A DNA stretch of 64,000 nt. Source: a virus. A program made the position numbers and the translations under genes. Location: IMG/VR virus record IMGVR_UViG_3300050821_009780, positions 79,504 through 143,503 of that record; one strand, given 5' to 3'. The notes beneath the pieces were generated by a model, which worked only from the letters and a program-made list of their open reading frames with translations, had not been told where the DNA came from and ran no database searches. This document shows positions 1 to 64,000 of this stretch, one piece after another. Numbering within the stretch: the first letter of the stretch is position 1; every line of letters starts with the position of its first letter.

Positions 1-1519
1 CGCTGGCCTCGTCGGCCATGGTGATATCCCAGGCGATGTTCTTGCCGCGCTCGGCCAGCAGCCGGGCGGCCTGGTCGGCCAGGTAGGACGACTCGTCGTG
101 CACCAGCGGGGAGGCTTCCAGCGGGGACAGCCCGGCGACCTCGGGGACCAGCCCGCGCCGGGCCAGCTCGGCCTTGAAGTCGTCGGGGTTGACGACGGCG
201 TAGTCGCGCAGGCTGATGTCCGGGATCTGCTTGAGCACGGTGGTCTTGCCGGCCCCGCCGAGCCCGCCCATGACCAGCGCCCGGTGCTCGGACGGCACGG
301 ATACCTGCCTGGCCAGGAAGTCCTGGAGGATCTGCTGGTGCTCCAGGGCGCGCTGCGGCAGCCAGGAGTAGCCGCCGTCGCGGGAGTGCAGCACGGAGGT
401 GGCCTGGCCCTTGCCGGCGGCGGCGTTGACCTTCTCCTGCACGTCGCGGGCGTGCACGGCGTACTGCTCGTCGGTGAGCGGCGCGTACTGGCCGGGGGCG
501 GCCTGCCCGGCGGCAGCGGCACGGGCGGCGGCCTGCGCGGCGCGGGCGCCGGACTCGGCCTTGCGCAGCTCCCCGAGGTGGTCGCGGAGATCGGACTGCC
601 GCTGGCTCTCCTCGCGCTGGGCGTAGCCTTCCAGCCGCCGGTTGGCCTGATCCAGCGCGGAGTCCTGGGGAGAGGGTGCCTGCTGCGGCAGCGGCTGCGG
701 CACGTGCGCGTGCGCGTGCCGGCTGAGGGTGTCCCCGGCCAGCGGGGTGACGAACCGGGAGCCGAGGTGCGGGTGGACCGCCTGCGCGCCCGTGGGGGGC
801 GGCGGCAGCTTAGGCGGCTCGGGCTGCACGGCCGGGTGCTGCGGGCCCTCCTGAAGCCGCTCCGCCGCGCGGGCGGCCCGTTCGGGGACGGCCCCGGTGA
901 GGCGGCGGGTGCGGGTGGACCTGACCCCGGACTGCTTGTCGATGTCCCGCATCCGGGACTGGACGTGGGAGATGCTATCGCGGACAGACTGCTTCTGCTG
1001 GTCGGTCTCCGCACGGGGCAGCAGCTGCTCGGCGGCGGTCCGGTGCGCCTCGTGCAGCTGCTCGTAGCCCTTGGCCAGAGCGGGACTATCCGGGTCGGAC
1101 AGGTGCTGGTGGGCGGCGTCCACGTGCCCGGCGAACTTCTCAGCAGACGGCTTGTCGATATCGTGGAAGCGCTGGCTGCCCCACAGCGCCTGGCCCTTCT
1201 TCGCCCACGCCTGCTGCGCGGCCAGCCACTTGGCCTGGCTGGTGTCGTCGATGACGTGGCCGGGGGCACCCTGGACGAAGTGCGGGTCGTGGCCGCCGGG
1301 GTGCGGCAGGTCGCTGCGCAGCTCGGTGTGCGCCTTGACGTGCTCGGGGATGACCTTGCCCTGCTTGGTCTTCTGCAGCCGGGAGAACGGCCGGACCTGG
1401 AAGCTGGCCAGCTCCAGCGCCTCCGGGTCGGCGGCCAGCTCCAGCGCCCGCCCGGCGCTGATCTCCTCGACCAGATCGCGGGCCAGCGCGGCCAGGGCCT
1501 CCTCGGCGGGACTGGTCAC
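1..1519 (-). CDS. Virion-module protein with zeta-toxin-like kinase domain (partial)
   Basis: The frame runs off the left edge; 506 codons are visible from a GTG start at 1519, chosen because it overlaps the stop of the upstream zinc-ribbon gene as GTGA. The first 240 or so residues are helical and charged, then comes a Pro/Gln-rich linker. From about residue 410 there is a P-loop kinase-like domain: Walker A GGLGGAGKTT at about 418-427, then NPDDFK at about 444, then a helix followed by WDITMAD near the cut. This order matches zeta-toxin/UDP-GlcNAc kinase-type P-loop proteins, which phosphorylate a small substrate. The gene follows the portal gene, so the product may be virion-associated or a head-assembly protein. 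The domain call is fairly firm; the biological role is inference. The C-terminus is outside the window. Confidence 0.65.
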   Translation of the reverse strand, partial: MTSPAEEALAALARDLVEEISAGRALELAADPEALELASFQVRPFSRLQKTKQGKVIPEHVKAHTELRSDLPHPGGHDPHFVQGAPGHVIDDTSQAKWLAAQQAWAKKGQALWGSQRFHDIDKPSAEKFAGHVDAAHQHLSDPDSPALAKGYEQLHEAHRTAAEQLLPRAETDQQKQSVRDSISHVQSRMRDIDKQSGVRSTRTRRLTGAVPERAARAAERLQEGPQHPAVQPEPPKLPPPPTGAQAVHPHLGSRFVTPLAGDTLSRHAHAHVPQPLPQQAPSPQDSALDQANRRLEGYAQREESQRQSDLRDHLGELRKAESGARAAQAAARAAAAGQAAPGQYAPLTDEQYAVHARDVQEKVNAAAGKGQATSVLHSRDGGYSWLPQRALEHQQILQDFLARQVSVPSEHRALVMGGLGGAGKTTVLKQIPDISLRDYAVVNPDDFKAELARRGLVPEVAGLSPLEASPLVHDESSYLADQAARLLAERGKNIAWDITMADEAS

Positions 1520-1641
1520 GACTCGCTCCAGGTGCAGTTATTGCAGCACAGGAACTCCTCGCCGGAAGCTGTAACCTCGGTGCCTAGGTCAGCGCTGCCG
1601 CACCGGGGGCAGTGCTCCTCGCACTCAGCGGAATCCGGCAC
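1516..1641 (-). CDS. 41-aa zinc-ribbon mini-protein
   Basis: A short frame that starts at GTG inside the end of the portal gene and ends in a GTGA overlap with the next gene. It is preceded by GGAGG with a 5-base spacer. The protein carries CPRCG near residue 11 and CCNNC near residue 32, the two CxxC knuckles of a treble-clef or zinc-ribbon fold. Good ribosome binding site, coupling on both sides and paired CxxC motifs support it as real. Function unknown; it probably binds protein or nucleic acid. Such mini-proteins recur throughout this window. Confidence 0.7.
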   Translation of the reverse strand: MPDSAECEEHCPRCGSADLGTEVTASGEEFLCCNNCTWSES

Positions 1642-3241
1642 CGCTGCCTCCGCCCGACGGCCCCTGCCCGCTCACCGGCTGGCTGTTCCCGCCGCCTCCG
1701 CCTGCGGCGGGCTGCGGCGAGGGCACGGCGGGAGACTGGGCGGCCATGTTGCCGGCGGTGTTCCCGGCCATGACCGGCATGCCGCCCATCATCTGCTGCT
1801 GGGCCTGGTCCTGCATGAGCTTCTGCTGCTTCTCCCGGTCGGCCTTGATCTTGTCGTAGTCGATGTCGAACGCCAGCTCCTCGCTCATCCGCTGCTCCAG
1901 CTCCAGCATGAACTCAGGGGTGACGTTGGCACTCTGCCCTGCTACGGCCAGCTTGTCGAAGGTGTCCTGGATCGCGGCCTTCTGCTCGGCGGTGAGCGCC
2001 CCCCACTTGAACTCGGGGTACTTCTCGGAGCCGAAGTTCCAGTCCACGAACCGCGGGAAGATGCAGTTGTTAATGACCTCGGCCATCTCCTCCAGGATGC
2101 CCTCCAGCATCATCATGAAGGTGGTGTCGTTCTGCTTGCCGAAGTCCACCAGGGTGGAGTCGCCCTGGCCGGCCCCCGCCCCGGAGTCGGAGTCGAACCA
2201 CTGGGCCAGCACCGACTTGGACATCTGGCTGTTGTGGTGGTTGATGAGGCCGAGGAAGTCGAACCGGGAACTGGTCTCGTTGATGGACTGCACCGTCCAG
2301 TCGGCGGACGGGACGACCATGTACTGGGCCAGGCCGAGCTGGGACAGCGCCCGGGTGAAGTTGTTCTTGTCCTGCGGGGTCGGGTTGGGCACCATGGTGC
2401 CGACCCGCAGCCCGACGGCGGCGCGCTGCGCGGCCAGGTGCGCGATGAAGTAGAGCTTTTCCTTCTTGTCGTAGTGGTAGAAGGCGCTCTCGAACATGCT
2501 CACGCCGTAGAACGGGCGCTCGGCCTCGTCGTGGGCGAAGTAGACGGCGGTGTCCTTGGGGATCTTCACGTCGATGGTGCGGCCCTGGAAGAACGTGCGC
2601 TGCCGGAAGCCGTTCCACCGGCCCTGGCCGTCGAGCAGGAAGGTCAGCGTCTCGGCGGGGCGCCAGTCCAGGGCGCGCAGCGTGGTCTTGCCCTTGTTGG
2701 GGCCGGTCTTCGGGGTCCAGTAAATCATTTCCCAGGCGCTGAACCCGGAGAACAGGGCGAGCAGCATCTGCTTGACGAACCGGGTGAAGCTGAACTCCAT
2801 GCCGCCCGCGGACGGCGGCAGGAACAGCAGATCCTTGCAGAACTGGGCTTCCTCGGTGCCGCCGACCACCCCGTCGCGGGGAATCACGTCGGAGTGCTTG
2901 AGGCTGGCGAGAATCGGCTTGGTGATGAGCCGGAACAGGGCCCGGGCCTGGCCGTCGCGCCGCCGCATGGTGACAAGCTGACGGACCGTGACTGGATCGT
3001 CCCTGAATAGCTCCCAGCTATCCCGGTACGGAGTGGCGAACGGGAGAAAGTACGGGACACCGACGCTGAAGTTGTCCGCCTCGGGCGGCGGCTGGGGCAG
3101 GGCCTGCGCGTCCTCCAGGACATAGCCCTCCTGGCCGAACCCCTGGGACGTGACTCCCATACCGCCCGGAGGGGACAGCCGTCCCTCGGATGAGCCGAAG
3201 CCGCTACCTGGTGTCGTCACACCGAGGTAGATCGGTGCCAA
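1625..3241 (-). CDS. Phage portal protein
   Basis: A 538-residue protein of typical portal size. The central part (about residues 70-430) has the mixed helix/strand pattern of DUF935-like and related actinophage portals, including MLLALFSGFSAWEMIYW and the region after YFAHDEAERPFYGVS. The C-terminal 60 residues are Gln/Met- and Gly/Ser-rich and disordered-looking. Portals form the dodecameric ring at the head vertex through which the terminase packages DNA. The terminase large subunit lies 2 kb upstream in the same direction, as expected. The frame opens with TTG at 3241 without a strong Shine-Dalgarno sequence; a GTG eight codons in is an alternative start. Confidence 0.8.
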   Translation of the reverse strand: MAPIYLGVTTPGSGFGSSEGRLSPPGGMGVTSQGFGQEGYVLEDAQALPQPPPEADNFSVGVPYFLPFATPYRDSWELFRDDPVTVRQLVTMRRRDGQARALFRLITKPILASLKHSDVIPRDGVVGGTEEAQFCKDLLFLPPSAGGMEFSFTRFVKQMLLALFSGFSAWEMIYWTPKTGPNKGKTTLRALDWRPAETLTFLLDGQGRWNGFRQRTFFQGRTIDVKIPKDTAVYFAHDEAERPFYGVSMFESAFYHYDKKEKLYFIAHLAAQRAAVGLRVGTMVPNPTPQDKNNFTRALSQLGLAQYMVVPSADWTVQSINETSSRFDFLGLINHHNSQMSKSVLAQWFDSDSGAGAGQGDSTLVDFGKQNDTTFMMMLEGILEEMAEVINNCIFPRFVDWNFGSEKYPEFKWGALTAEQKAAIQDTFDKLAVAGQSANVTPEFMLELEQRMSEELAFDIDYDKIKADREKQQKLMQDQAQQQMMGGMPVMAGNTAGNMAAQSPAVPSPQPAAGGGGGNSQPVSGQGPSGGGSGAGFR

Positions 3242-3266
3242 GCGGGCAGCTTATCCCCGCTAATCC

Positions 3267-3815
3267 CTACCGCAGCACCTGTATTTTCAGGGTGGTCGCC
3301 ACCAGGACACCGGTGGTGGACTTCGCCCCCGGCTGCTGCAGGGTGAGGTCCAGCTCAGGGGCGTTGTTGGCGATCTTCTGCGCCTTCGCCGCCGCATTCA
3401 GGATGACCTGCGGGTCGGCGGCGGCGCTGACGCCCGCGCCCGCGCTCGCGGTGGACTTGGCAGTGGAGGAAGTATTCACGCCCGCGCCCGCACTCGCGGT
3501 GGACTTGGGCCCGGCGGTGTTCACGCCCGCCCCCGCAGTCTTGGTGCCCGCTGTGTTCGGCTTGGCTGCAGCCGACGTAGGCTTGTACGGCTTGATGGCG
3601 GTCACCGTGTACGCGGTCCGGCCGACCTGGATGACGTTCCCCGGCTTGAGCGACGAAGCAGGCATAAGGCCCGATCCTCCGGCGACGTGGCCCTGCACGT
3701 GCTGCCGGACCACCTGGGGACGGCCCCGCTCGACCCGCTGGTACATGCGGACGGGCACCGTCTGGCGGGCGGTGCCGGCCAGGCGCAGCAGCTTGCCCAG
3801 GGGAGTCTCGGTCAC
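3267..3815 (-). CDS. Hypothetical head-module protein with Ala/Thr repeats
   Basis: The open frame extends to 4046, but that part overlaps a terminator and another gene, so the GTG at 3815 is preferred (182 residues). The N-terminus contains PLGKLLRLAG, which resembles the ALEKVLRLAA motif of two other head-module proteins. The middle has a 16-residue period rich in Ala, Gly, Thr and Ser (STASAGAGV units) encoded by tandem DNA repeats. The C-terminal 50 residues (from DPQVILNAAAKAQ) look folded. An ATG at the MPASSLKPGN segment with GGAGG 10 bases upstream is an alternative start. No family recognised; the position next to the portal suggests a structural or assembly role. Confidence 0.55.
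   Translation of the reverse strand: MTETPLGKLLRLAGTARQTVPVRMYQRVERGRPQVVRQHVQGHVAGGSGLMPASSLKPGNVIQVGRTAYTVTAIKPYKPTSAAAKPNTAGTKTAGAGVNTAGPKSTASAGAGVNTSSTAKSTASAGAGVSAAADPQVILNAAAKAQKIANNAPELDLTLQQPGAKSTTGVLVATTLKIQVLR
3430..3543 (-). repeat. Imperfect tandem repeat inside the Ala/Thr-rich gene
   Basis: Two near-identical 31-base copies at 3430-3460 and 3478-3508 differ at one base, and a degenerate third copy starts at about 3522. The period is 48 bases, which keeps the reading frame and gives the 16-residue protein repeat. This could expand or contract by slippage or recombination. Confidence 0.75.
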
Positions 3816-3832
3816 ACCGGACAAATCGGTGC

Positions 3833-3867
3833 CGGAAAACAAGCAGCCCCGGCGAGCCGGGGCTGCT
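3833..3867 (-). terminator. Rho-independent terminator after the small basic protein gene
   Basis: A perfect 11-bp GC-rich stem with a 4-base loop (3842-3867), read leftward, is followed by TTGTTTTCC. It begins 10 bases after the stop codon of the 49-residue gene. Stem plus T-tract is a standard intrinsic terminator. Confidence 0.8.
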
Positions 3868-3876
3868 CCTGGGGTA

Positions 3877-4026
3877 CTAGCGCTTCCTGCCATGCGGAGT
3901 CCTCTCCGGGTTCCGCTGCGTGCGCGCCGGGTTGTTCTTCGTCCGCCGGTGCTCGGCGGCGTACCTGGCGCACTTGACGCGGTTCCTGTTGAACTTCCGG
4001 TTCTTCTTTCCCTGCTTGTGGGGCAT
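3877..4026 (-). CDS. Small basic protein (49 aa)
   Basis: ATG at 4026, stop at 3877. About 40 percent of residues are Lys or Arg, starting MPHKQGKKNRKFNRNR and ending in GRKR, with one Cys. Upstream GAGGGGGTGAGAGGA serves as ribosome binding site. A strong terminator follows directly, so this is a short, possibly monocistronic transcript. Very basic short proteins of this type are common in actinophage head modules, where DNA or RNA binding seems likely. No specific function can be assigned. Confidence 0.7.
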   Translation of the reverse strand: MPHKQGKKNRKFNRNRVKCARYAAEHRRTKNNPARTQRNPERTPHGRKR

Positions 4027-4041
4027 TTCCTCTCACCCCCT

Positions 4042-4072
4042 CTCACATCCGGTCCTAGGACTGGGGTGTGAG
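4042..4072 (-). promoter_or_regulatory. Palindromic 5'-leader hairpin of the small basic protein gene
   Basis: A near-perfect inverted repeat of about 14 bases per arm centred on CCTAGG, directly upstream of the Shine-Dalgarno region of the 49-residue gene. It can fold in RNA or bind a dimeric protein as DNA. There is no T-tract, so it is not a terminator. Confidence 0.5.
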
Positions 4073-4103
4073 ATGGCGCAGAAGAACCACGGCCCCTCCT
4101 CTC

Positions 4104-4142
4104 GACAAGAAACAGCTCCCGCCGGGGGTGCGGCGGGAGCTG
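4104..4142 (-). terminator. Rho-independent terminator ending an ORF-less transcript
   Basis: An 11-bp stem, CAGCTCCCGCC paired with GGCGGGAGCTG, with an 8-base loop (4113-4142), followed leftward by TTTCTTGT. It lies about 75 bases downstream of a well-formed promoter with no ORF between them. Confidence 0.75.
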
Positions 4143-4210
4143 TCGGGCTGCAGGCGGTTGCCCGCAGCGGGGTTGTGGACGGCCGATGCAGCTGACAAGG
4201 CTGCTAGCCG
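4104..4210 (-). ncRNA. Candidate small non-coding RNA, about 105 nt
   Basis: The promoter at 4217-4244 and the terminator at 4104-4142 bracket about 105 bases with no plausible start plus ribosome binding site. The predicted RNA is GC-rich and could form a CCCGC/GCGGG-type local hairpin before the terminator stem. This is what an independently transcribed small RNA gene would look like. The alternative is a readthrough-controlled leader for the basic-protein gene downstream. Inferred from sequence layout only. Confidence 0.45.
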
Positions 4211-4216
4211 CCAGCC

Positions 4217-4244
4217 ATACTACCGGACGGTTGCCTCAAGTCAA
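4217..4244 (-). promoter_or_regulatory. Promoter with phage operator (site a)
   Basis: On the minus strand, -35 TTGACT (4244-4239), a 16-base spacer and -10 TAGTAT (4222-4217). The -35 is the left half of the 14-bp near-palindrome TTGACTTGAGGCAA, seen in variant form at five other sites in this window. The TGA within it is also the stop codon of the upstream 94-residue gene. Confidence 0.65.
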
Positions 4245-4520
4245 GTCGGTCATGGTCCCGGTCTCCACGCCGCCGGTGACGACATCGTGGCACAGGCAGA
4301 GGCAGCCCGAGCCTTGCGGCGGCTCCTCGCCCTTGCAGGCCGCATGCAGGTGACGGGCATATTCCGGCTTACTGCCAGTGAGCTTCATGGCGTCCTGGCA
4401 GGTGAGGCTGAGCCTGCTGTTCGCCGCTATCCGGTGCGCCTTCTGGAGCTGCCGGGCCAATATCTCCTCGCGGAGCCTGCGGCGCTCCAAGATGGTCATT
4501 CCCCGCCGGAAGCTAGGCAT
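4236..4520 (-). CDS. Hypothetical protein with Cys/His-rich C-terminus (94 aa)
   Basis: ATG at 4520 overlaps the upstream stop by 8 bases. The N-terminal 60 residues are basic and helical; residues 62-78 hold a Cys/His cluster with CLCLCHD, suggesting a metal site. The last codons are encoded by the promoter/operator described separately. No family recognised. Confidence 0.6.
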   Translation of the reverse strand: MPSFRRGMTILERRRLREEILARQLQKAHRIAANSRLSLTCQDAMKLTGSKPEYARHLHAACKGEEPPQGSGCLCLCHDVVTGGVETGTMTDLT

Positions 4521-4749
4521 ACCGCACGCTCGTCTTCCCCTGGTAAGTGGCTACTGTCATCTTGTCGGCCTGGTCGCCTGGCAGCAGGTGGCAGTACGCT
4601 GCCCCGCTCAGGTGCACCAGGCCGAACGAACGGCCGTCCGGCATTCCCGGACGTACATCAGCTCCGCAGTGATCGCATTTCCTGATCCAGACAGCAGCAC
4701 AGTCGCACCCGAGCAGCCCGGTGATGCACTCGCCGTACAGGCACGCCAC
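4513..4749 (-). CDS. Hypothetical Cys-rich protein (78 aa)
   Basis: GTG at 4749 immediately follows the upstream TAG. The N-terminal half contains seven Cys, including CDHCG near residue 25, consistent with a zinc knuckle. It overlaps the next gene by 8 bases, so it is part of the same small-gene run upstream of the RNA-like unit. Function unknown. Confidence 0.6.
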   Translation of the reverse strand: MACLYGECITGLLGCDCAAVWIRKCDHCGADVRPGMPDGRSFGLVHLSGAAYCHLLPGDQADKMTVATYQGKTSVRYA

Positions 4750-4866
4750 CTACAGCACCCCCACCAGGATCAAGCCTCCGAGGGTGCCTGCGGCAACCGC
4801 GAAGAACAGGGCAGCTCCGAACAGCCAGTACAGCAGACAGCCCAGATCACGCCCGAAGTCATCCAC
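4750..4866 (-). CDS. Single-span membrane mini-protein (38 aa)
   Basis: The GTG at 4866 is preferred over longer starts because it overlaps the upstream stop and has GGAG 8 bases before it. After about 12 residues (VDDFGRDLGCLLYW) the rest is one hydrophobic helix, so the product should be a small membrane peptide. Possible roles include lysis accessory or superinfection functions, but nothing in the sequence decides this. Confidence 0.5.
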   Translation of the reverse strand: MDDFGRDLGCLLYWLFGAALFFAVAAGTLGGLILVGVL

Positions 4867-5155
4867 GGAGACGCTCCAGCAGCAGCTCCCCGTCGCTCGG
4901 GTATCCCCGGCCCGGATACCGCTGATAGGCAAGAAGCGGCGGGACAGTACGCCGGGCCTTCTTCGCAGGGCGCCACTTATCGCCCATATCCCGCATAAGA
5001 CCGTGACCGGCCGGGCACCGGGGTCCTCCGCCGAAACCGAGGTGCGGGGCCTTGCACACGTGCAGGCACGTCTCGCACAGGAACTTGCTCTTCGGGCCGG
5101 ACCGGCAGCAGCGGCAAAACGCGTTGATACCCGGACCGACGTAACCGTGCGCCAC
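4859..5155 (-). CDS. Zinc-binding hypothetical protein (98 aa)
   Basis: Three starts are possible: TTG 5182, GTG 5164 and GTG 5155. The operator-like palindrome at 5169-5182 covers the first, so 5155 is preferred. Residues 13-35 contain CRCC, CETC and HVC motifs, and a further Cys/His pair follows (CPAGH), giving a possible two-zinc fold. The C-terminus is basic and Pro-rich. No known family recognised. Confidence 0.55.
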   Translation of the reverse strand: MAHGYVGPGINAFCRCCRSGPKSKFLCETCLHVCKAPHLGFGGGPRCPAGHGLMRDMGDKWRPAKKARRTVPPLLAYQRYPGRGYPSDGELLLERLRG

Positions 5156-5168
5156 TAACCTCACCGCC

Positions 5169-5188
5169 TTGTCTTGAGACAAGTATAC
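5169..5188 (-). promoter_or_regulatory. Operator palindrome (site b) with possible -10
   Basis: TTGTCTCAAGACAA (minus strand) is the most symmetric member of the operator family: CTTGTCT and AGACAAG are exact inverted repeats around 2 bases. A TATACT sequence at 5188-5183 lies directly upstream and could be a -10 with the operator over the start point. No good -35 is seen, so promoter activity is less certain than at the other sites. Confidence 0.45.
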
Positions 5189-5191
5189 CAG

Positions 5192-7198
5192 CTACTGCTG
5201 GTGGTACCCGGCCTCTCCTACGTCGTACACCCGCTCGCCGCCCGGCAGGCTGTAGTACTCCATCTCCCGGTCCTTGACCTCCTCCGGGATAGGGTCCTCC
5301 GATATCAGGTAGGTCATGTCCGGCATGCCGATGGGCAGCAGCGACCGGTCGGCGGACCCGCCCCACGAGTAGTTGCCGGACGGGAACGCGCGCCGTCCCT
5401 GCTCGTCCTCCTGCCCGCCGAGGCGCAGCGCCCCGGACACCGCCCCGGACAGGCCGTCGGCCAGGTCCTTGCTGCCGCCGGCCGGGTGATCGATCTTCCC
5501 GTTCGGCATCCGGGACAGGGTGAGCAACTCGCGCATCATGATCTCGTTGCCGGGCATCTCCAGCCGGCTCTCGTACGCCGTGTCGCGCAGGTTGCGCCAG
5601 CCGGTCTCGTCGCGGTCCAGGGAGAACTTGTCGGTCTCGATGCCGGCGCTCGCCAGCCGCTGCAGCAGGTCGGTGGACTGCCACTGGTCGGCGGTGAACA
5701 GGGCGAGGATGAAGCCGCGGCGGCGCAGCTCCAGCGCCAGGTCGCCTACCCAGCGGATCTGGATCTCCCGGGCGGGGACGGCGGACTTGTCGGCCTCGTA
5801 GCCGATGACGAAGTCCACCTTGACCAGGGGACGGGACTCGTGCAGGGCCACGTCCAGCCCGCCCTCGTCGGCGCCGAGCACGGTGACGTCGTTCCAGCTC
5901 TTGACGTGCGCGAGGGCGACCCCGGCCCGGCAGGCGTCCACCGCGAGGTCGGCGTGCAGCGCGTACCGCGCGCCCTGGATGGGAATCAGGTCGGGGCTGA
6001 ACTTGTAGACCGGGCGCCACGCTTTGCCGTCCCGGACGTAGTCCACTTCCAGCGGCTGCACGTCGTGGCTGGAGGTGTAGACGCAGGAGCGCAGCGCCAG
6101 CTCGTTGGCGAAGTAGGGCGACACGGTGTAGGAGGGCTTGCACTCGTACCGCGCCCGGGCCATGACGGGGTCGTCCCGGTAGTCCTTGGCGAACTGCTCC
6201 TTGCCCTTGACCCGGGGGTTGACCTCCCAGGTGGCGAAGGGGCCGGAGACGTAGTGCCGGGACTGGTCGCCGTGCGCCGCCAGATCCTGGTTGCCCTCGT
6301 CCACCAGCTGCTGGATCTTGCTGCCCAGGTAGCGGGGCCAGGAGATACGGATGTTCTTGTAGGTCTCGAACCGGGTGGAGGCCGAAGTCTGGAGCATCAT
6401 GAGGATGGCCTCGGCAGTGGTGGTGGACTCGCGGGCCCCGCGCCGCCCGCCGGACTTCTCCAGCTCGCCGACCGTCTTGAACGCGTCGATCTCGTCGGCG
6501 ACGCCGAGGATCAGGTTGAGGCCCTCCTGGCTGTCGGCGTCGGAGTGGCCGGAGACCGCCTCGATGTTCTTCGGGAAGCGGATGGTGTCCAGCAGCGCGG
6601 TGGCGTTGCGCTCCTCGCCGGGCTTGGGCTTGGGCGGCCTTCCGCGCCCGGCCTTGCGCTCGTTGATCTCCACCGCACCCATGGTGGTGAACCAGTTGCC
6701 GGAGCGGGTGACCGCCTTGCGGAGCGGGGCGAAGAACGCGCGCTGCGCCTGCCGGGAGTTGGACGCCACGTTGAGCACGTGGATCGAGTCCTGCGGCGGC
6801 ATCTCGTAGTACGCCTGCGGGGAGCGCAGGCACAGCAGCAGGTAGCAGACCCGCAGCACCGCGATGCGGGACACGTGGTCCTTGCCAGAGCCCTTGCCCC
6901 ACTCCAGCTCCAGGAAGTTGACCTGGCGGACCGGGGTCTTCCAGAACGCGCGGCCGACCGGGTCCGGGTGGTGGGCGGCGATGTACTCGTAGGTCTCCGG
7001 GTAGTAGATACGCTCGGCGTGCAGCACCGAATCGTACTGGATCTCCGACAGCCGGGGGTTGGCCAGGTACAGCGGGCTGGTGACGAACTCGGTCAGGGTG
7101 ACCGGCCACTCCTCGAAGACACGGTCGGTGGAGCTGCCGCCGCGAGTGATCTTCGGCGGGGCGAGCGCGGAGAAGTCGGAGTTGGCCCACTCAGTCAT
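5192..7198 (-). CDS. terL: Terminase large subunit
   Basis: 668 residues from ATG 7198, which overlaps the upstream stop as ATGACTGA. The N-terminal ATPase shows a Walker A-like WGKGSGKDH and a Walker B GVADEID; the C-terminal part has the RNase H-like nuclease signature, with an acidic residue in ALHADLAVD and a late acid in KDLADGLSG. Terminases bind the portal, pump DNA into the prohead with ATP and cut concatemers. Length and motif order fit a full-length enzyme. No small subunit was recognised nearby. Confidence 0.9.
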   Translation of the reverse strand: MTEWANSDFSALAPPKITRGGSSTDRVFEEWPVTLTEFVTSPLYLANPRLSEIQYDSVLHAERIYYPETYEYIAAHHPDPVGRAFWKTPVRQVNFLELEWGKGSGKDHVSRIAVLRVCYLLLCLRSPQAYYEMPPQDSIHVLNVASNSRQAQRAFFAPLRKAVTRSGNWFTTMGAVEINERKAGRGRPPKPKPGEERNATALLDTIRFPKNIEAVSGHSDADSQEGLNLILGVADEIDAFKTVGELEKSGGRRGARESTTTAEAILMMLQTSASTRFETYKNIRISWPRYLGSKIQQLVDEGNQDLAAHGDQSRHYVSGPFATWEVNPRVKGKEQFAKDYRDDPVMARARYECKPSYTVSPYFANELALRSCVYTSSHDVQPLEVDYVRDGKAWRPVYKFSPDLIPIQGARYALHADLAVDACRAGVALAHVKSWNDVTVLGADEGGLDVALHESRPLVKVDFVIGYEADKSAVPAREIQIRWVGDLALELRRRGFILALFTADQWQSTDLLQRLASAGIETDKFSLDRDETGWRNLRDTAYESRLEMPGNEIMMRELLTLSRMPNGKIDHPAGGSKDLADGLSGAVSGALRLGGQEDEQGRRAFPSGNYSWGGSADRSLLPIGMPDMTYLISEDPIPEEVKDREMEYYSLPGGERVYDVGEAGYHQQ

Positions 7199-7487
7199 CC
7201 CAGTCGAACCCCCAGCGCGGCTCGTACTCCACGCTCTCGCCCGAAGCCAGGCGGAGCGGGGCCTCCTCGGGGGCGTACCGGTGGCCGGGAACGCTCCAGT
7301 AGTGAGCCATGGCGCAGCGGCGGGACTCCCAGCACGCCCGCACACCCTCGTCGGTCAGGCCGCCGTTGATGCGCTCCTCGCCGCAGTACAGGTGCCAGTA
7401 GATGCCCTCATCTACCAGGGAGAAGCGGCGGGTGTACCCGGCGGGCAGCCGGTACGTCCGGTCGAGATCTAGGTAGTTCTGTGCCAC
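7191..7487 (-). CDS. Hypothetical protein (98 aa)
   Basis: GTG at 7487. Acidic, aromatic-rich protein with several Trp and Tyr residues, a few Cys and no recognised motif. It overlaps the terminase start by 8 bases, so the two are probably translated together, making a packaging-related role possible but unproven. Confidence 0.6.
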   Translation of the reverse strand: MAQNYLDLDRTYRLPAGYTRRFSLVDEGIYWHLYCGEERINGGLTDEGVRACWESRRCAMAHYWSVPGHRYAPEEAPLRLASGESVEYEPRWGFDWDD

Positions 7488-7505
7488 GCAGCAGGCAATC
7501 GCCTG

Positions 7506-8054
7506 CTACCAGTCGCGGTCCCCGCCCGTCGTGTGGTTGGAGTCGTTATTGTGGTGGTGGTCGCCATCCTCGACGCGGATAACACGATGCGGGTGGCTGT
7601 GAGTGCCGTTGAACCGGCCGTGCTCCATGGCGACCGCCTGGGAGGCGGGGGCCTTGCCGGCCAGCCGCATGAACGTCTCGGAGTCGCTCTCGGCTGCCTC
7701 GCGGGCGGGCACCCGGGACAGGAGCAGCTCGCCGCCCTGCAGCGCGGACAGCGCGACCATGGCCTCCTGCACCAGCGCGGACGCCTTGACCTTCTTCTTG
7801 CCTGCGTCCTGGTCCGCCTTGGCGCCCTTGGCCTTCTTCTTGCCGAGCCACGGCGGCTTCTTCTTGCCGCCCTTGGCGTCGTCCTCATCCTCGTCGTCAT
7901 CTTCGTCGTCGCCATCACCGTCGTCGTCCGTGTCGGCGAGCAGCAGCACCAGCTCGTTCAGCCGCTCAGCCGCCGCACGGACCAGCTCCTCGGCATCGTC
8001 GGCCGGGCCGCCCTCGGGGGCGGCGAGCCGCAGAACCTTTTCCAGGGCAGACAA
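7506..8054 (-). CDS. Head-module protein with acidic tract and shared N-terminal motif (182 aa)
   Basis: TTG at 8054 with GGAGG five bases upstream. It opens with SALEKVLRLAA, nearly identical to the start of the 161-residue protein at 9211-9696. Residues about 40-58 are almost pure Asp/Glu, followed by a Lys-rich stretch, then a helical region and a His-rich tail (DGDHHHNNDSNH). The charge pattern recalls scaffold or decoration-type proteins. Not assignable to a family. Confidence 0.55.
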   Translation of the reverse strand: MSALEKVLRLAAPEGGPADDAEELVRAAAERLNELVLLLADTDDDGDGDDEDDDEDEDDAKGGKKKPPWLGKKKAKGAKADQDAGKKKVKASALVQEAMVALSALQGGELLLSRVPAREAAESDSETFMRLAGKAPASQAVAMEHGRFNGTHSHPHRVIRVEDGDHHHNNDSNHTTGGDRDW

Positions 8055-8096
8055 TGAGACCTCCGGTGTCGTTAGCTACGGCTGTCTAATCGCCCT

Positions 8097-9218
8097 CTAC
8101 ATCCGGAGGTTGGGCAGGTAGCCGTTGACCCGCCCGGCGAAGTAGTGGCGCCGCACCCGGTCGATGAGCCGGGCGACCTCGGTGCCGATCTTGCGCCAGG
8201 CGTTAGCCTGGTCCTGGTAGTCCTTCAGCATCTGGGCGAGCGCGCTGCCCTGCTCGGCAGGCGGCACCGCCTGCGCCCCGTAGACGGCGGGCCGACCAGC
8301 CCCGGCATCCTTCTTGCTGGCCGAGTACAGCGCGGACTGGGCCTGGCGCAGGCAGGCGAGGGCCTGGATGACGTCGTTCTTCTCCAGCTTGAGCGCGGCC
8401 ATGCGCAGCGCCTGCCGGACGGTGTTGGACAGCGTGACATCGATGCCGTCGGGCACCAGCTTCACCAGCGCGGTGCACTCCTTCGGCGTCGGCAGCGCCA
8501 CGTGGGGCGGCAGCGGCGGGGACGGGGAGACAGCCTGGCTGGGCACCTGGTGCAGCCCGTACTGGCCGCGCGGGGCGGGCGCGGCCAGCTTCAGCGCCTT
8601 CCAGGCCGGCTCGTCGGTGACCAGCTGCCCGTCCTGCAGCTGCTTGAGCAGCCGGACCCAGCGGCCCTCGCCCGGGTAGTTGTCCACTACGTGCTCGGAC
8701 AGCTTGTCGATGTGCTCCTGCGCGCCCTTCAGGTGCTTGCGGGCGTGGTCGGCGTTGAACTCCCAGACCACCTTCGGGTCCGGCTTGAGCATCTCGTCGG
8801 CGTGCCGCTTGGCGTGCGCCAGCTCGTGCAGCACGGTCTCGGTGAGGTGCGCGGTCGTCGCGATCCGGAGGGACTTGTTCAGCGACCGGGCCAGCCCGAC
8901 GCACTGCCGGACCGCCTCCAGCTCGGCGGCCTCGGCCGGGTAGTGGTGCCGGAGGTCGTCCACCAGGAAGTGCATGTTGTCCAGGGCGACGGACAGGTGG
9001 TTGGCGATGTGCGTCGAGTGGTACTTGCGCAGCTCGGCGGTGCCTGCCTTCAGCGCGGCGGACATCCGCTCCTCCCCGTGCCCCACCGCCCGCACCGTAT
9101 CGTCGATGCGGTGCGCGACGAGCATCTCCCTGGAGTCCTTGTCACCGGGGGTGGCCGGGAGCGGCAGCTTGTCCCGGCCGGGGAAGGGGGAGGCCCCGGG
9201 GAACCCGCGCTCAGCCAT
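8097..9218 (-). CDS. Large helical head-module protein (373 aa)
   Basis: ATG at 9218, overlapping the upstream stop by 8 bases; the longer frame to 9287 is not needed. The protein is mostly alpha-helical and His-rich with a Pro-rich linker near residue 240. It contains HELAH, which matches the HExxH zinc-protease signature, but within a long helical His-rich stretch, so it may be coincidence. Likely a structural or assembly protein from its location between terminase and other head genes. Confidence 0.6.
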   Translation of the reverse strand: MAERGFPGASPFPGRDKLPLPATPGDKDSREMLVAHRIDDTVRAVGHGEERMSAALKAGTAELRKYHSTHIANHLSVALDNMHFLVDDLRHHYPAEAAELEAVRQCVGLARSLNKSLRIATTAHLTETVLHELAHAKRHADEMLKPDPKVVWEFNADHARKHLKGAQEHIDKLSEHVVDNYPGEGRWVRLLKQLQDGQLVTDEPAWKALKLAAPAPRGQYGLHQVPSQAVSPSPPLPPHVALPTPKECTALVKLVPDGIDVTLSNTVRQALRMAALKLEKNDVIQALACLRQAQSALYSASKKDAGAGRPAVYGAQAVPPAEQGSALAQMLKDYQDQANAWRKIGTEVARLIDRVRRHYFAGRVNGYLPNLRM

Positions 9219-9696
9219 TCTTCTTCCCGCCCATGGTGCGATCCTTCTCCCACTCGGCGACGTTGCGCTGCGCGGCGGCGCGGACATCTGGGTGCGTCCG
9301 CTTGCCCTTGCCGCTCTTGGTCTTCCACCCGCCGGGGTTGACTCCCGCTGCCCATTTCTTCACGACCCCCACGGCGACCCGGTAGGCATCGTGCTTGCCG
9401 TACCGCTTGACCAGGTGGAACCACAGGTGCTGAATGTACGGCGGCAGGTGCAGGCCCTTGTGGTGGAACAGCCCGGGGCCGCCCGACGGGACGGTGGGCT
9501 TGTCCACGGTGGACGCCTCGGCGGTGTGCGGGGTAAGGCTGACCGTCAACCTGCCGTGTGCTCGGCGGCAGCTAGCCGGGTCGGCATTCTCGCCGTGGTG
9601 GACTTTGGCGTACCACGGGCACTCGCTCATGAGGAAGTCGTGGGCGTGCTGCTCCTCCTCGGCGGCGAGCCGCAGCACCTTCTCCAGGGCGGTCAC
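9211..9696 (-). CDS. Head-module protein with ALEKVLRLAA start (161 aa)
   Basis: GTG at 9696 overlaps the previous stop as GTGA. After the shared N-terminal helix comes a Cys/His-containing part (HDFLMSECPWYAKVHHG), then a conserved-looking domain LPPYIQHLWFHLVKRYG with VKKWAAG and a C-terminal NVAEWEKDR. I recall similar KxWAAG-type segments in actinophage head proteins near portal and capsid genes. The Cys/His part may bind metal. Exact role unknown. Confidence 0.6.
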   Translation of the reverse strand: MTALEKVLRLAAEEEQHAHDFLMSECPWYAKVHHGENADPASCRRAHGRLTVSLTPHTAEASTVDKPTVPSGGPGLFHHKGLHLPPYIQHLWFHLVKRYGKHDAYRVAVGVVKKWAAGVNPGGWKTKSGKGKRTHPDVRAAAQRNVAEWEKDRTMGGKKNG

Positions 9697-10199
9697 TCGA
9701 CCAGGCCCTCCTTCTGCATGTGCGGGAACAGGGTGGACTGGACCCAGAACTGCAGGTCGGTGCCGGCCACCGGGTCCTGGACGCTGACCGCCTGCTGCAG
9801 CAGGGCCTGGACGCAGCGGATAAACTTCTGATCCCGTTCGGCGAGCGCGGACTGGAGCTGCTCCGGGTTGGCCCGGACCACCCGCAGCCGCAGCATGGCG
9901 TCGCGCAGCGCCGAGAGCGCGCTGTTGAGGGAGGACAGCGCGGCCCGCTCGCTGCCGGGGTCGGTGTAACCGCCCAGCTCGGGGTACCCATACGGCTTGC
10001 GGGACGCCTGCATGTGCTTGGAGAACTGGTTGATGGCGGCGGACGCCTCCATCAACACCTCGACCGGGGCACCGACCGCGAGCAGATCGGCCTTGAGCGT
10101 CTCGGCGAGCTGGGCAACCGCCGCGCGCAGGTCCTTATCCGCTACCGATTCGGGCACGTTGAACAGGCACTCAAGGCTGGCCGGGAAGGAATCGCTCAC
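9693..10199 (-). CDS. Hypothetical helical protein (168 aa)
   Basis: GTG at 10199. A four-helix-like protein with a central ASRKPYGYPELGGYTDPG loop and no recognised catalytic motif. GTGA overlap with the next gene suggests joint translation with the head-module proteins. Confidence 0.55.
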   Translation of the reverse strand: MSDSFPASLECLFNVPESVADKDLRAAVAQLAETLKADLLAVGAPVEVLMEASAAINQFSKHMQASRKPYGYPELGGYTDPGSERAALSSLNSALSALRDAMLRLRVVRANPEQLQSALAERDQKFIRCVQALLQQAVSVQDPVAGTDLQFWVQSTLFPHMQKEGLVE

Positions 10200-10215
10200 C
10201 TTCCGGTAATCGGGC

Positions 10216-10557
10216 CTACTTGGGCGGGTCGATGCCGTGGCACTCCGGGTCGCCCGGCACCACGTACATCACGCCGAACTGGTCCACGTACATGCCGTCG
10301 GTGCCGAGGCAGGCGCGCATCAGGGACGGATACCCGGCAGGGGTGTCCACCCTGGTCCAGCGCGGGATCTTCGCAGCCGACGAGTACTTATCCGGAGTGG
10401 CGTTCGCCGGGAGCGCCAGTCCGGTGCGCACGGTGATGTAGGTGACAGCGGGCGCGCGGTGGGTCGTGGACCAGACGGTATTCCAGATGACCGCGAACAA
10501 TATCACGGCGAGGACACCGAACAGGAAGTGGTCGAACCTGAACTGGAGCTTCTTCAC
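10216..10557 (-). CDS. Membrane-anchored hypothetical protein (113 aa)
   Basis: GTG at 10557 with AGGA upstream. Residues about 12-32 form one transmembrane helix (FLFGVLAVILFAVIWNTVW) after a basic N-terminus. The rest contains two Cys (RACLGTDG, DPECHG) and would lie outside the membrane under the positive-inside rule. It is the last gene of the glycan-type cluster in transcription order, so an envelope-linked role is possible. Confidence 0.6.
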   Translation of the reverse strand: MKKLQFRFDHFLFGVLAVILFAVIWNTVWSTTHRAPAVTYITVRTGLALPANATPDKYSSAAKIPRWTRVDTPAGYPSLMRACLGTDGMYVDQFGVMYVVPGDPECHGIDPPK

Positions 10558-10574
10558 GGCAGGTCCTATCGCGG

Positions 10575-11042
10575 TTACGGCAGCTTGCGCAGGCCGAAGT
10601 TCATCTCCTGGCCTTCCAGCCGATAGTTGTCCTTGGCGAACTTCACCTTGCCGCCGAGGCCGTAGGCGGCGCCGTACCGCGCGCTCAGGTGGTTGCCGGG
10701 CACCCAGTAGTCGAAGGTCTCCTCGGTGCAGAACCGGCGGTGGGTCGGATCGGTGTAGGCGTTCCGGTGCTTCCAGTGGGAGACCCGGATGTCGAGCACG
10801 CCGTCCTCGTGCAGCACCCGCCAGCACTCCTGCATGAACAGGACGGGCTTGTCCACGTGCTCGAAGATGTCGTAGGCGCGGATGCAGGAGACGCTGCCGT
10901 CGGCCCAGGGCCACGGAGCGGTGTCCAGATCATAGACGACATCTACTTCCGGGATGTCGGCGATGTCCACGTTGACGTACCGCGGCAGCCGGTCGGTGCC
11001 GCTGCCCAGGTTCAGGTAGATTCCCACGGCAGTGTTACCCAT
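10575..11042 (-). CDS. SAM-dependent methyltransferase, class I
   Basis: 155 residues from ATG 11042 (GTG 11027 is an alternative). The glycine loop YLNLGSGTD at residues 9-17, an acidic end of strand 2 (NVDIAD) and a later DIFEHV segment fit the methyltransferase type 11 pattern used in predicted polysaccharide gene sets. There is no substrate evidence; its cluster suggests it methylates a sugar or sugar nucleotide. Its start overlaps the stop of the neighbouring glycosyltransferase-like gene. Confidence 0.75.
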   Translation of the reverse strand: MGNTAVGIYLNLGSGTDRLPRYVNVDIADIPEVDVVYDLDTAPWPWADGSVSCIRAYDIFEHVDKPVLFMQECWRVLHEDGVLDIRVSHWKHRNAYTDPTHRRFCTEETFDYWVPGNHLSARYGAAYGLGGKVKFAKDNYRLEGQEMNFGLRKLP

Positions 11043-11745
11043 CAGCCAGGAGGTACCGCTGGGGCGGCGCGTCCGGCAGGTAGCAGCGGGACTGCAGGTC
11101 CTCGAAGGCGGCCGGTGAGCAGTGCGCCCCGCCGTACTGGCCGATGTGCTGGGACCTCGCCAGGTGCGGGTAGACGACCTTCCGGCCCTGCTCCCGGCAC
11201 CAGTAGTCGTTGAGCCGCCAGTCCCAGCCGTTGTGCTCGTAGTTGAACGTCCAGTCGGCGGCCAGCTGCTCCCAGCGGTCGCGCCAGGTGCCCCAGACCC
11301 AGCCGTGAAACTCCTGCTCGACGCTGACGGCGGCGGCCTGCTGCGGGTCTCGCGGGTACTGCCGGTAGGTAGAGACCGCCAGGATGCCTGGGTCAGCGGC
11401 GAACCGCTCACTCGCCCAGGCAAAGTACTCCAGGGTGTCCGCGCCGACCGTGATGTCGTCCTCGGCGAGGATGACGAAATCGTCCGGCTGCGAGTAATCG
11501 GGGAAGGCCCCGAACCCGCAGGTGACGGCGTGGAACGGGTTGGCCTGCACGCCGAGGTGCCTGCTGTTGACGTGCACGGTCACGGACGGCAGGGCCGCCT
11601 CGGCGATGACGCGTTCCATGTGCGGGCAGCCCGGTTCCACGTGGAAGTCCAGGGGCGTGTTCTCGACGCCGCGCACCCGCGCCCAGCTGGCCAGCACCTC
11701 CTGCATGTAGTTGGCCCGACTGAACGCGGTAAAGACGACCCTCAT
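11035..11745 (-). CDS. Glycosyltransferase-like protein, GT-A type (236 aa)
   Basis: ATG 11745 overlaps the upstream stop. It begins with a strand and loop typical of GT-A transferases (MRVVFTAFSRANYMQEVL) and carries ILAEDDI, an acidic DxD-like metal/nucleotide-sugar motif, near residue 100. It is clearly related to the protein at 12407-13135: both share an N-terminal AxNR-like segment, EPGC, a Gln-Ala-Asn/Thr stretch, and a C-terminal DLQSRC/DQVQSRC block. The two look like products of a duplication. Substrate unknown. Confidence 0.7.
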   Translation of the reverse strand: MRVVFTAFSRANYMQEVLASWARVRGVENTPLDFHVEPGCPHMERVIAEAALPSVTVHVNSRHLGVQANPFHAVTCGFGAFPDYSQPDDFVILAEDDITVGADTLEYFAWASERFAADPGILAVSTYRQYPRDPQQAAAVSVEQEFHGWVWGTWRDRWEQLAADWTFNYEHNGWDWRLNDYWCREQGRKVVYPHLARSQHIGQYGGAHCSPAAFEDLQSRCYLPDAPPQRYLLADG

Positions 11746-12410
11746 CACCCGTTCGGCCTCGCAATCTCGGGGGGCGGCCACGGCTCGGTCCACTGCCCGG
11801 CCTCGACCATCTTCCTGGCCTGCTGGAACAGCAGCTCGTCGTACTGCATGCGCCCGCCCTCGGTCATGCCCGCGCCGCGCAGGTGCTGCGCCCAGTGGTG
11901 GGTGAAGCTGTAGCCGGTGCGGAGCCGGGACCGCCAGCCTTGCCGTGACCCTCGGTAGCTGAACCAGTCATCTGTGTAATAATGACAGGTGAGCAGCGGG
12001 ACGATCTTCTCCAGCTGCGCCCGGGACACGAACGGCAGCGCGGTCATGCTGACCTCAGCCCAGTCCCGGCCGACGACGCCGACCTGCGGGCAGGACTGGG
12101 GGTAGCCGTCCGGAGCGTACACCTGCGGGGCGGGCAAGAAGCCGAGGTCGGCGGCCTCGACGGCCGGCTGCGCCCAGCCCGGGTGCGGCTCGATGTCATC
12201 GCAGGTGAAGTGAAAGTACCGGGCACGGGTGCTGGCCCGGTCCAGCCCGGCCTGCCAGGCGGCCCCGCAGGTGGGGTGGTTGCGCTCGATGATGAGGTTC
12301 AGCTCGTAGGCACCGCCGGCGCAGTCACGGTACGCCTGCCAGCAGCGCTCGAAGTGATCTTCCCGGCCATCGACTGTCGGAATTATTACACTGATGACGG
12401 GAAGGCTCAC
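11745..12410 (-). CDS. Family 2-like glycosyltransferase (221 aa)
   Basis: GTG 12410 sits in a GTGA overlap with the upstream stop. The N-terminus VISVIIPTVDGRE is the classic GT2 first strand; FTCDDIEPHPGW near residue 75 holds the metal-binding acidic motif. The C-terminal half has a YYTDDWFSYRG segment and paired His. GT2 enzymes move a sugar from a nucleotide sugar to an acceptor. It belongs to a coupled run of sugar enzymes. Confidence 0.75.
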   Translation of the reverse strand: MSLPVISVIIPTVDGREDHFERCWQAYRDCAGGAYELNLIIERNHPTCGAAWQAGLDRASTRARYFHFTCDDIEPHPGWAQPAVEAADLGFLPAPQVYAPDGYPQSCPQVGVVGRDWAEVSMTALPFVSRAQLEKIVPLLTCHYYTDDWFSYRGSRQGWRSRLRTGYSFTHHWAQHLRGAGMTEGGRMQYDELLFQQARKMVEAGQWTEPWPPPEIARPNG

Positions 12411-13135
12411 GTCTCCTCGATCCACGTGCTGAGGTACCCGCACTCGCGGCGCCCCTTGACCTCGTAGTACTGCTGCGGCGGGTAGTGCTGGCTGAAGCAC
12501 CGCGACTGGACCTGATCGAGCGGGGGCTGCGGCTGGTAGCCGAACTCGCCGATGTCCTGCGCCCGGCTCAGGGCGGGCCGGAGGACGTCGTAACCCCGGC
12601 GCTGGCACCACGCCTGATCGATCCACTGGTACCAGTCCCCGTACCGGGACTCCGCCCAGGCAGCGCTGAGCAGCGCCCACTTCTCCCGGTGGAAGCCGTG
12701 CAGCCAGCCGATGGTCTGGGTACGCCAGACAGCGGCGGGGCCGCCGTCCAGGGCGGTATCGCGCCAGCAGGACAGGGCGAGGACGGTAGGGTCGTCGCGG
12801 TAGTTGTCGCGGTGCCAGGCGTGCAGCTCCAGCGCGTCATCGGAGGGCAGGTAGTCGTCCGAGGCGAGCACGGCGTAGCCCGCCCGGCGGCAGCCGATGT
12901 CCAGCGCCTGCTGGGTATTGCGCGAGGCACCGAGCTGCTTCAGGTTGACATAGACGTACCGCTCGGCGAAGTCCACCGACCAGCACAGCTCCCGCACCTC
13001 CTCGCAGCCAGGCTCGCAACAGAACTGGAGGACGGCATCTTCGATACCGCGGACCTTGGACCAGGCGTCCAGGGTCTGCCGGAGGTAGTCCGGGCGGTTC
13101 CAGGCGGTGAAGGCGACAGCGGTGCGCTCAGCCAC
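12407..13135 (-). CDS. Glycosyltransferase-like protein, paralogue of 11035-11745 (242 aa)
   Basis: GTG 13135 overlaps the upstream stop by 8 bases. It starts TAVAFTAWNRPDYLRQTL, has CCEPGCEE near residue 40 and VLASDDYLPSDD near 90, the probable metal/nucleotide-sugar site, then GWLHGFHREKW and a Cys-containing C-terminal block. Similarity to the protein at 11035 is visible along the whole length, which suggests gene duplication followed by divergence in acceptor or donor specificity. Confidence 0.7.
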   Translation of the reverse strand: MAERTAVAFTAWNRPDYLRQTLDAWSKVRGIEDAVLQFCCEPGCEEVRELCWSVDFAERYVYVNLKQLGASRNTQQALDIGCRRAGYAVLASDDYLPSDDALELHAWHRDNYRDDPTVLALSCWRDTALDGGPAAVWRTQTIGWLHGFHREKWALLSAAWAESRYGDWYQWIDQAWCQRRGYDVLRPALSRAQDIGEFGYQPQPPLDQVQSRCFSQHYPPQQYYEVKGRRECGYLSTWIEET

Positions 13136-13565
13136 GGCCGGCCTCCAGCACCCGGCGGCGGATCTCGGTGGTGGAGATAGACAGGCTCTGCCGGTAGGGC
13201 ACCCAGGCGAGGATGACCCCCTGGGCATCGAGCCAGTCCTGGGTCACGCCGACCTGGGCCAGGTAGTCCTTCCCCCGGCCCGGTGCCCAGTCCGTCCCGA
13301 TCGCGAGCACGTCCGGATGGAATTCGGCCACCATCTCCTTGCCGGCCGAATCGTTCAGCCGGGTCTCGTAGCCGAGCAGATGGAGCGCCAGGATACGCTC
13401 CCGCTCACTCATGATCGGGGCGGGCTTGAACTCCCGCACGAACCGGTCGGTATTAATCCCGACGACGAGCCGGTCGCCGAGAGCCGCGCACTGCTGGAGA
13501 AATGCCACGTGCCCGAAATGCAGGATATCGAACGTGCCGATGGTCAGCACCAGCCGGGGACTCAC
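13128..13565 (-). CDS. Cytidylyltransferase-like nucleotidyltransferase (TagD type)
   Basis: 145 residues from GTG 13565 in a GTGA overlap. FDILHFGHVAFL contains the HxGH nucleotide-binding signature and the C-terminal LSISTTEIRRR matches the ISTTxIxxR motif of glycerol-3-phosphate and related cytidylyltransferases (usual length about 130). Such enzymes activate an alditol or sugar phosphate with CTP or ATP. In this cluster it would supply an activated building block for the neighbouring transferases. Confidence 0.8.
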   Translation of the reverse strand: MSPRLVLTIGTFDILHFGHVAFLQQCAALGDRLVVGINTDRFVREFKPAPIMSERERILALHLLGYETRLNDSAGKEMVAEFHPDVLAIGTDWAPGRGKDYLAQVGVTQDWLDAQGVILAWVPYRQSLSISTTEIRRRVLEAGRG

Positions 13566-14194
13566 TCGCACCACCGGAAACACGGGACGGGGATCTCCGG
13601 CCGCTCGTGCGGCTGAGCAGGCTTCGGCTGCGGCCCGTTCTGCGTGGTGTCCCAGGCGGACCACTGGTAGTCGTACACCGGGCGGCGCAGCAGCACCTCG
13701 TGCTTCAGCAGCGGCAGCACGCTGTTCACGTACACCATGTCCTCACCGGTGTAGCCGTACCCGCCGCGCAGGAAGGTGCCCTGCTTCGCCAAGCTGGACC
13801 GCACCGGGTTCATGTGGGTGAACCGGCGCTGGTAGCCGGAGTCCCGGTTGCCGGGCTGCAGGGCGATGCTCACGTCGGTGTAGAAGCCGGGGGTGCCGTG
13901 GTTGATGTGCCGCCAGCCGACCACGTCCGGGTCGCTGCGCAGCGCCTCCAGGATGTCGGCCACGTAGTACGAGGCGACCTTGTCGTCGTCGTCCACGAAG
14001 CACAGGTAGTCACCCTCGGCGGCGTACAGCAGCCGCTCGCGGTACGCCTCCAGCAGCTCCTCGCCCTGGTTCTGCAGGGCCACCACCTCAACTTGCTCGG
14101 CGGCGGCCTGGCACTGCGGCAGCAGCTCGCTGAGCAGGTGCAGGAACTTGTGCTGCCGGCGGGCGAGGGTGGGGATGAGGACGGACAGTCTCAC
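13562..14194 (-). CDS. Glycosyltransferase family 2 protein (210 aa)
   Basis: ATG 14194. It starts MRLSVLIPTLARR, the usual GT2 entry strand, and has YLCFVDDDDKVA near residue 70, an expanded DxD metal site. A GYTGEDMVYV segment near residue 150 provides the expected acceptor-side ED motif. Complete for a compact GT2 catalytic domain, with no membrane helix, so a cytosolic enzyme. Confidence 0.82.
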   Translation of the reverse strand: MRLSVLIPTLARRQHKFLHLLSELLPQCQAAAEQVEVVALQNQGEELLEAYRERLLYAAEGDYLCFVDDDDKVASYYVADILEALRSDPDVVGWRHINHGTPGFYTDVSIALQPGNRDSGYQRRFTHMNPVRSSLAKQGTFLRGGYGYTGEDMVYVNSVLPLLKHEVLLRRPVYDYQWSAWDTTQNGPQPKPAQPHERPEIPVPCFRWCE

Positions 14195-14850
14195 AGCGTC
14201 GCCCGTATCCAGCCGTTCTGCGGCTCAGCATCATAAGGCGGCACCCCGTCCGGGTAAGGGTAAGGGATGACCTCCAGCCGGTAGGCGGACAGCATCTCCT
14301 GGCAGGTGTCCCGCAGCGCGGGGGAGTGCCATTCGACCAGCCACTCGGTGCGGCCCATGAGGGTGCCGGCCCCCTCCAGCACCCGGACCTCGCCACCCTC
14401 GGTATCCACCTTCACCAGCTGCGGCACCCCGTACTGCGCGGCGAGGGCATCCAGGGTGACGCACCGGACGGTACGACGGCCGGTCTCGCCGCTCCACCAC
14501 AGATCCGGGGAGTGCCCGACCAGCTCCGGGGCCAGCAGCTCCCCGCCCTGGATGGCGCCCGCGCACACGGACAGCTCCAGAGTGCCGGTGCGCTCGGCGG
14601 CAGCCCCCTGGAGGAGGGTGACCCGGCCGTCGCTGCCGAACTCCCGCACGAGCACCTCCCACGCCTCGGCGGACGGCTCCAGCGCCACCGCCCGGCGGAA
14701 CCGCCCGGCGGTCACCATGGCCCGCAGCGACTGGCCGTGGTTGGCGCCTACGTCAAAGGCGAGGTCTCCCTCGAAGTTCCACAGCCAGTAGTGCAGCGGG
14801 ACCGGGTCGTTGGTCTCGTAGGAGACCCCGTTGTACTGGACCGGCGTCAT
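14191..14850 (-). CDS. FkbM-family methyltransferase
   Basis: 219 residues from ATG 14850, an ATGA overlap with the epimerase gene. The SAM-binding loop is FDVGANHGQSL near residue 35 and the family hallmark VKVDTEGGE is near residue 150. FkbM enzymes O-methylate small molecules or glycans. With the second methyltransferase in this cluster, the product glycan may carry methyl groups. The C-terminus is Pro/Tyr-rich. Confidence 0.82.
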   Translation of the reverse strand: MTPVQYNGVSYETNDPVPLHYWLWNFEGDLAFDVGANHGQSLRAMVTAGRFRRAVALEPSAEAWEVLVREFGSDGRVTLLQGAAAERTGTLELSVCAGAIQGGELLAPELVGHSPDLWWSGETGRRTVRCVTLDALAAQYGVPQLVKVDTEGGEVRVLEGAGTLMGRTEWLVEWHSPALRDTCQEMLSAYRLEVIPYPYPDGVPPYDAEPQNGWIRATL

Positions 14851-15809
14851 CCCTGCCACGCCCCGTTCCGGTCAAACTTGCGGAAGTACTCGTAGGTGCG
14901 CTTCATCCCGTCGGCCAGGTCCATCTCCGGCTCCCAGCCCAGCGCCCGCAGGTGCGAGTCGTCCAGGGACTTGCGGAAGGTAATCTGCCCCGGCGGCGGG
15001 ACCTCCACGATGCACGACTTGCTCCCGGCCAGCTCTCTGGCCATCTGAGCCAGCTCCAGGACCGGGTAGTGGTCGTCGTTGCGGCAGACGTTCCAGGTGC
15101 CAGCCTTGCCGGCCTCCAGGATGGCGGCCAGGCCGCGCACGCTATCGCCGACCCAGGTGAGGCAGCGCTCGGTGCCGAGGTGGACGCGCAGGTCCATCCC
15201 GTGCTCGGCCTCCCAGAGCATGGAGTGCAGCACGTTGTATCCGACGGTACCGGGCTTGCCAGAGATGTGCGGCTTCTCGGCCGTCCGGGGCGGCCAGTAG
15301 GCGGGACCGTAGGGCATGTTCAGCCGGGCGACCATGAGGCCCTTCGGGGCGTAGACCCGGCATGCCTCCTCGCCCCACTTCTTGGACAGGCCGTACATGT
15401 TGACCGGCCGAAGCTGCGAACCGGGGCCGACGGTGCCGCTGTTGGCGGACTCGCCGTACACCTCGGAGGAGGACATGAACATGAGCCGGGAGCCGTAGTG
15501 CGCGCAGTCGCGGGCCAGCTGCCCGGTGAGGCCGGCGTTCATGCCTGCGGTCTTGTGCATGTCCACCTCGCCCCACACCCGGCCGTACAGCGCGGCGAGG
15601 TGGACCACGACATCAGGGCGGCGGTCCTCCAGCCAGTCCTCGCGGGCCTCGCGGCAGTTCAGGTCGAACAGGCGGAAGGTATCCCAGACCGGCTCGGTGG
15701 TGTTGGGGTAGACCAGGTCCTGGGCGTGGACCTCGTGGCCGCAGCGGTGCAGCTCGGCGAGCAGCCAGCCGCCGACATATCCTGACGCGCCAGTAACAGC
15801 GATTCTCAT
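14847..15809 (-). CDS. NAD-dependent sugar epimerase/dehydratase (extended SDR)
   Basis: 320 residues from ATG 15809, in an ATGA overlap with dnaX; the longer upstream frame is out. MRIAVTGASGYVGGWL is the Rossmann TGxxGxxG loop; MFMSSSEVYG supplies the catalytic Ser and YGLSKKWGE the YxxxK pair. This family interconverts nucleotide-activated sugars (GalE, RmlB and similar). The length is normal and all catalytic residues are present. Probably makes the sugar donor for the adjacent transferases. Confidence 0.88.
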   Translation of the reverse strand: MRIAVTGASGYVGGWLLAELHRCGHEVHAQDLVYPNTTEPVWDTFRLFDLNCREAREDWLEDRRPDVVVHLAALYGRVWGEVDMHKTAGMNAGLTGQLARDCAHYGSRLMFMSSSEVYGESANSGTVGPGSQLRPVNMYGLSKKWGEEACRVYAPKGLMVARLNMPYGPAYWPPRTAEKPHISGKPGTVGYNVLHSMLWEAEHGMDLRVHLGTERCLTWVGDSVRGLAAILEAGKAGTWNVCRNDDHYPVLELAQMARELAGSKSCIVEVPPPGQITFRKSLDDSHLRALGWEPEMDLADGMKRTYEYFRKFDRNGAWQG

Positions 15810-16957
15810 GCGGTGAAGTACTCCGTTTTCAGCAGTCCGGCCGCCGTCAGCGGCGCGTGGTGGCCGTTCCCGTTGCCGTTCGTCGGCGGCAGGGGCGGGC
15901 AGAGCTTCTCGCTCAGCACGGCAGCGGCCAGCTCCAGCCCGGCCCGGCGGTCCTCGGTGCGGCACCTGACCTGCAGGTCCCACAGCACGCCCATCGCCCG
16001 CACCACGCGCCGGGAGTCCACGCTGTGTGCCAGCAGCAGGCGGCCCTGCAGGGCCTCGCCCTGGGCGGCAACCGTGCCCCCGGCGGACAGCACCAGCACG
16101 TCGCGCAGGCAGGTAACCAGCTGCCGGGTAAGGGCGGGGTAGTCGCTGCAGGTGAGCAGCGCCCGGTCCAGCTCGGCGTACATCCCCTTGTGGTCGCCCT
16201 GCGCGGCGGCGGCGAGCAGGGCCGGGGCGAAGTCCTCGTCGCAGGTGAGCTGCTGCCAGGCGTCCAGGGTGACGATGTCCACCGACGCAGCCTGGTCGAG
16301 CAGCATGAGTCCGTCGCGCATGATCCCGTCGGCCCGGTCGGCCAGGTGGAGGAGCAGGCTGTCCTCGACGACAATGTCCTCGGCGGCGCAGACGTGGCGC
16401 AGCCGGGAGGCGATGACGGACGGGGCCAGCCGGGCGAACGCGAAGGGGATGCAGCGCGACCCGATCGTGTCCGGCACCTTGCCGTGCTCGGTGGTGGCGA
16501 GCACGAAAGCGGTGCGCGGCGGCGGCTCCTCCAGCGTCTTGAGCAGCGCGTTGGAGGCATCACGGCTCATGGAGTGGCACTCGTCGAGTATCACGACCCG
16601 CCACTCGCCAGGGGCGCCGTACTGCACCAGGTCGCAGATGCTCCGGATCTTGTCCACGGTGCCGTTGGAGGCGGCGTCCACCTCGATCACGTCCAGGGAA
16701 GTGCCGCCGGCGACCGCCTTGCAGGACGAGCAGGCGGTGCAGGGCCAGGAGGCGGCCGGGCCAGGCGGCTCGTGGCAGTTGAGGGCGGCGGCGAAGATGC
16801 GGGCGCTGGTGGTCTTGCCCGAGCCGAAGGCCCCGTAGAACAGCAGTCCGGCGGGCACGCGCTTGCGCTGGGCCATCCGGTTCAGCACCCCCGCCACCTC
16901 GCGCTGGCCGACCAGCTCGGCGAACCGCTGAGGACGGTATTTCGTGGCCAGCCTCAT
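15806..16957 (-). CDS. dnaX: DNA polymerase III gamma/tau-type clamp loader subunit
   Basis: 383 residues from ATG 16957. KYRPQRFAELVGQ opens the protein as in bacterial DnaX. Walker A GAFGSGKTT is near residue 43, the four-Cys zinc module follows (CHEPPG...CTACSSC), Walker B is ILDECHSM, then LLKTLEEPP and IGSRC, the SRC motif that contacts neighbouring subunits. Domain III and a short tail complete a gamma-like form without the long tau extension. It would load the phage sliding clamp (24852-26051) together with delta and delta-prime. Confidence 0.93.
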   Translation of the reverse strand: MRLATKYRPQRFAELVGQREVAGVLNRMAQRKRVPAGLLFYGAFGSGKTTSARIFAAALNCHEPPGPAASWPCTACSSCKAVAGGTSLDVIEVDAASNGTVDKIRSICDLVQYGAPGEWRVVILDECHSMSRDASNALLKTLEEPPPRTAFVLATTEHGKVPDTIGSRCIPFAFARLAPSVIASRLRHVCAAEDIVVEDSLLLHLADRADGIMRDGLMLLDQAASVDIVTLDAWQQLTCDEDFAPALLAAAAQGDHKGMYAELDRALLTCSDYPALTRQLVTCLRDVLVLSAGGTVAAQGEALQGRLLLAHSVDSRRVVRAMGVLWDLQVRCRTEDRRAGLELAAAVLSEKLCPPLPPTNGNGNGHHAPLTAAGLLKTEYFTA

Positions 16958-17229
16958 TGCGGTCTCCTGCCGATCGTGGTTCCCAGGAACACGTGCGCTG
17001 GGCTATCGGGTACGGGCGTGCTGGCCTTGCGCCGCACACCCTCCGGAATTCCCAGGGAGCAGCTGCCGGCGGCGGACTCGTCGGGCACCAGCTCGTAGCC
17101 GAACTCCATCTCGCACTGCGTGCAGCGCCAGTAGCAGAGCATGCCGCCCTCGGCCAGCTCCTCCTCCGGCTCGGCGGCGCCCCCGCAGTCGCTATCCAGG
17201 CAGGCGCGGTTCAGTTCGTAGCGTTCCAC
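16954..17229 (-). CDS. Zinc-ribbon hypothetical protein (91 aa)
   Basis: GTG 17229 with GGAGAGG five bases upstream, overlapping the methyltransferase gene end. CLDSDC at about residue 9 and CYWRCTQC at about residue 33 form a probable zinc ribbon; the tail is basic. It ends in an ATGA overlap with dnaX. Function unknown. Confidence 0.6.
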   Translation of the reverse strand: MERYELNRACLDSDCGGAAEPEEELAEGGMLCYWRCTQCEMEFGYELVPDESAAGSCSLGIPEGVRRKASTPVPDSPAHVFLGTTIGRRPQ

Positions 17230-18356
17230 GGCAGCCTCTCCAGCAGGATGAGCAGGGCCAGCACGGCCTGCCGCGGAACGACCCCGTTGCCGAGGATCTT
17301 CAGCTGGGCGTTGCGGGACAGGCCGTCCACCCCGGTGACCCAGCCCTCCGGCAAGCCGAGCATCCACTCCACGAAGACGGGGGCGAGCACGCGGTTGCCC
17401 TTGCTGCCCGGCTCCAGCGGGTGCGGCACCATCCGGCCGGTGACCTGCTGCCAGCGCAGGACGGCCCGGGAGTACTTGCCCCAGTCCACCACCGGGCCGC
17501 TGCCCAGGTGCTCGGCCAGGCCAGGGAGCAGCAGCTCCCCGCTGCGTGCCCCGGAGCGGTTCCTGTGGCCTCCGGTCACGTCGGCGACCTGCGGGGTGGG
17601 CAGGAGCGCGCCGGCCAGGGTCGGGTTACCGCGCTTGTACGCCAGGCTGCGCCGCTCCCCGTCAGCAGCTGCCGGGGTGGGGAGAAGGCTGCCCCCGGTG
17701 CCCATCATGTCGTTCTCCACCATGATCCGCAGGTCGGTGACCGAGGTGCGGCCCGGCTTCTTGCGCAGGTGGTTCTCCGGGGTGTTCTGGCTGTAGCTGG
17801 CGACCGGGGTGGGCAGCAGCTCGTGCTCGGCCTGGTCGGCGAGAGTGGGGCCGTGGCCGCCGGCCCGGCGCTTATCCGGGTGCTGGCTGCCGCCGTTGAC
17901 GGCGAGCTGCGCGGTGGGGGTCTTCAGCAGACTGACCGCCTCGGGCAGGTCCGCGTCCGCTGCGGTGCGCGCCCGGCCGTCCCTGCGGACCCGGCCCACC
18001 GACACGGTAGGGCCCTTGTGGTCGCTGGCCTGCGGGGTGGGCAGCATGGACAGCGTCTCGATGAGGGTGCCGCCCTCGCGGGCCTTGGCGGGGGTGACCA
18101 GTCCGCCGTTACTGCCCAGCGTCGCCGAGGGCGTCGGGAGCAGCAGGCCATGCGGTGATGAAGATCCGCTCCCGCCGGTGGCAGGACCCGGCATCTGAGG
18201 CGCGTACATTCTGCCATTCCGCATCGTACCCGAGGGTGGAAAGGTCTCCGAGAACAGCTCCGAGTGCCCGCAGAGCATGTCCTGCCCTTTTTCCCAGACA
18301 GATCTCGCAGGATTCCACGTCGCTATGGGCGGAGGCAGAGCATATCCCTCGGACAT
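17211..18356 (-). CDS. C5-cytosine methyltransferase, target-recognition and motif X part
   Basis: 381 residues. The body is built of repeated LLPTPxA-type segments with variable spacers, a pattern of target-recognition regions in this phage methylase group. The C-terminus SRNAQLKILGNGVVP is conserved motif X of C5 methylases, preceded by FVEWMLGLPEGWV. The N-terminal 80 residues overlap the catalytic gene in another frame. ATG 18356 lacks a clear ribosome binding site, so expression could depend on coupling or +1 frameshifting from the upstream frame. Not active alone, since motifs I-VIII are on the other frame. Confidence 0.75.
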   Translation of the reverse strand: MSEGYALPPPIATWNPARSVWEKGQDMLCGHSELFSETFPPSGTMRNGRMYAPQMPGPATGGSGSSSPHGLLLPTPSATLGSNGGLVTPAKAREGGTLIETLSMLPTPQASDHKGPTVSVGRVRRDGRARTAADADLPEAVSLLKTPTAQLAVNGGSQHPDKRRAGGHGPTLADQAEHELLPTPVASYSQNTPENHLRKKPGRTSVTDLRIMVENDMMGTGGSLLPTPAAADGERRSLAYKRGNPTLAGALLPTPQVADVTGGHRNRSGARSGELLLPGLAEHLGSGPVVDWGKYSRAVLRWQQVTGRMVPHPLEPGSKGNRVLAPVFVEWMLGLPEGWVTGVDGLSRNAQLKILGNGVVPRQAVLALLILLERLPWNATN

Positions 18357-18690
18357 TTTCGATTACCACCAGTTCCGGCCGGAGAATTCCGATTGCGTAA
18401 GCCATGTACGTCCACACGCCGCTGCGGGTGCCGGGGCGCAGCCCGGCCCGCTGGCCGGCGCAGGACACGTCCTGGCAGGGGAACCCCCCGCAGAAGATGT
18501 CCACCGGCTCGACCTGGTCCCACTCCACGGTGCTGATGTCGCCCAGGTTCGGCACGTCCGGGTAGCGCTGCTTGAGCAGCAGGGACACATCCGGGTCGTT
18601 GTCGGCAACCCAGGCCAGCTCGGCGCCGAACACGGCCTCGACGGCCCCGTCCAGGCCGGCGTAGCCGGTGCAGGCCGACCCGAGCCTCAC
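18109..18690 (-). CDS. C5-cytosine DNA methyltransferase, catalytic part
   Basis: 193 residues from GTG 18690 (GTGA overlap with the previous stop). Motif I LGSACTGYAGLDG, motif IV GGFPCQDVS with the nucleophilic Cys, motif VI IENVRG and motif VIII with CHRRERIF are present in order. It ends at TAA soon after motif VIII, before the recognition domain and motif X, which are on the overlapping frame to the left. Two-part C5 enzymes such as M.AquI are known to reassemble. Probably methylates phage or host DNA to evade restriction. Confidence 0.85.
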   Translation of the reverse strand: MRLGSACTGYAGLDGAVEAVFGAELAWVADNDPDVSLLLKQRYPDVPNLGDISTVEWDQVEPVDIFCGGFPCQDVSCAGQRAGLRPGTRSGVWTYMAYAIGILRPELVVIENVRGICSASAHSDVESCEICLGKRAGHALRALGAVLGDLSTLGYDAEWQNVRASDAGSCHRRERIFITAWPAAPDALGDAGQ

Positions 18691-18977
18691 CGGTGCCCCG
18701 CCACCCAGCGGTGATGCGCAGCCCGGACCCTCATGTGACGCGGCAGGGTAACAGTCATGATGGACTGCCAGCCGTTCCTCTTGGCCCGGAACCCGTAGGA
18801 CGGCGGATCGCACATGGTGCAGAGCCAGCGCCACGGGTACTCTCCCCAGCCGTGGCTCTCAGCGTAGCCGCCCTTGCCGTAAAGGATGAACCGATCGCGC
18901 CAAACATAGAACCTGCGCTCGGTCGGGCGCCGGTAGTTCGTGCTGGGCGGGTTACGCCAGCTGGTCTGGATTTTCAC
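18687..18977 (-). CDS. Hypothetical aromatic-rich protein (96 aa)
   Basis: GTG 18977 chosen over the longer frame because of its overlap with the stop of the upstream 79-residue gene. Rich in Trp, Tyr and Arg with one CTMC pair; no recognised family. Coupled by a GTGA overlap to the methyltransferase catalytic gene. Confidence 0.5.
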   Translation of the reverse strand: MKIQTSWRNPPSTNYRRPTERRFYVWRDRFILYGKGGYAESHGWGEYPWRWLCTMCDPPSYGFRAKRNGWQSIMTVTLPRHMRVRAAHHRWVAGHR

Positions 18978-19191
18978 AGCCCCGCTCGTCCCCCAGGTCG
19001 TCGTCCAGAACGGCAGCGGCATCTGCCCGCAGCAGCTCCTCGTAACGCTCGTCGTCGGTCAGCAGGTTCACTTCCCTGGACGGCCGGCGCTCCTGCACTG
19101 CATCGAGCAGCTCGCCCTGCTCCGCAGGACTATCCCCGAACTCCTGGCCGTAGCCGTGCGTCGGCTTGGTGAACCCCGGCGAGTCACACAC
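18952..19191 (-). CDS. Hypothetical acidic protein (79 aa)
   Basis: GTG 19191 with AAGGAGGA just upstream, the strongest ribosome binding site in this stretch. Acidic throughout (LLTDDERYEELLRADAAAVL), one Cys near each end. It is the first gene after the terminator at 19203-19254, so it probably starts a transcription unit covering the methyltransferase and dnaX. Confidence 0.6.
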   Translation of the reverse strand: MCDSPGFTKPTHGYGQEFGDSPAEQGELLDAVQERRPSREVNLLTDDERYEELLRADAAAVLDDDLGDERGCENPDQLA

Positions 19192-19202
19192 AGATCCTCC
19201 TT

Positions 19203-19254
19203 GGGCAAAAGGGCGGCCCGGCAGGCCACAAGGGGGGCGAGCCTGCCGGGCCGC
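19203..19254 (-). terminator. Strong rho-independent terminator after the radical SAM gene
   Basis: A perfect 14-bp stem, GCGGCCCGGCAGGC with GCCTGCCGGGCCGC, 14-base loop (19213-19254), followed leftward by CCCTTTTGCCC. It begins 24 bases after the stop of the radical SAM gene. Confidence 0.8.
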
Positions 19255-19277
19255 AGGGGGTCGGGGGAACCCCTCCC

Positions 19278-22200
19278 TTATACGAGCCTGCTGAGGCCGA
19301 CCGCGAAACCGGACGCTCCCAGCTCGTCCCGGCAGCGGGGGCAGTAGTCCATATCGAACACCTCGCCGAGCAGCCCGGCCGGGACGGCGGTGCCGCAGCC
19401 GATGCACACCGGGCGCAGCAGGCTGCCCTGGAGCGGGTCGGCACCGTCGAAGAACGCGAGCCGACGGGCGGTGTAGCGCATAGCATCCACCCAGGACTTC
19501 TTGCCGCACAGCGGAGCGTACGCCTGGTAGGGGCCGAGCTTGCCGTTGAGGATCATGCGCAGCAGCAGCCGATCAGCGTCGCGGACCAGCCAGGCGTCGG
19601 CGATGTGATCCTTGGCGTTGGCCTCCTCGGCGCTCATGCCGGAGTAGAAACTTTCCTGTTTGAGCAGCACCCGCACCTCGGGAGCCTCATCGTAGGCGCG
19701 CAGGGCGGCGGCGAGGGCCTGCTCGCCTCCCGCCACCTCCAGCTCCCAGAAGGATTTGGGGGTCGCCGGAAGCTGGGACTCCTTGGGGTAAAGCATCCAG
19801 CTCTGAAGGGCCAGCCACGGGTCCAGCTCCGCCTTGAACCAGGCGATGAAATTGTTCATCTTGTGCGGCTGACGGGTGAGGCCGAACTCGGCGTAGTCCG
19901 TCCCGGCACTGCGGTCGCGGAACTTGTAGGCATCGCTGACGATGCGGACCGACCGCTTGGCGATGGGCGGGAACCCCTCGGTGTGCTCCTGGGCGCGGTA
20001 GGCGGCGCGGCGGATGGCGAACTTCCAGTGCGCGTTCGACACGAACCGGTGCTTCTCCGACCGTTCGTACCGGAACCGGACCTTGCACGCGACGGTGGTC
20101 TGATCGAGGGGGCGGACCGGCCGGGCCTCCAGGTCGCGGTCGGTCGCCTTGAGGTAGCCCTGGCGGATCTTCAGGTCGGTCTTGTCGCAGCAGCCGCAGG
20201 TGTTGCCGGAGCAGTGCTGGTCGCAGCGGGCAATCCACTCGCTGCCGCGGTAGCTCTCGTCGAACTGCTCGTCGTAGCTCTCGCTGTCGGTTCCCTCCAG
20301 GAACTGCACCATGTGCCGGTAGGCGCCCCACATGAGCTGCTTGGAGACGCCGGTGTCGATGTGCTCCCAGCCGAACAGGTCGTCCTCGCCCATCTCCAGG
20401 AACAGGTCGTCCAGCCCGTTGCGGAACCCGTGGTTCTTCAGCGCGGCGTTGAGCCGGTCCTTCATGTCCTTGGCGACGCCGCCCCAGCAGCCGGCGGCGA
20501 GGTCCTCGATCACGTCGGTGATGGCCTCCCCGGCGTCGCGGCTGGCCCGCTGGCACGCCTGGAACAGGGCGATCTTCTCCGGCTGGGCCTTGCTGCCGAG
20601 CTTCATCTCGATCCGCTGGTCGCGGAGGTCGGCCATGGCCTGCTGGAGGGTGTAGTCGGGGGCGGTGGGGGCGAACCACTGCATGGGGGTCTGCGCCTCG
20701 ATGAGCAGCGGCGTCCAGGAGAACTGGATCCGCACGCCGGGCTGGCCGAGCTGCTCGCGGATCTCTGCCAGCCGCTGGCCGAGCCTGACGATCCGCATGA
20801 CATCCCCCGCTTCCTCGCCGGGCATGTTGGAGATCATGAACAGCTTGACCTTGCGGATGCCGGCCCGGATGGCACGGGTGACGGCCTCCTCGACGTCCTG
20901 GTCGGAGACGCCCTTGCCGATCAGGTCGCGCATCCGCTGGCTGTTGCCCTCCAGGCCGAGGGTGACCGCATCGGTACCGCCGAAAGCGAGCAGCATGGAG
21001 TAATCCGGGTCGCCGATGAAGTCATCTACCCGCATCGCCCCGGTATCCACCTCGTCGGACACCTGCTCCAGCAGCCCGCCGAGCAGCTCCTTCTTGCGGG
21101 TGTACATGGGGAAGTCGGGGCCGTAAGGAGACAACTCGTTCGATCCCATGTTGAGCCGCCACTGCCTGGCCTGCTCGATCAGGTACTCCACGCTGTGCTC
21201 GCGGTAGGGCTTGTCCACGTAGGTGAGGTGGCAGTTCATCGTAAACACGCCGTCCGCCAGCGAGAAGCGGTGCGAACCCGGCACAGTCAGGCAGTAGACC
21301 TCCTGCGGCTTGTCCAGCGGCTCGATGGCCTCAACGCACCACCCGTGCCTTTCCGGCTTGACCAGGGTGTGCTGCATGAGCGGAGCGCTACGCGGCCCGA
21401 AGTTGGTTACGTCGGAACGGCTCTGACAGCAACCGACGTACACCCAGCCTCCCTGCGCAGCGTGTCGCTCCAGCCACTGGCTGGGAGACGTGTCGCCATG
21501 GTGCTGAGCACTGTACTGCGCAGCAAGAACATAAGAGGTCTCCTTAGCACGCAGGGTGCCATCTGCGGCAAGCCAGCCTTCCAGGAACCCAGCTACGTAA
21601 GCGGTATCAACTGCGGGCGAAGGCCATGACTTGACATCGAAGGCGGCCCACCCATAGACCACAACATCACCCTTGGCGTAATCCGGGTTCTGAATGGAAC
21701 TGACCCGGAGGTCAGGGCGGACAGCCCAAGAATCCCGGTCGTCCTGGTCAGGCTGCCAAAACTTCTCGAACCAAGGCCGAACGGCGGCGTCCTTGCCAAA
21801 CAGGCGCACCTTGAAGGAACCCGACAGCACAGGCCGCCGTTCACCGGTAGAGAGCTTCCGCTGGTGGCCGTCCCCGAACAGGAACCCGTGCACCCGGCCG
21901 AGGTCGTAGCTCGACCCGTCGTACTGCACCGAGGCAGCAGCAGCAGGCACAAAGTCTCCAGCCCGTAGCGCATGCGTCTCCGTACCATCTACCAGCTCCC
22001 AGCCATGCGCCGCAGTGGCTGTGACCTGAACCCGATGCGTGGCCTTGGGGTTACGTCGCCAGGCTCCGTTCGCCGTTCCGCAGTCGGCGGGACGGAAGGT
22101 GATGCGCTGCACCGCCTGGACCCCGTGCGACTCTACGGTAGCGCTAGCCCAAGCCGCGCCATCCCAGACCTCAGCCTTCCCGACCCCGTGCAACCAGTCG

Positions 22201-23156
22201 ATGGATGAGATGCCCCACTCGCGAGACAAAACCTGAGTCTCCCCGATCAACGGGAAGCTGCACCAGGCCGGGCAGCCCTTGCCTGCCTCGATGTCCCCCG
22301 CGCCCATGCCCGGGTCGGAGTACAGCAGCGGGGCCTGGGTGTGCGGGGCGGCGCTGTCCAGGTCCTTGACGTACCGCTTCTTGAACCTGACCGCCGGGCC
22401 GCCGAGCGCCGTAGGGCCGGACCACCCGCTCACCAGCTTGGTCGGCTCGGGCAGCCCGCGGTCCTCGTACCTGTAGCCGAACTCCACCTCGCGGGGGAAG
22501 TACAGGAACGGGAACTCCACCGCCAGCATCCGGTAGCACATGGACCGCTCGGCCCGCCACAGGCCGTCCGCCTTCATGTCCGCGATGGCTTCCATGACCA
22601 CCGAGATGCCGGGGTTGCCGGGGGCGTCCTCGGCCTCGCCGAGGAAGACGCAGTCCACTACCGGGGCCATGAACTCGGGGTGGCTCCACGCCTGCCCGCC
22701 GGCCATGACCATGGGGTAGGCACCCGGGTCACCCAGGCGGTCGCGCCAGCGCAGCGGGATGCCACTTACCCGGAGGTACTGGCAGAAGTTGAGCCAGAGG
22801 ACGGTGTAAGAAATAGAAGTAGCGAAGACGTCGAAGTCCTGTACGCCGTGCTTGGTCTCAATCCCGAAGACAGGTAGACCCGCCCGCTCCAGCAGGCGGA
22901 AGTCACGTGGGGTGGCAGGCAGGTAGAAACGGTCACAGAGCGCTCCAGGAGAGTCGTTGACGCACCGGTAGACGACCGGGGTGGAGTTGTTCCCCGCCGC
23001 CTGCATGTACGGCCAGGAGGCCGCCAGGAGCATGCGGACGGACGCCTGGTCCCACGGCTTACGGACGGAGCCCGGCTCGTCGCCCAGGTATGCCTCGGGG
23101 CCGTCCAGCTTCCACAGATTGCCGTCCAGCCAGCGCTGGATATGCCCAGGGTCCAC
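19278..23156 (-). CDS. Radical SAM protein, B12-binding/DUF2344 type, containing an intein
   Basis: 1292 residues from GTG 23156 (AGGA seven bases upstream). Residues 60-190 resemble the N-terminal B12-binding-like domain of TIGR03960-type proteins. The radical SAM motif CxxxCxxC begins at Cys295 and Cys299; the third Cys is residue 642 because a 340-residue intein sits between them. After the intein come EGNSQRMRDLIGKGV (SAM-barrel core), WEHIDTGVSKQLMWGAY, the Cys cluster CDQHCSGNTCGCC, a DUF2344-like region from CKVRFRYERSEKHRF, and a C-terminal zinc ribbon. After splicing about 952 residues remain. Reaction unknown, probably radical modification of RNA or protein. It is unusual cargo for a phage. 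Confidence 0.8.
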   Translation of the reverse strand: MDPGHIQRWLDGNLWKLDGPEAYLGDEPGSVRKPWDQASVRMLLAASWPYMQAAGNNSTPVVYRCVNDSPGALCDRFYLPATPRDFRLLERAGLPVFGIETKHGVQDFDVFATSISYTVLWLNFCQYLRVSGIPLRWRDRLGDPGAYPMVMAGGQAWSHPEFMAPVVDCVFLGEAEDAPGNPGISVVMEAIADMKADGLWRAERSMCYRMLAVEFPFLYFPREVEFGYRYEDRGLPEPTKLVSGWSGPTALGGPAVRFKKRYVKDLDSAAPHTQAPLLYSDPGMGAGDIEAGKGCPAWCSFPLIGETQVLSREWGISSIDWLHGVGKAEVWDGAAWASATVESHGVQAVQRITFRPADCGTANGAWRRNPKATHRVQVTATAAHGWELVDGTETHALRAGDFVPAAAASVQYDGSSYDLGRVHGFLFGDGHQRKLSTGERRPVLSGSFKVRLFGKDAAVRPWFEKFWQPDQDDRDSWAVRPDLRVSSIQNPDYAKGDVVVYGWAAFDVKSWPSPAVDTAYVAGFLEGWLAADGTLRAKETSYVLAAQYSAQHHGDTSPSQWLERHAAQGGWVYVGCCQSRSDVTNFGPRSAPLMQHTLVKPERHGWCVEAIEPLDKPQEVYCLTVPGSHRFSLADGVFTMNCHLTYVDKPYREHSVEYLIEQARQWRLNMGSNELSPYGPDFPMYTRKKELLGGLLEQVSDEVDTGAMRVDDFIGDPDYSMLLAFGGTDAVTLGLEGNSQRMRDLIGKGVSDQDVEEAVTRAIRAGIRKVKLFMISNMPGEEAGDVMRIVRLGQRLAEIREQLGQPGVRIQFSWTPLLIEAQTPMQWFAPTAPDYTLQQAMADLRDQRIEMKLGSKAQPEKIALFQACQRASRDAGEAITDVIEDLAAGCWGGVAKDMKDRLNAALKNHGFRNGLDDLFLEMGEDDLFGWEHIDTGVSKQLMWGAYRHMVQFLEGTDSESYDEQFDESYRGSEWIARCDQHCSGNTCGCCDKTDLKIRQGYLKATDRDLEARPVRPLDQTTVACKVRFRYERSEKHRFVSNAHWKFAIRRAAYRAQEHTEGFPPIAKRSVRIVSDAYKFRDRSAGTDYAEFGLTRQPHKMNNFIAWFKAELDPWLALQSWMLYPKESQLPATPKSFWELEVAGGEQALAAALRAYDEAPEVRVLLKQESFYSGMSAEEANAKDHIADAWLVRDADRLLLRMILNGKLGPYQAYAPLCGKKSWVDAMRYTARRLAFFDGADPLQGSLLRPVCIGCGTAVPAGLLGEVFDMDYCPRCRDELGASGFAVGLSRLV
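21234..22253 (-). other. Class 3-type intein with LAGLIDADG homing endonuclease
   Basis: Residues 302-641 of the radical SAM precursor. The N-terminal residue is Pro (PLIGETQVL), not Cys or Ser. The class 3 WCT triad can be read: Trp in block B (TAAHGW, intein residue 85), Cys in block F (VYCLTVPG, residue 321) and Thr in block G (FTMN, residue 338), with terminal Asn340 and Cys+1. Two LAGLIDADG-like helices, GFLFGDG and AGFLEGWLAADG, mark a homing endonuclease. The +1 Cys is the third iron-sulfur ligand, so the enzyme cannot form its cluster before splicing. Confidence 0.85.
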
Positions 23157-23165
23157 GGCTACATC

Positions 23166-23420
23166 CTATCCGGTTTTCCGCTTCCACCGGGGGTGCGGCT
23201 TGGTTCGGTGCACCACGTGCCGCGTAGCCCAGGCAATGTCCCTGCGGTTGCAGAAGTCCCCCGCCCAGCCGAGCACCGCGCGCCAGCCGGTCGGGTGCTG
23301 CGGGATGTCCCAGCGCAGGCCCTTGCCGTGGGGGCGGACACCGTAGAAGAAGCCCTCCAGCCGTTCCCACGGCCCCTCGTAGTCGATGCACAGCAGGAGC
23401 CGCCTGTCCTCGTCTAGCAC
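23166..23420 (-). CDS. Hypothetical protein (84 aa)
   Basis: GTG 23420 overlaps the previous TAG by one base. Trp- and Arg-rich, with two isolated Cys. No recognised motif. It lies directly upstream of the radical SAM gene in the same unit. Confidence 0.55.
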   Translation of the reverse strand: MLDEDRRLLLCIDYEGPWERLEGFFYGVRPHGKGLRWDIPQHPTGWRAVLGWAGDFCNRRDIAWATRHVVHRTKPHPRWKRKTG

Positions 23421-23620
23421 TACAGGTCTTCCCGGTGCACTTCGAGGATGCGGTTCCGCAGCTCGCGCTCCAGCTTCTCCAGGCCGAAGCTATCCACCTG
23501 GTGGAGCACGACGAACTTGCTGCCGCGCGTGAGCCCGTCGCCGTGGAACCGCGCCACGTCCCGGACAATATCCCACTCGGGATTGTTCTTCGGGTGATCC
23601 AGCTTGATGCGGAACTTCAC
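23420..23620 (-). CDS. Hypothetical protein (66 aa)
   Basis: ATG 23620 overlaps the stop of the SbcC-like gene. A small mixed-charge protein with a strand-rich start (MKFRIKLDHP) and a helical end (LEKLERELRNRILEV). No known family. Confidence 0.55.
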   Translation of the reverse strand: MKFRIKLDHPKNNPEWDIVRDVARFHGDGLTRGSKFVVLHQVDSFGLEKLERELRNRILEVHREDL

Positions 23621-24264
23621 TCGGACTCCCCCTCGTGGACCTCGGTCACCCCGTCCGCCCCTAGTACAAGGCGGTAACGTGCGTCGGCCAGGTCACCGAA
23701 GGCCGTGCTGTGCGTGACGAGCAGGATCTGCACTCCAGCCTTGTCAGCGACCTCACGCAGGAACTCGGCCACCCGAGGCTCATAGGACGCTGAGACGTGG
23801 GCAAATGACTCGTCCAGTGCCAGAAAGCGGCGCGCTCCCGGGGTGAGCAGGAGCACGACCAGCCGTAGAACGAATCCCACGACAGCAGCCATCCCTCCGC
23901 CCCGGGCATCCAGCACTGGAGTCTCGACCACGTCATCTCCGTAGCTGCTCCTGATCACGAAGTCCACCTCGGCGCGGTTCGCCTTAACGGACGGGACCAT
24001 GTGGAAGGTCAGGTTCTCGGAGAAGATCACCTGCAGCGCCCGGGTGACCAGCCCCTCGACCTGCTGCCGGGCGGATTCCTGGCGCTCCTCGCCGATGGTG
24101 GTGAGCAGCGCGCACGCCTTCTCGTGCAGCTCCTGGGCGGCGCGCAGCTCGCGGACCCGCTCCTGAGCCTCCTTGCCCTGCCGGGCCACCTGGGCGGCCT
24201 GCCCGGCCTCCCGGTCCAGGCCCCGCTGCACCTGGGCCAGGCGCGCGGACAGCGCAGGAATCAC
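23617..24264 (-). CDS. SbcC/Rad50-type ATPase, C-terminal half
   Basis: 215 residues from GTG 24264 (GTGA overlap). A coiled coil (about 1-70) leads into the C-terminal lobe of an ABC-type DNA-repair ATPase: signature-like LDARGGGMAAVVGF, Walker B RRFLALDES with the D-loop after it, and the H-loop LVTHST. There is no Walker A, which is supplied by a separate gene at 31353-32291. Together the halves equal one short SbcC/Rad50 subunit, expected to work with the SbcD-like nuclease at 28406-29431. Confidence 0.75.
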   Translation of the reverse strand: MIPALSARLAQVQRGLDREAGQAAQVARQGKEAQERVRELRAAQELHEKACALLTTIGEERQESARQQVEGLVTRALQVIFSENLTFHMVPSVKANRAEVDFVIRSSYGDDVVETPVLDARGGGMAAVVGFVLRLVVLLLTPGARRFLALDESFAHVSASYEPRVAEFLREVADKAGVQILLVTHSTAFGDLADARYRLVLGADGVTEVHEGESE

Positions 24265-24467
24265 TGCCCTCCGCCGATCCAGATGCCCTTCTTCTGCGGG
24301 GAACAGCACGAGCACCGGGCCCGCCTGACGGTACCGTCCTCCGCAACTATCAGCGGCAGTCCCTCGTGGCTGTGCGCCTTGGAGGAGTGCTCCTTGTGCT
24401 TCAGCCTGCGCCGCTGCGCCGGGGTGGGGCTGCTGCCGTACAGCTTCGCGCGCTCTTCATGCGTCAT
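24261..24467 (-). CDS. Small basic protein with Cys cluster (68 aa)
   Basis: ATG 24467. The N-terminal half is Lys/Arg/His-rich (PAQRRRLKHKEHSSKAH), and RARCSCCSPQ near the end could bind metal. Probably nucleic-acid binding by composition; unassigned. Confidence 0.5.
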   Translation of the reverse strand: MTHEERAKLYGSSPTPAQRRRLKHKEHSSKAHSHEGLPLIVAEDGTVRRARCSCCSPQKKGIWIGGGQ

Positions 24468-24474
24468 AGCCCTG

Positions 24475-24849
24475 CTACGCCACCCAGCCGCGCTGGCGGG
24501 CCCGGGCCAGCGCGACCCCGCACCCCTCGTCCCACAGGGTGCGGAACTCCTCCTCGGACAGCGGCCTCGTGCTGGGCTGGACCCCGGCAGAGCTGTCCTG
24601 GTGCGCCTCGGTGTACTCCGGCCAGGCGTCCTCCCGGCTGGCGGACAGCACCTGGACCTGCGCGGCCTTGGTCCCCCGGTCGCCGTGCTCCTCCTCGTAG
24701 GACACCCGGACGCCTGGGCGGAGCTGGCGCGCATCGCCGCCGCGGGCGAGCGCGGAGACGTGCATGAACACGTCCCGGTCGCCGTTGTCGGGGGAGACGA
24801 AGCCGAAGCCCCGGTCGGTGTCGAAACGAACGATCTTCCCGTACTGCAT
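24475..24849 (-). CDS. Cold-shock-domain protein with C-terminal extension
   Basis: 124 residues from ATG 24849. Residues 1-67 are a cold-shock OB fold: GKIVRFDTDRGFGFV carries RNP1 and DVFMHVSAL is the RNP2-like strand. Host CspA-type proteins stop at about 67 residues; this one continues for some 55 acidic residues ending EFRTLWDEGCGVALARAR. It binds single-stranded RNA or DNA and could act as an RNA chaperone or replication helper next to the sliding clamp gene. Confidence 0.85.
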   Translation of the reverse strand: MQYGKIVRFDTDRGFGFVSPDNGDRDVFMHVSALARGGDARQLRPGVRVSYEEEHGDRGTKAAQVQVLSASREDAWPEYTEAHQDSSAGVQPSTRPLSEEEFRTLWDEGCGVALARARQRGWVA

Positions 24850-24851
24850 TT

Positions 24852-26051
24852 CTAGTATCCCACCAGCGAAGAAGCCATCTGCGTGAGCACCTGAACGGTC
24901 CCGGTGCCCTCCAGAAGGATAACGGAGCGGCGCTTGCCGAGGTCCTTGCCGAGCCGGAACGCGCAGGTCACATCAGGGTGCGCGGCCAGCATCTCGGCGA
25001 GGAACACGTGGTTGACGCACAGCACCCGCTCCTTGCCGGGCCAGTCGGTGACCAGCTGAACGGGCACGGACGCGGAGTGGCCCACCTGATCGCGGGACAC
25101 CACGGTAACGGTGCTGCCCTCGACGACCAGCGCGATGGCGGCGGTGTCGGCGTCGGCGTTGACCCGGACGCACCGCACGGCAGCCGACAGCTCCTCGCGG
25201 TCCACGGCGAGTACCTGGTCGTTATCCCCCGCCGGGCCGAGCAGCTGCTTGTCCATGTCCGGGAACGGGGTGGAGCGGCGGGCCACGGCGAACACCACGT
25301 GGTCGGCGCGGAACACCAGGGCATCCTCGGTGACGGCCACGCCGACGGCGTCGCCCTGGCTGCCGGACACCAGCCGGACGATGTCGTCCAGGGCCGAGGA
25401 GGGGATGCACATGGGGTGGGGGAACTCGTCCAGCTCGGCGCGGGCGAACCGGGTGCCGTCGGAGGCGGTGATGCGCCTGCCCTCGAACCCGTCCGAGCCT
25501 TCGGGGGCGCCGATCTCCACCTGGGTGAGCATGGGGCGGCCGGCGTCGCGGCACACCGCATGGCGTACCGCCTTCAGCCCGGCGAGGAACTTCTCCGCCG
25601 GGTACAGGAAGAACCCCAGCTCGGACGGCTCCAGCAGCTGCGGGTACTCGCCGCTGTCCGGCAGGGCGAACACCCAGGAGGCGCTCCCGGCGGTGACGGT
25701 CGCCCGATCCTTCTTCACCGCGACGGTAATGCTCTCCTCCGTCGCCTCCTTCAGCACGGCCTGGAGCTTCTTCGCCGGGATGAACGCCTCGGCGGAAGCT
25801 GACTCGTCCACGCTGTCGCCGGTCCACACCGCCTCCGTGGAGGCGAGGACGATGCGCTCCATGTCGGTGGCGGCCAGCTCCAGCCCGGCATGGCTCACCC
25901 GGACCCGGTAGCAGCTAAGCACGGGGAACTGGCCGGAGGAGGGCACCGCCGGTGCCACGGCAGCGGCCAGGGCCTTCAGCACGTACGGCTTGACCCGGAA
26001 GGTGAACTCCCCGTAATCGGTTCCCGCAGCCGGTTCGTCCGCCTCGTTCAC
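24852..26051 (-). CDS. dnaN: DNA polymerase III sliding clamp (beta subunit)
   Basis: 399 residues, close to bacterial DnaN (about 370). Three repeated clamp domains can be followed; ATDMERIVLAST, FIPAKKLQAVLKEA and ITASDGTRFARAEL match conserved DnaN segments. The dimeric ring tethers the polymerase to DNA. The usual C-terminal MPMR-like end is replaced by ASSLVGY. It sits in a recombination block, apart from its probable loader genes at 15806, 41812 and 43179. Its start overlaps nothing essential and follows an ATGA-type junction with the coiled-coil gene. Confidence 0.9.
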   Translation of the reverse strand: MNEADEPAAGTDYGEFTFRVKPYVLKALAAAVAPAVPSSGQFPVLSCYRVRVSHAGLELAATDMERIVLASTEAVWTGDSVDESASAEAFIPAKKLQAVLKEATEESITVAVKKDRATVTAGSASWVFALPDSGEYPQLLEPSELGFFLYPAEKFLAGLKAVRHAVCRDAGRPMLTQVEIGAPEGSDGFEGRRITASDGTRFARAELDEFPHPMCIPSSALDDIVRLVSGSQGDAVGVAVTEDALVFRADHVVFAVARRSTPFPDMDKQLLGPAGDNDQVLAVDREELSAAVRCVRVNADADTAAIALVVEGSTVTVVSRDQVGHSASVPVQLVTDWPGKERVLCVNHVFLAEMLAAHPDVTCAFRLGKDLGKRRSVILLEGTGTVQVLTQMASSLVGY

Positions 26052-26308
26052 GCCTTCTCCTCCGCCTTATCCAGAAGCTCCTGCACCCTGCGCACCTCGG
26101 CGTCCAGATCGACTGTCAGCTTCTCCGCAAGAGCGGGCACTTCCTCGGGGGTGACCCCGAACTCGTCCTTCAGGGCCTTCTCCGCCTGCTGGGCGCGGTC
26201 CGCCGCGACGGCGTGCTGCTGCTCGGCACGGGCACGGTCCTGCTGCATGCCGACGATGCGCTTCTTCAGCGCGGCCACCCGCGCGTCGAGCGCGCTGGGG
26301 TCAGTCAC
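26048..26308 (-). CDS. Coiled-coil hypothetical protein (86 aa)
   Basis: GTG 26308 chosen for its overlap with the upstream stop. Almost entirely helical heptads (ALKKRIVGMQQDRARAEQ and following), no Cys apart from none in the core. Possibly an adaptor or oligomerisation protein; no family recognised. Confidence 0.55.
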   Translation of the reverse strand: MTDPSALDARVAALKKRIVGMQQDRARAEQQHAVAADRAQQAEKALKDEFGVTPEEVPALAEKLTVDLDAEVRRVQELLDKAEEKA

Positions 26309-26483
26309 GGCGCACCGCCTCATCCCAGCCTGCCGCAGCCCGGAGATGCCGGGCGAGCGCGGACAGCCGCCATATGACCAGGCCCTGGCAGCTCGAACGG
26401 CGCCGCAGCACGTCAGCGGCCCGCTCCAGGATGACAGCGTCCGCGACCTTGCGCTCCGCGTTCTCCCGCAGGATGTCCCTCAT
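26301..26483 (-). CDS. Small basic helical protein (60 aa)
   Basis: ATG 26483 preceded by AGGAGG three bases upstream and overlapping the upstream stop. Contains VIWRLSALARHLRAAAG. The composition suggests nucleic-acid binding; unassigned. Confidence 0.55.
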   Translation of the reverse strand: MRDILRENAERKVADAVILERAADVLRRRSSCQGLVIWRLSALARHLRAAAGWDEAVRRD

Positions 26484-27367
26484 GCCCCTCCTACCGCCAC
26501 CCGGCCGCTCTTCGGCCCGCGTCCCTTGACCGGGCAGGCGTGCTTGACGTCGCAGTACCGGCACTTAGCCGGGGTCGGAGTAGGGTCCACGCGACCGTCC
26601 AGGATGTCGTTGGCCACGGCGACGATGCGCTGGAACATCTGCGTCCGGTGGTCCGCAGTGAACTGCCAGGACGGCATGGTCTCATCGCACAGCGGCTGCA
26701 GCAGCCCGGAGCAGACCGGCCACCGGCCCTTCTTCATGGCCCACACGGCGATCTCGTAGAAAACGAGCTGGCCGAGGGTCTTGCGCCAGTACTGGTTATC
26801 TCTGGTGGTCTTCAGATCCCAGACCTCGACGACCATGCCGTTCTCGTCGGTACCGTTGACCTGGACCTCGCCTGGCAGAAGCCGGCGGCGGACCAGCAGG
26901 TCTATCTCTCCGTGGAGAAGGATCTGCACCTTGCTCCCGTCCGGGCGCGGGATGACGAGCGGCACCTCGAACCGCGGCGCCGGGTCCCAGTCGTAGGACG
27001 GCGGCTCGTACAGGTGCAGCAGGGTCCGCAGGTCGTCCTCCAGCTGGTGCACCGCGTCCCGGCACATCTCACGGACCTCGGCGCGGTCGGAGAGGTGCTT
27101 CCAGCGGATGATGCCGTCGCCCGCCTCCTGGGTGCCCTTCTCCAGCTCGTCCATGATCCGGTCCACCTGCGCGGTCATCCAGCCGCGCTGGGGGTCGTCG
27201 CCCTGCAGCCACTGGCGCATGCACCGGTCGGCGACGTTGCCGGCGAAGAACACGCGTCCATCCGCCACCTTGGACCGGCGGCCCAGCGCGATGAGGTGGC
27301 CCTTCTGCGGGCATTCGCTGTGCAGCCTAATCCGACTCCAACTTATCTTCAACGGACTGTCGGTCAC
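26480..27367 (-). CDS. RecB/Cas4-like PD-(D/E)XK nuclease with Cys cluster
   Basis: 295 residues. The PD-(D/E)XK core reads as HGEIDLLV followed by VVEVWDLKTT near residues 155-190. A Cys early in the protein (SECPQK) plus three at the C-terminus (CRYCDVKHAC) form the layout of the iron-sulfur clamp in AddB/Cas4 nucleases. Expected activity is DNA end processing, fitting the neighbouring SbcCD, RecA and clamp genes. The gene couples to its neighbours by ATGA overlaps. Confidence 0.8.
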   Translation of the reverse strand: MTDSPLKISWSRIRLHSECPQKGHLIALGRRSKVADGRVFFAGNVADRCMRQWLQGDDPQRGWMTAQVDRIMDELEKGTQEAGDGIIRWKHLSDRAEVREMCRDAVHQLEDDLRTLLHLYEPPSYDWDPAPRFEVPLVIPRPDGSKVQILLHGEIDLLVRRRLLPGEVQVNGTDENGMVVEVWDLKTTRDNQYWRKTLGQLVFYEIAVWAMKKGRWPVCSGLLQPLCDETMPSWQFTADHRTQMFQRIVAVANDILDGRVDPTPTPAKCRYCDVKHACPVKGRGPKSGRVAVGGA

Positions 27368-27621
27368 AGAGCCAGGCCCTCCACCTCGTGCGCGGCAGCC
27401 ACCTGGTAAAGACCCGGCCTGTCAAAGCAGCAGACGAGAAAACTACGGCTGAACATAGCCAGCCACAGGTGGATCTTGCAGTCGTGCAGGTCCATCCCGC
27501 TTTCACGTTCCGAGTCGGTATGCGCAATGGAGAAGCCCTCGTCCAGGTCAACCCACGCGACGTGGGTGTCGCGCAGCCCCAGGTCGGCCTGCACCCGCTT
27601 GACATCCTCGACGGTGAACAC
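27364..27621 (-). CDS. Hypothetical protein (85 aa)
   Basis: GTG-type start at 27621. Hydrophobic middle (IHLWLAMFSRSFLVCCF) with acidic N-terminus; no motif that I recognise. Overlaps the nuclease gene by 4 bases. Confidence 0.5.
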   Translation of the reverse strand: MFTVEDVKRVQADLGLRDTHVAWVDLDEGFSIAHTDSERESGMDLHDCKIHLWLAMFSRSFLVCCFDRPGLYQVAAAHEVEGLAL

Positions 27622-28166
27622 TACAGCCCGGTGCCCGGGACTTCGCCGTCGAACGGGTTGATGCCGATAACCGGGATACCGGTCTCACAGCGAATCTGCT
27701 CCGCCGACTCCTTCCAGTCCTCGAAGTACAGCCGGACGTCGGCGCCGTTCCGGCGCAGCGCCTGCAGCACCCGGGTCTTCCAGATGCCGTTCGGCGAATG
27801 GTCCTCCGAAGGCCGCAGAATGACGGCGGACAATGGCACCTGGTGCTTCTTCACCCACTCCCAGGTCAGGTCGTAGGCGAGCAGGCTGCGGCCGGACACC
27901 GCGATGTGCGTGTACCAGCCCATCTCGCGCATGAGCGCGACGCTGCCGTGCACCGGCTCGTCGTCGGCGCACTGGAGGCTGTAGTCACACCAGGTAGGCG
28001 CGTCCGGTCCTCCGGCCTTGATGGCCGGAACCATGTCGCGGCGGTGGACAGTGCTGCACAGGGTGCTGTCCAGGTCCCAGCCGATGACGGGACGGTGCTG
28101 GGCCAGCCACCACCCGGCCTCGGTCCGGACCATGTCGTCCAGCACGGCATCAGGAGTCTTAGGCAC
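27621..28166 (-). CDS. HAD-superfamily phosphatase-like protein
   Basis: 181 residues from GTG 28166, overlapping the upstream stop. HAD motif I is VIGWDLDSTLC, motif II ISVSGRS-like (AVSGRS), and the last acidic motif is LYFEDWKES, where FEDW replaces the common DD. The layout is similar to the 3'-phosphatase domain of phage polynucleotide kinase/phosphatases and to phage 5'-nucleotidases. In this DNA-repair setting, end clean-up is a reasonable guess. Confidence 0.7.
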   Translation of the reverse strand: MPKTPDAVLDDMVRTEAGWWLAQHRPVIGWDLDSTLCSTVHRRDMVPAIKAGGPDAPTWCDYSLQCADDEPVHGSVALMREMGWYTHIAVSGRSLLAYDLTWEWVKKHQVPLSAVILRPSEDHSPNGIWKTRVLQALRRNGADVRLYFEDWKESAEQIRCETGIPVIGINPFDGEVPGTGL

Positions 28167-28419
28167 GGCTGGCCTCACAGAAGGTGCAGCCGGCCCCCGT
28201 GCAACCCTCGCCGCAGGTTGCGCCGAGCGCGACGACCAGCTTCGGGATATCCGCATCCTCGACGCAGATTTCCTCGTAGCAACGGTCCTTGATCGAGAAA
28301 TACCCGTAGTTACGTGTCACCCGCAGGCTCTCCAGGCCGTCGTCTGCGATGCCTATCCTAGTCTCGTGCCCAAGGGTCATGCGCTTCTCGTACGACGGCT
28401 CGTACTCAGCGGTCGCCAT
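28159..28419 (-). CDS. Cys-rich hypothetical protein (86 aa)
   Basis: ATG 28419. The C-terminal 20 residues contain five Cys (CGEGCTGAGCTFC), a likely metal site. The N-terminal part is strand-rich. It overlaps both neighbours, including the SbcD-like gene by 14 bases. Confidence 0.55.
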   Translation of the reverse strand: MATAEYEPSYEKRMTLGHETRIGIADDGLESLRVTRNYGYFSIKDRCYEEICVEDADIPKLVVALGATCGEGCTGAGCTFCEASRA

Positions 28420-29431
28420 GCTGTGCTCCTGTCAGCAGTTCCTCCACGAGGTCCTCCACGTCCTTGCCTAGGCCTAGCGACTTCACGTGCGCGATGACGG
28501 ACCCGGTGTTCAAGATCTCCAGCCTGGCATCGCCAGCTGACTGGAGGAACTCGTCGAGCCGGCCCTGCATGTCGGTGGCCTGCTGCTTCTCCTGCAGCCG
28601 GAAGACCTCGCCGGCGGGCTTGGCATCGAGCGGGACGAACTCGAACGCCCCGGTGTCCTGATCCCAGAAGGTGACGCCTACCTGGCGGGTCAGATTGTAC
28701 TCGTGCAGGCTGCCGCGGCTCAGCGCCCCGTTGTTGCAGAAGGTCACGCCGCCGTGCTGGAACATACGGTGCGGCTCGTGCACATGCCCGTAGAAGACAT
28801 TGCCTCCGTAGCCCATGTGCTCGGACCAACGCATGCCGGGAAACCACTCGTAGGGCAGGTTCTCGCCTGGCGGGTAGAGCGGCGCGTGGGTGACGACCAG
28901 GTACGGCTCGCGGATGTTCACCTCCCGGTACAGGCGCAGCGCCTCGGCAACAGCAGTATCGATGCCCGGCTGAAGCGGCAGCGGAGCGCTGCGCGCCATC
29001 ACCTTGACCAGCTCCTCATCCCACAGCCCGTATCCCTGCAGCCAGGGCACGCCGAACACCTTGAAGGGGCTGCCCCAGCCGTTCAGCTCGGTCGCCCCGG
29101 CGCGGTACAGCATGCCGAGGGGCTGCTTGGTGCTCACCGACTCCAGCCGGTCGTTGGACATGTCGTGGTTACCGGCCAGGATGAGCACCGGGAAGTGAGG
29201 AATACAGCTCTTGATGAACTCGCAGGTCCGGTGCACCAGGCTGTAGGACACCCGGCTGGGGGCCTTGCAGTGGAAGGTGTCCCCGGCCCACACCATGGGG
29301 GAGCCGCGCTCGATGCACAGCTCGCGGGCCTGCTCCAGCAAGTCGAAGAGATCATCCGTGTAGGACTCGGTGCAGCTAGCGGGCGGCTTGTCCGACAGAT
29401 GAATATCTGAGATGAGACACAGGCTAGTCAC
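28406..29431 (-). CDS. sbcD: SbcD/Mre11-like metallophosphoesterase nuclease
   Basis: 341 residues from GTG 29431. Calcineurin-like phosphoesterase motifs are in order: SDIHLSD, WAGDTFHCK, LAGNHDMSN, TYAPLYP-like VTHAPLY and YGHVHEPH. The C-terminal 90 residues are charged and helical, where SbcD binds the SbcC coiled coil. This is the Mn-dependent nuclease of the SbcCD complex. Its two presumed ATPase halves are encoded at 23617-24264 and 31353-32291. Confidence 0.85.
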   Translation of the reverse strand: MTSLCLISDIHLSDKPPASCTESYTDDLFDLLEQARELCIERGSPMVWAGDTFHCKAPSRVSYSLVHRTCEFIKSCIPHFPVLILAGNHDMSNDRLESVSTKQPLGMLYRAGATELNGWGSPFKVFGVPWLQGYGLWDEELVKVMARSAPLPLQPGIDTAVAEALRLYREVNIREPYLVVTHAPLYPPGENLPYEWFPGMRWSEHMGYGGNVFYGHVHEPHRMFQHGGVTFCNNGALSRGSLHEYNLTRQVGVTFWDQDTGAFEFVPLDAKPAGEVFRLQEKQQATDMQGRLDEFLQSAGDARLEILNTGSVIAHVKSLGLGKDVEDLVEELLTGAQHGDR

Positions 29432-29711
29432 CGTGCGCTCCCCGGTACCTGTCTCCGGTCTCCATGTAGCGGAAGCACACAGCCGCGACCTGAACGGCTT
29501 CAGTCAGCACCCGCTCAGTCGGCTCGTCTGCTTTTATCGCATCCCACAGCTCGTCTACCTTCTCCTTGAGGATGACGTAGAACTCGTGCAGTCCCCACGG
29601 CTCCCGTCCGTGCTTGGCGTAAGCACGCTCCAGCTCCTGCTCCACTGCCACAACAGCAGCGCTACGGCTGGCCTCAAAGTTCCTGGCTATCAGGTCGTCT
29701 AGATGACTCAT
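29424..29711 (-). CDS. MazG-like protein (95 aa)
   Basis: ATG 29711 in an ATGA overlap. The helical pattern with EKVDELWDAIKADEP and AVQVAAVCFRYME resembles the EExxE...ExxD helix pair of all-alpha NTP pyrophosphatases, though the acidic residues are only partly conserved. MazG-type phage proteins hydrolyse NTPs or ppGpp. Treat as a moderate call. Confidence 0.55.
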   Translation of the reverse strand: MSHLDDLIARNFEASRSAAVVAVEQELERAYAKHGREPWGLHEFYVILKEKVDELWDAIKADEPTERVLTEAVQVAAVCFRYMETGDRYRGAHGD

Positions 29712-29962
29712 GACTCTTTTACGATTTCCTCGGTCCACCAGTGCACCGCGACACCCTTCCGGACCCACGGGCTCTCGTACTTCCCTGTCGCGATACGGCG
29801 GATCTCGGCAATACGGTTCGGGTCCAGCAAGGGACCGTACCCGTGGCCATCCTCGGGAGACGCCCACGTGCGCCCGTGGCCGTCGCTGCGGGGCAGGTAA
29901 TCATGCGGCCTGCCGCACGTCTTGCAGGCCGCCGCCTTGCGCAGCAGCTCGGGAACGGTCAC
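29708..29962 (-). CDS. Hypothetical protein with CxxC (84 aa)
   Basis: GTG-type start at 29962. CKTCGRPHDY near residue 13 and a His/Trp-rich tail (VAVHWWTEE) suggest a small zinc-binding fold. ATGA overlap with the MazG-like gene. No family recognised. Confidence 0.5.
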   Translation of the reverse strand: MTVPELLRKAAACKTCGRPHDYLPRSDGHGRTWASPEDGHGYGPLLDPNRIAEIRRIATGKYESPWVRKGVAVHWWTEEIVKES

Positions 29963-31356
29963 GGCAGCGCGTGCGCGGCGAGCAGGCTCCAGGTGACCGG
30001 GCCGACGGTACCATCCTGCTGCGCCGGGTCGTTCGGGTAGTAAGCCCGCTGCACTGCGACGACGGCGTTCTCAGTGTTCTGCCCGAAGTTCCCGTCGATG
30101 GCGAGCTGCAGCCCGTGCGCCTCGCACAGCGCCTGCACCCGCTTGACAGAGGCAGCCACAGGCAGGCCGGAACCCTTAGTCAGGGTCAGCAGCTGAGCGT
30201 TCGGCGAGCCGCCGACCAGCACCTCCCAGGTCACCGGGTCGGTCCAGCCGGTGGTCAGCAGCCCGGCGGTGGCCTGCAGGGCCTCCAGCGCGGTCTGGGT
30301 CTCGGCCCCGAAGTCCCCGTCCACCGGCACCGCCTGGCTGGCGGGAAGCGCCACGTTGAGGAGCAGCTGCACCTGGCGGACCCACGTCACGTTCCCGGCG
30401 GCGTCCTGGTCGCCCAGCCGGATGCCGGGGAGCTTGGAGTACAGCGTGGTCTCCCAGGCAGCGAGCGGAGCCGGGGCAGGAGCTGGCGGAGCAGGAGCCG
30501 GGGCGGGCGGCGGCGGGGGCGCGTACAGCCACAGGGTCACGTCGGAGGGAACAGGGGCAACCGGGGAGATCGTCCCGGCGAACATGCCGTTGATGAAGTC
30601 GGTGAGCGCGGCGTTCCAGCCGTACTTGACGTAGGTCCCGGCCAGGATGCCGGCGACGGTCTGGCCCGGCGCGAGCGCGGCGGCCTCGTACATGGCGGTC
30701 CGGCCATCTCCGCGCCACTGCTGCGGCACGGCGGGATCGGGCGCGGGGAGCTGGAAGAACGCGGGGCTGTTCACCGCCGACTCGTCCCACCCGGCGGTGG
30801 AGACGTACTGGGTGCCGTCCGCCTGGGGGTACCCGCAGGCGCTGGGCGAGCAGATGTGCCGGCCGATCCAGTGCGCGGACCAGATCCGGTACTTGGTCCT
30901 CGGTATCCCTGCGGCGGTGCACGCGTCGATGCAGTCCTGCACCGAGTAGCCGGCCGCCGCGCCGGGGGAGGCGTAGAAGCCGAGGCCGCCCGCCTTGATG
31001 AACGCGGGCACGCTGGAGGCGGTCACGTTGCCCGGCTCGATGTCGGTGTACATAGCCCCCTTGGCCCCGTCCGGGGTGACGGACACCAGCTGGGCGGCGG
31101 GGAACCGGGCCCTCAGCGCGGCCATGTTCTCGTAGATGCCGTTGAAGTACCCGGCGTAGGCGAACGCCCCGGCGGGGTCCGACCCGACGGCGGTGCTGTC
31201 GTACATGGCCTCGACGCCGGACGGGAGGTTCGCGGCGGCCAGCAGGTGCGCGGCGGTATCAAACCGGGCCCCGTTCGGGCCTGCCTGCATGGTGGCGGCG
31301 ATCCAGGCGGCATCGTGCAGCAGGTTCTGCGGCTGGACCACGGTCTGCTCTGTCAT
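29959..31356 (-). CDS. Endolysin-like protein with two peptidoglycan-binding domains
   Basis: 465 residues from ATG 31356. Residues 40-215 form a TIM-barrel-like domain with YDSTAVG, YTDIEPGN and WDESAV, probably a glycoside-hydrolase-type fold that I cannot name with confidence. A Pro/Ala linker (about 285-310) is followed by two peptidoglycan_binding_1 repeats, seen as VDGDFGAETQTALEALQ and IDGNFGQNTENAVVAVQ. It has no signal peptide, so release would need a holin. Location between the SbcC N-terminal half and recombination genes is unusual for a lysin. Confidence 0.75.
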   Translation of the reverse strand: MTEQTVVQPQNLLHDAAWIAATMQAGPNGARFDTAAHLLAAANLPSGVEAMYDSTAVGSDPAGAFAYAGYFNGIYENMAALRARFPAAQLVSVTPDGAKGAMYTDIEPGNVTASSVPAFIKAGGLGFYASPGAAAGYSVQDCIDACTAAGIPRTKYRIWSAHWIGRHICSPSACGYPQADGTQYVSTAGWDESAVNSPAFFQLPAPDPAVPQQWRGDGRTAMYEAAALAPGQTVAGILAGTYVKYGWNAALTDFINGMFAGTISPVAPVPSDVTLWLYAPPPPPAPAPAPPAPAPAPLAAWETTLYSKLPGIRLGDQDAAGNVTWVRQVQLLLNVALPASQAVPVDGDFGAETQTALEALQATAGLLTTGWTDPVTWEVLVGGSPNAQLLTLTKGSGLPVAASVKRVQALCEAHGLQLAIDGNFGQNTENAVVAVQRAYYPNDPAQQDGTVGPVTWSLLAAHALP

Positions 31357-32291
31357 GACGTTCCCTCTCCCACTGACTGCCCGCAGGTAGGACAGGTCCC
31401 GGCGGCTACCAGCGCCTCGTGCAGCGCCCGGTGCGCCTTATCTTCCTCGACGGCGAGTATCTGCTGCTGCCGCTCCGTTGTCCTTGCGGCCTGATCGGCC
31501 TGCTGGTACTGGCTGTGCAGGTTGCGGAGACGGCCGAGCCGGGAACCCAGGAGGTCAAGCTGCTCCGCCGACGGAGCACTCAGCACGGCCAGCCTGGTCT
31601 CAGCGGCACTCTGGGCGGCGATGCCCTGGCGGAAGGCGGACCACAGCGCCCCGAGCCGCTCTCTCTGGTCGGTGATGTACTCCAGGCTGTCCATCCGGTC
31701 ACGGGCCTCCATAAAGGCAGCCCGGCGGGCTTTCAGCGTGCGGAACGGCTGCGCGGCTGCAGTCAGCGCCCGCACCATATCCTCATAGGACTTAAGCTCG
31801 CGGGCGATCTCCAGCTTGCGCCGGTTGGCCTCGCGGGCGGCGTCGAAGACCAGGGTGACGTTGGTCAGCTCGCCGAGCGCCCGGGCGACCTGGCTGCCGG
31901 AGTCGGCCAGCAGGAACGGCCGGTCGAACTGCCCGGCGAAGTTGATGTCCTGCAAGGCCAGCAGGGCGCTGACCTCCTCCGGCACCGCCCCGGCGAGCTT
32001 GGTGTACGTCTTCTTCTCGCCCAGCACGTTCACGGTGTAGGCGTCCTGGCCCCGGCCGCCGCGCACGATCCCTGCTGTCAAGCCGCTGTCATCCTGCACG
32101 ATGGCCTTGCAGGACTTCGCCCCGTGCCTGATGTAGGCGGTGCCGCGGGCGTTGAACACGACCAGCTTCAGCGCCCGGACGACAGCGGACTTGCCGGAGC
32201 CGGTGGGGCCGGTGACGACGGTGAGCCGGCCCAGGCGCAGCTGCGCCTTGCGGAGCGCCTGGTAGTCCTCGATGGCGATGTCGGTGATCAC
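31353..32291 (-). CDS. SbcC/Rad50-type ATPase, N-terminal half with zinc hook
   Basis: 312 residues from GTG 32291. IAIEDYQALRKAQL leads to Walker A VTGPTGSGKSAVVRAL, then the Q-loop region (ALQDINFAGQFD). A long coiled coil follows and the protein ends with CPTCGQ, the CxxC zinc hook of SbcC/Rad50. No signature or Walker B follows; those are on the gene at 23617-24264. The break falls exactly at the hook, so two polypeptides could rejoin through zinc or through pairing of the coils. ATGA overlap with the endolysin-like gene. Confidence 0.82.
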   Translation of the reverse strand: MITDIAIEDYQALRKAQLRLGRLTVVTGPTGSGKSAVVRALKLVVFNARGTAYIRHGAKSCKAIVQDDSGLTAGIVRGGRGQDAYTVNVLGEKKTYTKLAGAVPEEVSALLALQDINFAGQFDRPFLLADSGSQVARALGELTNVTLVFDAAREANRRKLEIARELKSYEDMVRALTAAAQPFRTLKARRAAFMEARDRMDSLEYITDQRERLGALWSAFRQGIAAQSAAETRLAVLSAPSAEQLDLLGSRLGRLRNLHSQYQQADQAARTTERQQQILAVEEDKAHRALHEALVAAGTCPTCGQSVGEGTS

Positions 32292-32305
32292 GTCTGTTGT
32301 ACGGG

Positions 32306-32554
32306 TCAGGCCGGGCAGGAGGACGTAGCCGCCAGCTCGGCGTCGTAGTCCTTGTCGGTCTTGATGGTCATGTTCGAGGTCTCCGAGCAGCCGCACGGGC
32401 AGCTGTAGCAGTCGCCGCCGCCGAAGCTGCCCGCCCCGCACACCCCGGCCCCGCAGTTCCAGCAGACGTGGTGCCAGTGCGCGGAGGTGTACAGCCGGGA
32501 CTGCTCGCACCGGTCAGGCAGCCGGACTGCCTTCAGCGCCATACCAGGGACCAT
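32306..32554 (-). CDS. Cys-rich zinc-binding protein (82 aa)
   Basis: ATG 32554, two bases after the upstream stop. Nine Cys occur between residues 20 and 55 (CWNCGAGVCG and CYSCPCGC), enough for two zinc sites. No family recognised. It precedes the SbcC half by 15 bases. Confidence 0.6.
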   Translation of the reverse strand: MVPGMALKAVRLPDRCEQSRLYTSAHWHHVCWNCGAGVCGAGSFGGGDCYSCPCGCSETSNMTIKTDKDYDAELAATSSCPA

Positions 32555-32556
32555 CG

Positions 32557-32742
32557 TTAGCCTGCCTCGCCGAAGGTGGTCCAGCCGGGGTACTCGGCCG
32601 GGAACACGTCCCCGCACTCCGGGCACTCCTGGTCGGCGACGGGCGGCCCGTCCATCTGCTCGATGTCGATGGAGTCATCGTGCCACTGCCCCTCCAGCGT
32701 GGTATCGCAGGAGGGGCAGTCGATGAGGGCGGTGAAGTTCAC
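32557..32742 (-). CDS. Zinc-ribbon protein (61 aa)
   Basis: ATG 32742. CPSC at residue 9 and CPEC at residue 40 frame a classic acidic zinc ribbon. Three bases separate it from the upstream DUF932-like gene, so it is in that operon. Possibly a transcription or replication accessory factor; unproven. Confidence 0.65.
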   Translation of the reverse strand: MNFTALIDCPSCDTTLEGQWHDDSIDIEQMDGPPVADQECPECGDVFPAEYPGWTTFGEAG

Positions 32743-32745
32743 GGC

Positions 32746-33870
32746 CTAGGCATCTTCGTGCACCAGCTCGCCGTCCACCACCCGGTGCACCTTGCCGAGG
32801 TCGCAGCGGCGGCTGTGGCTGCTGACGATGTGCCCGCCCATGCCCATGAGCCGGTCCACCGCGCGGTAGTCCAGGTCGGGCAGGTTGGCGGTGACGGTGA
32901 CGGCGTTGAGCAGGCTGTAGGCGGTCATCTCGTCGTCTTCGGCCATCTCGCCGATGACCCGGTGCCGGTCGGCGACGGTGATGCCGTTGTCGTCGAACAG
33001 GCCCTCCAGCATGCCGCGCACGTCCCCGGTGACCGGCTGGGCGGTGAGGCCCTGCACGTTGTCGAGCATAGGCTCCAGGCCGGCGAGGACCTCGTCCACG
33101 GTGACGGAAGCCCAGGCGACGGCGTCATCCTCGGTCTGCCCGCGCCGGGAGAAGTTGGGGGAGGCGTTGATGGTGTCGATGCACCCGTTGGTGCACCACC
33201 AGCGGAACAGGTAGCCGCGCACGGAGGTCTGCCTCAGCCCGGTGAGCGAGTTGCGGTAGTCGATGCCGACGCTCCAGGTATCATCCGGGACGGACGTGCC
33301 GGTGATGACGCGCCGCTGGCCGGGGACGATGAGCCGCAGCGCGGTCGCCTCCAGGTTGTGGTGGAACTTGTAGTCAGCCAGCACCTCGCCCTGGCCGTAC
33401 TTCTTCTCGACGCCGGCGATGACGGTGTCGAGCATGCGCAGGTTGGAGAACGGGTTGACGGTGCCCCGGGTGACGGCGGCGACCTTGTCCTGCTGGCACA
33501 GCGCCTTCAGCTCCTTGGCAGCCACGTCCTCGCCGTTGGCCAGCCACCAGTTGATGAACGGGGCGAGCACGTCGGGCGGGGTCTGCGCCTGCAGGCCGCG
33601 CGGCATGTGGCAAACGGCCCCCAGCTCCAGCGCGCCCTGCTTGGTGAACTGGTACTCGTTGCCGCCCGGCAGCCGCAGGTACGCGCCGGTGTAGGCGGTG
33701 TCCGCGACGGTCTTGGCGGCCCACCCCGGCTCGTAGCGGACCTCGGCGTCGCCGGCGGTGAACTCGACCTCGCTCAGCGGCTCGGTGACGGCCAGGCGCT
33801 CCCGCACCTGGTCCAGGGTAAGGAGCTGGCTCCGCATTTCGTCGAGCGATACCGCACTGGCATGGACCAT
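32746..33870 (-). CDS. DUF932-like phage protein (374 aa)
   Basis: ATG 33870 with GGGAGG seven bases upstream is preferred over the longer frame, which would start within the promoter. The region LFRWWCTNGCIDT with SVGIDYRNSLTG fits the DUF932 (phage/plasmid-like) family, whose function is unknown and which is often found near recombination genes. It is the first gene downstream of a strong promoter with operator, so it is likely expressed early and regulated. Confidence 0.7.
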   Translation of the reverse strand: MVHASAVSLDEMRSQLLTLDQVRERLAVTEPLSEVEFTAGDAEVRYEPGWAAKTVADTAYTGAYLRLPGGNEYQFTKQGALELGAVCHMPRGLQAQTPPDVLAPFINWWLANGEDVAAKELKALCQQDKVAAVTRGTVNPFSNLRMLDTVIAGVEKKYGQGEVLADYKFHHNLEATALRLIVPGQRRVITGTSVPDDTWSVGIDYRNSLTGLRQTSVRGYLFRWWCTNGCIDTINASPNFSRRGQTEDDAVAWASVTVDEVLAGLEPMLDNVQGLTAQPVTGDVRGMLEGLFDDNGITVADRHRVIGEMAEDDEMTAYSLLNAVTVTANLPDLDYRAVDRLMGMGGHIVSSHSRRCDLGKVHRVVDGELVHEDA

Positions 33871-33904
33871 GATGGTTCCTCCCGCATCAGAAGTTCTTGG
33901 CTCC

Positions 33905-33933
33905 AGCCTAGTCACTGACTTGGCTCAGGTCAA
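33905..33933 (-). promoter_or_regulatory. Promoter with phage operator (site c)
   Basis: -35 TTGACC (33933-33928), 17-base spacer, -10 TAGGCT (33910-33905). The operator TTGACCTGAGCCAA covers the -35. Drives the DUF932-like gene, zinc ribbons, SbcC half and probably genes beyond. Confidence 0.8.
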
Positions 33934-33958
33934 GGGAAGGAGGCTGCTTCCGACACTA

Positions 33959-35035
33959 CTACGTATCCGAGGAGGATTCTTCCTCCCACGGGGGCGGGTC
34001 GTCCCCCGTCAGGCTGGCGCGCGGCTTCGCAACAGGAAGCACGGGAGACGCAGCCCGGACTGCCTTCTCGATGGCGGCAAACCCCTCCGGGTTAGCGTCC
34101 AGGTAGCCCCGGGCGGCAATCTTGCCGTTGCCGATATTCTGCCCATCCCAGACGTACCAGGCCCCGGACTTCTTCAGAGCCCCGCGCTCCACCCCCAGGT
34201 CGAGCAGCTCGGCGGAGCGGCTGATGCCGACGCCGAACAGGAAGTCGAACTCGGCGGTCTGGAACGGGCGGCCCAGCTTGTTCTTGACCACCTTGACCCG
34301 CACCCGGCTGCCGACGGGCTGGTCGCCGTCCTTGATGGTCGAGATGCGCCGCACGTCGAGCCGGACCGACGCGTAGAACTTCAGTGCCTTGCCGCCCGGC
34401 TGAGTCTCGGAGCTGCCGAAGAACACCCCGACCTTCTCGCGCAGCTGGTTGATGAAGACGAGCGTGGTGCCGGAGTCGTGCGCCTTCCCGGTCAGGATAC
34501 GCAGCGCCTGGCTCATCATGCGCGCCTGCAGCCCGACGTGCGCATCACCGATCTCGCCCTTCAGCTCGGCCTCGGGCACCAGGGCCGCGACCGAGTCGAT
34601 GGTGACCATGGAGAACAGCCCGGACGACACCAGGTTGTCGGCGATCTGCAGGCCCTTCTCGCCGCTGTCCGGCTGCGACAGGTACAGGTCGTCCACGTTC
34701 ACCCCGAGGATGTCGGCCCACTCGGGGTCCAGGGCGTGCTCGGCGTCGATGAGCGCGACCTTCTTGCCCATCCGCTGCGCGTTGCCCATGGCGGTCAGCG
34801 CCAGGGAAGTCTTGCCGGACGACTCAGGACCGTAGATCTCCACGATGCGCCCGGCCGCGAACCCGCCGACCTTCAGCGCCTCATCCAGCGCGATAGACCC
34901 GCTCGGGACCACGTCCACCGGCTCCGGATCAGTGTCATCGCCGAACCGGATGAGCGCGCCCTTGCCGAACTGCTTGTCCATTCCGGCCATGAGGTCGGAC
35001 ATCTTCTGCTCGGGGGTCAGCTCGGCCTTCGCCAT
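33959..35035 (-). CDS. recA: RecA recombinase
   Basis: 358 residues from ATG 35035, equal in length to bacterial RecA. Walker [19 protein letters not shown], Walker [11 protein letters not shown], and loop L2 with [14 protein letters not shown] are present. It carries out homologous pairing and would act with the ssDNA-binding protein and resolvase encoded directly upstream. The C-terminus is acidic, as in host RecA. The longer frame is out because it runs into the resolvase-like gene. Confidence 0.95.
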
Positions 35036-35430
35036 CAGATGGTCTCCCAGCCGTTGTTGTCCCCCAGGAGGCGCAGCCGCCGCAGCTCGGTCAGCAGGCG
35101 GACGAAGTGCTCGCCGGACATGGTGACGTAGCCGGTGCCTGGGTCGGTGGCCTGGAGGCGGGGCGAGAGCCGGCGGCGGTGCCACACGGCCCCGACCGGC
35201 ACCTTGGCGTTATCCGCCTCGGCCACGGCCTCGTCCACCCACTGGGCCAGGGTCTGGCCCTTGCAGTTCTTCGCCTCGATGACGACACCGGGCACCGACG
35301 GCACCTCGATATCTCCCTCGTCCTTGCTCCCGGCCTGGACCTTGCGCCGGGCCGGGAGGCCGCGGAGCGCCAGGTAGGCGACCACCGAGACCTCCCACGA
35401 GGTGCCTTTTTTCTTGGCGGGGTTCGACAT
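35035..35430 (-). CDS. Holliday-junction-resolvase-like PD-(D/E)XK nuclease
   Basis: 131 residues. The nuclease core can be read as an N-terminal [13 protein letters not shown] helix, then KDEGDIEV and VVIEAKNCK, the E...D...ExK pattern of archaeal Hjc-type resolvases and related phage endonucleases. Stop and start of recA share an A, indicating coupling. Likely resolves recombination or replication intermediates before packaging. Confidence 0.72.
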
Positions 35431-36638
35431 CAGACCCCGTCGAGCAAGTTGTCGAAGTCGAAGTCCCCGCTAGAAGACGCCGTCTCCGGAGACGGCGTAG
35501 AGGAGGGCGCACTGGCAGGGGCTGAACCCGCAGCACTCTCACTCTCATCCCCGAAAGGGTCGTCAAGAACCTTCCGGGCCTTCTCCGCCTGCTGCGCAGC
35601 CTCCTGCTCCCGCTCGACGCCTGCTACCAGGCCGGCCGCGTCAGAAGGGCGGGCAGTCCGGGGAGTCGCAGGCTTTTTCGTTGAGGCAGAAGCCTTCTTT
35701 GGCGCAGCCTGCGGCGAGTCCGGCAGGAACTCCGCGAAAGGGTCGGCCACCGCAGAGCCCAGCGCCGCCTTCTGCTCGTCGGTCATCGCGTCCAGGACCG
35801 TGCCGGCATCCTGGGTCTCCTCCCCGAGCAGCTCCTCGATGCCGCCGGACAGGTCGGCGGCCTTGGACTGGAACGCCTCGGAGACCTGGCCCTCGTTGCG
35901 CAGCTTGCGCCACTGGCGCATCGCGAACTCGCAGTCCTCCTGCATCCGCTCGCGCGGCACGGCCGAGCCGCAGCCGTCCTTGAGCTGGGCGTCGGTGGCC
36001 CGGTTGCCCGCCGTGCCGAGCAGCTCCTTCAGGTAGCCTGCCGGGGCTTCCTTGTAGCCCGGGTCCATCTTGAACGCGAGCTTGTTCCGCTGCCAGCTCG
36101 GCTCCTCGCACTCCAGGGTGATGTCGTGCCGGCGCAGGTCGCCGATCTCCTGCTGGATGCCCTCGATCTCATCGTAGATGCGGCCGGTGAACTTCCACAT
36201 CTTGATGGAGGCGCTGAACGGCTTGGCGGTGTTGAAGCTGTTCCCGGCCAGGGTGTAGTACACCACGTTGACCGCGAACCGCTGCACCGGGCCGGCGATG
36301 TCCCCGCCTGACTTGACAGACGCGTCGCAGGCGGGGCAGTTCCGCTCGTCGATTCCCTTTTCCCTCAGCGTGTCCTCGTCGCCCAGGCAGATCTCGGTGC
36401 GCAGCAGTTCCAGATCGTAGTCGTCGTACTCGTCGCCGTTCTTCCGCCTCTTCTTTTCCTTCTTCGGGGTGCCGTCGTCGTGAAACTTGGGGTGCTTGAT
36501 GTAGTGAACGAATTCGCGCCACGGTTCTTCGATGACTGTGAAACGTGCCTTCTGGCCTTTTTCCGTAAGCTTGACTGAGGGGAACCCGGCCGTGCCTTCG
36601 CCGGTCTTGTTCTCGGGTGCGACCGCTACTCTGCCCAT
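35430..36638 (-). CDS. Putative ssDNA-binding protein, gp32-like architecture
   Basis: 402 residues from ATG-type start 36638. An OB-like N-terminal half includes CPACDASVKSGGD, a zinc module as in T4 gp32, and aromatic strands (VNVVYYTLAGNSFN, SIKMWKFTGRIYDEI). The C-terminal 120 residues are low-complexity, ending in a strongly acidic GDFDFDNLLDG tip as in ssDNA-binding proteins. It is the first gene of a set with resolvase and RecA. The call rests on architecture and context, not on a decisive motif. Confidence 0.6.
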   Translation of the reverse strand: MGRVAVAPENKTGEGTAGFPSVKLTEKGQKARFTVIEEPWREFVHYIKHPKFHDDGTPKKEKKRRKNGDEYDDYDLELLRTEICLGDEDTLREKGIDERNCPACDASVKSGGDIAGPVQRFAVNVVYYTLAGNSFNTAKPFSASIKMWKFTGRIYDEIEGIQQEIGDLRRHDITLECEEPSWQRNKLAFKMDPGYKEAPAGYLKELLGTAGNRATDAQLKDGCGSAVPRERMQEDCEFAMRQWRKLRNEGQVSEAFQSKAADLSGGIEELLGEETQDAGTVLDAMTDEQKAALGSAVADPFAEFLPDSPQAAPKKASASTKKPATPRTARPSDAAGLVAGVEREQEAAQQAEKARKVLDDPFGDESESAAGSAPASAPSSTPSPETASSSGDFDFDNLLDGV

Positions 36639-36699
36639 GTGCCGTTCTCGCTTCTGCTCGTGCCGTTTCCGATGCGCGCCTGCCCGAGCGCTACGCAGT

Positions 36700-36730
36700 A
36701 GCAGGCCGCATAACTCTTATATACACACCG
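36700..36730 (-). promoter_or_regulatory. Possible promoter upstream of the ssDNA-binding protein gene
   Basis: The 119 bases between genes hold a TATATAAG tract, very AT-rich for this genome, about 85 bases before the start codon. No matching -35 is seen, so it is a weak call. The rest of the gap shows only short inverted repeats. Confidence 0.3.
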
Positions 36731-36757
36731 GGTCTGACATTCTGGAGATCACCAGGA

Positions 36758-36931
36758 CTACGCCACCCGGTTGAACCGCATGGGCCGCTGGCACTTAGCG
36801 CAGAGCATCGTCTTGACATGACCCATCTCGCGGTTCTTCCGGGCACGGATGACGACCCTCGTCCCGTGGCAGCGCGGGCATGCGTACAGCTCCTTAGAGG
36901 CCCCGCGCCCGGCCCGCAGGTGCCGACCCAC
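36758..36931 (-). CDS. Zinc-ribbon mini-protein (57 aa)
   Basis: GTG 36931 with GGAG six bases upstream. CPRC at residue 18 and CAKC at residue 44 form a clean zinc ribbon in a strongly basic protein. It overlaps nothing and follows the upstream gene by one base. Probably nucleic-acid binding. Confidence 0.65.
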   Translation of the reverse strand: MGRHLRAGRGASKELYACPRCHGTRVVIRARKNREMGHVKTMLCAKCQRPMRFNRVA

Positions 36932-36932
36932 C

Positions 36933-37085
36933 TCAGACTCCGGTGAGTACGATCAACGGCAGCGGGCGGCGCAGGCTGGCTACCAGCGCCATACGGGAGT
37001 AGGCGGCGAGCAGCCACGCGATACGGAAGTCATGGCCGTAGTCCTCCCGCAGCTGAAGGGCGCAGGGCACCTGCCAGCGGTCCAT
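36933..37085 (-). CDS. Hypothetical protein (50 aa)
   Basis: ATG 37085, no obvious ribosome binding site. The second half is hydrophobic (IAWLLAAYSRMALVASL) and could be an amphipathic or membrane helix. Included because it fills the space between two likely genes; modest support. Confidence 0.4.
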   Translation of the reverse strand: MDRWQVPCALQLREDYGHDFRIAWLLAAYSRMALVASLRRPLPLIVLTGV

Positions 37086-37101
37086 TTCGGGCCGCAAGGG
37101 G

Positions 37102-37263
37102 TCAGCGGTCGCAGACGAACCGGTAGACGTTCTCTCCAGGCTCTCGCTCGACTCGGTCAACGGGGTACCACCAGTTCTCCAGGGGGTCGGGCAGCTGGCA
37201 CTCGCCGTCGCCGAACTCGTTAACCTGGCGCTCAAGCTCCTCGATTATCTCTGTCGCCTTCAT
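37102..37263 (-). CDS. Hypothetical acidic protein (53 aa)
   Basis: ATG 37263, overlapping the upstream gene end by 32 bases. Acidic with an aromatic ENWWYP segment and two Cys. Nothing recognised. Confidence 0.45.
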   Translation of the reverse strand: MKATEIIEELERQVNEFGDGECQLPDPLENWWYPVDRVEREPGENVYRFVCDR

Positions 37264-37579
37264 GGCCTGGCATCAAGTCCTCTACCTCGATCACGGTCTG
37301 CTGCCTCCAGTCCGTGTCCGGGCGGGGCTGACTCGACGGATCGGCAGACTTCGCCTCGGCGAGCTGCTCCTGCTTCTTGTGCGCGTGGTAGCACTTACCG
37401 TGCGAGAGCTTCACGAGCTGGCCCTTAGCCTGCCTGAGCGGCAGCTCGCCCTTGCCGAAAACGTGTATGTCCAGCCTGCGCTCACTGGTAGCCAGGCTCT
37501 CCACCCGGACGCTGCGCCACTCGTAGCGGTCGGCCAGCTCAGCCCCGCGGATGGGCCGGTGGCATACGAAGCAGATCAC
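37232..37579 (-). CDS. Hypothetical zinc-binding protein (115 aa)
   Basis: GTG 37579 with GGAGGAA upstream. ICFVCHRPIRGAEL near the start and HGKCYHAHK near residue 75 supply Cys/His ligands of a LIM- or HNH-like knuckle. The tail is charged. I recall similar short proteins in actinophage early regions, but the function is not known. Confidence 0.55.
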   Translation of the reverse strand: MICFVCHRPIRGAELADRYEWRSVRVESLATSERRLDIHVFGKGELPLRQAKGQLVKLSHGKCYHAHKKQEQLAEAKSADPSSQPRPDTDWRQQTVIEVEDLMPGHEGDRDNRGA

Positions 37580-37707
37580 AGCTTCCTCCGGTACAGCCAC
37601 AGGCCTGCCACGACGACAAGCCCTGCGGCGATGACAATAACTGAACCCAGCCCGCGCATGGGCGTACGCCCACCCTGCCAGGCCCAATCCCAGTGAAGCG
37701 GGTTCAT
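37576..37707 (-). CDS. Single-span membrane mini-protein (43 aa)
   Basis: ATG 37707 with GGAGAGG upstream, overlapping the previous stop. One helix (SVIVIAAGLVVVAGLWLY) followed by RRKL, so N-out/C-in or a tail-anchored topology is expected. Function unknown. Confidence 0.5.
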   Translation of the reverse strand: MNPLHWDWAWQGGRTPMRGLGSVIVIAAGLVVVAGLWLYRRKL

Positions 37708-38303
37708 AACCTCTCCATGTCGGTCTGCCGCATGAGCGCGGTCAAGCGGCGGCTGAGATCCTGCCGCACACCATCCAGGCCGTAGTAATGCAGCCGGATG
37801 CGCCGCTCTATGTCGGACGCGGTGTCGGCCAGCGCCCGGGCGTCCCGGGCGCGCTTGCGCTGATCGCGGCAGGCCAGGCGCCAGTAGGCGTACCGTTCCT
37901 GCGCACCCTCGTACTCCCGGCGCCCGTAGCGCTTCTCCTTCATGGCCTGGTCGTCCCAGGCATCGTCCGCCTCGGCCTCCAGCCTGCGGGCCTTGGTCTC
38001 GCAGGCTCCCTTGAGGCCGATGGCCATGGACAGCAGCGTCTCGATGTGGCCCAGGTGCCCGCTGGCGGACACCATCGCCTCGTAGACAGCAGTGTGCGGC
38101 GCAGACGACGACGGAACCCGCGCTGCGGCGCGGTACTTCATGGCGGTCTTCAGCCAGCCCTTGCACTCCTCGACCAAGACTGCGGCCGGATCGGGCAGCG
38201 GCTCCTCCGGCTCGTGATGAACTGGATCATAACGAGGATGCCCGCAGTTGCAGAGAACACTGCCGTGGGTGGGGTCCGACGTGAACGGATGCACCTCAGC
38301 CAC
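37704..38303 (-). CDS. Hypothetical coiled-coil protein (199 aa)
   Basis: GTG 38303. Starts with CNCGHPRYDPVHH, a possible metal site, then long charged helices rich in Arg and Ala. No family recognised. Overlaps its upstream neighbour by 8 bases. Confidence 0.55.
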   Translation of the reverse strand: MAEVHPFTSDPTHGSVLCNCGHPRYDPVHHEPEEPLPDPAAVLVEECKGWLKTAMKYRAAARVPSSSAPHTAVYEAMVSASGHLGHIETLLSMAIGLKGACETKARRLEAEADDAWDDQAMKEKRYGRREYEGAQERYAYWRLACRDQRKRARDARALADTASDIERRIRLHYYGLDGVRQDLSRRLTALMRQTDMERL

Positions 38304-38625
38304 CCGGGGCTGCCCGGAACATGATGGCCTTGATGATCTTGTCCTTCTCGTCCCGGTGCGCCTTCATCTCGGCCTTGACCGCGGCGACCTGCTTGTCGTC
38401 CAGCCTGCCATCAACCAGGAACGGCTGGACCTGGAGCAGGGTCAGCCGGGCGTAGGCCTCGGTCTCGTGGTGCACCAGGCCGAACGCCTCGGCGAACCGC
38501 AGCTCGGAAGCCTCGGATGGCGGGATGCCGTTCTCCTGGAGGATGCGCTTGATGTCGTCCTCATCCGCCTCGACGTCGAACTTCCGCTCGCCCCACTTGG
38601 TGTTCCACCCTGCTCGTGCTCGCAT
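38296..38625 (-). CDS. Hypothetical acidic helical protein (109 aa)
   Basis: ATG 38625. Contains EADEDDIKRILQENGIP and a run of charged helices ending KIIKAIMFRAAPGG. Seven bases downstream of the DNA polymerase gene and presumably co-transcribed; may be a replication accessory protein. Confidence 0.5.
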   Translation of the reverse strand: MRARAGWNTKWGERKFDVEADEDDIKRILQENGIPPSEASELRFAEAFGLVHHETEAYARLTLLQVQPFLVDGRLDDKQVAAVKAEMKAHRDEKDKIIKAIMFRAAPGG

Positions 38626-38632
38626 GCTCCTG

Positions 38633-41191
38633 CTACAGCTCCAGCCCGGCACCGAGCGCGGTCAGGTCCACCGACGCCTCATCGTAGCGGACCACGGCCC
38701 CGCCGCAGATCACGGACAGGTCGGCCTGGTCGGCCGGGGCCACCCCGCAGGTGCCAGTCATGATGACCCGCTCGCCGTCCGGGAGCACCAGCACCAGCGT
38801 GTTCGGACCTGTCCTGACGCGGCAGTAGCGGACCAGCTCCGGCACCGCTTCCTGCGGCATGCGCCCGGTCAGCTCCACAATCACCGTACGGGGCACCGGG
38901 TGCCCGTGCTCGCTCTCATACTCCTCGCGAGCGGGCGGCAGCGCATCATGCCCGTGCTCGTTCTCGTACTCCTGTGCCTGCCGGGTCCCAGCGTAATCCG
39001 GTTCCTCCCGCCTGCTCCTTATCTCCGCCAGGGCGGGCAGCACCGGGGCGGGGGCCACATCGTCCTCGTCCTCCTCGGACAGGTCGATGTCGGTTTCCGG
39101 CTTCACGGCCCCGGCGGCGAAGCGGTACCGGCTGTCCGGGCCCTTCTCCAGGGTGCGGACCGACCCCCAGCGCCGCCCGGCGTGCCACTCGGCGAGCATG
39201 GGCGGCCAGCCGGGGACGGGGAAGATGATCGCGGGCTCCAGCACCGCGATCACGTCGTTGAAGTCCACGTCGTTGCGGACGTACCACTCCAGGGCGTCGT
39301 GGATGTTCATGACGAGCCGGACCTTGTCCTTCAGCCCGGCCTTGCGCAGCGCGGCCTCGGAGCGGACCATGGCGATTTTCATGTAGTCGCCGGTGGCGGA
39401 CCCCTGCACCGGGGCGTTGCCGGCGGTGCGCTGCGCATCGCGGCGCTTGCGGCGGTCTGTGCTGTCGATGTCCCAGATGCGGACCTGGCGCCCCCACCAG
39501 GTGGTGACGTACCCGGTGTCGTACGCGGTCTTGATGCACTCCTCGGTGAACGCCTTGATCTTCGGGTAGGCGGCGTGGAAAGCGGCGAACAGGTCGGCCG
39601 CCTCGGCCCGGCTGATGCCGAGCCGGTCGGCGAGGCCATCTTCGGACAGCCCGTAGACCATGGCCAGGCCGAGCGTCTTGCCGACGTCGCGCTGATCGGG
39701 GGTGACCTCCTCGACCGGGACGGCGAACACCAGCGACGCGGTGACCGAGTGCACGTCCACGTTGTGCTCGAAGGCGTAGAACATCTTCTGCTCGTGCGCC
39801 ATGCCGGCGACCGCGCGCAGCTCCGCCTGGGCCAGGTCGTAGCCGAGCTGGTACCAGCCCGGCGGCGCCCCGATCATGTCCCGGAAGTTGAACTTGAACT
39901 CATCACCGTCGCGCAGCGTGTAGAAGTACTTCTTGGGCGACTGCTGGTAGTTCGGATCGTTGCAGGCAAACCGGCCGGCCGGGACGCCGTGCTGCATGAG
40001 CGAGGCGTGCACCCGGCCGTCTTCGGCGTAGCCGTAGGCGTCCTCGAACTTGACCAGGAAGTCGCGGTACAGCTTGGTGAGCTTCTTCCACTTCAGGAAG
40101 CTGGCGACCTCGGGGTAGGTCTTAGACAGTCCCTTGAGCGCGACCTTCGCATCTGTGCCCTGCTGCGGCCCGGTAGTCTTCCCGCCCTTGGTCCAGTGAG
40201 TGCACGGCATGCCGCAGTCCTCGTACAGCAGCTTGCGAAGCTGGACCGGGGAGCCGAAGTTGAACGTGGGCAGCAGCGCCTCGCCTCGCAGCGCCCCGAA
40301 GTCCTCGCGGACCTCCTCCATGTAGCGGTCGGCGAAGTCCTTCGCCTTCCGGCCCCACTCGCGCATGCCGTTGAAGTCGTACCAGATGCCCTCGTCCTCC
40401 ATCTCGCAGACGACGGGCAGCACGGCCATTTCCAGCTTCCAGATGAACCCCTGGCCCTTGGCCTGGCTCTCGGCGAGCATCTGCTGCAGCCGCGGGTAGC
40501 GGAGCCGGTGGTGGGCCAGCGCGTAGACGGTGTCCTCGCAGGTGTAGCGGACCACCTTGGGGTCGCGCGGGTCCAGCACGTTGAACCGGATCTGCTTCCG
40601 CTGCTTGGCGGTGAGCTTGTCCGGGTACAGCTCCGCCAGCTCCAGCTGCTTGTGCCAGAAGCCGCTGGTGTCGCGGGCCTCCTGCTCCTCGGTCAGCTCC
40701 TTGAGGCCGTGGAGACGGCTGCCGGCCAGGGCGTAGGACTCCAGCATGGTGTCGGAGCGGAGCCGGAACTGCTGGTAGTCCAGGTCGGTGCCGAGCTGCT
40801 CGTTGAACCAGCGGCGCAGCACCCGCAGGTCGAACTTGCCGCCGTGGAAGGTCATGAGCGGCTGCCCGGACTCGCTGCGCGCCTGGGTGAACAGCGGGTA
40901 GAGCAGCTCAGCTACGCCGCGCGGGTCGAGATTGGGTCCGACATCGTGCCCGACGGGGACGTACCGGGACCACTTCAGCGAGTTGGTGAAGGAGACCCCG
41001 GCGATGAAGTTCTCCTCCGGGTGCAGCGACGCCTTATCGCGCGAGTCCCCCAGGTATCCGGTCTCGATGTCGCCGCTGCACGCACGCCCATCGGGCTTAG
41101 CGGGGTCGGTGCACTCGACGGTGACCCGGGCGACGTACTCCCTCAGCTCGTCCAGGCTGCCGATGAGATCGTAACTAGGCTGGAAGGCCAC
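38633..41191 (-). CDS. polA: DNA polymerase, family A (Pol I type) with 3'-5' exonuclease
   Basis: 852 residues from GTG 41191. Exonuclease acids are Asp41 and Glu43 (DIETG), Asp121 and Asp220. Polymerase motif A is GYDLAQAELR (450-459, Asp452), motif B is RDVGKTLGLAMVYG (501-514), and motif C is NIHDALE (Asp632). The usual Glu after the motif C Asp is Ala633, and the O-helix Phe/Tyr position is Leu. There is no 5'-nuclease domain. A 170-residue C-terminal extension after about 685 is acidic, then ends in a strand-rich domain. It is the likely phage replicase, perhaps held by the phage clamp. Confidence 0.93.
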   Translation of the reverse strand: MAFQPSYDLIGSLDELREYVARVTVECTDPAKPDGRACSGDIETGYLGDSRDKASLHPEENFIAGVSFTNSLKWSRYVPVGHDVGPNLDPRGVAELLYPLFTQARSESGQPLMTFHGGKFDLRVLRRWFNEQLGTDLDYQQFRLRSDTMLESYALAGSRLHGLKELTEEQEARDTSGFWHKQLELAELYPDKLTAKQRKQIRFNVLDPRDPKVVRYTCEDTVYALAHHRLRYPRLQQMLAESQAKGQGFIWKLEMAVLPVVCEMEDEGIWYDFNGMREWGRKAKDFADRYMEEVREDFGALRGEALLPTFNFGSPVQLRKLLYEDCGMPCTHWTKGGKTTGPQQGTDAKVALKGLSKTYPEVASFLKWKKLTKLYRDFLVKFEDAYGYAEDGRVHASLMQHGVPAGRFACNDPNYQQSPKKYFYTLRDGDEFKFNFRDMIGAPPGWYQLGYDLAQAELRAVAGMAHEQKMFYAFEHNVDVHSVTASLVFAVPVEEVTPDQRDVGKTLGLAMVYGLSEDGLADRLGISRAEAADLFAAFHAAYPKIKAFTEECIKTAYDTGYVTTWWGRQVRIWDIDSTDRRKRRDAQRTAGNAPVQGSATGDYMKIAMVRSEAALRKAGLKDKVRLVMNIHDALEWYVRNDVDFNDVIAVLEPAIIFPVPGWPPMLAEWHAGRRWGSVRTLEKGPDSRYRFAAGAVKPETDIDLSEEDEDDVAPAPVLPALAEIRSRREEPDYAGTRQAQEYENEHGHDALPPAREEYESEHGHPVPRTVIVELTGRMPQEAVPELVRYCRVRTGPNTLVLVLPDGERVIMTGTCGVAPADQADLSVICGGAVVRYDEASVDLTALGAGLEL

Positions 41192-41194
41192 TGC

Positions 41195-41371
41195 TCACGC
41201 ACCTTCCAGGGCCTCGTCTATCTGGCGCTTCAGGTCGGTGAGCGACGGCCCCTCGAACCACGTGTCGCCGCTCTCCGACACGGCGCAGTACAGCTGCCCG
41301 GAAGCGGTCGGCCGCCCGTACCAGAGGGTGTAGCCGTGGTGCCGCTCGACCGGGACGGGCTGGGAGTTCAC
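41195..41371 (-). CDS. Hypothetical protein (58 aa)
   Basis: GTG 41371, next to the stop of the upstream gene and 4 bases before polA. HHGYTLWYGRP and SESGDTWFEGPSLTDLKRQ suggest a small alpha/beta fold. The pattern resembles HicB-like half-folds, but too weakly to call. Probably coupled to polA translation. Confidence 0.55.
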   Translation of the reverse strand: MNSQPVPVERHHGYTLWYGRPTASGQLYCAVSESGDTWFEGPSLTDLKRQIDEALEGA

Positions 41372-41590
41372 CTACGCAGCCCGGTTGTACCGCGACCCGG
41401 CGAGCGCCTGGCGTGCCTCTTCCCTGGTCGGGAAGCGGAACGCTCCCTGGCGGAACGGGGCGAAGTTCCACTCGTGCATGACCCGGGCGAACTCGCCCAG
41501 GAACTCGTCCTCGGTGACATCCGGGGCGGCGAGCACGACCTCCAGCTCCACATCCAGCCCGGCTATCACGTCCAGTTCAGCTGCCGTCAT
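41372..41590 (-). CDS. Hypothetical acidic protein (72 aa)
   Basis: ATG 41590 with GGTGGGAG upstream. Acidic, helical, without Cys; MHEWNFAPFRQGAFRFPT is the only distinctive part. Overlaps the upstream gene by 14 bases. Confidence 0.5.
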   Translation of the reverse strand: MTAAELDVIAGLDVELEVVLAAPDVTEDEFLGEFARVMHEWNFAPFRQGAFRFPTREEARQALAGSRYNRAA

Positions 41591-41804
41591 CTCCCACCCT
41601 CCGGTGACTCGCCTGCACAGAACCGGCTCGTTCATCAAGCCGGTCCAGCCTGTCCCGCAGCTGCACAAGCTGCTCCGGGGTAAGAAGTTTCATCGCCTCC
41701 TGGGCGACCCGCTTGGCAGCAGCCAGCCGGTGCTCCGCCTGCATCCGGGCAAAAGCCTCTTCCGCCAGGCTGAGCGCGGCCTCTGCCATCATTTCGTCCG
41801 CCAC
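41577..41804 (-). CDS. Helical hypothetical protein (75 aa)
   Basis: GTG-type start at 41804. Continuous Ala/Glu-rich helix followed by TPEQLVQLRDRLDRL. Likely coiled coil. Located between the clamp-loader delta and polA genes. Confidence 0.5.
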   Translation of the reverse strand: MADEMMAEAALSLAEEAFARMQAEHRLAAAKRVAQEAMKLLTPEQLVQLRDRLDRLDERAGSVQASHRRVGDDGS

Positions 41805-41811
41805 CCTCCTA

Positions 41812-42732
41812 TTACGCCCAGAGAGCGGCGACCGCCTCCAGGATTCCGTCCCGGGCCCCGGACTTCCAGGCGGACTCGGCCAGAGCGAGGACCTCCCGGC
41901 AGCGGGCCGTCCTGCGCGGGGTGTAGGCGGCAGCGTACGGCCGGAGCAGCCGCACCGAGTACGCGTCTATCTTCAGCCGGATGGCGGCGTCCTGCGCGCT
42001 CACGCCCTTGCGGGCGGCATCGCTGAGCACGGACAGCACGGTCAGCCGGGACGACAGCAGGGCGAGCACCTGGCCGGCCTGGTCCGGGGGGGTAAATGCG
42101 GCAGCCGCCATGGCGGCCTTCACGTTGCCGGCCACCATCAGGTCGGCGAACTCGTACCGGGCGGCGGGCGGGCACACCAGGTCCAGCGCGGGCACCTCCG
42201 GAGGCAGGTCGGCGAACCCGGCCTTCAGGGCGGCGTGCCGGGCGGCGGCGATATCTCCCGCGCACCGCTCCAGCAGGGCGGCCCCGAAGTTGCGCCCGGC
42301 GCCAGGCCACCAGGAGGCGGCGAGCTGCGCCTGCCCCTCCGGGTCCTTCGGGACGGTGCAGCGGACCAGCTGGCCGTGCCGGGAGTCGCGCAGGGCGGCC
42401 AGCGACGGGGCGAGGACGGACCGCGGCCTGTCCGGCTTCTCGCTGCGCTCCTCGGTGCGCGGGAAGTCGTCGTCAGCGGAGACGAACACGGTGAACGCGC
42501 GGTCGAACTCGTCGGCCAGCAGCAGCGGCAGCCGGTCCAGGTGGCCGAGCTTCTCCGCTCCCCATACGGTAACCAGCCTCGGGCCGGACGGGACGGCCAG
42601 CAGGATATCCCACGGGTTGCTCTCAGGCCACAGGTTCCACCGGCTGGCTCCGGGCAGCGCCTCGGCGTAGGCGGCGGTGACATCATGGCGCAGCACCGGC
42701 TCCGGCCCGCACACCCAGGCGACCCGGGTCAC
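41812..42732 (-). CDS. holA: DNA polymerase III delta-type clamp loader subunit
   Basis: 306 residues from GTG 42732; the open frame extends farther but has no start between the upstream stop and this codon. AWVCGPEPVLRHDVTAAY is a HolA-like start with a degenerate P-loop. The middle VTVWGAEKLGHLD and DRAFTVFVSADDDF match its ATPase-like core, and the C-terminal helical collar carries LKIDAYSVRLLRPYA. Delta opens the clamp. Gene order next to delta-prime supports the call. Confidence 0.72.
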   Translation of the reverse strand: MTRVAWVCGPEPVLRHDVTAAYAEALPGASRWNLWPESNPWDILLAVPSGPRLVTVWGAEKLGHLDRLPLLLADEFDRAFTVFVSADDDFPRTEERSEKPDRPRSVLAPSLAALRDSRHGQLVRCTVPKDPEGQAQLAASWWPGAGRNFGAALLERCAGDIAAARHAALKAGFADLPPEVPALDLVCPPAARYEFADLMVAGNVKAAMAAAAFTPPDQAGQVLALLSSRLTVLSVLSDAARKGVSAQDAAIRLKIDAYSVRLLRPYAAAYTPRRTARCREVLALAESAWKSGARDGILEAVAALWA

Positions 42733-42770
42733 CGGCTTCTTGCGCGCCCACTGGCTGTAAGTGCCGACGG

Positions 42771-43178
42771 CTAGCTCCCCGGCTTCAGGGAGAAACCGGT
42801 CTCGGCGGCCAGCTGGCGAATCATAGAGGGAGTGAACGACGCACCCAGGCCGAGCTGCGCCTTGCGGCCCTGCTCGCCGGCGGCCTGCTGCTGCTCTGCT
42901 ACCTGCTGCTCGAAGGAGATGCGGGCCTGGATCGCCCACAGCTGGCCCGGCGGCCCGAATGCCTCGGCGACCGACTGGATAAGGCTGTCGAGCCGGGCGC
43001 TGAGCACCGTGCCAGGGTCGAACTGGATGCCCCGGCGGGCCAGCTCGGCAAACCCGGCCTTGTTCTGCTCGACGAGCCCGTTCAGGTGCTGCTGCATCTG
43101 CGCGGCCTGCTGAGCCAGCTGCTGCTCCTGGGTCAATGCCTGCCCGTTCGGCTGCCCGAACCCGTTGGTCCCTGCCAT
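42771..43178 (-). CDS. Hypothetical Gln-rich helical protein (135 aa)
   Basis: ATG 43178, directly after the delta-prime stop. The first 45 residues are Gln/Ala-rich coiled coil, the rest helical with GPPGQLWAIQARI. Sits between delta and delta-prime genes, so it could be a clamp-loader accessory (an analogue of chi, psi or theta), but no homology is visible. Confidence 0.5.
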   Translation of the reverse strand: MAGTNGFGQPNGQALTQEQQLAQQAAQMQQHLNGLVEQNKAGFAELARRGIQFDPGTVLSARLDSLIQSVAEAFGPPGQLWAIQARISFEQQVAEQQQAAGEQGRKAQLGLGASFTPSMIRQLAAETGFSLKPGS

Positions 43179-43970
43179 TTACCTTTCCTCCCTGAACGCG
43201 CTGGACAGCGCAACCGACGAAGCATTCCTCGCACCCTCGTACCGCCCCAGGGCGCGCAGCACCCGGCGGGCCTGGTCGCTGGTCACGCCGGGGGCGAACC
43301 CGGCGGAGAACCGCACCCACCGGGCGGAGGCGGCCTCTTCCGCCCAGGCGCGCAGCACCCCGGCGTGGGCCGGGGTCCAGAAGCGGAGCGCCAGCTCCAG
43401 CACCGCGCCATCGCCGTCCTGCGCGGCACGCAGGGCTGCGGCGACCACCGAACGAAGCCTGCCGCCATCACTGTCCCGGGCTGCCTCCAGGGCCGGAGCG
43501 ACCCGGCCGCGGCCGAGCGGGGCGCACCGCAGCGCCTCGCTGCGACCGCAGTGCTGCTCCAGCACCTCGGCGACCTGCGCATCGGTGAGCAGGCTGACCC
43601 GGTACACCACGGCCCGGGAGACGACGGTGGGCAGCGGCGGGCGGGACGCGGTAAGCAGGAACCGGATGTGCGGCGGCGGATCCTCCAGCACCTTGAGCAG
43701 AATGTTCTGCGCGGCCTCGGTGGTTCCGTCCAGCCCGATGATCACTGCGATGCTCCCGCCCTGCGGGCGCTGGCGCGGGACCAGCCCGACAATTTCCCGG
43801 GCGAGCGCGGCAGAGGGGCCGTCGTAGCCGTAGGAGGTCATGCGGTGGTGCCGGGCGGCATGCTGGGCCAGCTCGGTCTTGCCGACCGAGGACGGGCCGA
43901 GCAGCAGGGTGACCGGAAGCAGATCGCGCTCCAGCTCAGCCCGCAGCGCCTCGTGACCGACGAGCCTCAC
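43179..43970 (-). CDS. holB: DNA polymerase III delta-prime-type clamp loader subunit
   Basis: 263 residues from GTG 43970 in a GTGA overlap. Intact P-loop LLLGPSSVGKTELAQHAA, Walker B-like VIIGLDGTTEAAQ, then LLKVLEDPPPHIRFLLTAS and VVSRAVVYR, the same segment order as DnaX and HolB. The zinc module of DnaX is absent, which points to delta-prime. With DnaX, delta and the sliding clamp it completes a clamp-loading system. Confidence 0.85.
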   Translation of the reverse strand: MRLVGHEALRAELERDLLPVTLLLGPSSVGKTELAQHAARHHRMTSYGYDGPSAALAREIVGLVPRQRPQGGSIAVIIGLDGTTEAAQNILLKVLEDPPPHIRFLLTASRPPLPTVVSRAVVYRVSLLTDAQVAEVLEQHCGRSEALRCAPLGRGRVAPALEAARDSDGGRLRSVVAAALRAAQDGDGAVLELALRFWTPAHAGVLRAWAEEAASARWVRFSAGFAPGVTSDQARRVLRALGRYEGARNASSVALSSAFREER

Positions 43971-44170
43971 GGAGATACTGCCTCCACTGCCGCGCGGACA
44001 GCGCGCCGGTGACGCGAGCTGCCTGCACCGCGCCCGTAATCCCAGGATTCGTACACTTCCCGCCGCAACGGCCCGGGCACCTGCTTCCAGTGTGCCGGGC
44101 ACATGAGCCTGACGACATCAACCTGCACCGTGCAATCAGGTCCCGGGCACGTATGAGGGGTCCTGGGCAT
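43967..44170 (-). CDS. Actinophage-type Cys/His mini-protein (67 aa)
   Basis: ATG 44170. CPGPDC at residue 8 and LMCPAHWKQVPGPLRREV near 23 follow a pattern I have seen in many small actinophage proteins (MC..HW..VP..LR..V). A zinc ligand set is likely. GTGA overlap with the delta-prime gene. Function unknown. Confidence 0.65.
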   Translation of the reverse strand: MPRTPHTCPGPDCTVQVDVVRLMCPAHWKQVPGPLRREVYESWDYGRGAGSSRHRRAVRAAVEAVSP

Positions 44171-44184
44171 GGGCTTTACCTCCC

Positions 44185-44355
44185 CTACGGACGGTTAGCG
44201 GGTCCCCATGGCGACCAGGTCCAAAGTCCGCCAAGGGCCACAAGGGCAAGGACGACGAACACGAGGGCGATGAGGTGCTGAACCGAGATGGTCTTGTCCA
44301 CCCACGCGAGGATGGCACCGATGAGCGCTATGACGAACGCGATAAGACTGAGCAT
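44185..44355 (-). CDS. Two-span membrane mini-protein, holin-like (56 aa)
   Basis: ATG 44355. Two hydrophobic helices (LIAFVIALIGAILAW and LIALVFVVLALVALGGLW) joined by a short charged turn, the topology of class II holins. No lysin is adjacent, so the role is open. Confidence 0.5.
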   Translation of the reverse strand: MLSLIAFVIALIGAILAWVDKTISVQHLIALVFVVLALVALGGLWTWSPWGPANRP

Positions 44356-44369
44356 GACGGGATCTCTTT

Positions 44370-45491
44370 CTATGGCTCCGTGTACAGGCGGCGCACGGCA
44401 GCGAGCACGGTATCTACGGCTGCGGCGTCCAGGCCCTTAACGTGCCAGAGTTCGGCCTCCAGCAGCTCCTCACGGGTGAGATCGGGTTCCGGAGCTGCCG
44501 GGGCAGGCAGATACCCCTTCTTCCGGTCCACGCCCTCCAGGACAGAGCCCTCGTACTTCCAGCCGGGCGCAGCCTCGGCGAGCATCCGCTCCAGCCGGTG
44601 GATGACGGCGCGCTTGACATGGTCGGCGGGCTTCTTGTGCGTCTGCTGGTCCATCCCGCACTCCGGGTACAGCTCGCGCTCGGCCCTGGAGAACGAGTGG
44701 TACCAGCCCTTGGGGGCCTCCAGCTGGAGACGGTGGGCGGCCAGCGGGCGGTGCACGTGGTTGCCCTTGGCATCCCTGAGCAGCTCGACGGCCTCGCGCA
44801 CCTCGGCAGCGGTCAGCTCCACGCCCTCGACGTTGAACTTCTCCTGCGCAGGAGCGGCCATCCCGTCGCGCACCGCCTGCCCCAGCTCGCGCATGGCCCG
44901 GCCGGCCTGGTTCCGGCTGAGGCCGAGGCGGCTCAGCGGCGGAACGGCACCATCTTCCTTCAGGTGCCCGGCGATCTCGCTGAACAGCGAGAAGAGACTG
45001 ACCGGGCCGTCCCAGTCGTCCGGCACGGTCGCCAGGTAGTCCCTCATCCGGCCGACGAACTGATCGTCGGCCAGCGACGGGTAGTCATCCCAGCTCTCGC
45101 CACCGAACAGCTCCACCCAGCGGGAGCCGCCCTCGCCGGCGACCGTATCGCACAGCAGCAGCTCGCGCCCGGAACGCCGGGAGACCTGCTCGCGCTTGCC
45201 TCGCATGTACAGCGCCACCTTGCCGGACAGGAACGCCCGCCAGGAGACGCGCTGCCCGGTCTTGGCACTGACGAACGAGGAGTCGTACTGCCGGAGGGCG
45301 TTGCGGCCCTCGGCGTTCACCGCGACCAGGAGCCGCTCCATTATGTCGGCAGCGGCGTCCTCCGCATCCTGGGTGTTGCCCCCAGCGCCCAGCAGCTTCC
45401 GCGCCAGGCCCTGAACGTACGCACCATCCTGCCGGAAAAACTCGTCCGCATCTGCGGGCGCGGCATACTTGCCGAAATCACCCATCCCCAT
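44370..45491 (-). CDS. Sigma-70-like regulatory protein (373 aa)
   Basis: ATG 45491 or ATG 45485, with GGGAG upstream. Residues 15-110 resemble sigma region 2: LGAGGNTQDAEDAAADIMER, then the WRAFLSGKVALYMRGKREQ helix. Near residues 165-215, FSEIAGHLKEDG with LSRNQAGRAMRELGQAV looks like a region 4-type helix-turn-helix. The 150-residue tail is unassigned. It is transcribed from an operator-bearing promoter. Could be a divergent sigma factor or an RNA-polymerase-binding regulator. Confidence 0.5.
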   Translation of the reverse strand: MGMGDFGKYAAPADADEFFRQDGAYVQGLARKLLGAGGNTQDAEDAAADIMERLLVAVNAEGRNALRQYDSSFVSAKTGQRVSWRAFLSGKVALYMRGKREQVSRRSGRELLLCDTVAGEGGSRWVELFGGESWDDYPSLADDQFVGRMRDYLATVPDDWDGPVSLFSLFSEIAGHLKEDGAVPPLSRLGLSRNQAGRAMRELGQAVRDGMAAPAQEKFNVEGVELTAAEVREAVELLRDAKGNHVHRPLAAHRLQLEAPKGWYHSFSRAERELYPECGMDQQTHKKPADHVKRAVIHRLERMLAEAAPGWKYEGSVLEGVDRKKGYLPAPAAPEPDLTREELLEAELWHVKGLDAAAVDTVLAAVRRLYTEP

Positions 45492-45535
45492 TTACTCCCA
45501 CCACCGCGATGAGGGCTGAAACTCACCTGGGTCAG

Positions 45536-45564
45536 ACCCTAGTCCTCGACTTGGCTGAAGTCAA
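45536..45564 (-). promoter_or_regulatory. Promoter with phage operator (site d)
   Basis: -35 TTGACT (45564-45559), 17-base spacer, -10 TAGGGT (45541-45536). Operator TTGACTTCAGCCAA overlaps the -35. It lies 5 bases after the stop of the upstream gene and drives the sigma-like gene. Confidence 0.8.
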
Positions 45565-45568
45565 GCCT

Positions 45569-45751
45569 TCAGGAGGACGCGTGCCCGGAGCCGGCGTCAC
45601 CATCGGAAACGTGGCGGATCACGCCGAAGTACTGGCTGAACGCCTGCGGTGCCCGGGTCCGAGCACACGACTCGCACTGGCCCCCGTCCCACGCCCCCGG
45701 CAGGTAAAACAGCGTCGTCCCCTTCGAGCGGCAGCTGGCGCACTCGTTCAC
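45569..45751 (-). CDS. Zinc-ribbon protein (60 aa)
   Basis: GTG 45751 in a GTGA overlap. CASC at residue 4 and CESC at residue 27 form a zinc ribbon; the tail is Ser/Gly-rich. Unassigned function. Confidence 0.65.
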   Translation of the reverse strand: MNECASCRSKGTTLFYLPGAWDGGQCESCARTRAPQAFSQYFGVIRHVSDGDAGSGHASS

Positions 45752-46029
45752 CGGAGGACCGCACCGCTCTTGCGAGCCTTGCGCAGCGTAACCACGCCGA
45801 CCGCGATCTGGGAGCCGGGGATGTCAGTGCTGTCGGCGGCCACCTCCTGCAGCAGCATGCCGCTGGCCCCGCGGGCCGACGACAGCGGGGAGTGGAACTT
45901 GCCGCCCTCGATGGTGAACCCGCCCTGCAGGAACCGGACCGTGGCCGGGCCGTCGGTCACCGTGCCGGTCTTCTCCGTGGCGACCCGCCACTTCCGGGTG
46001 GCGAAGTACTCATCCCAGCTGCCGTCCAC
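45748..46029 (-). CDS. Hypothetical protein (93 aa)
   Basis: GTG 46029. Strand-rich with FTIEGGKFHSPLSSARG and no Cys. No family recognised. Overlaps its neighbours on both sides. Confidence 0.5.
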   Translation of the reverse strand: MDGSWDEYFATRKWRVATEKTGTVTDGPATVRFLQGGFTIEGGKFHSPLSSARGASGMLLQEVAADSTDIPGSQIAVGVVTLRKARKSGAVLR

Positions 46030-46231
46030 GCTTATCCTCCAGGTAACTGTCGTCGTACACCAGCGTCACCCACGGCTCGTCGGTGTACATCCCCGGCGGG
46101 CTGTGCAGGTTGCAGTGGTCGCGGTGCCTGGTGCCGCACCCTCCGGCCGCACAGGTGCAACCGGGAAACCAGTGACCGACGTGCGGTACCTGCGCTGCGC
46201 AGTGAACGCACTGCACCTCGGGCTTAGTCAT
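46010..46231 (-). CDS. Cys/His-rich protein (73 aa)
   Basis: ATG 46231, overlapping the upstream stop. CVHC at residue 8 and CTCAAGGCGTRHRDHC from residue 25 could hold two zinc ions. Acidic tail (LVYDDSYLEDKRG). Confidence 0.55.
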   Translation of the reverse strand: MTKPEVQCVHCAAQVPHVGHWFPGCTCAAGGCGTRHRDHCNLHSPPGMYTDEPWVTLVYDDSYLEDKRGRQLG

Positions 46232-46487
46232 CCAGGAAATCCCTCGTGGCGAACCGCGTTGCCATGGCCGCCCTGCGGGTGTCGGTATCGGCGACGGTCT
46301 GCTCGTGCGCGGCGGTCTTCGCGGCGGGCTTGCCGTGCTCCAGCCAGCTCGCGTACTCGTCAGCCGGGCTGAAGATGCTGTCCGGATCGGCTCGGTAAGC
46401 GGCGGCAAAGTTCGGGCAGCTCACCTGGTGCGCCTCGACCAGCCCGGCGGGCGCGGTGTACCCGCAGACGCAGCGCCCGGTGCACAC
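46224..46487 (-). CDS. Zinc-finger-like protein (87 aa)
   Basis: GTG-type start at 46487. The N-terminal CTGRCVCGYTAP with VEAHQVSCPNF gives a CxxxCxC...H...C set, similar to a single zinc finger. The remainder is helical. It shares one base with the upstream stop. Confidence 0.55.
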   Translation of the reverse strand: MCTGRCVCGYTAPAGLVEAHQVSCPNFAAAYRADPDSIFSPADEYASWLEHGKPAAKTAAHEQTVADTDTRRAAMATRFATRDFLDD

Positions 46488-46768
46488 TACGGCCCCAGCT
46501 CCTCGCGCCGCTCGTCCACGTGCCAGCAGTGCTCGTGGTTGACGTAGCCGGGGCAGTCGCAGGAGATACGCCCATCCCCGTGGTGCAGCTGGGTGTAGAA
46601 GGTACCCGGCCGGGAGGCGGACTCGAACCTGCCGAGGCTGACCGCACCGAACGGCACCCGACGGCTGGCACTGCGGTAATCCTGTGCAGCCTCCTGCATG
46701 AACTCGCGGACGTCGCGGGCCGGGTTCGCCTCAGGGTGCCACCAGCCGGGGCCGTAACGGGCTCTCAC
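46487..46768 (-). CDS. SWIM-type zinc-finger protein (93 aa)
   Basis: GTG-type start at 46768. ISCDCPGYVNHEHCWHVD matches the SWIM CxC(n)CxH pattern, used for DNA or protein binding in SNF2 helicases and transposases. Here it is stand-alone. The phage also encodes a SNF2-type helicase (53236-54894), a possible partner. Confidence 0.65.
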   Translation of the reverse strand: MRARYGPGWWHPEANPARDVREFMQEAAQDYRSASRRVPFGAVSLGRFESASRPGTFYTQLHHGDGRISCDCPGYVNHEHCWHVDERREELGP

Positions 46769-46959
46769 GGGTCGGGCACCGCCCGGACCGGAGAGGTCAG
46801 GTCGGCCGTGAGGGCCTGCTCGCGGGCCAGCACGCCCCTCATGATCAGGTAACCGCCCGGCCGGTGACGGGCCAGGTACGTGAAAAGCGCAGCGTCCAGA
46901 GACGGGGGCACGGGCACCGACGGGTCCAGGGGGTCAGGAGGCGACTGACTGGCGGGCAT
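46765..46959 (-). CDS. Hypothetical protein (64 aa)
   Basis: ATG 46959. Pro-rich start, then FTYLARHRPGGYLIMRGVL. No recognised motif. Overlaps the HTH gene end by 26 bases. Confidence 0.45.
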   Translation of the reverse strand: MPASQSPPDPLDPSVPVPPSLDAALFTYLARHRPGGYLIMRGVLAREQALTADLTSPVRAVPDP

Positions 46960-47188
46960 CTGCTTCCGCCTCCCGGAAACGGATCATGGCCTGGATCTCG
47001 GATTCCCGCACGATGCCGACCGGGCGGTGCCCGATGCGGCGCGCGGTGGTCAGCTTCCCCTCCTGCGCCATCTGCCGGATGCGCTCGCCGGTCAAGCCGA
47101 GGGCGTCCGCCGCCTCGCCGAAGGTGAGCCACCCGGCCAGCTCCGGCAGATCCTTCAAGCTGGCGAACTTCAGTATCTTGACCTTCAC
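46934..47188 (-). CDS. Excisionase/MerR-like helix-turn-helix protein (84 aa)
   Basis: GTG 47188. WLTFGEAADALGLTGERIRQ followed by GKLTTARRIGHRPVGIV is the winged helix of the helix_turn_helix_17/Xis family: HTH then a wing. Small and basic, so a DNA-binding regulator or recombination directionality factor. No integrase is seen in this window. Driven by an operator-bearing promoter 47 bases upstream; it could be the regulator of that operator family, but this is a guess. Confidence 0.7.
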   Translation of the reverse strand: MKVKILKFASLKDLPELAGWLTFGEAADALGLTGERIRQMAQEGKLTTARRIGHRPVGIVRESEIQAMIRFREAEADARQSVAS

Positions 47189-47234
47189 GCTTATCCCAGT
47201 CCTCCCGTTAGCACACAGTGCGGCCCCGGCTCCA

Positions 47235-47263
47235 AGGATACCGGGACGCTTGGTTTAAGACAA
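47235..47263 (-). promoter_or_regulatory. Promoter with phage operator (site f)
   Basis: -35 TTGTCT (47263-47258), 17-base spacer, -10 TATCCT (47240-47235). Operator TTGTCTTAAACCAA. The TAA in it is the stop codon of the primase-like gene upstream. Confidence 0.75.
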
Positions 47264-47785
47264 GTAAGGACGCAGGGCGGTCTTGCACGCCTGCAGCCAG
47301 GTAGTGCAGTCCTGCCCGGTCTGGACCAGGTGCAACAGTCCGAGGCAGCGGGCCAGCCGATCGCTGACGGCATCGCCATACTGCCGCTCATCCCAGTCCG
47401 GGCAGGTCGCCCGGCACCAGGTCACCAGGGCCTTGGCGAGGGCCTCCCGGTCCGGCTCCGGGACGCGGGAGACTTCCTCCCACAGGTGCGCGTAGTCGGC
47501 CGGCTTCCACCCGTACCGCTGCAGCGCCTTCGCGGCGGCATCCTCCGGGTCCACCTCCCAGGCGGCGGCAAGCAGCGAGGTGACGGTGAGGTACCGCTGC
47601 TCGGCGAAGCAGTAACCGTGGTCGCGGTAGACCCGCAGCGACGGCTCGGCCCCGCCGTCGTCGTGCTCCTGCGGGAACGGGCAGTAGCACTTGGACCGGC
47701 CCCCGGAATCCACCCCGGCCCAGGAGGCGGCGAGCGGGAACGGGACCACCTCGTTCGCAGCGGCGGCCAGGCTGCGCTTCTTCAC
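47255..47785 (-). CDS. Primase-type zinc-binding domain protein (176 aa)
   Basis: ATG 47785. KCYCPFPQEHDDGGAEPSL with YRDHGYCFA about 15 residues on matches the CHC2-type zinc domain that opens DnaG and phage primases (CPFH...PSL...CF). No TOPRIM or polymerase motif follows; the last 110 residues are helical with scattered Cys. It is coupled to dnaB by a 4-base overlap. Catalysis would have to come from the host DnaG or another protein. Confidence 0.65.
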   Translation of the reverse strand: MKKRSLAAAANEVVPFPLAASWAGVDSGGRSKCYCPFPQEHDDGGAEPSLRVYRDHGYCFAEQRYLTVTSLLAAAWEVDPEDAAAKALQRYGWKPADYAHLWEEVSRVPEPDREALAKALVTWCRATCPDWDERQYGDAVSDRLARCLGLLHLVQTGQDCTTWLQACKTALRPYLS

Positions 47786-49215
47786 TCTTCCTCATCCAGC
47801 AGCGGGTTGACCTGCTCCGCGCCATCGCGGACCTGAAAGTAGCTGTTGGCGAAGTCGGCCATCATGTCTATCTTGACGTACCGCTCCCCCTCCCGGTTCT
47901 TCAGCACCTCCAGCTTGACGGGCACGTTCCGGCCGCGGGTGTCATCGTTCTCCGGCTCCTGCAGCGAGCAGACGATGTCCGGGGTGTTGGCAGCCTCGGC
48001 GCTCTCCGACAGGTCGGCCAGGCTGTACCCGCCGCGCTCGCGGGCCCCGCGCCGACCCTCCCGGCTGACCTGCCAGGGGGAGATGACCGGGATGCCGCGC
48101 CCGTCGTTGAAGGTGACCGCGAGCTGCCCGGTGTCCTTCAGGATCATGCCCAGCTCCTCGCGGAGGTCCTTGCGGTGCCGGTCGGGCCGGGCCAGGCCCA
48201 GGTAGTCGATGATGCACAGGTCGGGGGAGAACTGCCGAGCGACGGCGTTCAGCCGGGACTCGATGAACGCCACGGTGAACCCGCGCGGCACCTGCACGAT
48301 GTAGGCGTGCCCCTCGGCGCGCTCGTAGTCCTCGGTGACCGCGCGGAACGCGGCGTACTCGGCGGAGGTCAGCGCGCCATCCCGGATGTCGCGGGTGTTC
48401 AGCCCGGCCCGCAGCCCGAACTGCGGCTTGCGGGAGTGGCGCCCCAGGATGCGGATGAGCATGTTATCGCGGGTGGTCTCGCTGGCGAACAGCACCACGT
48501 TCTTGCCCTGCTCGACGGCGGCGTGCCAGGCCAGGTGCGCCATGAGCTGCGACTTGCCGGAGCTGGTCCAGCCGAAGACGATGGCGAACTCGCCGTTGGC
48601 CAGCCCGCCGCTGAGCGCCGCGTCGAGCCGGGGGATGCCGGTGGCGACGGCGGCGGAGCGGCCGGACAGCTTCAGCTCCCGGGCCTTGGCGTACCGCTCG
48701 CGCACCAGGGCCATCTCCCGCCGGGTGTCGCCCTCCGGGTGCTGGCTGGCGGCGGCCTCCCGCTCGATGTCCGCGAACGCGGCCAGCACGTGCGCCCGGG
48801 CGTCGGCGTGGCCGCGCAGCTCGTTGCCCTGCTCGTCCCGCGCGCCCTGGACCAGGATCTCCTTGCCCTGGGCGATGGCATCCCCCGTGGCGGTGGACTG
48901 GCGCAGCTCGCGCAGCTGCGCCACCGAGTGCCTGAAGTCGGGGACGGAGGGCCGCAGCACGGCGACCAGGTCGTAGTACTCCAGGTACAGCAGCGAAGTG
49001 CCGGGCGGCCGGTCGCGGAGCAGATCCTCCAGCGCGCGCCGGGGCAGCTCGCCCCGGGTCTGCTCGGCGTACCGCATGGCCAGGACGAACAGTCCCTTCT
49101 GCACGCGGTCCTCGAAGTGCTCCTCGGTGACGTGCCGGGCCGCGTAGTCCAGCGCCTTGACCGACCGGAGAGCTGCCGCCAGAACTACCTTGCCGTGGTC
49201 CGACGCATCAGCCAC
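47782..49215 (-). CDS. dnaB: Replicative DNA helicase (DnaB type)
   Basis: 477 residues from GTG 49215. The N-terminal helical domain is followed by the RecA-like motor: VATGIPRLDAALSGGL, Walker A FGWTSSGKS, LFASETTRDNML (H1a region), Walker B LCIIDYLGL, and the H4 region ISPWQVSREGRRG. Length and order match hexameric DnaB. It unwinds DNA at the phage fork and should pair with the adjacent primase-type protein. The arginine finger region KNREGE is also visible. Confidence 0.92.
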   Translation of the reverse strand: MADASDHGKVVLAAALRSVKALDYAARHVTEEHFEDRVQKGLFVLAMRYAEQTRGELPRRALEDLLRDRPPGTSLLYLEYYDLVAVLRPSVPDFRHSVAQLRELRQSTATGDAIAQGKEILVQGARDEQGNELRGHADARAHVLAAFADIEREAAASQHPEGDTRREMALVRERYAKARELKLSGRSAAVATGIPRLDAALSGGLANGEFAIVFGWTSSGKSQLMAHLAWHAAVEQGKNVVLFASETTRDNMLIRILGRHSRKPQFGLRAGLNTRDIRDGALTSAEYAAFRAVTEDYERAEGHAYIVQVPRGFTVAFIESRLNAVARQFSPDLCIIDYLGLARPDRHRKDLREELGMILKDTGQLAVTFNDGRGIPVISPWQVSREGRRGARERGGYSLADLSESAEAANTPDIVCSLQEPENDDTRGRNVPVKLEVLKNREGERYVKIDMMADFANSYFQVRDGAEQVNPLLDEEE

Positions 49216-49348
49216 CGGCTGCCGCTAGATCCGGCGCGTGCACCACCACTGACTCTTCGTAATCGTGTGTCAGGCAGGCATCGGCGTACCCGCGCCAGTC
49301 CAGCTCGCGCAGGCACTCGTCCAGCTCATGAATATCCCTGAGTCCCAT
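49208..49348 (-). CDS. Hypothetical acidic protein (46 aa)
   Basis: ATG 49348 with GGGAGGG five bases upstream, overlapping the dnaB start by 8 bases. Acidic, two Cys, starting MGLRDIHELDECLRELDW. The good ribosome binding site and coupling support translation. Confidence 0.5.
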   Translation of the reverse strand: MGLRDIHELDECLRELDWRGYADACLTHDYEESVVVHAPDLAAAGG

Positions 49349-49385
49349 AAGGCCCTCCCACCGGGCCGAGAATGTTCTCCCTCTA

Positions 49386-49931
49386 CTACCGGAAAACCCG
49401 GACGTTGGTCTTACTGTCGAAGGTCATCTCGTTGCCGCCGGCCCCGGTGACGTGTATGTCGGTACCGACCGCGACGAGAGTGTCATCAGTCGAGCACAGG
49501 TACGGAGCAGTACTGTTGAGGATCTCCCCGCGCGTCTCGTAGCGGACGGTGCCCTCGACCTCGGTCACCAGGCCGACATCCGGGATGATATCGCCCTTCA
49601 GGATTTGGTTGGCCCGGACCTCGTTCCACTTCTTGCCGTGCTTGCCGCCGATAACGCGGTCGCGGCGGTACGGGGCGGGGATGACCCGGCGGGTGGCGGG
49701 GGCGGCGGGCAGGTGCTCGCCATCGAACATGGTGCGGCGGGCGGCCTCGGCCTTGCTGATAGGAACGAGATCCTCGGCGTGCACCGTCCCCTGCGCGTCC
49801 TGGGCGTCCTTCATGCTCTGCAGCACGCTGTCGGGCAGGAAGTCGTCCAGTGCCCGGTTGTCAGCCTTCCCGTTATCCAGGTCGCGGGCCATGGCGTCGG
49901 AGATGGGCAGGAACTTGCCCTCGTCGCTCAT
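49386..49931 (-). CDS. Hypothetical protein (181 aa)
   Basis: ATG 49931 in an ATGA overlap. The N-terminal half is helical and acidic; the C-terminal 90 residues are strand-rich with KKWNEVRANQILKGDIIPDV, a pattern a little like the hedgehog/intein B-block GD.V but without other intein features. Not assigned. Confidence 0.55.
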   Translation of the reverse strand: MSDEGKFLPISDAMARDLDNGKADNRALDDFLPDSVLQSMKDAQDAQGTVHAEDLVPISKAEAARRTMFDGEHLPAAPATRRVIPAPYRRDRVIGGKHGKKWNEVRANQILKGDIIPDVGLVTEVEGTVRYETRGEILNSTAPYLCSTDDTLVAVGTDIHVTGAGGNEMTFDSKTNVRVFR

Positions 49932-50083
49932 CCTGCCTCCAGATCCTTGCGTGCGGTCTTGATCATGTCCTTCTCCAGCTGCCGGAGATCCAGGTGCTCG
50001 GCCAGCTGCTCATCGCTCCAGTCAGGATGCACCCGGATGGCCTGCTTGATTGACAGAAACAGCTCGTATTTCGTCAACGGCAT
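49928..50083 (-). CDS. Hypothetical helical protein (51 aa)
   Basis: ATG 50083. YELFLSIKQAIRVHPDW followed by DEQLAEHLDLRQLEKDMI looks like a small helical domain, somewhat HTH-like. It overlaps the upstream gene by 62 bases, so one of the two boundaries may be misjudged. Confidence 0.45.
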   Translation of the reverse strand: MPLTKYELFLSIKQAIRVHPDWSDEQLAEHLDLRQLEKDMIKTARKDLEAG

Positions 50084-50396
50084 TATGGATCACGGCCCCT
50101 TTCTCCGGCGGGCTCCCGGCGGCGAGGACCAGCATGCCGGTGCTACGCACCTGGAAGCCGCAGTGCGGGCAGAGCCCGTGCCGGTAGATAAATGCGAACA
50201 GGCCATCGGGACTGGGCGCGTACTGCTGGTGCAGGAACAGCGCCCACGACCCCCGGTCCCTGCAGGAGTGCCGGAACCAGACGGTAAACGCCGGACAGCG
50301 AGCAGCGGGGAACTCCACGCCCAGCCTGACCAGCCGCGCAACCCAGCTGGCCCGGAACGCCTTCCCGGCAGCTTTCTCAGCCTGTGTCAGAGCCAC
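50022..50396 (-). CDS. Hypothetical zinc-binding protein (124 aa)
   Basis: GTG-type start at 50396 inside the previous gene end. CPHCGFQVRSTG near residue 75 and an upstream ARCPAF Cys suggest a zinc site. The aromatic WFRHSCRDRGSWALFLHQQ segment is distinctive. Not assigned. Confidence 0.5.
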   Translation of the reverse strand: MALTQAEKAAGKAFRASWVARLVRLGVEFPAARCPAFTVWFRHSCRDRGSWALFLHQQYAPSPDGLFAFIYRHGLCPHCGFQVRSTGMLVLAAGSPPEKGAVIHNAVDEIRAVSVNQAGHPGAS

Positions 50397-50568
50397 GACG
50401 ATCTATTTCGACGATAACGGCGTCGGCAACCTGCTCCAGAGTGGTCCCGGATGCACTCAAAATTTCAGAAACCGTAGCATCCAGGGCAGCCTGTGCCGCA
50501 GCATCCCAGTCCCCCGTCTCCTGGAACACGCGCTCGGCGGCCCGGCCGCCCGGCGTATCAGCGCTCAT
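50377..50568 (-). CDS. Hypothetical acidic protein (63 aa)
   Basis: ATG-type start at 50568, overlapping both neighbours. Helical and acidic (ILSASGTTLEQVADAVI); no motif. Confidence 0.5.
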   Translation of the reverse strand: MSADTPGGRAAERVFQETGDWDAAAQAALDATVSEILSASGTTLEQVADAVIVEIDRRGSDTG

Positions 50569-50896
50569 CGCTGGCCAGCAGGAAACGGGCGACGGACAGC
50601 TCCTGGGCCAGCCGGTCGCCGGGCTTGAGTGCGCTGTCGCGGTAGCCGCGCTGGTTGGCCTGCTCGGACGGCAGGCCGTCCACGTACATGCGGGCGGCCT
50701 TCAGGGCTTCCCGCCTGGCATCAAACTTCCCCCGGTTCGCGGCCTCGTTCGCCAGGGCCTCGCACTGAACGGCCACGCCGTCCAGCCTTTCCTTCAGGTC
50801 CAGGAGGGCGCTGAACACCGCATCGGGAGGGGCAGTTGCCCTTCTCTCGGCAGCCTGAGCCAGGACCTTCCAGTCCGTTTCCTTCAGCCGGCTCAC
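50558..50896 (-). CDS. Hypothetical helical protein (112 aa)
   Basis: GTG-type start at 50896, in a 4-base overlap with the sigma factor gene. Long charged helices with ALANEAANRGKFDARREAL. Its position directly after a sigma factor is where anti-sigma factors are often encoded, but no similarity is visible. Confidence 0.5.
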   Translation of the reverse strand: MSRLKETDWKVLAQAAERRATAPPDAVFSALLDLKERLDGVAVQCEALANEAANRGKFDARREALKAARMYVDGLPSEQANQRGYRDSALKPGDRLAQELSVARFLLASDER

Positions 50897-51612
50897 GACA
50901 CCGCCTTCACCATGGCGCTGTGCACCGCCAGAACGGTTTCCCTGAGTATCCGCACGGCTTCCTCCTCGGGGATGCCAGCAATTTCCGCCGCCTCGGCGGG
51001 GGACTTGCCGTAGTAGTACCTCAGCACTACTACCGCCTGGGCGGCCGGCGGGCAGGCGGCGACAACGCCAGCGGCCTGCTCCAGCACGGAGCTAACCACC
51101 GCCTGGCTCTCGGTGCCATCCTGCGCAGCCACGTCGTGCGGCTCGGCATCGAGCGACACGGGGCGGGCGGCAACGGCAGCGACGGTGCCGCGGACCTCCT
51201 CGACGGTAAGCCCGGCCCGGCGGGCCAGCTCGGCCTCGTCCAGGCCCAGATCCTGCCCGGAGTCACGGAGCACCTTAGCCCGGGTCCGCACCGACCGGGT
51301 GACCCAGTCCTGGCTGCGGAGCGCATCGAGCATGGCCCCCTTGACCCGGCGAAGGATGTACGCGATAAGGAACTCCGTCGCGGCCGGGCTGTAGCCGTTC
51401 TTCTTGCAGTAGGCGGGCCACTTATTGACCGCCTGCGCCAGGCCGAGCAGGCCCAGCGCGGTCAGCTCGTCCAGCTCCAGGGCGTGCGGCGCCCGCTGGT
51501 ACACCTTCCAGGCCTCGGCCCGCACCTGGGGCATGAAATCCGCTGCCATCTGCTCGACCCGTTTCCTGATCTCCGGGTCGAGCGGTACCTCATCGTCCTG
51601 TTCTCCCACCAC
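50893..51612 (-). CDS. RNA polymerase sigma factor, FliA/WhiG type
   Basis: 239 residues from GTG 51612. Region 2 reads LELDELTALGLLGLAQAVNKW with FLIAYILRRVKGAMLDALRS and DWVTRSVR, the typical FliA/WhiG/SigB order. Region 3 has LDEAELARRAGLTVEEV, and region 4 VVVLRYYYGKSPAEAAEIAG plus the recognition helix IPEEEAVRIL. It would redirect host RNA polymerase to phage promoters. A well-placed extended -10 puts the transcription start on the GTG, so the mRNA may be leaderless. Confidence 0.85.
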   Translation of the reverse strand: MVGEQDDEVPLDPEIRKRVEQMAADFMPQVRAEAWKVYQRAPHALELDELTALGLLGLAQAVNKWPAYCKKNGYSPAATEFLIAYILRRVKGAMLDALRSQDWVTRSVRTRAKVLRDSGQDLGLDEAELARRAGLTVEEVRGTVAAVAARPVSLDAEPHDVAAQDGTESQAVVSSVLEQAAGVVAACPPAAQAVVVLRYYYGKSPAEAAEIAGIPEEEAVRILRETVLAVHSAMVKAVS

Positions 51613-51619
51613 ACAGGAG

Positions 51620-51628
51620 ATTATGCCA
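51620..51628 (-). promoter_or_regulatory. Extended -10 promoter for the sigma factor gene
   Basis: TGGCATAAT on the minus strand is a TGn extended -10. Seven bases later comes the GTG start, giving a leaderless transcript, a common arrangement in actinobacteria. No -35 match, and no Shine-Dalgarno before the GTG. Confidence 0.5.
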
Positions 51629-51640
51629 GGTCAAACCCGG

Positions 51641-51835
51641 CTATACGTGCTCATGCGGGATGCCGAGCAGATCCAGCGCCTGCCCAAGCAGCTCGTCCGG
51701 GTGCATCTCGAACACAGGCTCGAACTCCTGTCCTACGTAGACGCTGGCGTTGTCGTTATCCAGCATCAGCACCAGTCCGCTGAGATGACCAAGCTCGATC
51801 GCGCCCTTGAGCTGGCCCAGGGTCTCGTACCTCAC
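51641..51835 (-). CDS. Hypothetical protein (64 aa)
   Basis: GTG-type start at 51835. Acidic with strand-rich VLMLDNDNASVYVGQEF and a helical end. Overlaps the upstream HTH gene by 4 bases. Confidence 0.5.
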   Translation of the reverse strand: MRYETLGQLKGAIELGHLSGLVLMLDNDNASVYVGQEFEPVFEMHPDELLGQALDLLGIPHEHV

Positions 51836-52344
51836 GGCTGCCTCCCGAACCGGTGCCCGATGTCGTCCCGGTAAGACGGGTCTTTCCGGACCTCCTCGGC
51901 GAACTCCGGGTCGGTCAGCACCCGCTGCAGCTTCTGGGCGTACTCGATGGTGCGCTGCAGCTCCAGGAACCCGTCCTTCAGCTCCTCACCGGACGCCTCC
52001 GCGCTCCTCCGGGCGAAGACGCTGAGCGCGTTGCGGCCCTGCCAGGTGAGCAGGGCGCTGGTGAGCAGGCCGCCCTGGTTGAGGTTCCCGGCGGCCAGGG
52101 CGGTACCGGGCGGGAACTGCAGCTCGCGCCAGCCGCCCGCGCTGCCCGGCTCCGGGTCGGGCTGTTGGCCGGGCTGTTTGCGGGTGACAATGCGGGTGCG
52201 CGCCAGCGAGCTGCTGATGCTGGACTGGGACAGCTGCATGGCTACCCCTATCTGCTTGGTGGTGTAGCCCTTGCGGTACAGGTACCGCGACCACGCGTCC
52301 ATCGCCTCCCGCTGACGGGCGGTGACCCGCTCTCCGGTCGTCAT
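51832..52344 (-). CDS. Helix-turn-helix protein (170 aa)
   Basis: ATG 52344, forming TAATG with the ParB-like gene stop. TTKQIGVAMQLSQSSISSSL near residue 30 is a clear HTH. A Pro/Gln linker and a helical C-terminal domain follow. Pairing with a ParB-like gene is reminiscent of partition or copy-control modules, where the second protein binds DNA. Regulator function likely; target unknown. Confidence 0.65.
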   Translation of the reverse strand: MTTGERVTARQREAMDAWSRYLYRKGYTTKQIGVAMQLSQSSISSSLARTRIVTRKQPGQQPDPEPGSAGGWRELQFPPGTALAAGNLNQGGLLTSALLTWQGRNALSVFARRSAEASGEELKDGFLELQRTIEYAQKLQRVLTDPEFAEEVRKDPSYRDDIGHRFGRQP

Positions 52345-53174
52345 TACCAAGCCAGCTTCCTGTCATCGCGCCGCATGGACTTGTTGTACGTGTCGGCCAG
52401 CAGCTCGGCCAGCACCCGCCAGCGGGTGCCCCTCGTCGTCTTCTCGCGGGTGCGCTTCAGCCAGGACTCGGCGCTGGAGGTGGTAGACAGCCGGGCGGTG
52501 AGCTTTTTCGTATCGATGACGCCCTGGTTCACCTCGATGAGGTGGCCGACCGCGCGGATGAGGGTGCCCTCCCAGCGGGCCCCCGGCTGGTAGTCGTCCG
52601 GCCAGGCGTGCGCCAGGGTCAGCAGCGTCGTCCGCAGCAGCGCCTCGCCCTCCTCGGGGGTGCGCCCGCGTCCGGTGAGGATGGCGGTCAGCGCACGGGC
52701 AGACATGATGCCGGCGGCCGAGGAGTTCGACCCCATGACCAGGCCGATTTCGGCCAGTACCTTGTCCCCGGCCACGACGTACGGGTCGCCGGCGTGCAGC
52801 TGCAGGTCCCAGCGGGCCAGCGCGGAGTGGCCGCGGCGGCCCTGGGCGATGCCCTGCGCGGTCTCGGCCTCGGCGGCGACGGTAGAGACCCCGGTGCGCT
52901 TGACGACCCAGGTGTAGCTGCCGGGACGGGTCTCCTTGAGGCGCAGCACCCGGTGCTGGCCCTCGTTGACGACCAGGACGCCTCCCTTGCGGGCAGAGAC
53001 GGTGGGCACCTCGGCGATATCCCAGTTCCACTCGGCGTGGAAGATCTTGTGCCGGGCCTCGTCCACCTCACGCTGGACGTTCTCGTCGATGACCAGGTCA
53101 TCCACGTTGACCCACAGCATCTCGCGCGGGTCGTCTCCGGTGCCCCTGAACGGGGGCGTAACTACCTTGCCCAT
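52344..53174 (-). CDS. ParB/Srx-domain protein (276 aa)
   Basis: ATG 53174 with GGGAG upstream is chosen; the longer frame enters the promoter. LWVNVDDLVIDENVQREVD and VLVVNEGQHRVL give the ParB/sulfiredoxin core (the latter equals the GxHR box). The C-terminal 150 residues are helical. Such phage proteins range from CTP-dependent DNA clamps to nucleases and transcription regulators. It is the first gene after an operator-bearing promoter. Confidence 0.7.
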   Translation of the reverse strand: MGKVVTPPFRGTGDDPREMLWVNVDDLVIDENVQREVDEARHKIFHAEWNWDIAEVPTVSARKGGVLVVNEGQHRVLRLKETRPGSYTWVVKRTGVSTVAAEAETAQGIAQGRRGHSALARWDLQLHAGDPYVVAGDKVLAEIGLVMGSNSSAAGIMSARALTAILTGRGRTPEEGEALLRTTLLTLAHAWPDDYQPGARWEGTLIRAVGHLIEVNQGVIDTKKLTARLSTTSSAESWLKRTREKTTRGTRWRVLAELLADTYNKSMRRDDRKLAW

Positions 53175-53205
53175 ATGCTGCTCCCTTTCGCAGTAACTTG
53201 CCTTG

Positions 53206-53234
53206 AGCATAGTACGCAGCTTGGCTCAAGTCAA
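53206..53234 (-). promoter_or_regulatory. Promoter with phage operator (site e)
   Basis: -35 TTGACT (53234-53229), 17-base spacer, -10 TATGCT (53211-53206). Operator TTGACTTGAGCCAA equals the consensus of the family. Begins two bases after the stop of the SNF2-type gene and drives the ParB-like gene and beyond. Confidence 0.82.
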
Positions 53235-53235
53235 A

Positions 53236-54894
53236 CTATGCGCGGGCCACCATCTGCATAAGCCTGCGCGGGCTGACCCGGCTGTAGATCTCTCCGGTGT
53301 CGCCCCAGACCGAGTCGGCGACCCCCTGCTCGCTTTCCATGAGCGGCAGGAAGTCCTCGTCCACCGTGTCCCTGATGAGAAGCTGGTGGAACAGCACCAT
53401 CTGGTGGCGGCTGCCCTGCCGCTGCACCCGGCCGAGGAGCTGGTTCATTCGTTGAGGATTCCAAAGTTGGTCCACGGCGATGAGGTTGCCAGCGACCTGC
53501 AGATTGAGGCTGGCCTCGATGGTCGGGGAGCCGACGAGGACCTGGCAGGCCGGGTCCTCCCAGAACCGGCGGATGCGCTCGTCGCGGACCCCGGCCTGGG
53601 AGTCGGTGCTCCACATGAGCACGTGCCCGGTGCCCTGCTCGTCCAGCCGGGCGGACAGCGCGGCGATGTTCGGCTTGAAGTAGACGAACACGACAACCTT
53701 CTGGTCCGCGAGGTCCCCGGTGATCATGTCCATCACCCAGTCGAGCTTGACGGACACGTCGTTACCGTCGTCGAGCGCGGCGAGGCCGGAGTTGATCTGC
53801 CTAGCGCGGGTAAACGCGGCCCCGGCCTCGACCTGGGTGACCTGCTCGCCGGACTCGCGCAGCCGCCGCAGCGTGCCGGCCTTCAGCTCGGCCATCCGCT
53901 CGGCCTGGGCGGGCAGCAGGTCCAGCCAGACGGTGTTCGGCTGGACTTCGGGCAGCTCCATGTCGTCCAGGTCGGCAACGGTGCGGCGCAGCACCATCGG
54001 GGCGACCAGGCGGCGGAACTCGGGCAGGTACGCCTCCTTGACCCCGCTGTCCAGCCAGATGACGACCTTCTTGCGGCGGCGGCCGGTCGGGTCGCGCTTG
54101 TCCCGGACCCACAGGATGCGCCGGGAGCGGGCCACGTACCGCTGGGTGAACGCGGCGGCGGAGCCGAACACCTCCCGGCCGCCGACCGGCTCCAGGAAGT
54201 AGTAAAGCTCCTTCAGCCGCTTCTGCAGCGGGGTGCCGTGCACGCCGTAGACCCGGCTGGCGGTGGAGGCGAGCCGCTTGACCGCGTAGGCGGTGCGGGT
54301 GCTGCCGTTGCGCATGGCATCCAGGTCGTCGTAGACGACGATGCCGACCGGGAACTCGCGCAGCCGCTCCACGTCGCCGTCGCGGGCGCCGCGCTGACCG
54401 GGGCGCCCGGCGGGAGACAGGGTGCGATCGGAGACGACGCAGACCTCCCACCCGCCGAGGTAGGTGCGCAGCCGCTCGGCGGCGGTGCCGTCCCCGGTGA
54501 CCACCTGGACCTCCGGCAGCAGGCGGCGCAGCTCGGCGGCCCACTGGCGGACGGCGGCGGCGCGACAGACGACCACCGCGCGGTTGTGCAGGCCCAGCTC
54601 GCCGGTCTCCTTGGCCAGCGCGAGGACCGCCGCCACCTGCCCGGTCTTGCCGAGGCCGACCGAGTCTCCCAGCAGGCCCCGCATCCGGACCCACATCCAC
54701 GCGGTGCCGGTGCGCTGGTGGCGGCGGAGCCGGATGCCGCACCGGCGGCAGCCCGGGTCTAGCTCCCGGTGGGCGTCGCACGGGGCGGAGTTGAAGTAGC
54801 GGAACTCGCGGTGCGGCACGTTCGCGGTGCGGACGCGGGACGCGACGGCTTCGCGCTGCGCCGGGGTGAGGCGGCGCGGGTCGGCCGGGGGCAC
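53236..54894 (-). CDS. SNF2-family DNA helicase/translocase
   Basis: 552 residues. Motif I GDSVGLGKTGQ, motif II VYDDLDAM (variant of DEAH), motif III GVHGTPLQKRL, motif IV-V FVYFKPNIAALSARL and SLNLQVAGNLIAVDQLWNP, and motif VI GRVQRQGSRHQ are in order, all of the SNF2 C-terminal style. The N-terminus has a zinc-like CDAHRELDPGCRRCG. No nuclease domain is attached. Likely a dsDNA translocase used in replication restart or regulation. Confidence 0.85.
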   Translation of the reverse strand: MPPADPRRLTPAQREAVASRVRTANVPHREFRYFNSAPCDAHRELDPGCRRCGIRLRRHQRTGTAWMWVRMRGLLGDSVGLGKTGQVAAVLALAKETGELGLHNRAVVVCRAAAVRQWAAELRRLLPEVQVVTGDGTAAERLRTYLGGWEVCVVSDRTLSPAGRPGQRGARDGDVERLREFPVGIVVYDDLDAMRNGSTRTAYAVKRLASTASRVYGVHGTPLQKRLKELYYFLEPVGGREVFGSAAAFTQRYVARSRRILWVRDKRDPTGRRRKKVVIWLDSGVKEAYLPEFRRLVAPMVLRRTVADLDDMELPEVQPNTVWLDLLPAQAERMAELKAGTLRRLRESGEQVTQVEAGAAFTRARQINSGLAALDDGNDVSVKLDWVMDMITGDLADQKVVVFVYFKPNIAALSARLDEQGTGHVLMWSTDSQAGVRDERIRRFWEDPACQVLVGSPTIEASLNLQVAGNLIAVDQLWNPQRMNQLLGRVQRQGSRHQMVLFHQLLIRDTVDEDFLPLMESEQGVADSVWGDTGEIYSRVSPRRLMQMVARA

Positions 54895-55392
54895 CTAGGC
54901 TTCCGCGCGCCAGGCGGAGACTGACCCGGACGGCTTCGGGCGCACGGCCTCCGCAGCGCTCTGCCAGGCGGCGAAGTCGTCCGGGTGCACCAGCACCGAC
55001 TGGTGCCAGCCGCCGCGGGCGCTGAACGTCTCCAGGACGGCCTCCAGGGCGCGGCGGGTGCCCTCCATGAGCATGAGCTTGTGCCGGAGGCCGGAGTTAC
55101 TGGCCTGCTCGTCGGCCAGCCGACAACTGGTCAGCGCCAGCGTCTCCTTCAGGCGGTCGAGTTCCGTGTTAGTTGCCGCAGCCATATCCCGCAGCCCGGC
55201 GCGCTCCTCGCGAGTAGGCGGCTCAGCGGAAGAGCCCTTGCCCGCGCGGGGAAACCAGCTCTTCCGCTTCGGCAGCTCCTCGTCGGCAGGCTGTGCGGCC
55301 TGCCCCGGCGGCAGTATCTCGTACCCGGCGGGCAGGTTAGCCCGCGCCCACTCCGCCAGTACATCCAGTTCCCGCTGCTGCTCGCTGTCCAT
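54895..55392 (-). CDS. Hypothetical coiled-coil protein (165 aa)
   Basis: ATG 55392, preceded by AAGGGC. A basic linker (PKRKSWFPRAGKG) leads into a heptad coiled coil (about 65-125). Stop directly abuts the helicase start. No family recognised. Confidence 0.5.
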   Translation of the reverse strand: MDSEQQRELDVLAEWARANLPAGYEILPPGQAAQPADEELPKRKSWFPRAGKGSSAEPPTREERAGLRDMAAATNTELDRLKETLALTSCRLADEQASNSGLRHKLMLMEGTRRALEAVLETFSARGGWHQSVLVHPDDFAAWQSAAEAVRPKPSGSVSAWRAEA

Positions 55393-55405
55393 GCCCTTAC
55401 TACGC

Positions 55406-56119
55406 CTAGGCGGCGATGTCGTCGTCGGCCCCGCACAGGTCGGCCGAGCGCACGTGGACCGACGCCTGCCAGGGCTCGGCGGCGGCCAGCCAGACGGCGG
55501 CCTGAGCCTCGGAGAAGCCCTGGCCGGCCAGGGCGTGCGCCCGGGGGCGGGGGGTCTTGCCCGGGGCAGCCGGGACGGGGCAGCCGCGCAGCTCCTCGGC
55601 GGCGAACGGGCACTGGCCGGTGCCGCAGGCGGCGGACAGCTGGCAGCGGGACAGGGTGACCGGCTTGGCGGCGCAGGCGGACACGGCGGCGGCGACGGCG
55701 GCGCGGACCCGGACCCGGGCGGCGGCATCGTGCGCGCGGCGGTGCAGCTCGACGGCATCACTGGCCATCGCGGCGGCGTACCGCTCATCCTCGCGCATCG
55801 CCTCCAGCGCGGCGGCCACGGCGTCGGCGGCGGCGGCGGCGGAGGCCCGGGCGACGGCGGAGCGGACCGCGCGGGCGAACGCATCCTTGGCCAGGTGCCG
55901 GTGCACCCGGCGGCCGGACGGGCCGGTCTCGTCCGGGGCGGGCAGCGCGGCCCGGGCGCAGTCCAGGTGGGGCCGGGCCACCGCCCAGTAATCGCAGTCC
56001 TTGAGCGGGGAGCCGGCGGCGGCGAGCACCGCGCGGATGGCGGTGGCCCGGTTGGACCCCAGCACCGCCAGGGCGCGCAGCGCCTCATCGCAGGTCACGG
56101 GAACCCCGCCGAGCACCAC
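55406..56119 (-). CDS. Ala-rich hypothetical protein with Cys cluster (237 aa)
   Basis: GTG 56119 chosen; GTG 56098 is also possible and the longer frame enters the terminator region. The first 150 residues are Ala/Arg-rich helices. CQLSAACGTGQCPF and GCPV near residue 175 form a four-Cys set that could bind zinc or an iron-sulfur cluster. A short QGFSEAQAAVWLAAAEPW helix pair follows. No family recognised. Confidence 0.5.
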   Translation of the reverse strand: MVLGGVPVTCDEALRALAVLGSNRATAIRAVLAAAGSPLKDCDYWAVARPHLDCARAALPAPDETGPSGRRVHRHLAKDAFARAVRSAVARASAAAAADAVAAALEAMREDERYAAAMASDAVELHRRAHDAAARVRVRAAVAAAVSACAAKPVTLSRCQLSAACGTGQCPFAAEELRGCPVPAAPGKTPRPRAHALAGQGFSEAQAAVWLAAAEPWQASVHVRSADLCGADDDIAA

Positions 56120-56243
56120 CGTCCGGCTTCCGGTGCCGGGCCACCGGGGCCCGGCACCAAGATCACTATTTGCACATGACGACGGTTCAGGGCACACTGG
56201 ACCTCGCAAGGTTAAAGGGGCTGAAATTCTTTGCCTTTGCGTC

Positions 56244-56284
56244 AAGGAAAGAGCGCGCCGTGTATCCCACCACACACGGCGCGC
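56244..56284 (-). terminator. Rho-independent terminator after the holin-like gene
   Basis: An 11-bp stem, GCGCGCCGTGT with ACACGGCGCGC (56253-56284), read leftward into TCTTTCCTT. It starts 10 bases past the stop of the holin-like gene. The 120 bases beyond it to the next gene hold an AT-rich stretch and a 10-bp hairpin (about 56132-56156) but no clear promoter. Confidence 0.75.
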
Positions 56285-56293
56285 TTGACGTAT

Positions 56294-56506
56294 CTAAGGA
56301 GAGGCGGGCGGCTGCGGGGCGGCAGCGGCCACCGCCGCGGGCGGCACGTTGGGGACCAGGTAGACGACGGCGGCGGCGATGGCGCTGAGCGCGAGCGGCA
56401 CCCAGCTGGCGTTGTGGCCGTACGTCGTCACGCCGACCGAGGCGGTGCCGAACAGCGAGACCAGGAACTTGTTGTAGCGCCCGGCAGACGAGGCCGTGAC
56501 GGTCAA
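56294..56506 (-). CDS. Holin-like membrane protein (70 aa)
   Basis: TTG 56506 with GGGAGG six bases upstream; longer frames lack a ribosome binding site. One moderately hydrophobic stretch (YNKFLVSLFGTASVGV) and one clear helix ending AAVVYLVPNVPP. The VYLVPN ending is typical of small actinophage DUF7439-like membrane proteins, often annotated as holins. It is alone on its transcript between a promoter and a terminator. The lysin candidate is 25 kb away. Confidence 0.65.
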   Translation of the reverse strand: MTVTASSAGRYNKFLVSLFGTASVGVTTYGHNASWVPLALSAIAAAVVYLVPNVPPAAVAAAAPQPPASP

Positions 56507-56513
56507 GGGAAAC

Positions 56514-56530
56514 CTCCCGCACGGCGGGAG
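56514..56530 (-). promoter_or_regulatory. Hairpin masking the holin-like gene's ribosome binding site
   Basis: CTCCCGC and GCGGGAG pair over a 3-base loop; the right arm includes most of the GGGAGG Shine-Dalgarno sequence. In the RNA this would hide the ribosome binding site until melted, a plausible brake on early lysis. Confidence 0.5.
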
Positions 56531-56599
56531 CGGCGGAGGCCGCCCGCGCCGGTGAAAACGCACGGTAAACGGGGGACATGGCCTCCAGGGCCTGCCTGA

Positions 56600-56628
56600 A
56601 GAGTAGATCTGCGGTGATCCCCTGTCAA
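56600..56628 (-). promoter_or_regulatory. Promoter of the holin-like gene
   Basis: -35 TTGACA (56628-56623, perfect consensus), 17-base spacer, -10 TACTCT (56605-56600). It lacks the right half of the phage operator, unlike the other promoters. The TGA of the -35 is the stop codon of the upstream 57-residue gene. Leader length to the TTG start is about 87 bases. Confidence 0.7.
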
Positions 56629-56798
56629 GGCTCCCAGTGCAGCTGGTCTTCCGTCACCAGCTGGCCGAGCGCGGGCCGCTCGAACAGGCGGGCATGCAGG
56701 TCCGGCTGGCGCGCGCAGCGGTATACGAAGACCAGGCCGAACAGCTCCGCCCGGAGCATGGGCAGGCCGCAGCAGACGGGGCGCTCGCCGTCATCCAT
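56625..56798 (-). CDS. Hypothetical protein (57 aa)
   Basis: ATG 56798, overlapping the upstream stop by 8 bases. VCCGLPM near residue 8 and a YRCARQ Cys suggest a metal site; the C-terminus is acidic. Stop codon lies in the promoter -35. Confidence 0.5.
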   Translation of the reverse strand: MDDGERPVCCGLPMLRAELFGLVFVYRCARQPDLHARLFERPALGQLVTEDQLHWEP

Positions 56799-57051
56799 TC
56801 GGCTGCTCCCTGACCGGGAGCATGAGCTCTACAGCGGTGCGGGCCGGCAGGTAGGCGACGGTCACCCGGTCCTCGCCCAGGCGGAACTCCACCGGCTCGC
56901 GGGGCACCGCTATCCAGACCGTGCTGCCGGCCTCGTCGCGCCGTCGCCGCCCGGGGTCGAGCAGCACATCGCACTCGACATCCCACAGGCCGGGGCGCAC
57001 GATGCAGACGCCGCGCGGCGGGTCCGGCGGCTTCTTCCTGAACAGCCTCAT
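56791..57051 (-). CDS. Hypothetical protein (86 aa)
   Basis: ATG 57051, overlapping the upstream stop. Starts with the basic MRLFRKKPPDPPRG, then strand-rich DVECDVLLDPG and VTVAYLPARTAVEL. Not assigned. Confidence 0.5.
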   Translation of the reverse strand: MRLFRKKPPDPPRGVCIVRPGLWDVECDVLLDPGRRRRDEAGSTVWIAVPREPVEFRLGEDRVTVAYLPARTAVELMLPVREQPNG

Positions 57052-57263
57052 CCCGGCACCACGTGAAGCCGGGCCTCCGGGCGGTCCTCCGCGCTCAGCA
57101 GGGCGGTGCAGGTGGAGGACAGGTGGAGGCCGCAGCTGTACTGGGCGTCCGTCCGCCGGGTGCCGACCGACACCAGCCACAGGGCGCGGCAGCCGCACTC
57201 AAAGCCGTTGCGACCGCGACCTCCCGCGAACTGGCAGGTCTGGGTAAAGGGAATCTCGCTCAT
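57048..57263 (-). CDS. Cys-rich hypothetical protein (71 aa)
   Basis: ATG 57263. Five Cys including FECGCRAL near residue 23 and a HLSSTC segment; a small zinc or disulfide fold is possible. Overlap with the next start is 4 bases. Confidence 0.5.
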   Translation of the reverse strand: MSEIPFTQTCQFAGGRGRNGFECGCRALWLVSVGTRRTDAQYSCGLHLSSTCTALLSAEDRPEARLHVVPG

Positions 57264-57270
57264 GCCCGTG

Positions 57271-57585
57271 CTACGCCGCCAGCGGCAGCGCGCCCCAGGC
57301 CCAGCCCTTGGCGGGGCCGCGGCCGGTGGGGCACTGCGCCCGGCCCCGGACGGTCCAGGTGCCGGGCGCCCAGCCGGCGGTGTCCACGTACCCCGACCAG
57401 GCCCGGAGCGCCTCATCCCACTCCAGCTCGACGATCCGGTCCGGGCGGTCGCGCTGGGAAGGATCGTGCTCCGGGTCGCGGCCCGGCTCCCAGAACTCGG
57501 CCAGGGCGTAGCCGTCGCGCTGGACCTTCCCGTCGGCGGTGGCGGCCTTCACCCGGACGAGCGCGGTCTGTCCTGCCTGGAGCAT
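57271..57585 (-). CDS. Hypothetical strand-rich protein (104 aa)
   Basis: ATG-type start at 57585. Beta-rich with FWEPGRDPEHDPSQRDRPD loop and GTWTVRGRAQCPTGRGP near the end. No family recognised. Confidence 0.5.
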   Translation of the reverse strand: MLQAGQTALVRVKAATADGKVQRDGYALAEFWEPGRDPEHDPSQRDRPDRIVELEWDEALRAWSGYVDTAGWAPGTWTVRGRAQCPTGRGPAKGWAWGALPLAA

Positions 57586-57591
57586 GCCCTG

Positions 57592-57777
57592 CTAATCGCC
57601 GAGCAGCTCTTCGGCCACCCACTCGACGAACCCGGCCTCGCCATCGTCCTCTTCCCAGAGGAAAGACAGGCCGCCCGGGCCGTTGACGGGCGCCCACCCG
57701 GCCAGGGCGCGGTCGGAGGGCTGCTGGTAGAACAGCAGCCAGACAGCGGCAGCCGTCAGGTCCAGGGGATCGCTCAC
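57592..57777 (-). CDS. DRALAGW-motif protein (61 aa)
   Basis: GTG-type start at 57777. LLFYQQPSDRALAGWAPVNG aligns with LLCWLQPTDRALAGWCPADG of the protein at 58582-58944, so the two are paralogues. Acidic C-terminus (FVEWVAEELLGD) has its match there too (LFVQWLSSTYG). Function unknown. Confidence 0.6.
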   Translation of the reverse strand: MSDPLDLTAAAVWLLFYQQPSDRALAGWAPVNGPGGLSFLWEEDDGEAGFVEWVAEELLGD

Positions 57778-57784
57778 GGCCCTG

Positions 57785-58054
57785 CTACGGCTCCCGGAAG
57801 AAGATCCCCCGCAGGGCCTCGGCGAAGCCCTGAGCGGCCTTGGTGAGGTTCGCCGGATCGTACTCGGCGTCCAGCTTCCCCTCGCCGTTCTCGAACACCT
57901 TCAGCAGCACCGTGCGGCTGTCGCGGGCCATGATGACGATACTGGCCGCCGGAGGCGGGCAGAGGTTCGCGGCGGTCACGGACCCGGCGTATGCCGGATT
58001 CCCGGAAACGGACAGCTCGCTATCGCGCAGGCTGTACGGCTCGTCGCCCCTCAC
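57785..58054 (-). CDS. Hypothetical protein (89 aa)
   Basis: GTG 58054 in a GTGA overlap. SIVIMARDSRTVLLKVFENG is a strand pair, followed by an acidic helix. No family recognised. Confidence 0.5.
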   Translation of the reverse strand: MRGDEPYSLRDSELSVSGNPAYAGSVTAANLCPPPAASIVIMARDSRTVLLKVFENGEGKLDAEYDPANLTKAAQGFAEALRGIFFREP

Positions 58055-58317
58055 GCCGGGGGCGCCCAGTCGATGAGGCCGCGCCCGCCGTCGCCGACCT
58101 CGACCGCGAAGCCGGTCATGGGCGGCAGGACGTCGCACTCGATCTGGTAGGTGAGCGCGGGATCGACGTCCTGCACCGGGCGGGCGGCCCAGTAGGCCAC
58201 GGTGCCCTTCTTCGTCTGGCGGTCGCGGCCGGGGGCGCGGACCAGCTCGCACTCGACGGCGGTGCCGTCGGCGAACCGCAGCCGGACTCCGCCGGGGGCT
58301 GTCTGGGTGTCGCTCAT
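58051..58317 (-). CDS. Hypothetical strand-rich protein (88 aa)
   Basis: ATG 58317 with AAAAAGGAG upstream, a strong ribosome binding site. Beta-rich with VRLRFADGTAVECELVRAPG and VDPALTYQIECDV. First gene downstream of the repeat cluster, so it may be transcribed from it. Not assigned. Confidence 0.55.
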   Translation of the reverse strand: MSDTQTAPGGVRLRFADGTAVECELVRAPGRDRQTKKGTVAYWAARPVQDVDPALTYQIECDVLPPMTGFAVEVGDGGRGLIDWAPPA

Positions 58318-58426
58318 CACGTCTCCTTTTTATCTTCCTGCTCCGTGTGTATCACCCCCGGCGGGCCGGAGCCGCCGGGAGACCTTCCCCCGGCCGTTTC
58401 GCCGGGACGCGCGGGTGGTGCCGTGC

Positions 58427-58594
58427 ACTGCTGACGTAACTGGTAGGTACCAGGCAGCTTACTGCTGACGTCAGCAGTTACGGTGTGATGCTGACCTGTA
58501 ACGTCAGCGGTTAGCACTTCGGCTGCACCTGAATGTGTGCTGATGACGTCAGCAGTCAGTGCAGTATGCTGACTAGTTACGTTACAGGTCAGCA
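58427..58594. repeat. Cluster of TGCTGAC/GTCAGCA repeats (candidate origin, centromere or operator array)
   Basis: This 170-base stretch is the AT-richest part of the region and holds at least five direct TGCTGA(C) copies (near 58428, 58462, 58489, 58538, 58567) and four inverted GTCAGC copies (near 58470, 58503, 58549, 58588). Several form GCTGACGTCAGC palindromes. GCTGACCTGTAACGT at about 58490 and ACGTTACAGGTCAGC at about 58578 are a 15-base inverted pair. No credible gene covers it. Iteron-type origins, parS-like sites and multi-operator promoters all look like this. Confidence 0.7.
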
Positions 58595-58944
58595 CTGTGC
58601 GGGTCCGTCCTGGCCGCCTCGGACCGGCGGCTCACCTGGCAGTGGCCGTCCCGGGCGACCGCCGCCATGTCCTGCCGCTCGGTGGACCGGGTCTCCAGCT
58701 GCGGGCCGTAGGTGGAGGACAGCCACTGCACGAACAGGTCCTCCGCGTACGGGTGGCTGCCCCCGGAACCGGGGGCGTACCGCCAGCCGTCGGCCGGGCA
58801 CCAGCCCGCCAGCGCGCGGTCCGTGGGCTGCAGCCAGCACAGGAGCAGCAGCCCGGCCCCCGAGGGGGACAGCACGGCCGGGAGCGGGTGCAGCGGCTCC
58901 ACGGGGCCGCAGGGGGCCTCTCCGGGCCGCTCAGCGTCCGTCAC
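58582..58944 (-). CDS. DRALAGW-motif protein, long form (120 aa)
   Basis: GTG 58944. The core LLLCWLQPTDRALAGWC matches the 61-residue protein at 57592-57777, with extra N- and C-terminal arms. The C-terminal part (ARDGHCQVSRRSEAARTD) is basic. Its stop codon TAA is inside the repeat cluster, so the array begins where the gene ends. Confidence 0.55.
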   Translation of the reverse strand: MTDAERPGEAPCGPVEPLHPLPAVLSPSGAGLLLLCWLQPTDRALAGWCPADGWRYAPGSGGSHPYAEDLFVQWLSSTYGPQLETRSTERQDMAAVARDGHCQVSRRSEAARTDPHSADL

Positions 58945-59077
58945 GGGTCTCGCCCTTCCGCCGGGCCAGGGCGGCCAGCAGCCGGGCGTACAGGGCCGCT
59001 ACGCGGCTCGCAGCCGCCGTGACCGCCGGGTCCGGGCAGTCGCAGGTCAGGCCGTCGCCGGTCACGACCGCAGCCAT
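58931..59077 (-). CDS. Hypothetical protein (48 aa)
   Basis: ATG 59077. LTCDCPDP near residue 10 then a helix ending RRKGETRDGR. Overlaps both neighbours by about 14 bases. Small but well coupled. Confidence 0.45.
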   Translation of the reverse strand: MAAVVTGDGLTCDCPDPAVTAAASRVAALYARLLAALARRKGETRDGR

Positions 59078-59226
59078 TCCCAGACGGTGCGGCCCTGCTC
59101 GCAGCACAGGCGGCACACCATGGACCGGCGGAACGTGCCCATCTGGCAGAACAGGCACGGGACCGGGTGAGCCGTCCTGCCGGGCAGCTGCTCCTGGACG
59201 GGCCCTAGCGGGCCGACGGGTTCCAC
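59062..59226 (-). CDS. Zinc-ribbon mini-protein (54 aa)
   Basis: GTG 59226 with AGGAGA eight bases upstream. CLFC at residue 24 and CRLCC at residue 38 form a zinc knuckle. The longer frame to 59337 would run through a leader hairpin and is not favoured. Confidence 0.55.
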   Translation of the reverse strand: MEPVGPLGPVQEQLPGRTAHPVPCLFCQMGTFRRSMVCRLCCEQGRTVWEWLRS

Positions 59227-59283
59227 GGGGAATTTCTCCTGAGAAGAAGACGGCGGAAATTTGCAGTGCGGATCGGTTAGTAG

Positions 59284-59328
59284 TACCCCCGGCCAAAGAC
59301 GGCAGTTATACGTACTCCTCCGGGGGTA
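59284..59328 (-). promoter_or_regulatory. Leader stem-loop in the gap 59227-59344
   Basis: TACCCCCGG and CCGGGGGTA pair over a 27-base loop. No T-tract follows the stem. It lies about 60 bases upstream of the zinc-ribbon start and could control readthrough or translation. No clear promoter was found in the gap. Confidence 0.4.
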
Positions 59329-59344
59329 ACTGCTCATTTACTTG

Positions 59345-60751
59345 TCACGAGCCAATGTTCTGCAGGCCGAACATACGACCGCGGTAGGGGTTGTATGTAG
59401 CGGCGACGGCGGTGTTCCCGGACAGGGTCACCTGGATGGGGCTGGGCACCCCGGTGAACCGCTGGCAGGCCAGCATGGTCCAGGTGACGCTGAACCGGTT
59501 GGCCAGCGCCAGGGCGGCGTTCAGGCCGGTGCCGGCCACGAACGTCGGGACCGGGAACCGGGACTCGGTGTCGTAGTCGAGCTGCAGCCGGGGCTCGCCG
59601 ACCAGGCCGAGCAGCGCGCAGTACCGCGCGGTGTCGTTGCCGTTGCCGGTCTCCGGCTGGCCGACCTGGAGCCGGTACAGGTTCTGCAGGAACAGGTCGG
59701 GGCGGCCCGCGGGCGGCGGCTGGCCGTTGTTCGTCACGAAGTCGTCCAGGCCCGGCACCAGCGCGGGCGGGTAGCCCTGGAACTCGGCGGCCTGCTCCTC
59801 CTGGAGCGGGGCGGACGGGGCGGTGACAGCCGGGTCCACCTGGTTGAGTACCTTCCAGGTGCTGCAGCCCAGCGCGCCGTCCACCACGTTGACAACCTCC
59901 TGGTCCGAGCCGTTGAACAGCTCGGCGGCCCCGGGCAGGCCGGCCCGGTTGACGGCGTTGTCCTGGGCGACCGCGCCCCCGGCGGTGACCAGCTCGGCCG
60001 ACGGCACGTTGTCGGACTGGTCCTGGTCCACGATGGAAAAGTCCCGGGTGGACGGGCACGGCAGGCCGTCGCTGGCGGTGCCAAGCGGCGGGACGTGCAC
60101 CAGGCCGCCGCTGACGGCGGTGCGCAGCGCGGCGAAGAACTGCGGGCTGTTCGCCCACGCCTGCTGGGCGAAGTTGACGAAGAACGCCGCGCCGGGGCCG
60201 GCCAGCTTGAGCTGGTTGCCGTTGAACCCGGTCCAGACGGTGACGACCGCGCCGGGCGGGACAGCGGCCGGGACGATGGGCACGGCCGGGGTGTGCCCGT
60301 CCGGCACCACCAGCGGGTAGTAGACGCTCAGGGCCCCGGTGGCGGGATCGAGGATGGTCGCCTGCACGAACGCCCCGGTCTGGGCGTTCTCGGCGCAGGG
60401 CACGGTGGCGGTCTCCAGGAACCACGGCTGGGACAGCCCGGCGGCGCTCAGCGGGTCGGCCGGGACGTTCAGCGTGCACTGCGGGGCCGCGAGCAGGTTG
60501 CTGAGCTGCTGCTGCTCGCCGGCGGTCATCGGGCTGGGGAGGGCCGCCGCGCTGTCGTTCGTGGTGCCGGCGGGCGGGTTGTTCGCCAGCAGGTGCGCGG
60601 AGTGCGGGGCCGGGGAGGCGGCCGGGCGGTGCAGCTGGCCGGGGAGGGCCGCGGCGGCGAGGACGAGGGCCCCGCCCCCGGCGAGTGCGCCTATCTTGAC
60701 CCAGGAGACGTGCTGCCCCCTGGGGGGACGCGGACGGGAGTGCTTTGCCAT
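59345..60751 (-). CDS. Exported or membrane-anchored protein (468 aa)
   Basis: ATG 60751 is chosen; the frame is open to 61423, but that part overlaps two other genes. A basic start (MAKHSRPRPPRG) and a hydrophobic segment WVKIGALAGGGALVLAAAAL (about 17-36) act as signal peptide or anchor. The rest is a Pro/Gly/Asn-rich mature part with six or so spaced Cys, consistent with disulfides outside the cell. No domain recognised; it resembles secreted actinobacterial proteins in composition. May alter the host surface or sit in the virion. Confidence 0.65.
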   Translation of the reverse strand: MAKHSRPRPPRGQHVSWVKIGALAGGGALVLAAAALPGQLHRPAASPAPHSAHLLANNPPAGTTNDSAAALPSPMTAGEQQQLSNLLAAPQCTLNVPADPLSAAGLSQPWFLETATVPCAENAQTGAFVQATILDPATGALSVYYPLVVPDGHTPAVPIVPAAVPPGAVVTVWTGFNGNQLKLAGPGAAFFVNFAQQAWANSPQFFAALRTAVSGGLVHVPPLGTASDGLPCPSTRDFSIVDQDQSDNVPSAELVTAGGAVAQDNAVNRAGLPGAAELFNGSDQEVVNVVDGALGCSTWKVLNQVDPAVTAPSAPLQEEQAAEFQGYPPALVPGLDDFVTNNGQPPPAGRPDLFLQNLYRLQVGQPETGNGNDTARYCALLGLVGEPRLQLDYDTESRFPVPTFVAGTGLNAALALANRFSVTWTMLACQRFTGVPSPIQVTLSGNTAVAATYNPYRGRMFGLQNIGS

Positions 60752-60803
60752 GAAAGGTAACCTGCTTCTTCCTGCTTCGGAACGGTGAAGGTCCTGCGGG
60801 TAT

Positions 60804-60935
60804 CTAGTAGCCGAGCCACGCTCCTCCCTGGCGGTGGACCTCGTAGAGCCCGAGCAGCAGCATCGCCAGGACGGCGAGGGCGACGGCGACCCCCAGCACG
60901 GTGGCAGCCGCGAGCTGGGCGCCGCGCCGGGACAT
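60804..60935 (-). CDS. Single-span membrane mini-protein (43 aa)
   Basis: ATG 60935. Residues 8-30 are one transmembrane helix (LAAATVLGVAVALAVLAMLL), with RR before it and a charged YEVHRQGG tail. Placed between an exported protein and a polytopic membrane protein, so it may be a subunit of the same envelope system. Confidence 0.55.
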   Translation of the reverse strand: MSRRGAQLAAATVLGVAVALAVLAMLLLGLYEVHRQGGAWLGY

Positions 60936-60939
60936 CGCC

Positions 60940-61749
60940 TTACGCGAGGAGGGCCGCTCGGACGGCAGCGCGCACCTCCTCGCCCGCCAGCACCGCGAGG
61001 CCGGCCAGGGCCAGCATGCCCAGGGCGGCCAGCACGGCCCACCAGCCGCCGGTGGAGTACCCGGCCGCCCGCCACTCCTTGATCCCCTTGCGCAGGCGGG
61101 GGCGGCGCACGGCGGCGGCGGGCAGGGTGAGCGCGAGGTAGGCCCCGGCGTCCAGCCAGGCGTGCAGCGCGGCCAGATGCACCGCGACGCAGGCCCAGAC
61201 GGCCCACACGCCCCAGCGCTGCCAGCGCTTCCACTCCGGGCCGAGCAGCCGCTGGGCGACGGTGCTGGAGGTGGCCGCCATGGGCAGCAGCAGCACGACG
61301 AGCAGGGTGCCGGTCCAGTCCACGGCGGTCCCGGCGGCCCGGTCGGCCATCCCCGGCGGCGGCGCGGTCAGGTGCAGCGCCAGGCCGAGGGCGCCGCAGC
61401 CGAACACCCAGTTGCCGTACCACCAGCGCAGCTTCGCGACGGGCAGCCGGGCGACGGTGATCACGGGGGTGACCGCGAGACAGGCGGCGAGGGCGAGGAC
61501 GGCGTCGTAGCCGAGCACGGTGTCGGCGTAGGCCAGGACCTGCCCGTGCCAGGCGGCGCGGACCAGGGCGAGGACGGGCAGCACGGGCCAGGTGCGCAGG
61601 GCGACCCGGGCCAGCAGGTGGCGCGGCTCGGCGGAGATGACCCGCAGCGCCCCGGTGACCGGCCCGGGGGGTCGCGCAGCGGGCACGGCAGCATGCCTGC
61701 CGCGCACGCTTTTAGCGGCCTGCGCTGTCAAAAGCCTGTCTCCCACCAC
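60940..61749 (-). CDS. Polytopic membrane protein, ferric-reductase/MsrQ-like
   Basis: Up to 269 residues from GTG 61749; the true start may be later, since the first 40 residues are Arg/Pro-rich. About six hydrophobic helices. ATSSTVAQRLLGPEWKRW with WACVAVHLAALHAW resembles the ITS...LG..W..LH...H segment of the ferric reductase-like transmembrane domain (MsrQ/YedZ), where His residues hold haem. His in LALHLTA would be the partner. Redox or electron-transfer function in the host membrane is possible. It lies upstream of the mini-protein and exported protein. Confidence 0.55.
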   Translation of the reverse strand: MVGDRLLTAQAAKSVRGRHAAVPAARPPGPVTGALRVISAEPRHLLARVALRTWPVLPVLALVRAAWHGQVLAYADTVLGYDAVLALAACLAVTPVITVARLPVAKLRWWYGNWVFGCGALGLALHLTAPPPGMADRAAGTAVDWTGTLLVVLLLPMAATSSTVAQRLLGPEWKRWQRWGVWAVWACVAVHLAALHAWLDAGAYLALTLPAAAVRRPRLRKGIKEWRAAGYSTGGWWAVLAALGMLALAGLAVLAGEEVRAAVRAALLA

Positions 61750-61761
61750 GACGACTGAGGC

Positions 61762-64000
61762 TCACAGTACGGTAGCATCGCCCGCGATCTTACGTCCAGC
61801 TAACGCCGCCTCGATCTCCATGCTGACGGCCAGGGCGGGGCCTGCCGCGGTGCTGACATCGAGGTACTGCGGGCGCTGCGGCAGAGCGGGCGGCGCGGGC
61901 GGGTCCGGCACGACCTCGATGATGCCGGGGCGCAGCGCGTACCCGCCGCCGGTCCAGCGGAACGGCGGCTGGAAGGTGTACACGTCGAGACTGAAGCTCT
62001 CGGACCCGGACACGGCGTCGGTGTCGCTGACGTTCGCGTTGGGGCCGAACTGGCTGCTCTCCTGGTCGAACCCGTGCACCGAGTCGGCGGAGGTGAACTG
62101 GGCGGACGACAGGTAGCCCGCGTCGGTGCCGGTGCCCGCATCCCGGTCGCGGATGACCCAGGTGCCGGTCAGCCCCTCGCCCGCGTCGGTGCCGGTGCCC
62201 GTGTCGGAGGTGAACGCCTTGGACGCCAGGTGGGCGGCGACCTGCTCGCCCCCGTCGGACCCGGACACGGTCTCGGAGTCGAGCGCGCCCGGGTTGTCTA
62301 TCTCGCTGTCCTCGCCGAGGCCGTGCTCGGTGTCGGACACCAGCACGGCCGGGACCGGGTAGAAGAGGCCCTGCACCTGGCGGGGGTACCGCTGGCGCCC
62401 CCAGCGGGTCAGCCAGGCGGGCGACACCAGGGCGGTGCCGAGGACGAAGTCGTAGTGCTGCTCCGACTCCCCGGCGTCGGTCCCGGCGAGGGAGTCGCTG
62501 TCGCTCAGCGCGACGACCAGGATCTCCCCGGCATCGGTGCCGTGGCCCGCGTCGGCACTGAACGCCGAGGTGACGTTCTCGGTGCCGTGACCCGAGTCGG
62601 TATCCGACAGGGTGGCCGCGACAAACTCGCCCGCGTCGGTGCCAGTGCCTGCGTCGGCGCTGAACGCCGAGGTGACGTTCTCGGTGCCGTGCCCGGTATC
62701 GCTGTCGGACAAGGAAGCGGCGACCAGCTCGCCCGCGTCGGTGCCAGTGCCTGCGTCGGCACTGAACGCCGAGGTGACGTTCTCGGTGCCGTGCCCGGAG
62801 TCGGTGTCGCTGAGCGCGGCGGAGACAGTCTCCCCGGCGTCCGTCCCGTGGCCGGTGTCGGAACTGCTCAGAGTGGCCGCGACCGTCTCGCCCGCGTCTG
62901 TTCCTTGCCCGGCGTCGGTGGACCCGAGGCCGACGACGGTGCCCTCGTCGTCCGAGCCGGAGGTGTCCTGCGACGCGAGCGTAGCGGTGACCAGTTCGCC
63001 CGCATCCGTGCCGTGCCCGGCGTCGGAACCGCTGAGGGTAGCGGTGACCAGTTCCCCGGCGTCGGTGCCGTGGCCGCTGTCGGTGTCGGTGACGACCGGG
63101 AAGGGCGGGGGGTAGAAGACCGGCGTCTGCAGCTTCAGCTTCGGGCGGTACCGCTCCGCCCAGGTGCGGGAGACCAGGGCGGTGCCGAGGACGAAGTCGA
63201 AGTGCTGGACGGTTTCCCCGGTGTCGGTGCCGTGGCCGCTGTCGGTGTCACTGAGCGTGGCCGCGAGAGTTTCCCCGGTGTCGGTGCCGTGGCCGCTGTC
63301 GGTGTCGCTGAGCGTGGCCGCGACCAGCTCGCCCGCATCAGTGCCGTGCCCTGTATCCGAGCTGCTGAACGAGGCGGTCACCGTCTCGCCTGCGTCAGCC
63401 TCCGGGCCGCTGGAGTCGGCGGTGACCGGGATAACCCCGACCAGCTCGCCCGCGTCCGTGCCGTGGCCGGTCTCGGAGCTGCTCAGCGTGGCGGCGACCA
63501 GTTCCCCGGCGTCGGTGCCGTGACCCGTATCGGAACTGCTGAGCGTGACCGTCTCGCCCGCGTCGGTGCCGTGGCCGGTGTCGGAACTGCTCAGAGAGAC
63601 CGTCTCGCCCGCGTCCGTTTCCGGACCGCTGGAGTCGGAGCTGCTGAGCCTGACCGTCTCGCCTGCGTCGGTCTCCGGGCCACTGGAGTCGGAGCTGCTG
63701 AGCGTGGCCGCCAAGGTCTCCCCGGCGTCGGTGCCGTGCCCGATGTCGGAGCTGCTCAGGGAAGCGGTGACCAGTTCGCCCGCATCAGCCTCCGGGCCGC
63801 TGGCATCGGTGTCAGACGCCAGGACGGTGCTGGGCGGCGGGGCCAGCGGTACCTGCATCTTCAGCTTCGGGCGGTACCGCTCCAGCCAGGTCCGGGACAC
63901 CTGGGCAGTCACAGCGGCGGGCGGCGGGGCGTTGATCCCCTTGAAGGTCGCCAGCTGCATGAACCACTCGCCGGCGCCGGTGCCGAGGGTGGCGGTCGCG
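61762..64000 (-). CDS. Repetitive virion-type protein (partial, 5' end outside window)
   Basis: The frame is open to the right edge and residues before the ATG at 63960 (TLGTGAGEWF) still look like coding sequence, so the start is outside.  About 25 copies of a 13-18 residue unit of the SSDTGHGTDAGE type, some with SGPETDAGE, run through it. Three longer modules with DFVLGTALVSRTWAERYRPK-like sequence separate the repeat blocks. The C-terminal 90 residues are non-repetitive. Acidic Gly/Asp repeats with Trp/Arg modules are typical of actinophage tail or fibre proteins. It probably has a structural or host-contact role. Confidence 0.65.
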   Translation of the reverse strand, partial: ATATLGTGAGEWFMQLATFKGINAPPPAAVTAQVSRTWLERYRPKLKMQVPLAPPPSTVLASDTDASGPEADAGELVTASLSSSDIGHGTDAGETLAATLSSSDSSGPETDAGETVRLSSSDSSGPETDAGETVSLSSSDTGHGTDAGETVTLSSSDTGHGTDAGELVAATLSSSETGHGTDAGELVGVIPVTADSSGPEADAGETVTASFSSSDTGHGTDAGELVAATLSDTDSGHGTDTGETLAATLSDTDSGHGTDTGETVQHFDFVLGTALVSRTWAERYRPKLKLQTPVFYPPPFPVVTDTDSGHGTDAGELVTATLSGSDAGHGTDAGELVTATLASQDTSGSDDEGTVVGLGSTDAGQGTDAGETVAATLSSSDTGHGTDAGETVSAALSDTDSGHGTENVTSAFSADAGTGTDAGELVAASLSDSDTGHGTENVTSAFSADAGTGTDAGEFVAATLSDTDSGHGTENVTSAFSADAGHGTDAGEILVVALSDSDSLAGTDAGESEQHYDFVLGTALVSPAWLTRWGRQRYPRQVQGLFYPVPAVLVSDTEHGLGEDSEIDNPGALDSETVSGSDGGEQVAAHLASKAFTSDTGTGTDAGEGLTGTWVIRDRDAGTGTDAGYLSSAQFTSADSVHGFDQESSQFGPNANVSDTDAVSGSESFSLDVYTFQPPFRWTGGGYALRPGIIEVVPDPPAPPALPQRPQYLDVSTAAGPALAVSMEIEAALAGRKIAGDATVL
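62140..63830 (-). repeat. DNA repeat array encoding the SDTGHGTDAGE units
   Basis: Nearly identical 39-57 base units (for example plus-strand cgcgtcggtgccgtggccgg variants) recur across this stretch in frame. The tract is a likely site for length variation by recombination. Confidence 0.75.

Follow-up and report, generated by a model that had tools for sequence, protein, structure and literature searches.

The window examined here (a 64,000-nucleotide stretch of the virus record IMGVR_UViG_3300050821_009780, positions 79,504 to 143,503) contains a radical SAM (rSAM) gene with an intein lodged in its iron-sulfur motif, raising the question of what such an enzyme modifies in a phage and how it could become active. 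The reading we favor, with moderate confidence, is that of a phage-specific TIGR03960-type rSAM subfamily that modifies RNA and whose precursor has its active site interrupted by a class 3 intein. The TIGR03960/DUF2344 type is widespread among bacteria, and no paper on its function was found in the literature searched. The initial annotation had described a full protein of this type; the most unusual part of the gene is the class of the intein and its exact site, neither of which was given there.

All of the parts listed in the initial annotation can be traced (Table 1). Profile searches place both PF19864 (Radical_SAM_N2) and PF04055 (Radical_SAM) over their cut-offs, and the predicted order is Radical_SAM_N2 followed by a Radical_SAM domain whose CxxxCxxC motif would be complete only after intein removal. 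The WEHIDTGVSK block, the auxiliary Cys cluster and the added C-terminal ribbon are real features of the alignment of phage proteins. TIGR03960 matches the spliced protein over residues 14–605 in one stretch (187.7 bits, E 3.3e-55), and in two stretches with the intein present. This end-to-end match upholds the type, but not membership under the family cut-off, as the curated TIGR03960 (rSAM_fuse_unch) threshold of 462.3 bits is far above the scores of both the spliced protein and its phage relatives (157–200 bits). Similarly, the DUF2344 assignment stands on a full-length collinear alignment with the bacterial TIGR03960+DUF2344 pair and on fold, but not on profile scores (PF10105, 15.1 bits with a cut-off of 23.8; TIGR03936, 12 bits with a cut-off of 71.9), and a direct profile comparison of the phage C-terminal domain with DUF2344 gave a weak match (E 1e-4, 27% probability).

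Table 1. Features of the rSAM gene and its neighbors, with positions in the window
Feature	Position	Strand	Basis
DnaX-like clamp loader, downstream neighbor of the rSAM gene	15806..16957	-	TIGR02397 285 bits, over cut-off
Whole rSAM ORF	19278..23156	-	1292-aa precursor = 952-aa extein + 340-aa intein; uninterrupted frame
rSAM ORF start: GTG, preceded by GGATAGGA, a ribosome-site-like stretch	19278..23156	-	
C-terminal CxxC...CxxC zinc-ribbon-like segment	19332..19406	-	sequence; kept in most relatives, missing in one
DUF2344-related domain, predicted TruA-like pseudouridine-synthase fold	19446..20111	-	model of relative L023 + sub-threshold PF10105
Auxiliary Cys cluster, C638 x3 C642 x4 C647 x2 C650	20187..20225	-	invariant in 16/16 aligned phage proteins
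WEHIDTGVSK block	20340..20369	-	aligns with bacterial W-x-H-x-D block
Remainder of radical SAM core barrel	20781..21233	-	PF04055 55.9 bits, spliced protein
Cys+1, predicted splicing nucleophile and third [4Fe-4S] motif cysteine	21231..21233	-	
Intein, 340 aa (precursor aa 302-641), Pro1 ... Asn340, class 3 signature	21234..22253	-	relatives' empty sites
Intein blocks F/G, VYC(F:4)LTV ... FT(G:5)MN(G:7)	21234..21299	-	TIGR01443 (intein C-terminus) 15.9 bits, cut-off 15.6
LAGLIDADG-like motif 2, AYVAGFLEGWLAADG	21558..21602	-	inspection + intein alignment
LAGLIDADG-like motif 1, LGRVHGFLFGDG	21867..21902	-	inspection; GDG aligns with MP1 and L026 inteins
Intein block B, T-A-A-H(B:10)-G-W(B:12)	21999..22016	-	matches two other WCT inteins in alignment
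Intein block A, PLIGETQV, Pro1 replacing Cys1/Ser1	22230..22253	-	sequence + alignment register
CxxxCxxC first half, C295 PAW C299 SF	22254..22274	-	phage alignment
N-extein, aa 1-301, ending ...GCPAWCSF with the first two cluster cysteines	22254..23156	-	
Radical_SAM_N2 / B12-binding-like N-terminal domain, aa 61-203	22548..22976	-	PF19864 88.4 bits, cut-off 29
ATPase (phrog_15167; SbcC-like), next to the rSAM gene on its upstream side in every relative	23617..24315	-	
DnaN-like sliding clamp	24852..26051	-	
PD-(D/E)XK nuclease	26480..27367	-	

The phage proteins share with the bacterial TIGR03960 and TIGR03936/DUF2344 proteins the domain order, CxxxCxxC, the W-x-H-x-D block and a second Cys cluster. 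They differ in having FCxL or similar where bacteria have FCQAG, in an altered GF(N/S)PH motif of DUF2344 and in the C-terminal ribbon, which is an addition of the phage proteins. End-to-end identity to the bacterial pair proteins ranges from 21 to 28%, the upper value from a Nonomuraea homologue. In a tree of 16 of the 22 phage relatives and 67 bacterial homologues, the phage proteins form a separate clade on a very long stem, ~5 substitutions per site from the bacteria. This placement, together with identities of ≤29% to every bacterial homologue found, argues against recent capture from a host, and on sequence comparison the protein is best regarded as a distinct phage subfamily of the TIGR03960/DUF2344 type and not a captured host copy. 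Because the phage clade is so divergent, its function may have changed.

The search for phage homologues proposed in the initial annotation succeeded in IMG/VR, where the gene occurs on 22 contigs (43–58% identity) from a group of large uncultured phages. Purifying selection is evident between relatives L015 and L017 (dN/dS ~0.12), and this, with an architecture retained in 22 phage relatives, excludes chance. The same search in INPHARED with the extein returned no genuine phage record carrying the gene; all matches were UNVERIFIED faecal scaffolds and were rejected as phage homologues. The match that was read closely (L005) is a bacterial chromosome with the gene order TIGR03960-TIGR03936-rplS-lepB-ylqF, and two others (L003 and L004) cluster with bacteria on the tree.

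The boundaries of the intein are fixed by exact empty sites in relatives. The junctions (GCPAWCSF/intein/CHLTY) divide CxxxCxxC between its second and third cysteines, within the longest run (GCPAWCSFC) invariant across the phage alignment; the motif is unbroken in all intein-free relatives for which it was displayed. GC3 is 0.73 in the intein versus 0.90 and 0.93 in the exteins. Class 3 inteins are defined by a WCT motif at B:12/F:4/G:5 (PMC5050341, PMC5222942), and the window intein has Trp B:12, Cys F:4 and Thr G:5 along with a non-nucleophilic first residue, Pro1. Like the Mle and Msm DnaB and Bvi IcmO inteins, it is without Cys1/Ser1 and has Asn G:7, but it differs from them in having Met in place of the penultimate His and in its LAGLIDADG-like motifs. 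The Ser+1 or Thr+1 that is usual, though not obligatory, in class 3 is replaced by Cys+1, for which Bvi IcmO was the sole published class 3 case as of 2016 (PMC5222942). The window intein also differs from known class 3 inteins in its location within a radical SAM cluster motif, with Cys+1 common to both. The closest intein found, from Morganella phage MP1 NrdD (26.5% identity), shares the WCT motif and Cys+1, but interrupts another host protein and has Cys at its own position 1. Peptide patterns recovered no relatives of the intein in IMG/VR, and no class 3 inteins in rSAM proteins were found in the literature searched. One phage relative (L026) has a second class-3-like intein that divides the auxiliary cysteine cluster; the independent arrival of two inteins in the two cysteine clusters marks both clusters as functionally critical.

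A class 1 intein beginning at the Cys of CPAWC was rejected, as it would leave CxxxCxxT where relatives show CxxxCxxC. It is very unlikely that the window copy is inactive, with an intein that goes unspliced or belongs to class 1 or 2 with other boundaries and leaves an incomplete cluster site. The missing penultimate His (Met at G:6) and the rarity of Cys+1 in class 3 would fit such a copy, but the intein has the complete signature triplet as well as His B:10 and Asn G:7, a single open frame crosses 3.9 kb, and only a Pro1 intein restores the GCPAWCSFC that is invariant in relatives.

Because the intein occupies the iron-sulfur site, the enzyme is predicted to be active only after splicing. 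In the favored RNA-modifying reading, translation would yield a precursor whose active site still holds the class 3 intein. Cys F:4 would then attack the N-terminal junction, and the chain would transfer to Cys+1, after which Asn340 would cyclise and the exteins would join. Splicing would thereby set the third cysteine three residues past the second, forming CxxxCxxC, and the mature enzyme could then bind [4Fe-4S] and cleave SAM. The mature enzyme would modify an RNA gripped by its pseudouridine-synthase-like C-terminal domain, possibly helped by its auxiliary Cys cluster and its zinc ribbon. An additional role of splicing as a switch is unlikely; under it, Cys+1 would make maturation depend on thiol/redox or iron-sulfur conditions in the infected cell, and the phage would use the enzyme on the ribosomal or transfer RNA of its host. 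The presence of Cys+1 in a class 3 intein within CxxxCxxC offers a natural test of whether splicing and assembly of the cluster interfere with each other.

The substrate is suggested by the C-terminal domain. DUF2344 is regarded as half of a pseudouridine synthase domain, paired with PseudoU_synth_1 (PMC7955657). A structural model of the domain from relative L023, not the window protein, has a pLDDT of 87.7 and Pus1/Pus3/TruA as its top Foldseek matches; with the domain alone, 13 of the 14 best fold matches are Pus1, PUS3, PUS10 or TruA and the other is a mitoribosome assembly factor, though TM-scores to the pseudouridine synthase (PUS) folds are moderate (about 0.4–0.5). The phage domain thus appears to share the fold of the TruA/Pus1/Pus3/PUS10 synthases, and because of these matches RNA is the best-supported substrate. 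Inspection by eye did not show the catalytic GRTDxGV motif in the phage domain, and profile alignment with TruA gave no usable match. The whole model matches the rSAM enzymes MgmA, OxsB, TsrM, AprD4 and RNA-bound MiaB, as well as PUS10/TruA/Pus1, and its core fold is predicted to resemble the cobalamin enzymes MgmA, TsrM and OxsB; DxHxxG was not seen by eye in the N-terminal domain.

These matches also bear on whether the substrate is instead a protein, either a ribosomal protein of the host or one of the phage, that receives a methyl group or another modification as with MgmA or RimO. MgmA (9ccb), a protein glutamine methylase, is the best solved relative in both sequence and fold, and RimO is also among the matches, but both matches span the shared rSAM core, and neither enzyme contains the DUF2344/PUS-like domain, making a protein substrate quite unlikely.

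The modification of RNA or ribosomes suggested in the initial annotation gains from the TruA/Pus1 fold, from the published view of DUF2344 and from the bacterial homologues, which at 50 of 83 loci have RNase E/G no more than about 4 kb away; we infer a host target, probably ribosomal or transfer RNA. Phages of this group often have 24–44 tRNA genes, but the window phage encodes the enzyme in a 143.5 kb genome devoid of tRNA genes (and Rfam and ARAGORN found nothing in the window), so phage tRNAs cannot be required. Three other carriers have 1–2 tRNA genes and several rSAM-negative relatives have 24–44; with gene presence uncorrelated with tRNA genes, modification of phage-encoded tRNAs is largely refuted as a general role and is highly improbable.

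The phage gene adjoins DnaN/DnaX, in contrast to the RNase E/G setting in bacteria, and at all 21 loci with both flanks covered, the window included, it sits in the same slot, with the SbcC-like ATPase on one side and DnaX on the other. This slot, among replication and recombination genes (nuclease, clamp, Mre11-like, RecA), would suit an enzyme acting on DNA or the replication machinery through radical-based base repair or modification. Such a role is unlikely: the PUS-fold domain indicates RNA, and 25 of the 46 loci sharing the ATPase and DnaX neighbors are without the gene, so the nuclease-DnaN-ATPase-DnaX module does not need it. Among these is the isolate Microbacterium phage Magritte, a syntenic relative with Mre11, nuclease, DnaN, ATPase and DnaX, which, unlike the window phage, has no gene of the phage rSAM family anywhere in its genome. 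Another, L124, lacks the gene though nested among carriers. Searching 12 non-carrier records whole found no rSAM gene moved elsewhere in module-positive phages. Purifying selection, the PUS-like domain and the clear-cut division of closely related phages into carriers and non-carriers (one of the latter in culture) offer a direct route to the substrate. No RNA substrate was found to co-occur with the gene, and no partner gene emerged when 8 carriers were compared with 7 non-carriers; that comparison picked out nothing beyond a gene resembling a head protein, further genes that are probably structural and ORFs that are probably antisense shadows, all identified by eye.

Profile searches of the raw radical SAM product returned Radical_SAM_N2 and a Radical_SAM domain in truncated form, as well as TIGR03960 in two pieces and the C-terminus of an intein. 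Excision of aa 302–641 joins GCPAWCSF to CHLTY and restores the CxxxCxxC motif, and TIGR03960 matches the intein-free protein continuously (aa 14–605, E 3.3e-55), at a score of 187.7 bits that falls short of the curated cut-off of 462.3 bits. The DUF2344 and TIGR03936 profiles were likewise sub-threshold, and collinear alignment with bacterial TIGR03960+DUF2344 pairs extends through DUF2344 (28% identity to Nonomuraea). The TIGR03960/DUF2344 architecture described in the initial annotation is borne out by alignment, but not at the cut-offs of those profiles.

Coordinates of the radical SAM gene and of features discussed with it
Feature	Coordinates	Strand	Description
Radical SAM ORF	19278-23156	-	single frame, 1292 aa
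C5-cytosine DNA methyltransferase	17211-18834	-	split, overlapping frames 18109-18834 and 17211-18356
ParB-like partition protein	52347-53210	-	phrog_1033
Relative with a second intein	L026:9986-13864		IMGVR_UViG_3300025018_000260
Relative with a broken gene	L022:9998-12840		three frames
Morganella phage MP1 NrdD	L007:2593-5370		anaerobic ribonucleotide reductase, unannotated intein

The intein residues (Pro1, followed by LIGETQV; His B:10 and Trp B:12 in TAAHGW; Cys F:4 in VYCLTV; Thr G:5 and Asn G:7 in TMN; Cys+1) match the class 3 WCT signature as previously defined (PMC5050341, PMC5222942). Class 3 inteins usually have Ser or Thr at +1, unlike the Cys observed here, with one exception known in 2016 (PMC5222942), and the penultimate position holds Met in place of His. 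The MP1 NrdD intein also combines the WCT signature with Cys+1. Two LAGLIDADG-like motifs, seen on inspection, suggest that the window intein encodes a homing endonuclease, and its GC at third codon positions, below that of the exteins (0.73 vs 0.90 and 0.93), fits a recent arrival. Since Cys+1 is predicted to act as the nucleophile in splicing and also as a ligand of the cluster, a precursor that still contains the intein could not hold a complete radical-SAM site; the use of splicing as a switch is speculation.

Conserved active-site positions are favoured intein sites. The homologous enzyme in L026 contains a different, class-3-like intein of 329 aa (TGDHLW, TQC and THN, whose WCT positions hold Trp, Cys and Thr; Thr+1), which splits the auxiliary Cys cluster (CYGKA/...THN/TCGVC). 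Each of the two insertion sites thus independently singles out one of the cysteine clusters as critical for function.

The search for phage homologues proposed in the initial annotation yielded 22 in IMG/VR, 16 by alignment (45–58% identity along the full protein or the greater part of it) and six through neighbouring genes. The longest invariant run in the first phage alignment is GCPAWCSFC, and the auxiliary cluster (C638, C642, C647, C650) does not vary among the 16 aligned proteins. Motif variants in the extra contigs other than L126 (CDNWCVFC, CSSWCSFC, CPAWCVFC, CPAWCSMC and CPAWCTFC) keep all three cysteines, and the relatives' uninterrupted motifs are exact empty sites for the window intein. 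A close pair (L015/L017) shows purifying selection, with dN of 0.026 against dS of 0.218. One of the 22 genes is broken (L022), through pseudogenization or assembly errors, and another (L128), read over its matched stretch, has a stop near the C-terminal end.

When 16 of the phage proteins were placed on a tree together with 67 homologues from bacteria, they grouped together (SH-aLRT 100) on a connecting branch of ~5.2 substitutions per site, and no bacterial match exceeds 29% identity. The protein can be placed on this basis as an old phage subfamily, and the tree and identities rule out recent host capture. Extein matches in INPHARED were rejected as phage homologues. These are UNVERIFIED 'Bacteriophage sp.' faecal scaffolds, and the one examined closely (L005, MT835938.1) is clearly a piece of bacterial chromosome, with genes for ribosomal protein L19, signal peptidase and RNase HII; L004 (MT836750.1) and L003 (MT839369.1) fall within the bacterial part of the tree and also look bacterial.

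The source of the window is a 143.5-kb IMG/VR virus record, and among the window's gene products are a terminase-like protein, an endolysin, RecA, DnaN, DnaX, a nuclease and Mre11-like proteins. The host is likely actinobacterial, because Microbacterium phage Magritte (OR553905.1) is the nearest isolate judged by the module and RecA resembles those of mycobacteriophages. Two Magritte annotations look mistaken: the DnaN-like clamp aligns with gene 247, labelled 'ASCE ATPase', and the SbcC-like ATPase with gene 2, labelled 'exonuclease'. In every carrier with both flanks present, the radical SAM gene has the SbcC-like ATPase on one side and DnaX on the other; it occurs in 21 of 46 loci with both neighbours and is absent from 25. 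The ATPase+DnaX tree requires four changes in presence or absence, with one non-carrier (L124) nested among carriers, and no copy was found elsewhere in 12 non-carrier records searched, including Magritte. Since the module functions in phages that lack the enzyme, a direct role in replication is less likely.

The initial annotation had suggested modification of host RNA or ribosomes, or of DNA or protein, and no paper on the function of the TIGR03960/DUF2344 family was found in the literature searched. All structural evidence derives from models of a phage relative (L023) and not of the window protein. In Foldseek searches of its whole AlphaFold2 model (mean pLDDT 72.5), the core matched MgmA, OxsB, TsrM, AprD4 and RNA-bound MiaB, with further matches to PUS10, TruA and Pus1; the C-terminal domain modelled alone (pLDDT 87.7) best matched Pus1, PUS3 and E. 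coli TruA (TM ~0.4–0.5). By-eye inspection of this domain revealed no pseudouridine synthase catalytic Asp, and its profile alignment with TruA gave no usable match. Pfam pairs DUF2344 with PseudoU_synth_1 in its split of the pseudouridine synthase domain (PMC7955657), and RNase E/G lies within ~4 kb of the bacterial homologues in 50 of 83 loci. From the fold, the pairing and this proximity, we favour, with moderate confidence, an enzyme that modifies RNA. A phage tRNA link did not hold: the window genome has no tRNA genes, whereas the phage group often carries 24–44, and tRNA arrays do not correspond with presence of the enzyme across the group. Arrays of about this size occur in G011, G008, G024, G005 and G004 (related phage genomes) and in Magritte. 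Comparison of eight carrier with seven non-carrier genomes gave no credible co-occurring partner gene.

The window also carries a ParB-like protein, possibly signalling a plasmid-like or temperate lifestyle, and a split methyltransferase that may represent a two-subunit enzyme, a frameshift or an assembly error.

Follow-up and report, generated by a model that had tools for sequence, protein, structure and literature searches.

The analysed window of 64,000 nucleotides comprises bases 79504–143503 and forms the right end of a 143,503-base IMG/VR contig with 69% G+C, i.e., 31% A+T. The source is a large uncharacterised actinobacterial virus, in the contig of which 189 genes were called with a simple custom gene finder, 184 of them on the minus strand. 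Coordinates are those of the window except where the contig is named. Five imperfect palindromes of 28 bp each were found at positions 58422–58594, in a 264-bp gap between two co-directional genes. The genes considered around this array are the following.

52344..53174, minus strand: ParB-like/DUF6551 protein (PHROG 1033, E=7.9e-9; PF20188, E=3.8e-9), without ParB_N
53236..54894, minus strand: helicase gene, with which the conserved genes of the replication block begin downstream of the array
58051..58317, minus strand: first gene downstream of the array, 88 aa, with a AAAAAGGAG-type ribosome site
58582..58902, minus strand: upstream gene, 106 aa as called, with its stop codon within site 5

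The 88-aa gene starts about 105 bp from the array, and no Pfam family was found for its product at E≤0.1; the upstream gene resembles by eye the 61-aa gene 57592–57777. After the gap, eight small co-directional genes run leftward (58317→56625) into the helicase/replication block. A sigma-factor-like gene, at most 44% identical to relatives, is also located in this block (50893–51549, minus strand). Elsewhere on the minus strand of the window, a 1292-aa radical-SAM gene (19278–23156) encodes the domains Radical_SAM_N2 and Radical_SAM with an intein-like stretch between them (by eye), and a 732-aa protein of imperfect SDTGHGTDAGE-type repeats is encoded at the contig end (61762–63960).

The five sites, aligned on the common core TNACGTNA, are similar over 28 bp. 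They are given below as heptads, with scores from a weight matrix that was built from the five sites and scanned over the contig.

58422..58449: site 1, the weakest; CGTGCAC TGCTGAC / GTAACTG GTAGGTA; 26.2 bits, ranking fifth in the contig
58456..58483: site 2; AGCTTAC TGCTGAC / GTCAGCA GTTACGG; 30.8 bits
58489..58516: site 3; TGCTGAC CTGTAAC / GTCAGCG GTTAGCA; 34.5 bits
58534..58561: site 4; TGTGTGC TGATGAC / GTCAGCA GTCAGTG; 29.0 bits
58567..58594: site 5; TGCTGAC TAGTTAC / GTTACAG GTCAGCA; 34.9 bits, the contig's best
58462–58518 and 58540–58596: tandem duplication; two 57-nt copies with 74% identity, shifted by 78 bp

Each site is represented by four abutting heptads in the order → → ← ←. 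The pattern NNNTNAC, the best form of which is TGCTGAC, is fitted by 17 of the 20 heptads, namely, by all four in sites 2, 3 and 5, three in site 4 and two in site 1. Invariant in each half-site are T at −4, A at −2 and C at −1, as well as C at −8. The fit in site 1 is confined to the two inner heptads, and its centre is TGACGTAA; site 2 contains the sole exact TGCTGACGTCAGCA; in site 3, the outer heptads are strong and the inner ones weaker. The site centres (58435.5, 58469.5, 58502.5, 58547.5 and 58580.5) are spaced by 34, 33, 45 and 33 bp. Sites 2 and 3 are repeated as sites 4 and 5 by the 78-bp duplication, in which the 33-bp spacing and the dyads are kept and the spacers have diverged. 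Spacings of 33–34 and 45 bp correspond to 3.1–3.2 and 4.3 turns (10.5 bp per turn), so the five sites do not all lie on one helix face.

The iteron-like heptamer cluster described in the first-pass annotation is real, but what is repeated, in five copies, is a dyad of 28 bp that comprises four heptads. "Nine or so" heptamers had been counted; positions 58427–58594 contain seven exact copies of TGCTGAC/GTCAGCA and eight of GCTGAC/GTCAGC. The "several" GCTGACGTCAGC palindromes come down to one exact copy (58464–58475), the others being near-copies (GATGACGTCAGC, 58542–58553) or having TNACGTNA alone in common. The inverted pair is present at a length of 16 bp, rather than the 15 reported, and is perfect (TGCTGACCTGTAACGT at 58489–58504, complement at 58579–58594); its arms belong to the left half of site 3 and to site 5, and it is embedded in 28-nt arms (82%). 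The gap can be called AT-rich in a relative sense only, with 48% A+T versus 31% for the contig.

Analysis of the whole contig showed that the array is unique in it. The matrix gave 26.2–34.9 bits for the five sites and 15.5 bits for the next place in the contig. With leave-one-out matrices, every site was still 4th or 5th of 143,476 positions, beside the other four, and with the core positions omitted, the left-out sites ranked 4th to 69th of 143,476. The TNACGTNA core has 11 copies contig-wide, five of them in the array, and the heptamer TGCTGAC/GTCAGCA has 43; outside the array, no 170-bp bin contains more than two. In 5,000 dinucleotide shuffles of the same 168 bp, no more than three heptamers and two TNACGTNA cores were obtained and inverted repeats scored at most 25, versus seven, five and 66 observed; no other 180-bp stretch of the contig matches the array in inverted repeats (66; runner-up 30). 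An isolated site-like sequence at contig position 12940, next to another hairpin, scored only 11.5 and was set aside.

In phage and plasmid collections, similar DNA was represented by short chance matches only. No counterpart of the array was found in 2.24 Mb of related phages at the threshold used, with the exception of one other inverted-repeat-rich spot (L176:7501), which is terminator-like by eye and was rejected. When 2.9 million viral contigs and the genomes of ~85,000 prokaryote species were scanned by pattern, no second array was found. The exact 14-mer TGCTGACGTCAGCA was present in 86 stretches of viral contigs, of which 80 loci were scored and contained no comparable array; a dense GCTGAC run was observed in one of the TGCTGACGTCAGCA loci, L111. 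Two-site pattern matches, six in viral contigs and 71 in genomes, were scored by the matrix, and none of these loci had three or more sites; a Prevotellaceae match among them (L239) was an unrelated tandem repeat.

These searches bear on a group of explanations in which the array is a resolvase-type recombination site, a target or decoy of a regulator of the host, or a palindromic mobile repeat that has recently expanded. Tandem 28-bp dyads are reminiscent of resolvase subsites, and the array does contain duplicated units. However, no second copy was found in the contig beyond self-matches, the pattern-scan loci of genomes and viruses contain no array of such sites, and the resolvase or serine recombinase that would accompany a res site had no match in the contig (PF07508, PF00239; the contig may be incomplete). 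We consider this group very unlikely.

A 92-residue frame crosses the array, and its translation and conservation, if shown, had been named beforehand as a ground for abandoning the repeats as a functional site. This frame was rejected as coding because of its codon use: its codon score is −35.5 versus +25 to +36 for the neighbouring genes, and GC3 is 0.46 in the array versus 0.87–0.97 in the neighbours. A weak PHROG match of the frame (E=0.016) was treated as chance. The array stretch is non-coding, and no tRNA was found in the window.

Among sequenced phages, Microbacterium phage Magritte is the nearest, a distant relative with identities of 43% for terminase, 35% for helicase (Magritte gene 46) and 32% for DNA polymerase. 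Relatives gathered via the terminase match, and read whole or in part, share structural and replication genes with the contig and are distant (~30–55% amino-acid identity across most shared genes). The helicase is ~40–47% identical in relatives and has a match in all 12 genomes compared. Among the called genes to the right of it, no match was found in the 12 relatives, with the exception of a weak match of gene 55406 in three relatives; accordingly, the array sits in a variable arc that immediately precedes the conserved replication block with respect to transcription. No close relative was found in viral contigs by searches with the helicase or gene 59345, and the absence of the repeats from relatives, proposed for close ones as counter-evidence to their function, holds for the distant relatives only.

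Several other features of the contig were annotated. The variable arc includes the gene of an AAA_25 ATPase (contig 11179–12282, minus strand; E=4e-31), unmatched in the 12 relatives and possibly a second replication helicase, as well as a 1.4-kb gap without called genes (contig 7645–9024), in which some stretches resemble promoters or are palindromic, such as TGTGTACCGCTTACAGTTACAGTTCACA at 7663. A phage Sortase-domain protein (PF04203, E=5.7e-21) is encoded at contig 17377–18039 (minus strand).

The recognisable promoter type of the contig is TTGACT-N17-TANNCT, the seed promoters of which score 13.8–24.7 (seven of the eight at least 19.9; the eighth, with a 16-bp spacer, 13.8). No promoter of this type was recognised inside the array, where the best scores are 8.7 and 5.6, and the next recognised minus-strand promoter after the array is at 56628. 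The lower of the two scores belongs to the following pair.

58563..58592, minus strand: weak promoter-like pair CTGACC-N18-CATACT, score 5.6

Its designation as a promoter-like element is speculative; such weak pairs in the array would be compatible with a promoter that is repressed or depends on an activator, and by themselves they are no evidence of one.

A dispersed operator-like palindrome, CTTGGCTNNAGCCAAG / TTGACTYRAGCCAAG, was found at 19 places at ≤2 mismatches, 18 of which are intergenic (intergenic DNA makes up ~12% of the contig). Overlap with the −35 of TTGACT-N17-TANNCT promoters is frequent, as are pairs of the palindrome 22–31 bp apart. The sites, together with a regulator gene preceded by one such pair, are listed below.

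Window 4230, 5168, 33896, 33919, 45550, 47249 and 53220: dispersed palindrome (weaker: 53197 and 59341)
Contig 11185, 12386, 12898, 12926, 13322, 51310, 59845, 64024, 67457, 67487, 67814 and 67845: dispersed palindrome
Contig 51412–51855, plus strand: XRE/HTH_31 regulator gene, E=3e-12
Contig 51852–52334, plus strand: gene after the XRE regulator, membrane-protein-like by eye

None of the intergenic sites of this family at ≤3 mismatches lies within the array, and the family looks like a phage-wide operator system separate from it. The pair of palindromes is located ~100 bp upstream of the XRE regulator gene, the product of which is a candidate master repressor. The two genes are rare plus-strand genes, and no relative was found in phage records.

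The array is almost certainly a genuine docking array; in-register dyads, invariant T, A and C, and a duplication with kept dyads and diverged spacers typify sites of dimeric or oligomeric proteins. An operator, origin or centromere, taken jointly, is a probable function; a gene-control switch is most likely, and a replication or segregation site less likely. The main reading, to which we assign a probability of about 0.45, is a single-locus multi-operator array for a putative dimeric DNA-binding protein. Several register-conserved dyad sites lie in a gene-proximal non-coding gap, and control of the leftward small genes is favoured because the array fills the 264-bp gap before the gene run starting at 58317. 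Judged by position and site architecture only, operator control fits best; protein binding, co-operativity and regulation at the array are what we infer, and the sites, with their register, spacing, duplication, uniqueness, position and lack of coding, are what was observed.

Under operator control, the five 28-bp operators would constitute a cis-acting array binding several copies of one multimeric sequence-specific protein, which would be phage-encoded or, less likely, host-encoded. The four abutting heptads of each operator (core T-N-A-C) could provide room for two dimers or four small ones, and with operators 33–34 bp apart, ~170 bp might be filled co-operatively. Occupation of the array would lead to repression of the small genes 58317→56625, or to their expression by activation of a weak promoter; control of transcription would be its simplest effect, because the array fills a gap between co-directional genes. 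No matches to RHH_1 (PF01402), TetR_N, ParB_N or resolvase were found in the contig, and no candidate binder came from these families. A candidate RHH protein of 70 aa (contig 6518–6730) was not supported, its model being of low confidence (pLDDT 67) and without a structural match.

In addition to the negative searches for a binder, three points stand against the operator reading. Promoter control elsewhere seems to use the dispersed CTTGGCTNNAGCCAAG family, and a second operator type at a single locus needs a special reason; a strong promoter is not visible at the array; and the linkers pair above chance with the repeats fixed (z −2.6), which is not predicted by a pure operator array. A rival reading is a structured nucleic-acid element with two long hairpins, which would either act as RNA (leader, processing site or small RNA) or be extruded as hairpins of DNA.

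58421..58484: potential hairpin 1; sites 1 and 2 contribute the arms, with CTGGTAGGTACCAG and GCAGCTTACTGC stem-loops between them
58489..58594: potential hairpin 2; sites 3 and 5 contribute the arms, with site 4 apical; RNA and DNA folds

Hairpin 1 is based on RNA folds, with a DNA fold z of −6.0 (plus strand) and −7.1 (minus strand). Overall, the folding z is about −6 on both strands, and sites 3 and 5 are joined by the 16-bp perfect stem. When the 17 fitting heptads were fixed and the remaining bases shuffled 400 times, the real energy had a z of −2.6 on either strand, and 3–4 of the 400 shuffles were as low. However, most of the stability comes from the palindromic repeats (mean −84 of −94 kcal/mol, plus strand), hairpins need neither in-register 28-bp dyads nor invariant T, A and C, the array has no Rfam family match, and no homologues were found. 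We regard the structured element as distinctly unlikely; the excess folding may have been left by an inverted duplication or reflect a real structural role.

The location of the array beside the helicase/replication block, its confinement to a single locus and its place in the half-percent of the contig with the highest A+T content raise the possibility of a replication origin, in which the five dyads would be iterons for a phage initiator loading the phage DnaB-like helicase. Dyad iterons are also known from ori-lambda, where O dimers bind inverted-repeat iterons (PMC5043065). Tandem repeats at a single locus are indeed present, and initiator binding is putative. A lambda-type origin is weakened because no strongly A+T-rich segment adjoins the array, no initiator-like gene was recognised next to it and no equivalent array was found in relatives with common replication genes. 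No A+T-rich unwinding element was found next to the array: the best 50 bp, with 54% A+T, lies inside it, and 411 contig windows equal or exceed this value. No initiator family was recognised among the proteins scanned, a subset of the contig's 189. The GC-skew check suggested in the first-pass annotation was uninformative, giving no clear origin signal because nearly all genes are on one strand. We consider an origin rather unlikely.

Finally, the array could serve an extrachromosomal prophage as a parS-like centromere to which a small protein of ParB type binds; we consider this reading very improbable. The heptad architecture matches the four-heptad unit of pSM19035 parS (PMC9499535), actinophages with parABS in place of integrase exist (PMC7157519), and the phage-wide operator family and XRE-type regulator hint at repressor control. 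However, partition is weakened because no ParA, ParB_N, integrase or serine recombinase was found in the contig, which may be incomplete. ParA (PF13614) was not found, with 14 of 14 controls positive, nor was a centromere-binding ParB of HTH or RHH type (PF02195, PF01402), nor an integrase (PF00589), and the DUF6551 protein (52344..53174), judged by sequence, is not a canonical ParB, being ParB-like by its PHROG label only. The lack of integrase and serine recombinase is neutral for an extrachromosomal prophage, yet gives no sign of lysogeny. An origin, partition site or multi-operator region, as originally proposed, remains the right class for one-of-a-kind, non-coding, regular dyads beside replication genes, within which partition and a lambda-type origin have lost ground. 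A new combined operator and origin/centromere locus, with an unrecognised small phage protein family as the binder, is quite improbable; it would be represented by five four-heptad dyads in a large actinophage without identified Par or integration genes.

In large actinophages of lytic appearance, origins and master control sites have for the most part not been mapped. The array is a defined target for testing replication start or early-gene switching in such phages, and since it is an unambiguous, single copy of 170 bp in which the code of the sites can be read, it can serve as bait for fishing out the DNA-binding protein.

Among known systems, the consensus bacterial parS, GTTTCAC/GTGAAAC, is a 14-bp two-heptad dyad that shares T at −4, A at −2 and C at −1 with the inner heptads of the array; other positions differ, and the likeness is a lead only. 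Similar to ori-lambda, several inverted-repeat sites are arranged in tandem at one locus near replication genes (PMC5043065), but ori-lambda has four 19-bp dyads instead of five 28-bp dyads, and the array lacks its 40-bp A+T-rich element and is not within an initiator gene. The parS-L and parS-R sites of RedRock-type mycobacteriophages are also repeat clusters in actinophages (PMC7157519). Each of them contains an 8-bp motif repeated directly eight times, and the phages encode parA/parB, whereas the array consists of palindromes without parA. Operators/stoperators of cluster A mycobacteriophages are phage repressor sites in actinophages as well (PMC6550527), but they are 13-bp sites spread genome-wide, in contrast to a single locus of 28-bp dyads; their nearer analogue in the contig is the dispersed CTTGGCTNNAGCCAAG family.

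The working unit of the omega protein of plasmid pSM19035 is represented by four heptads in the order → → ← ← with the core TCAC (WATCACW), and these heptads overlap promoters (PMC9499535). The array resembles this parS in its contiguous 7-bp units, direct and inverted, upstream of genes, and T-C-A-C fits T-N-A-C (PMC9499535); in sites 2, 3 and 5, four heptads in an unbroken row have a TCAC-like core. Unlike the 7–10 unbroken heptads of pSM19035, the sites of the array are separated by 5–17 bp, the heptad sequence differs, and the array is a single locus. Membership in the omega system is not supported, because no ParA or RHH_1 match was found in the contig, and the likeness is one of architecture. 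Ordinary operator control, if shown, would still make the array a clean model of operators built from heptads beyond the plasmids of Firmicutes.
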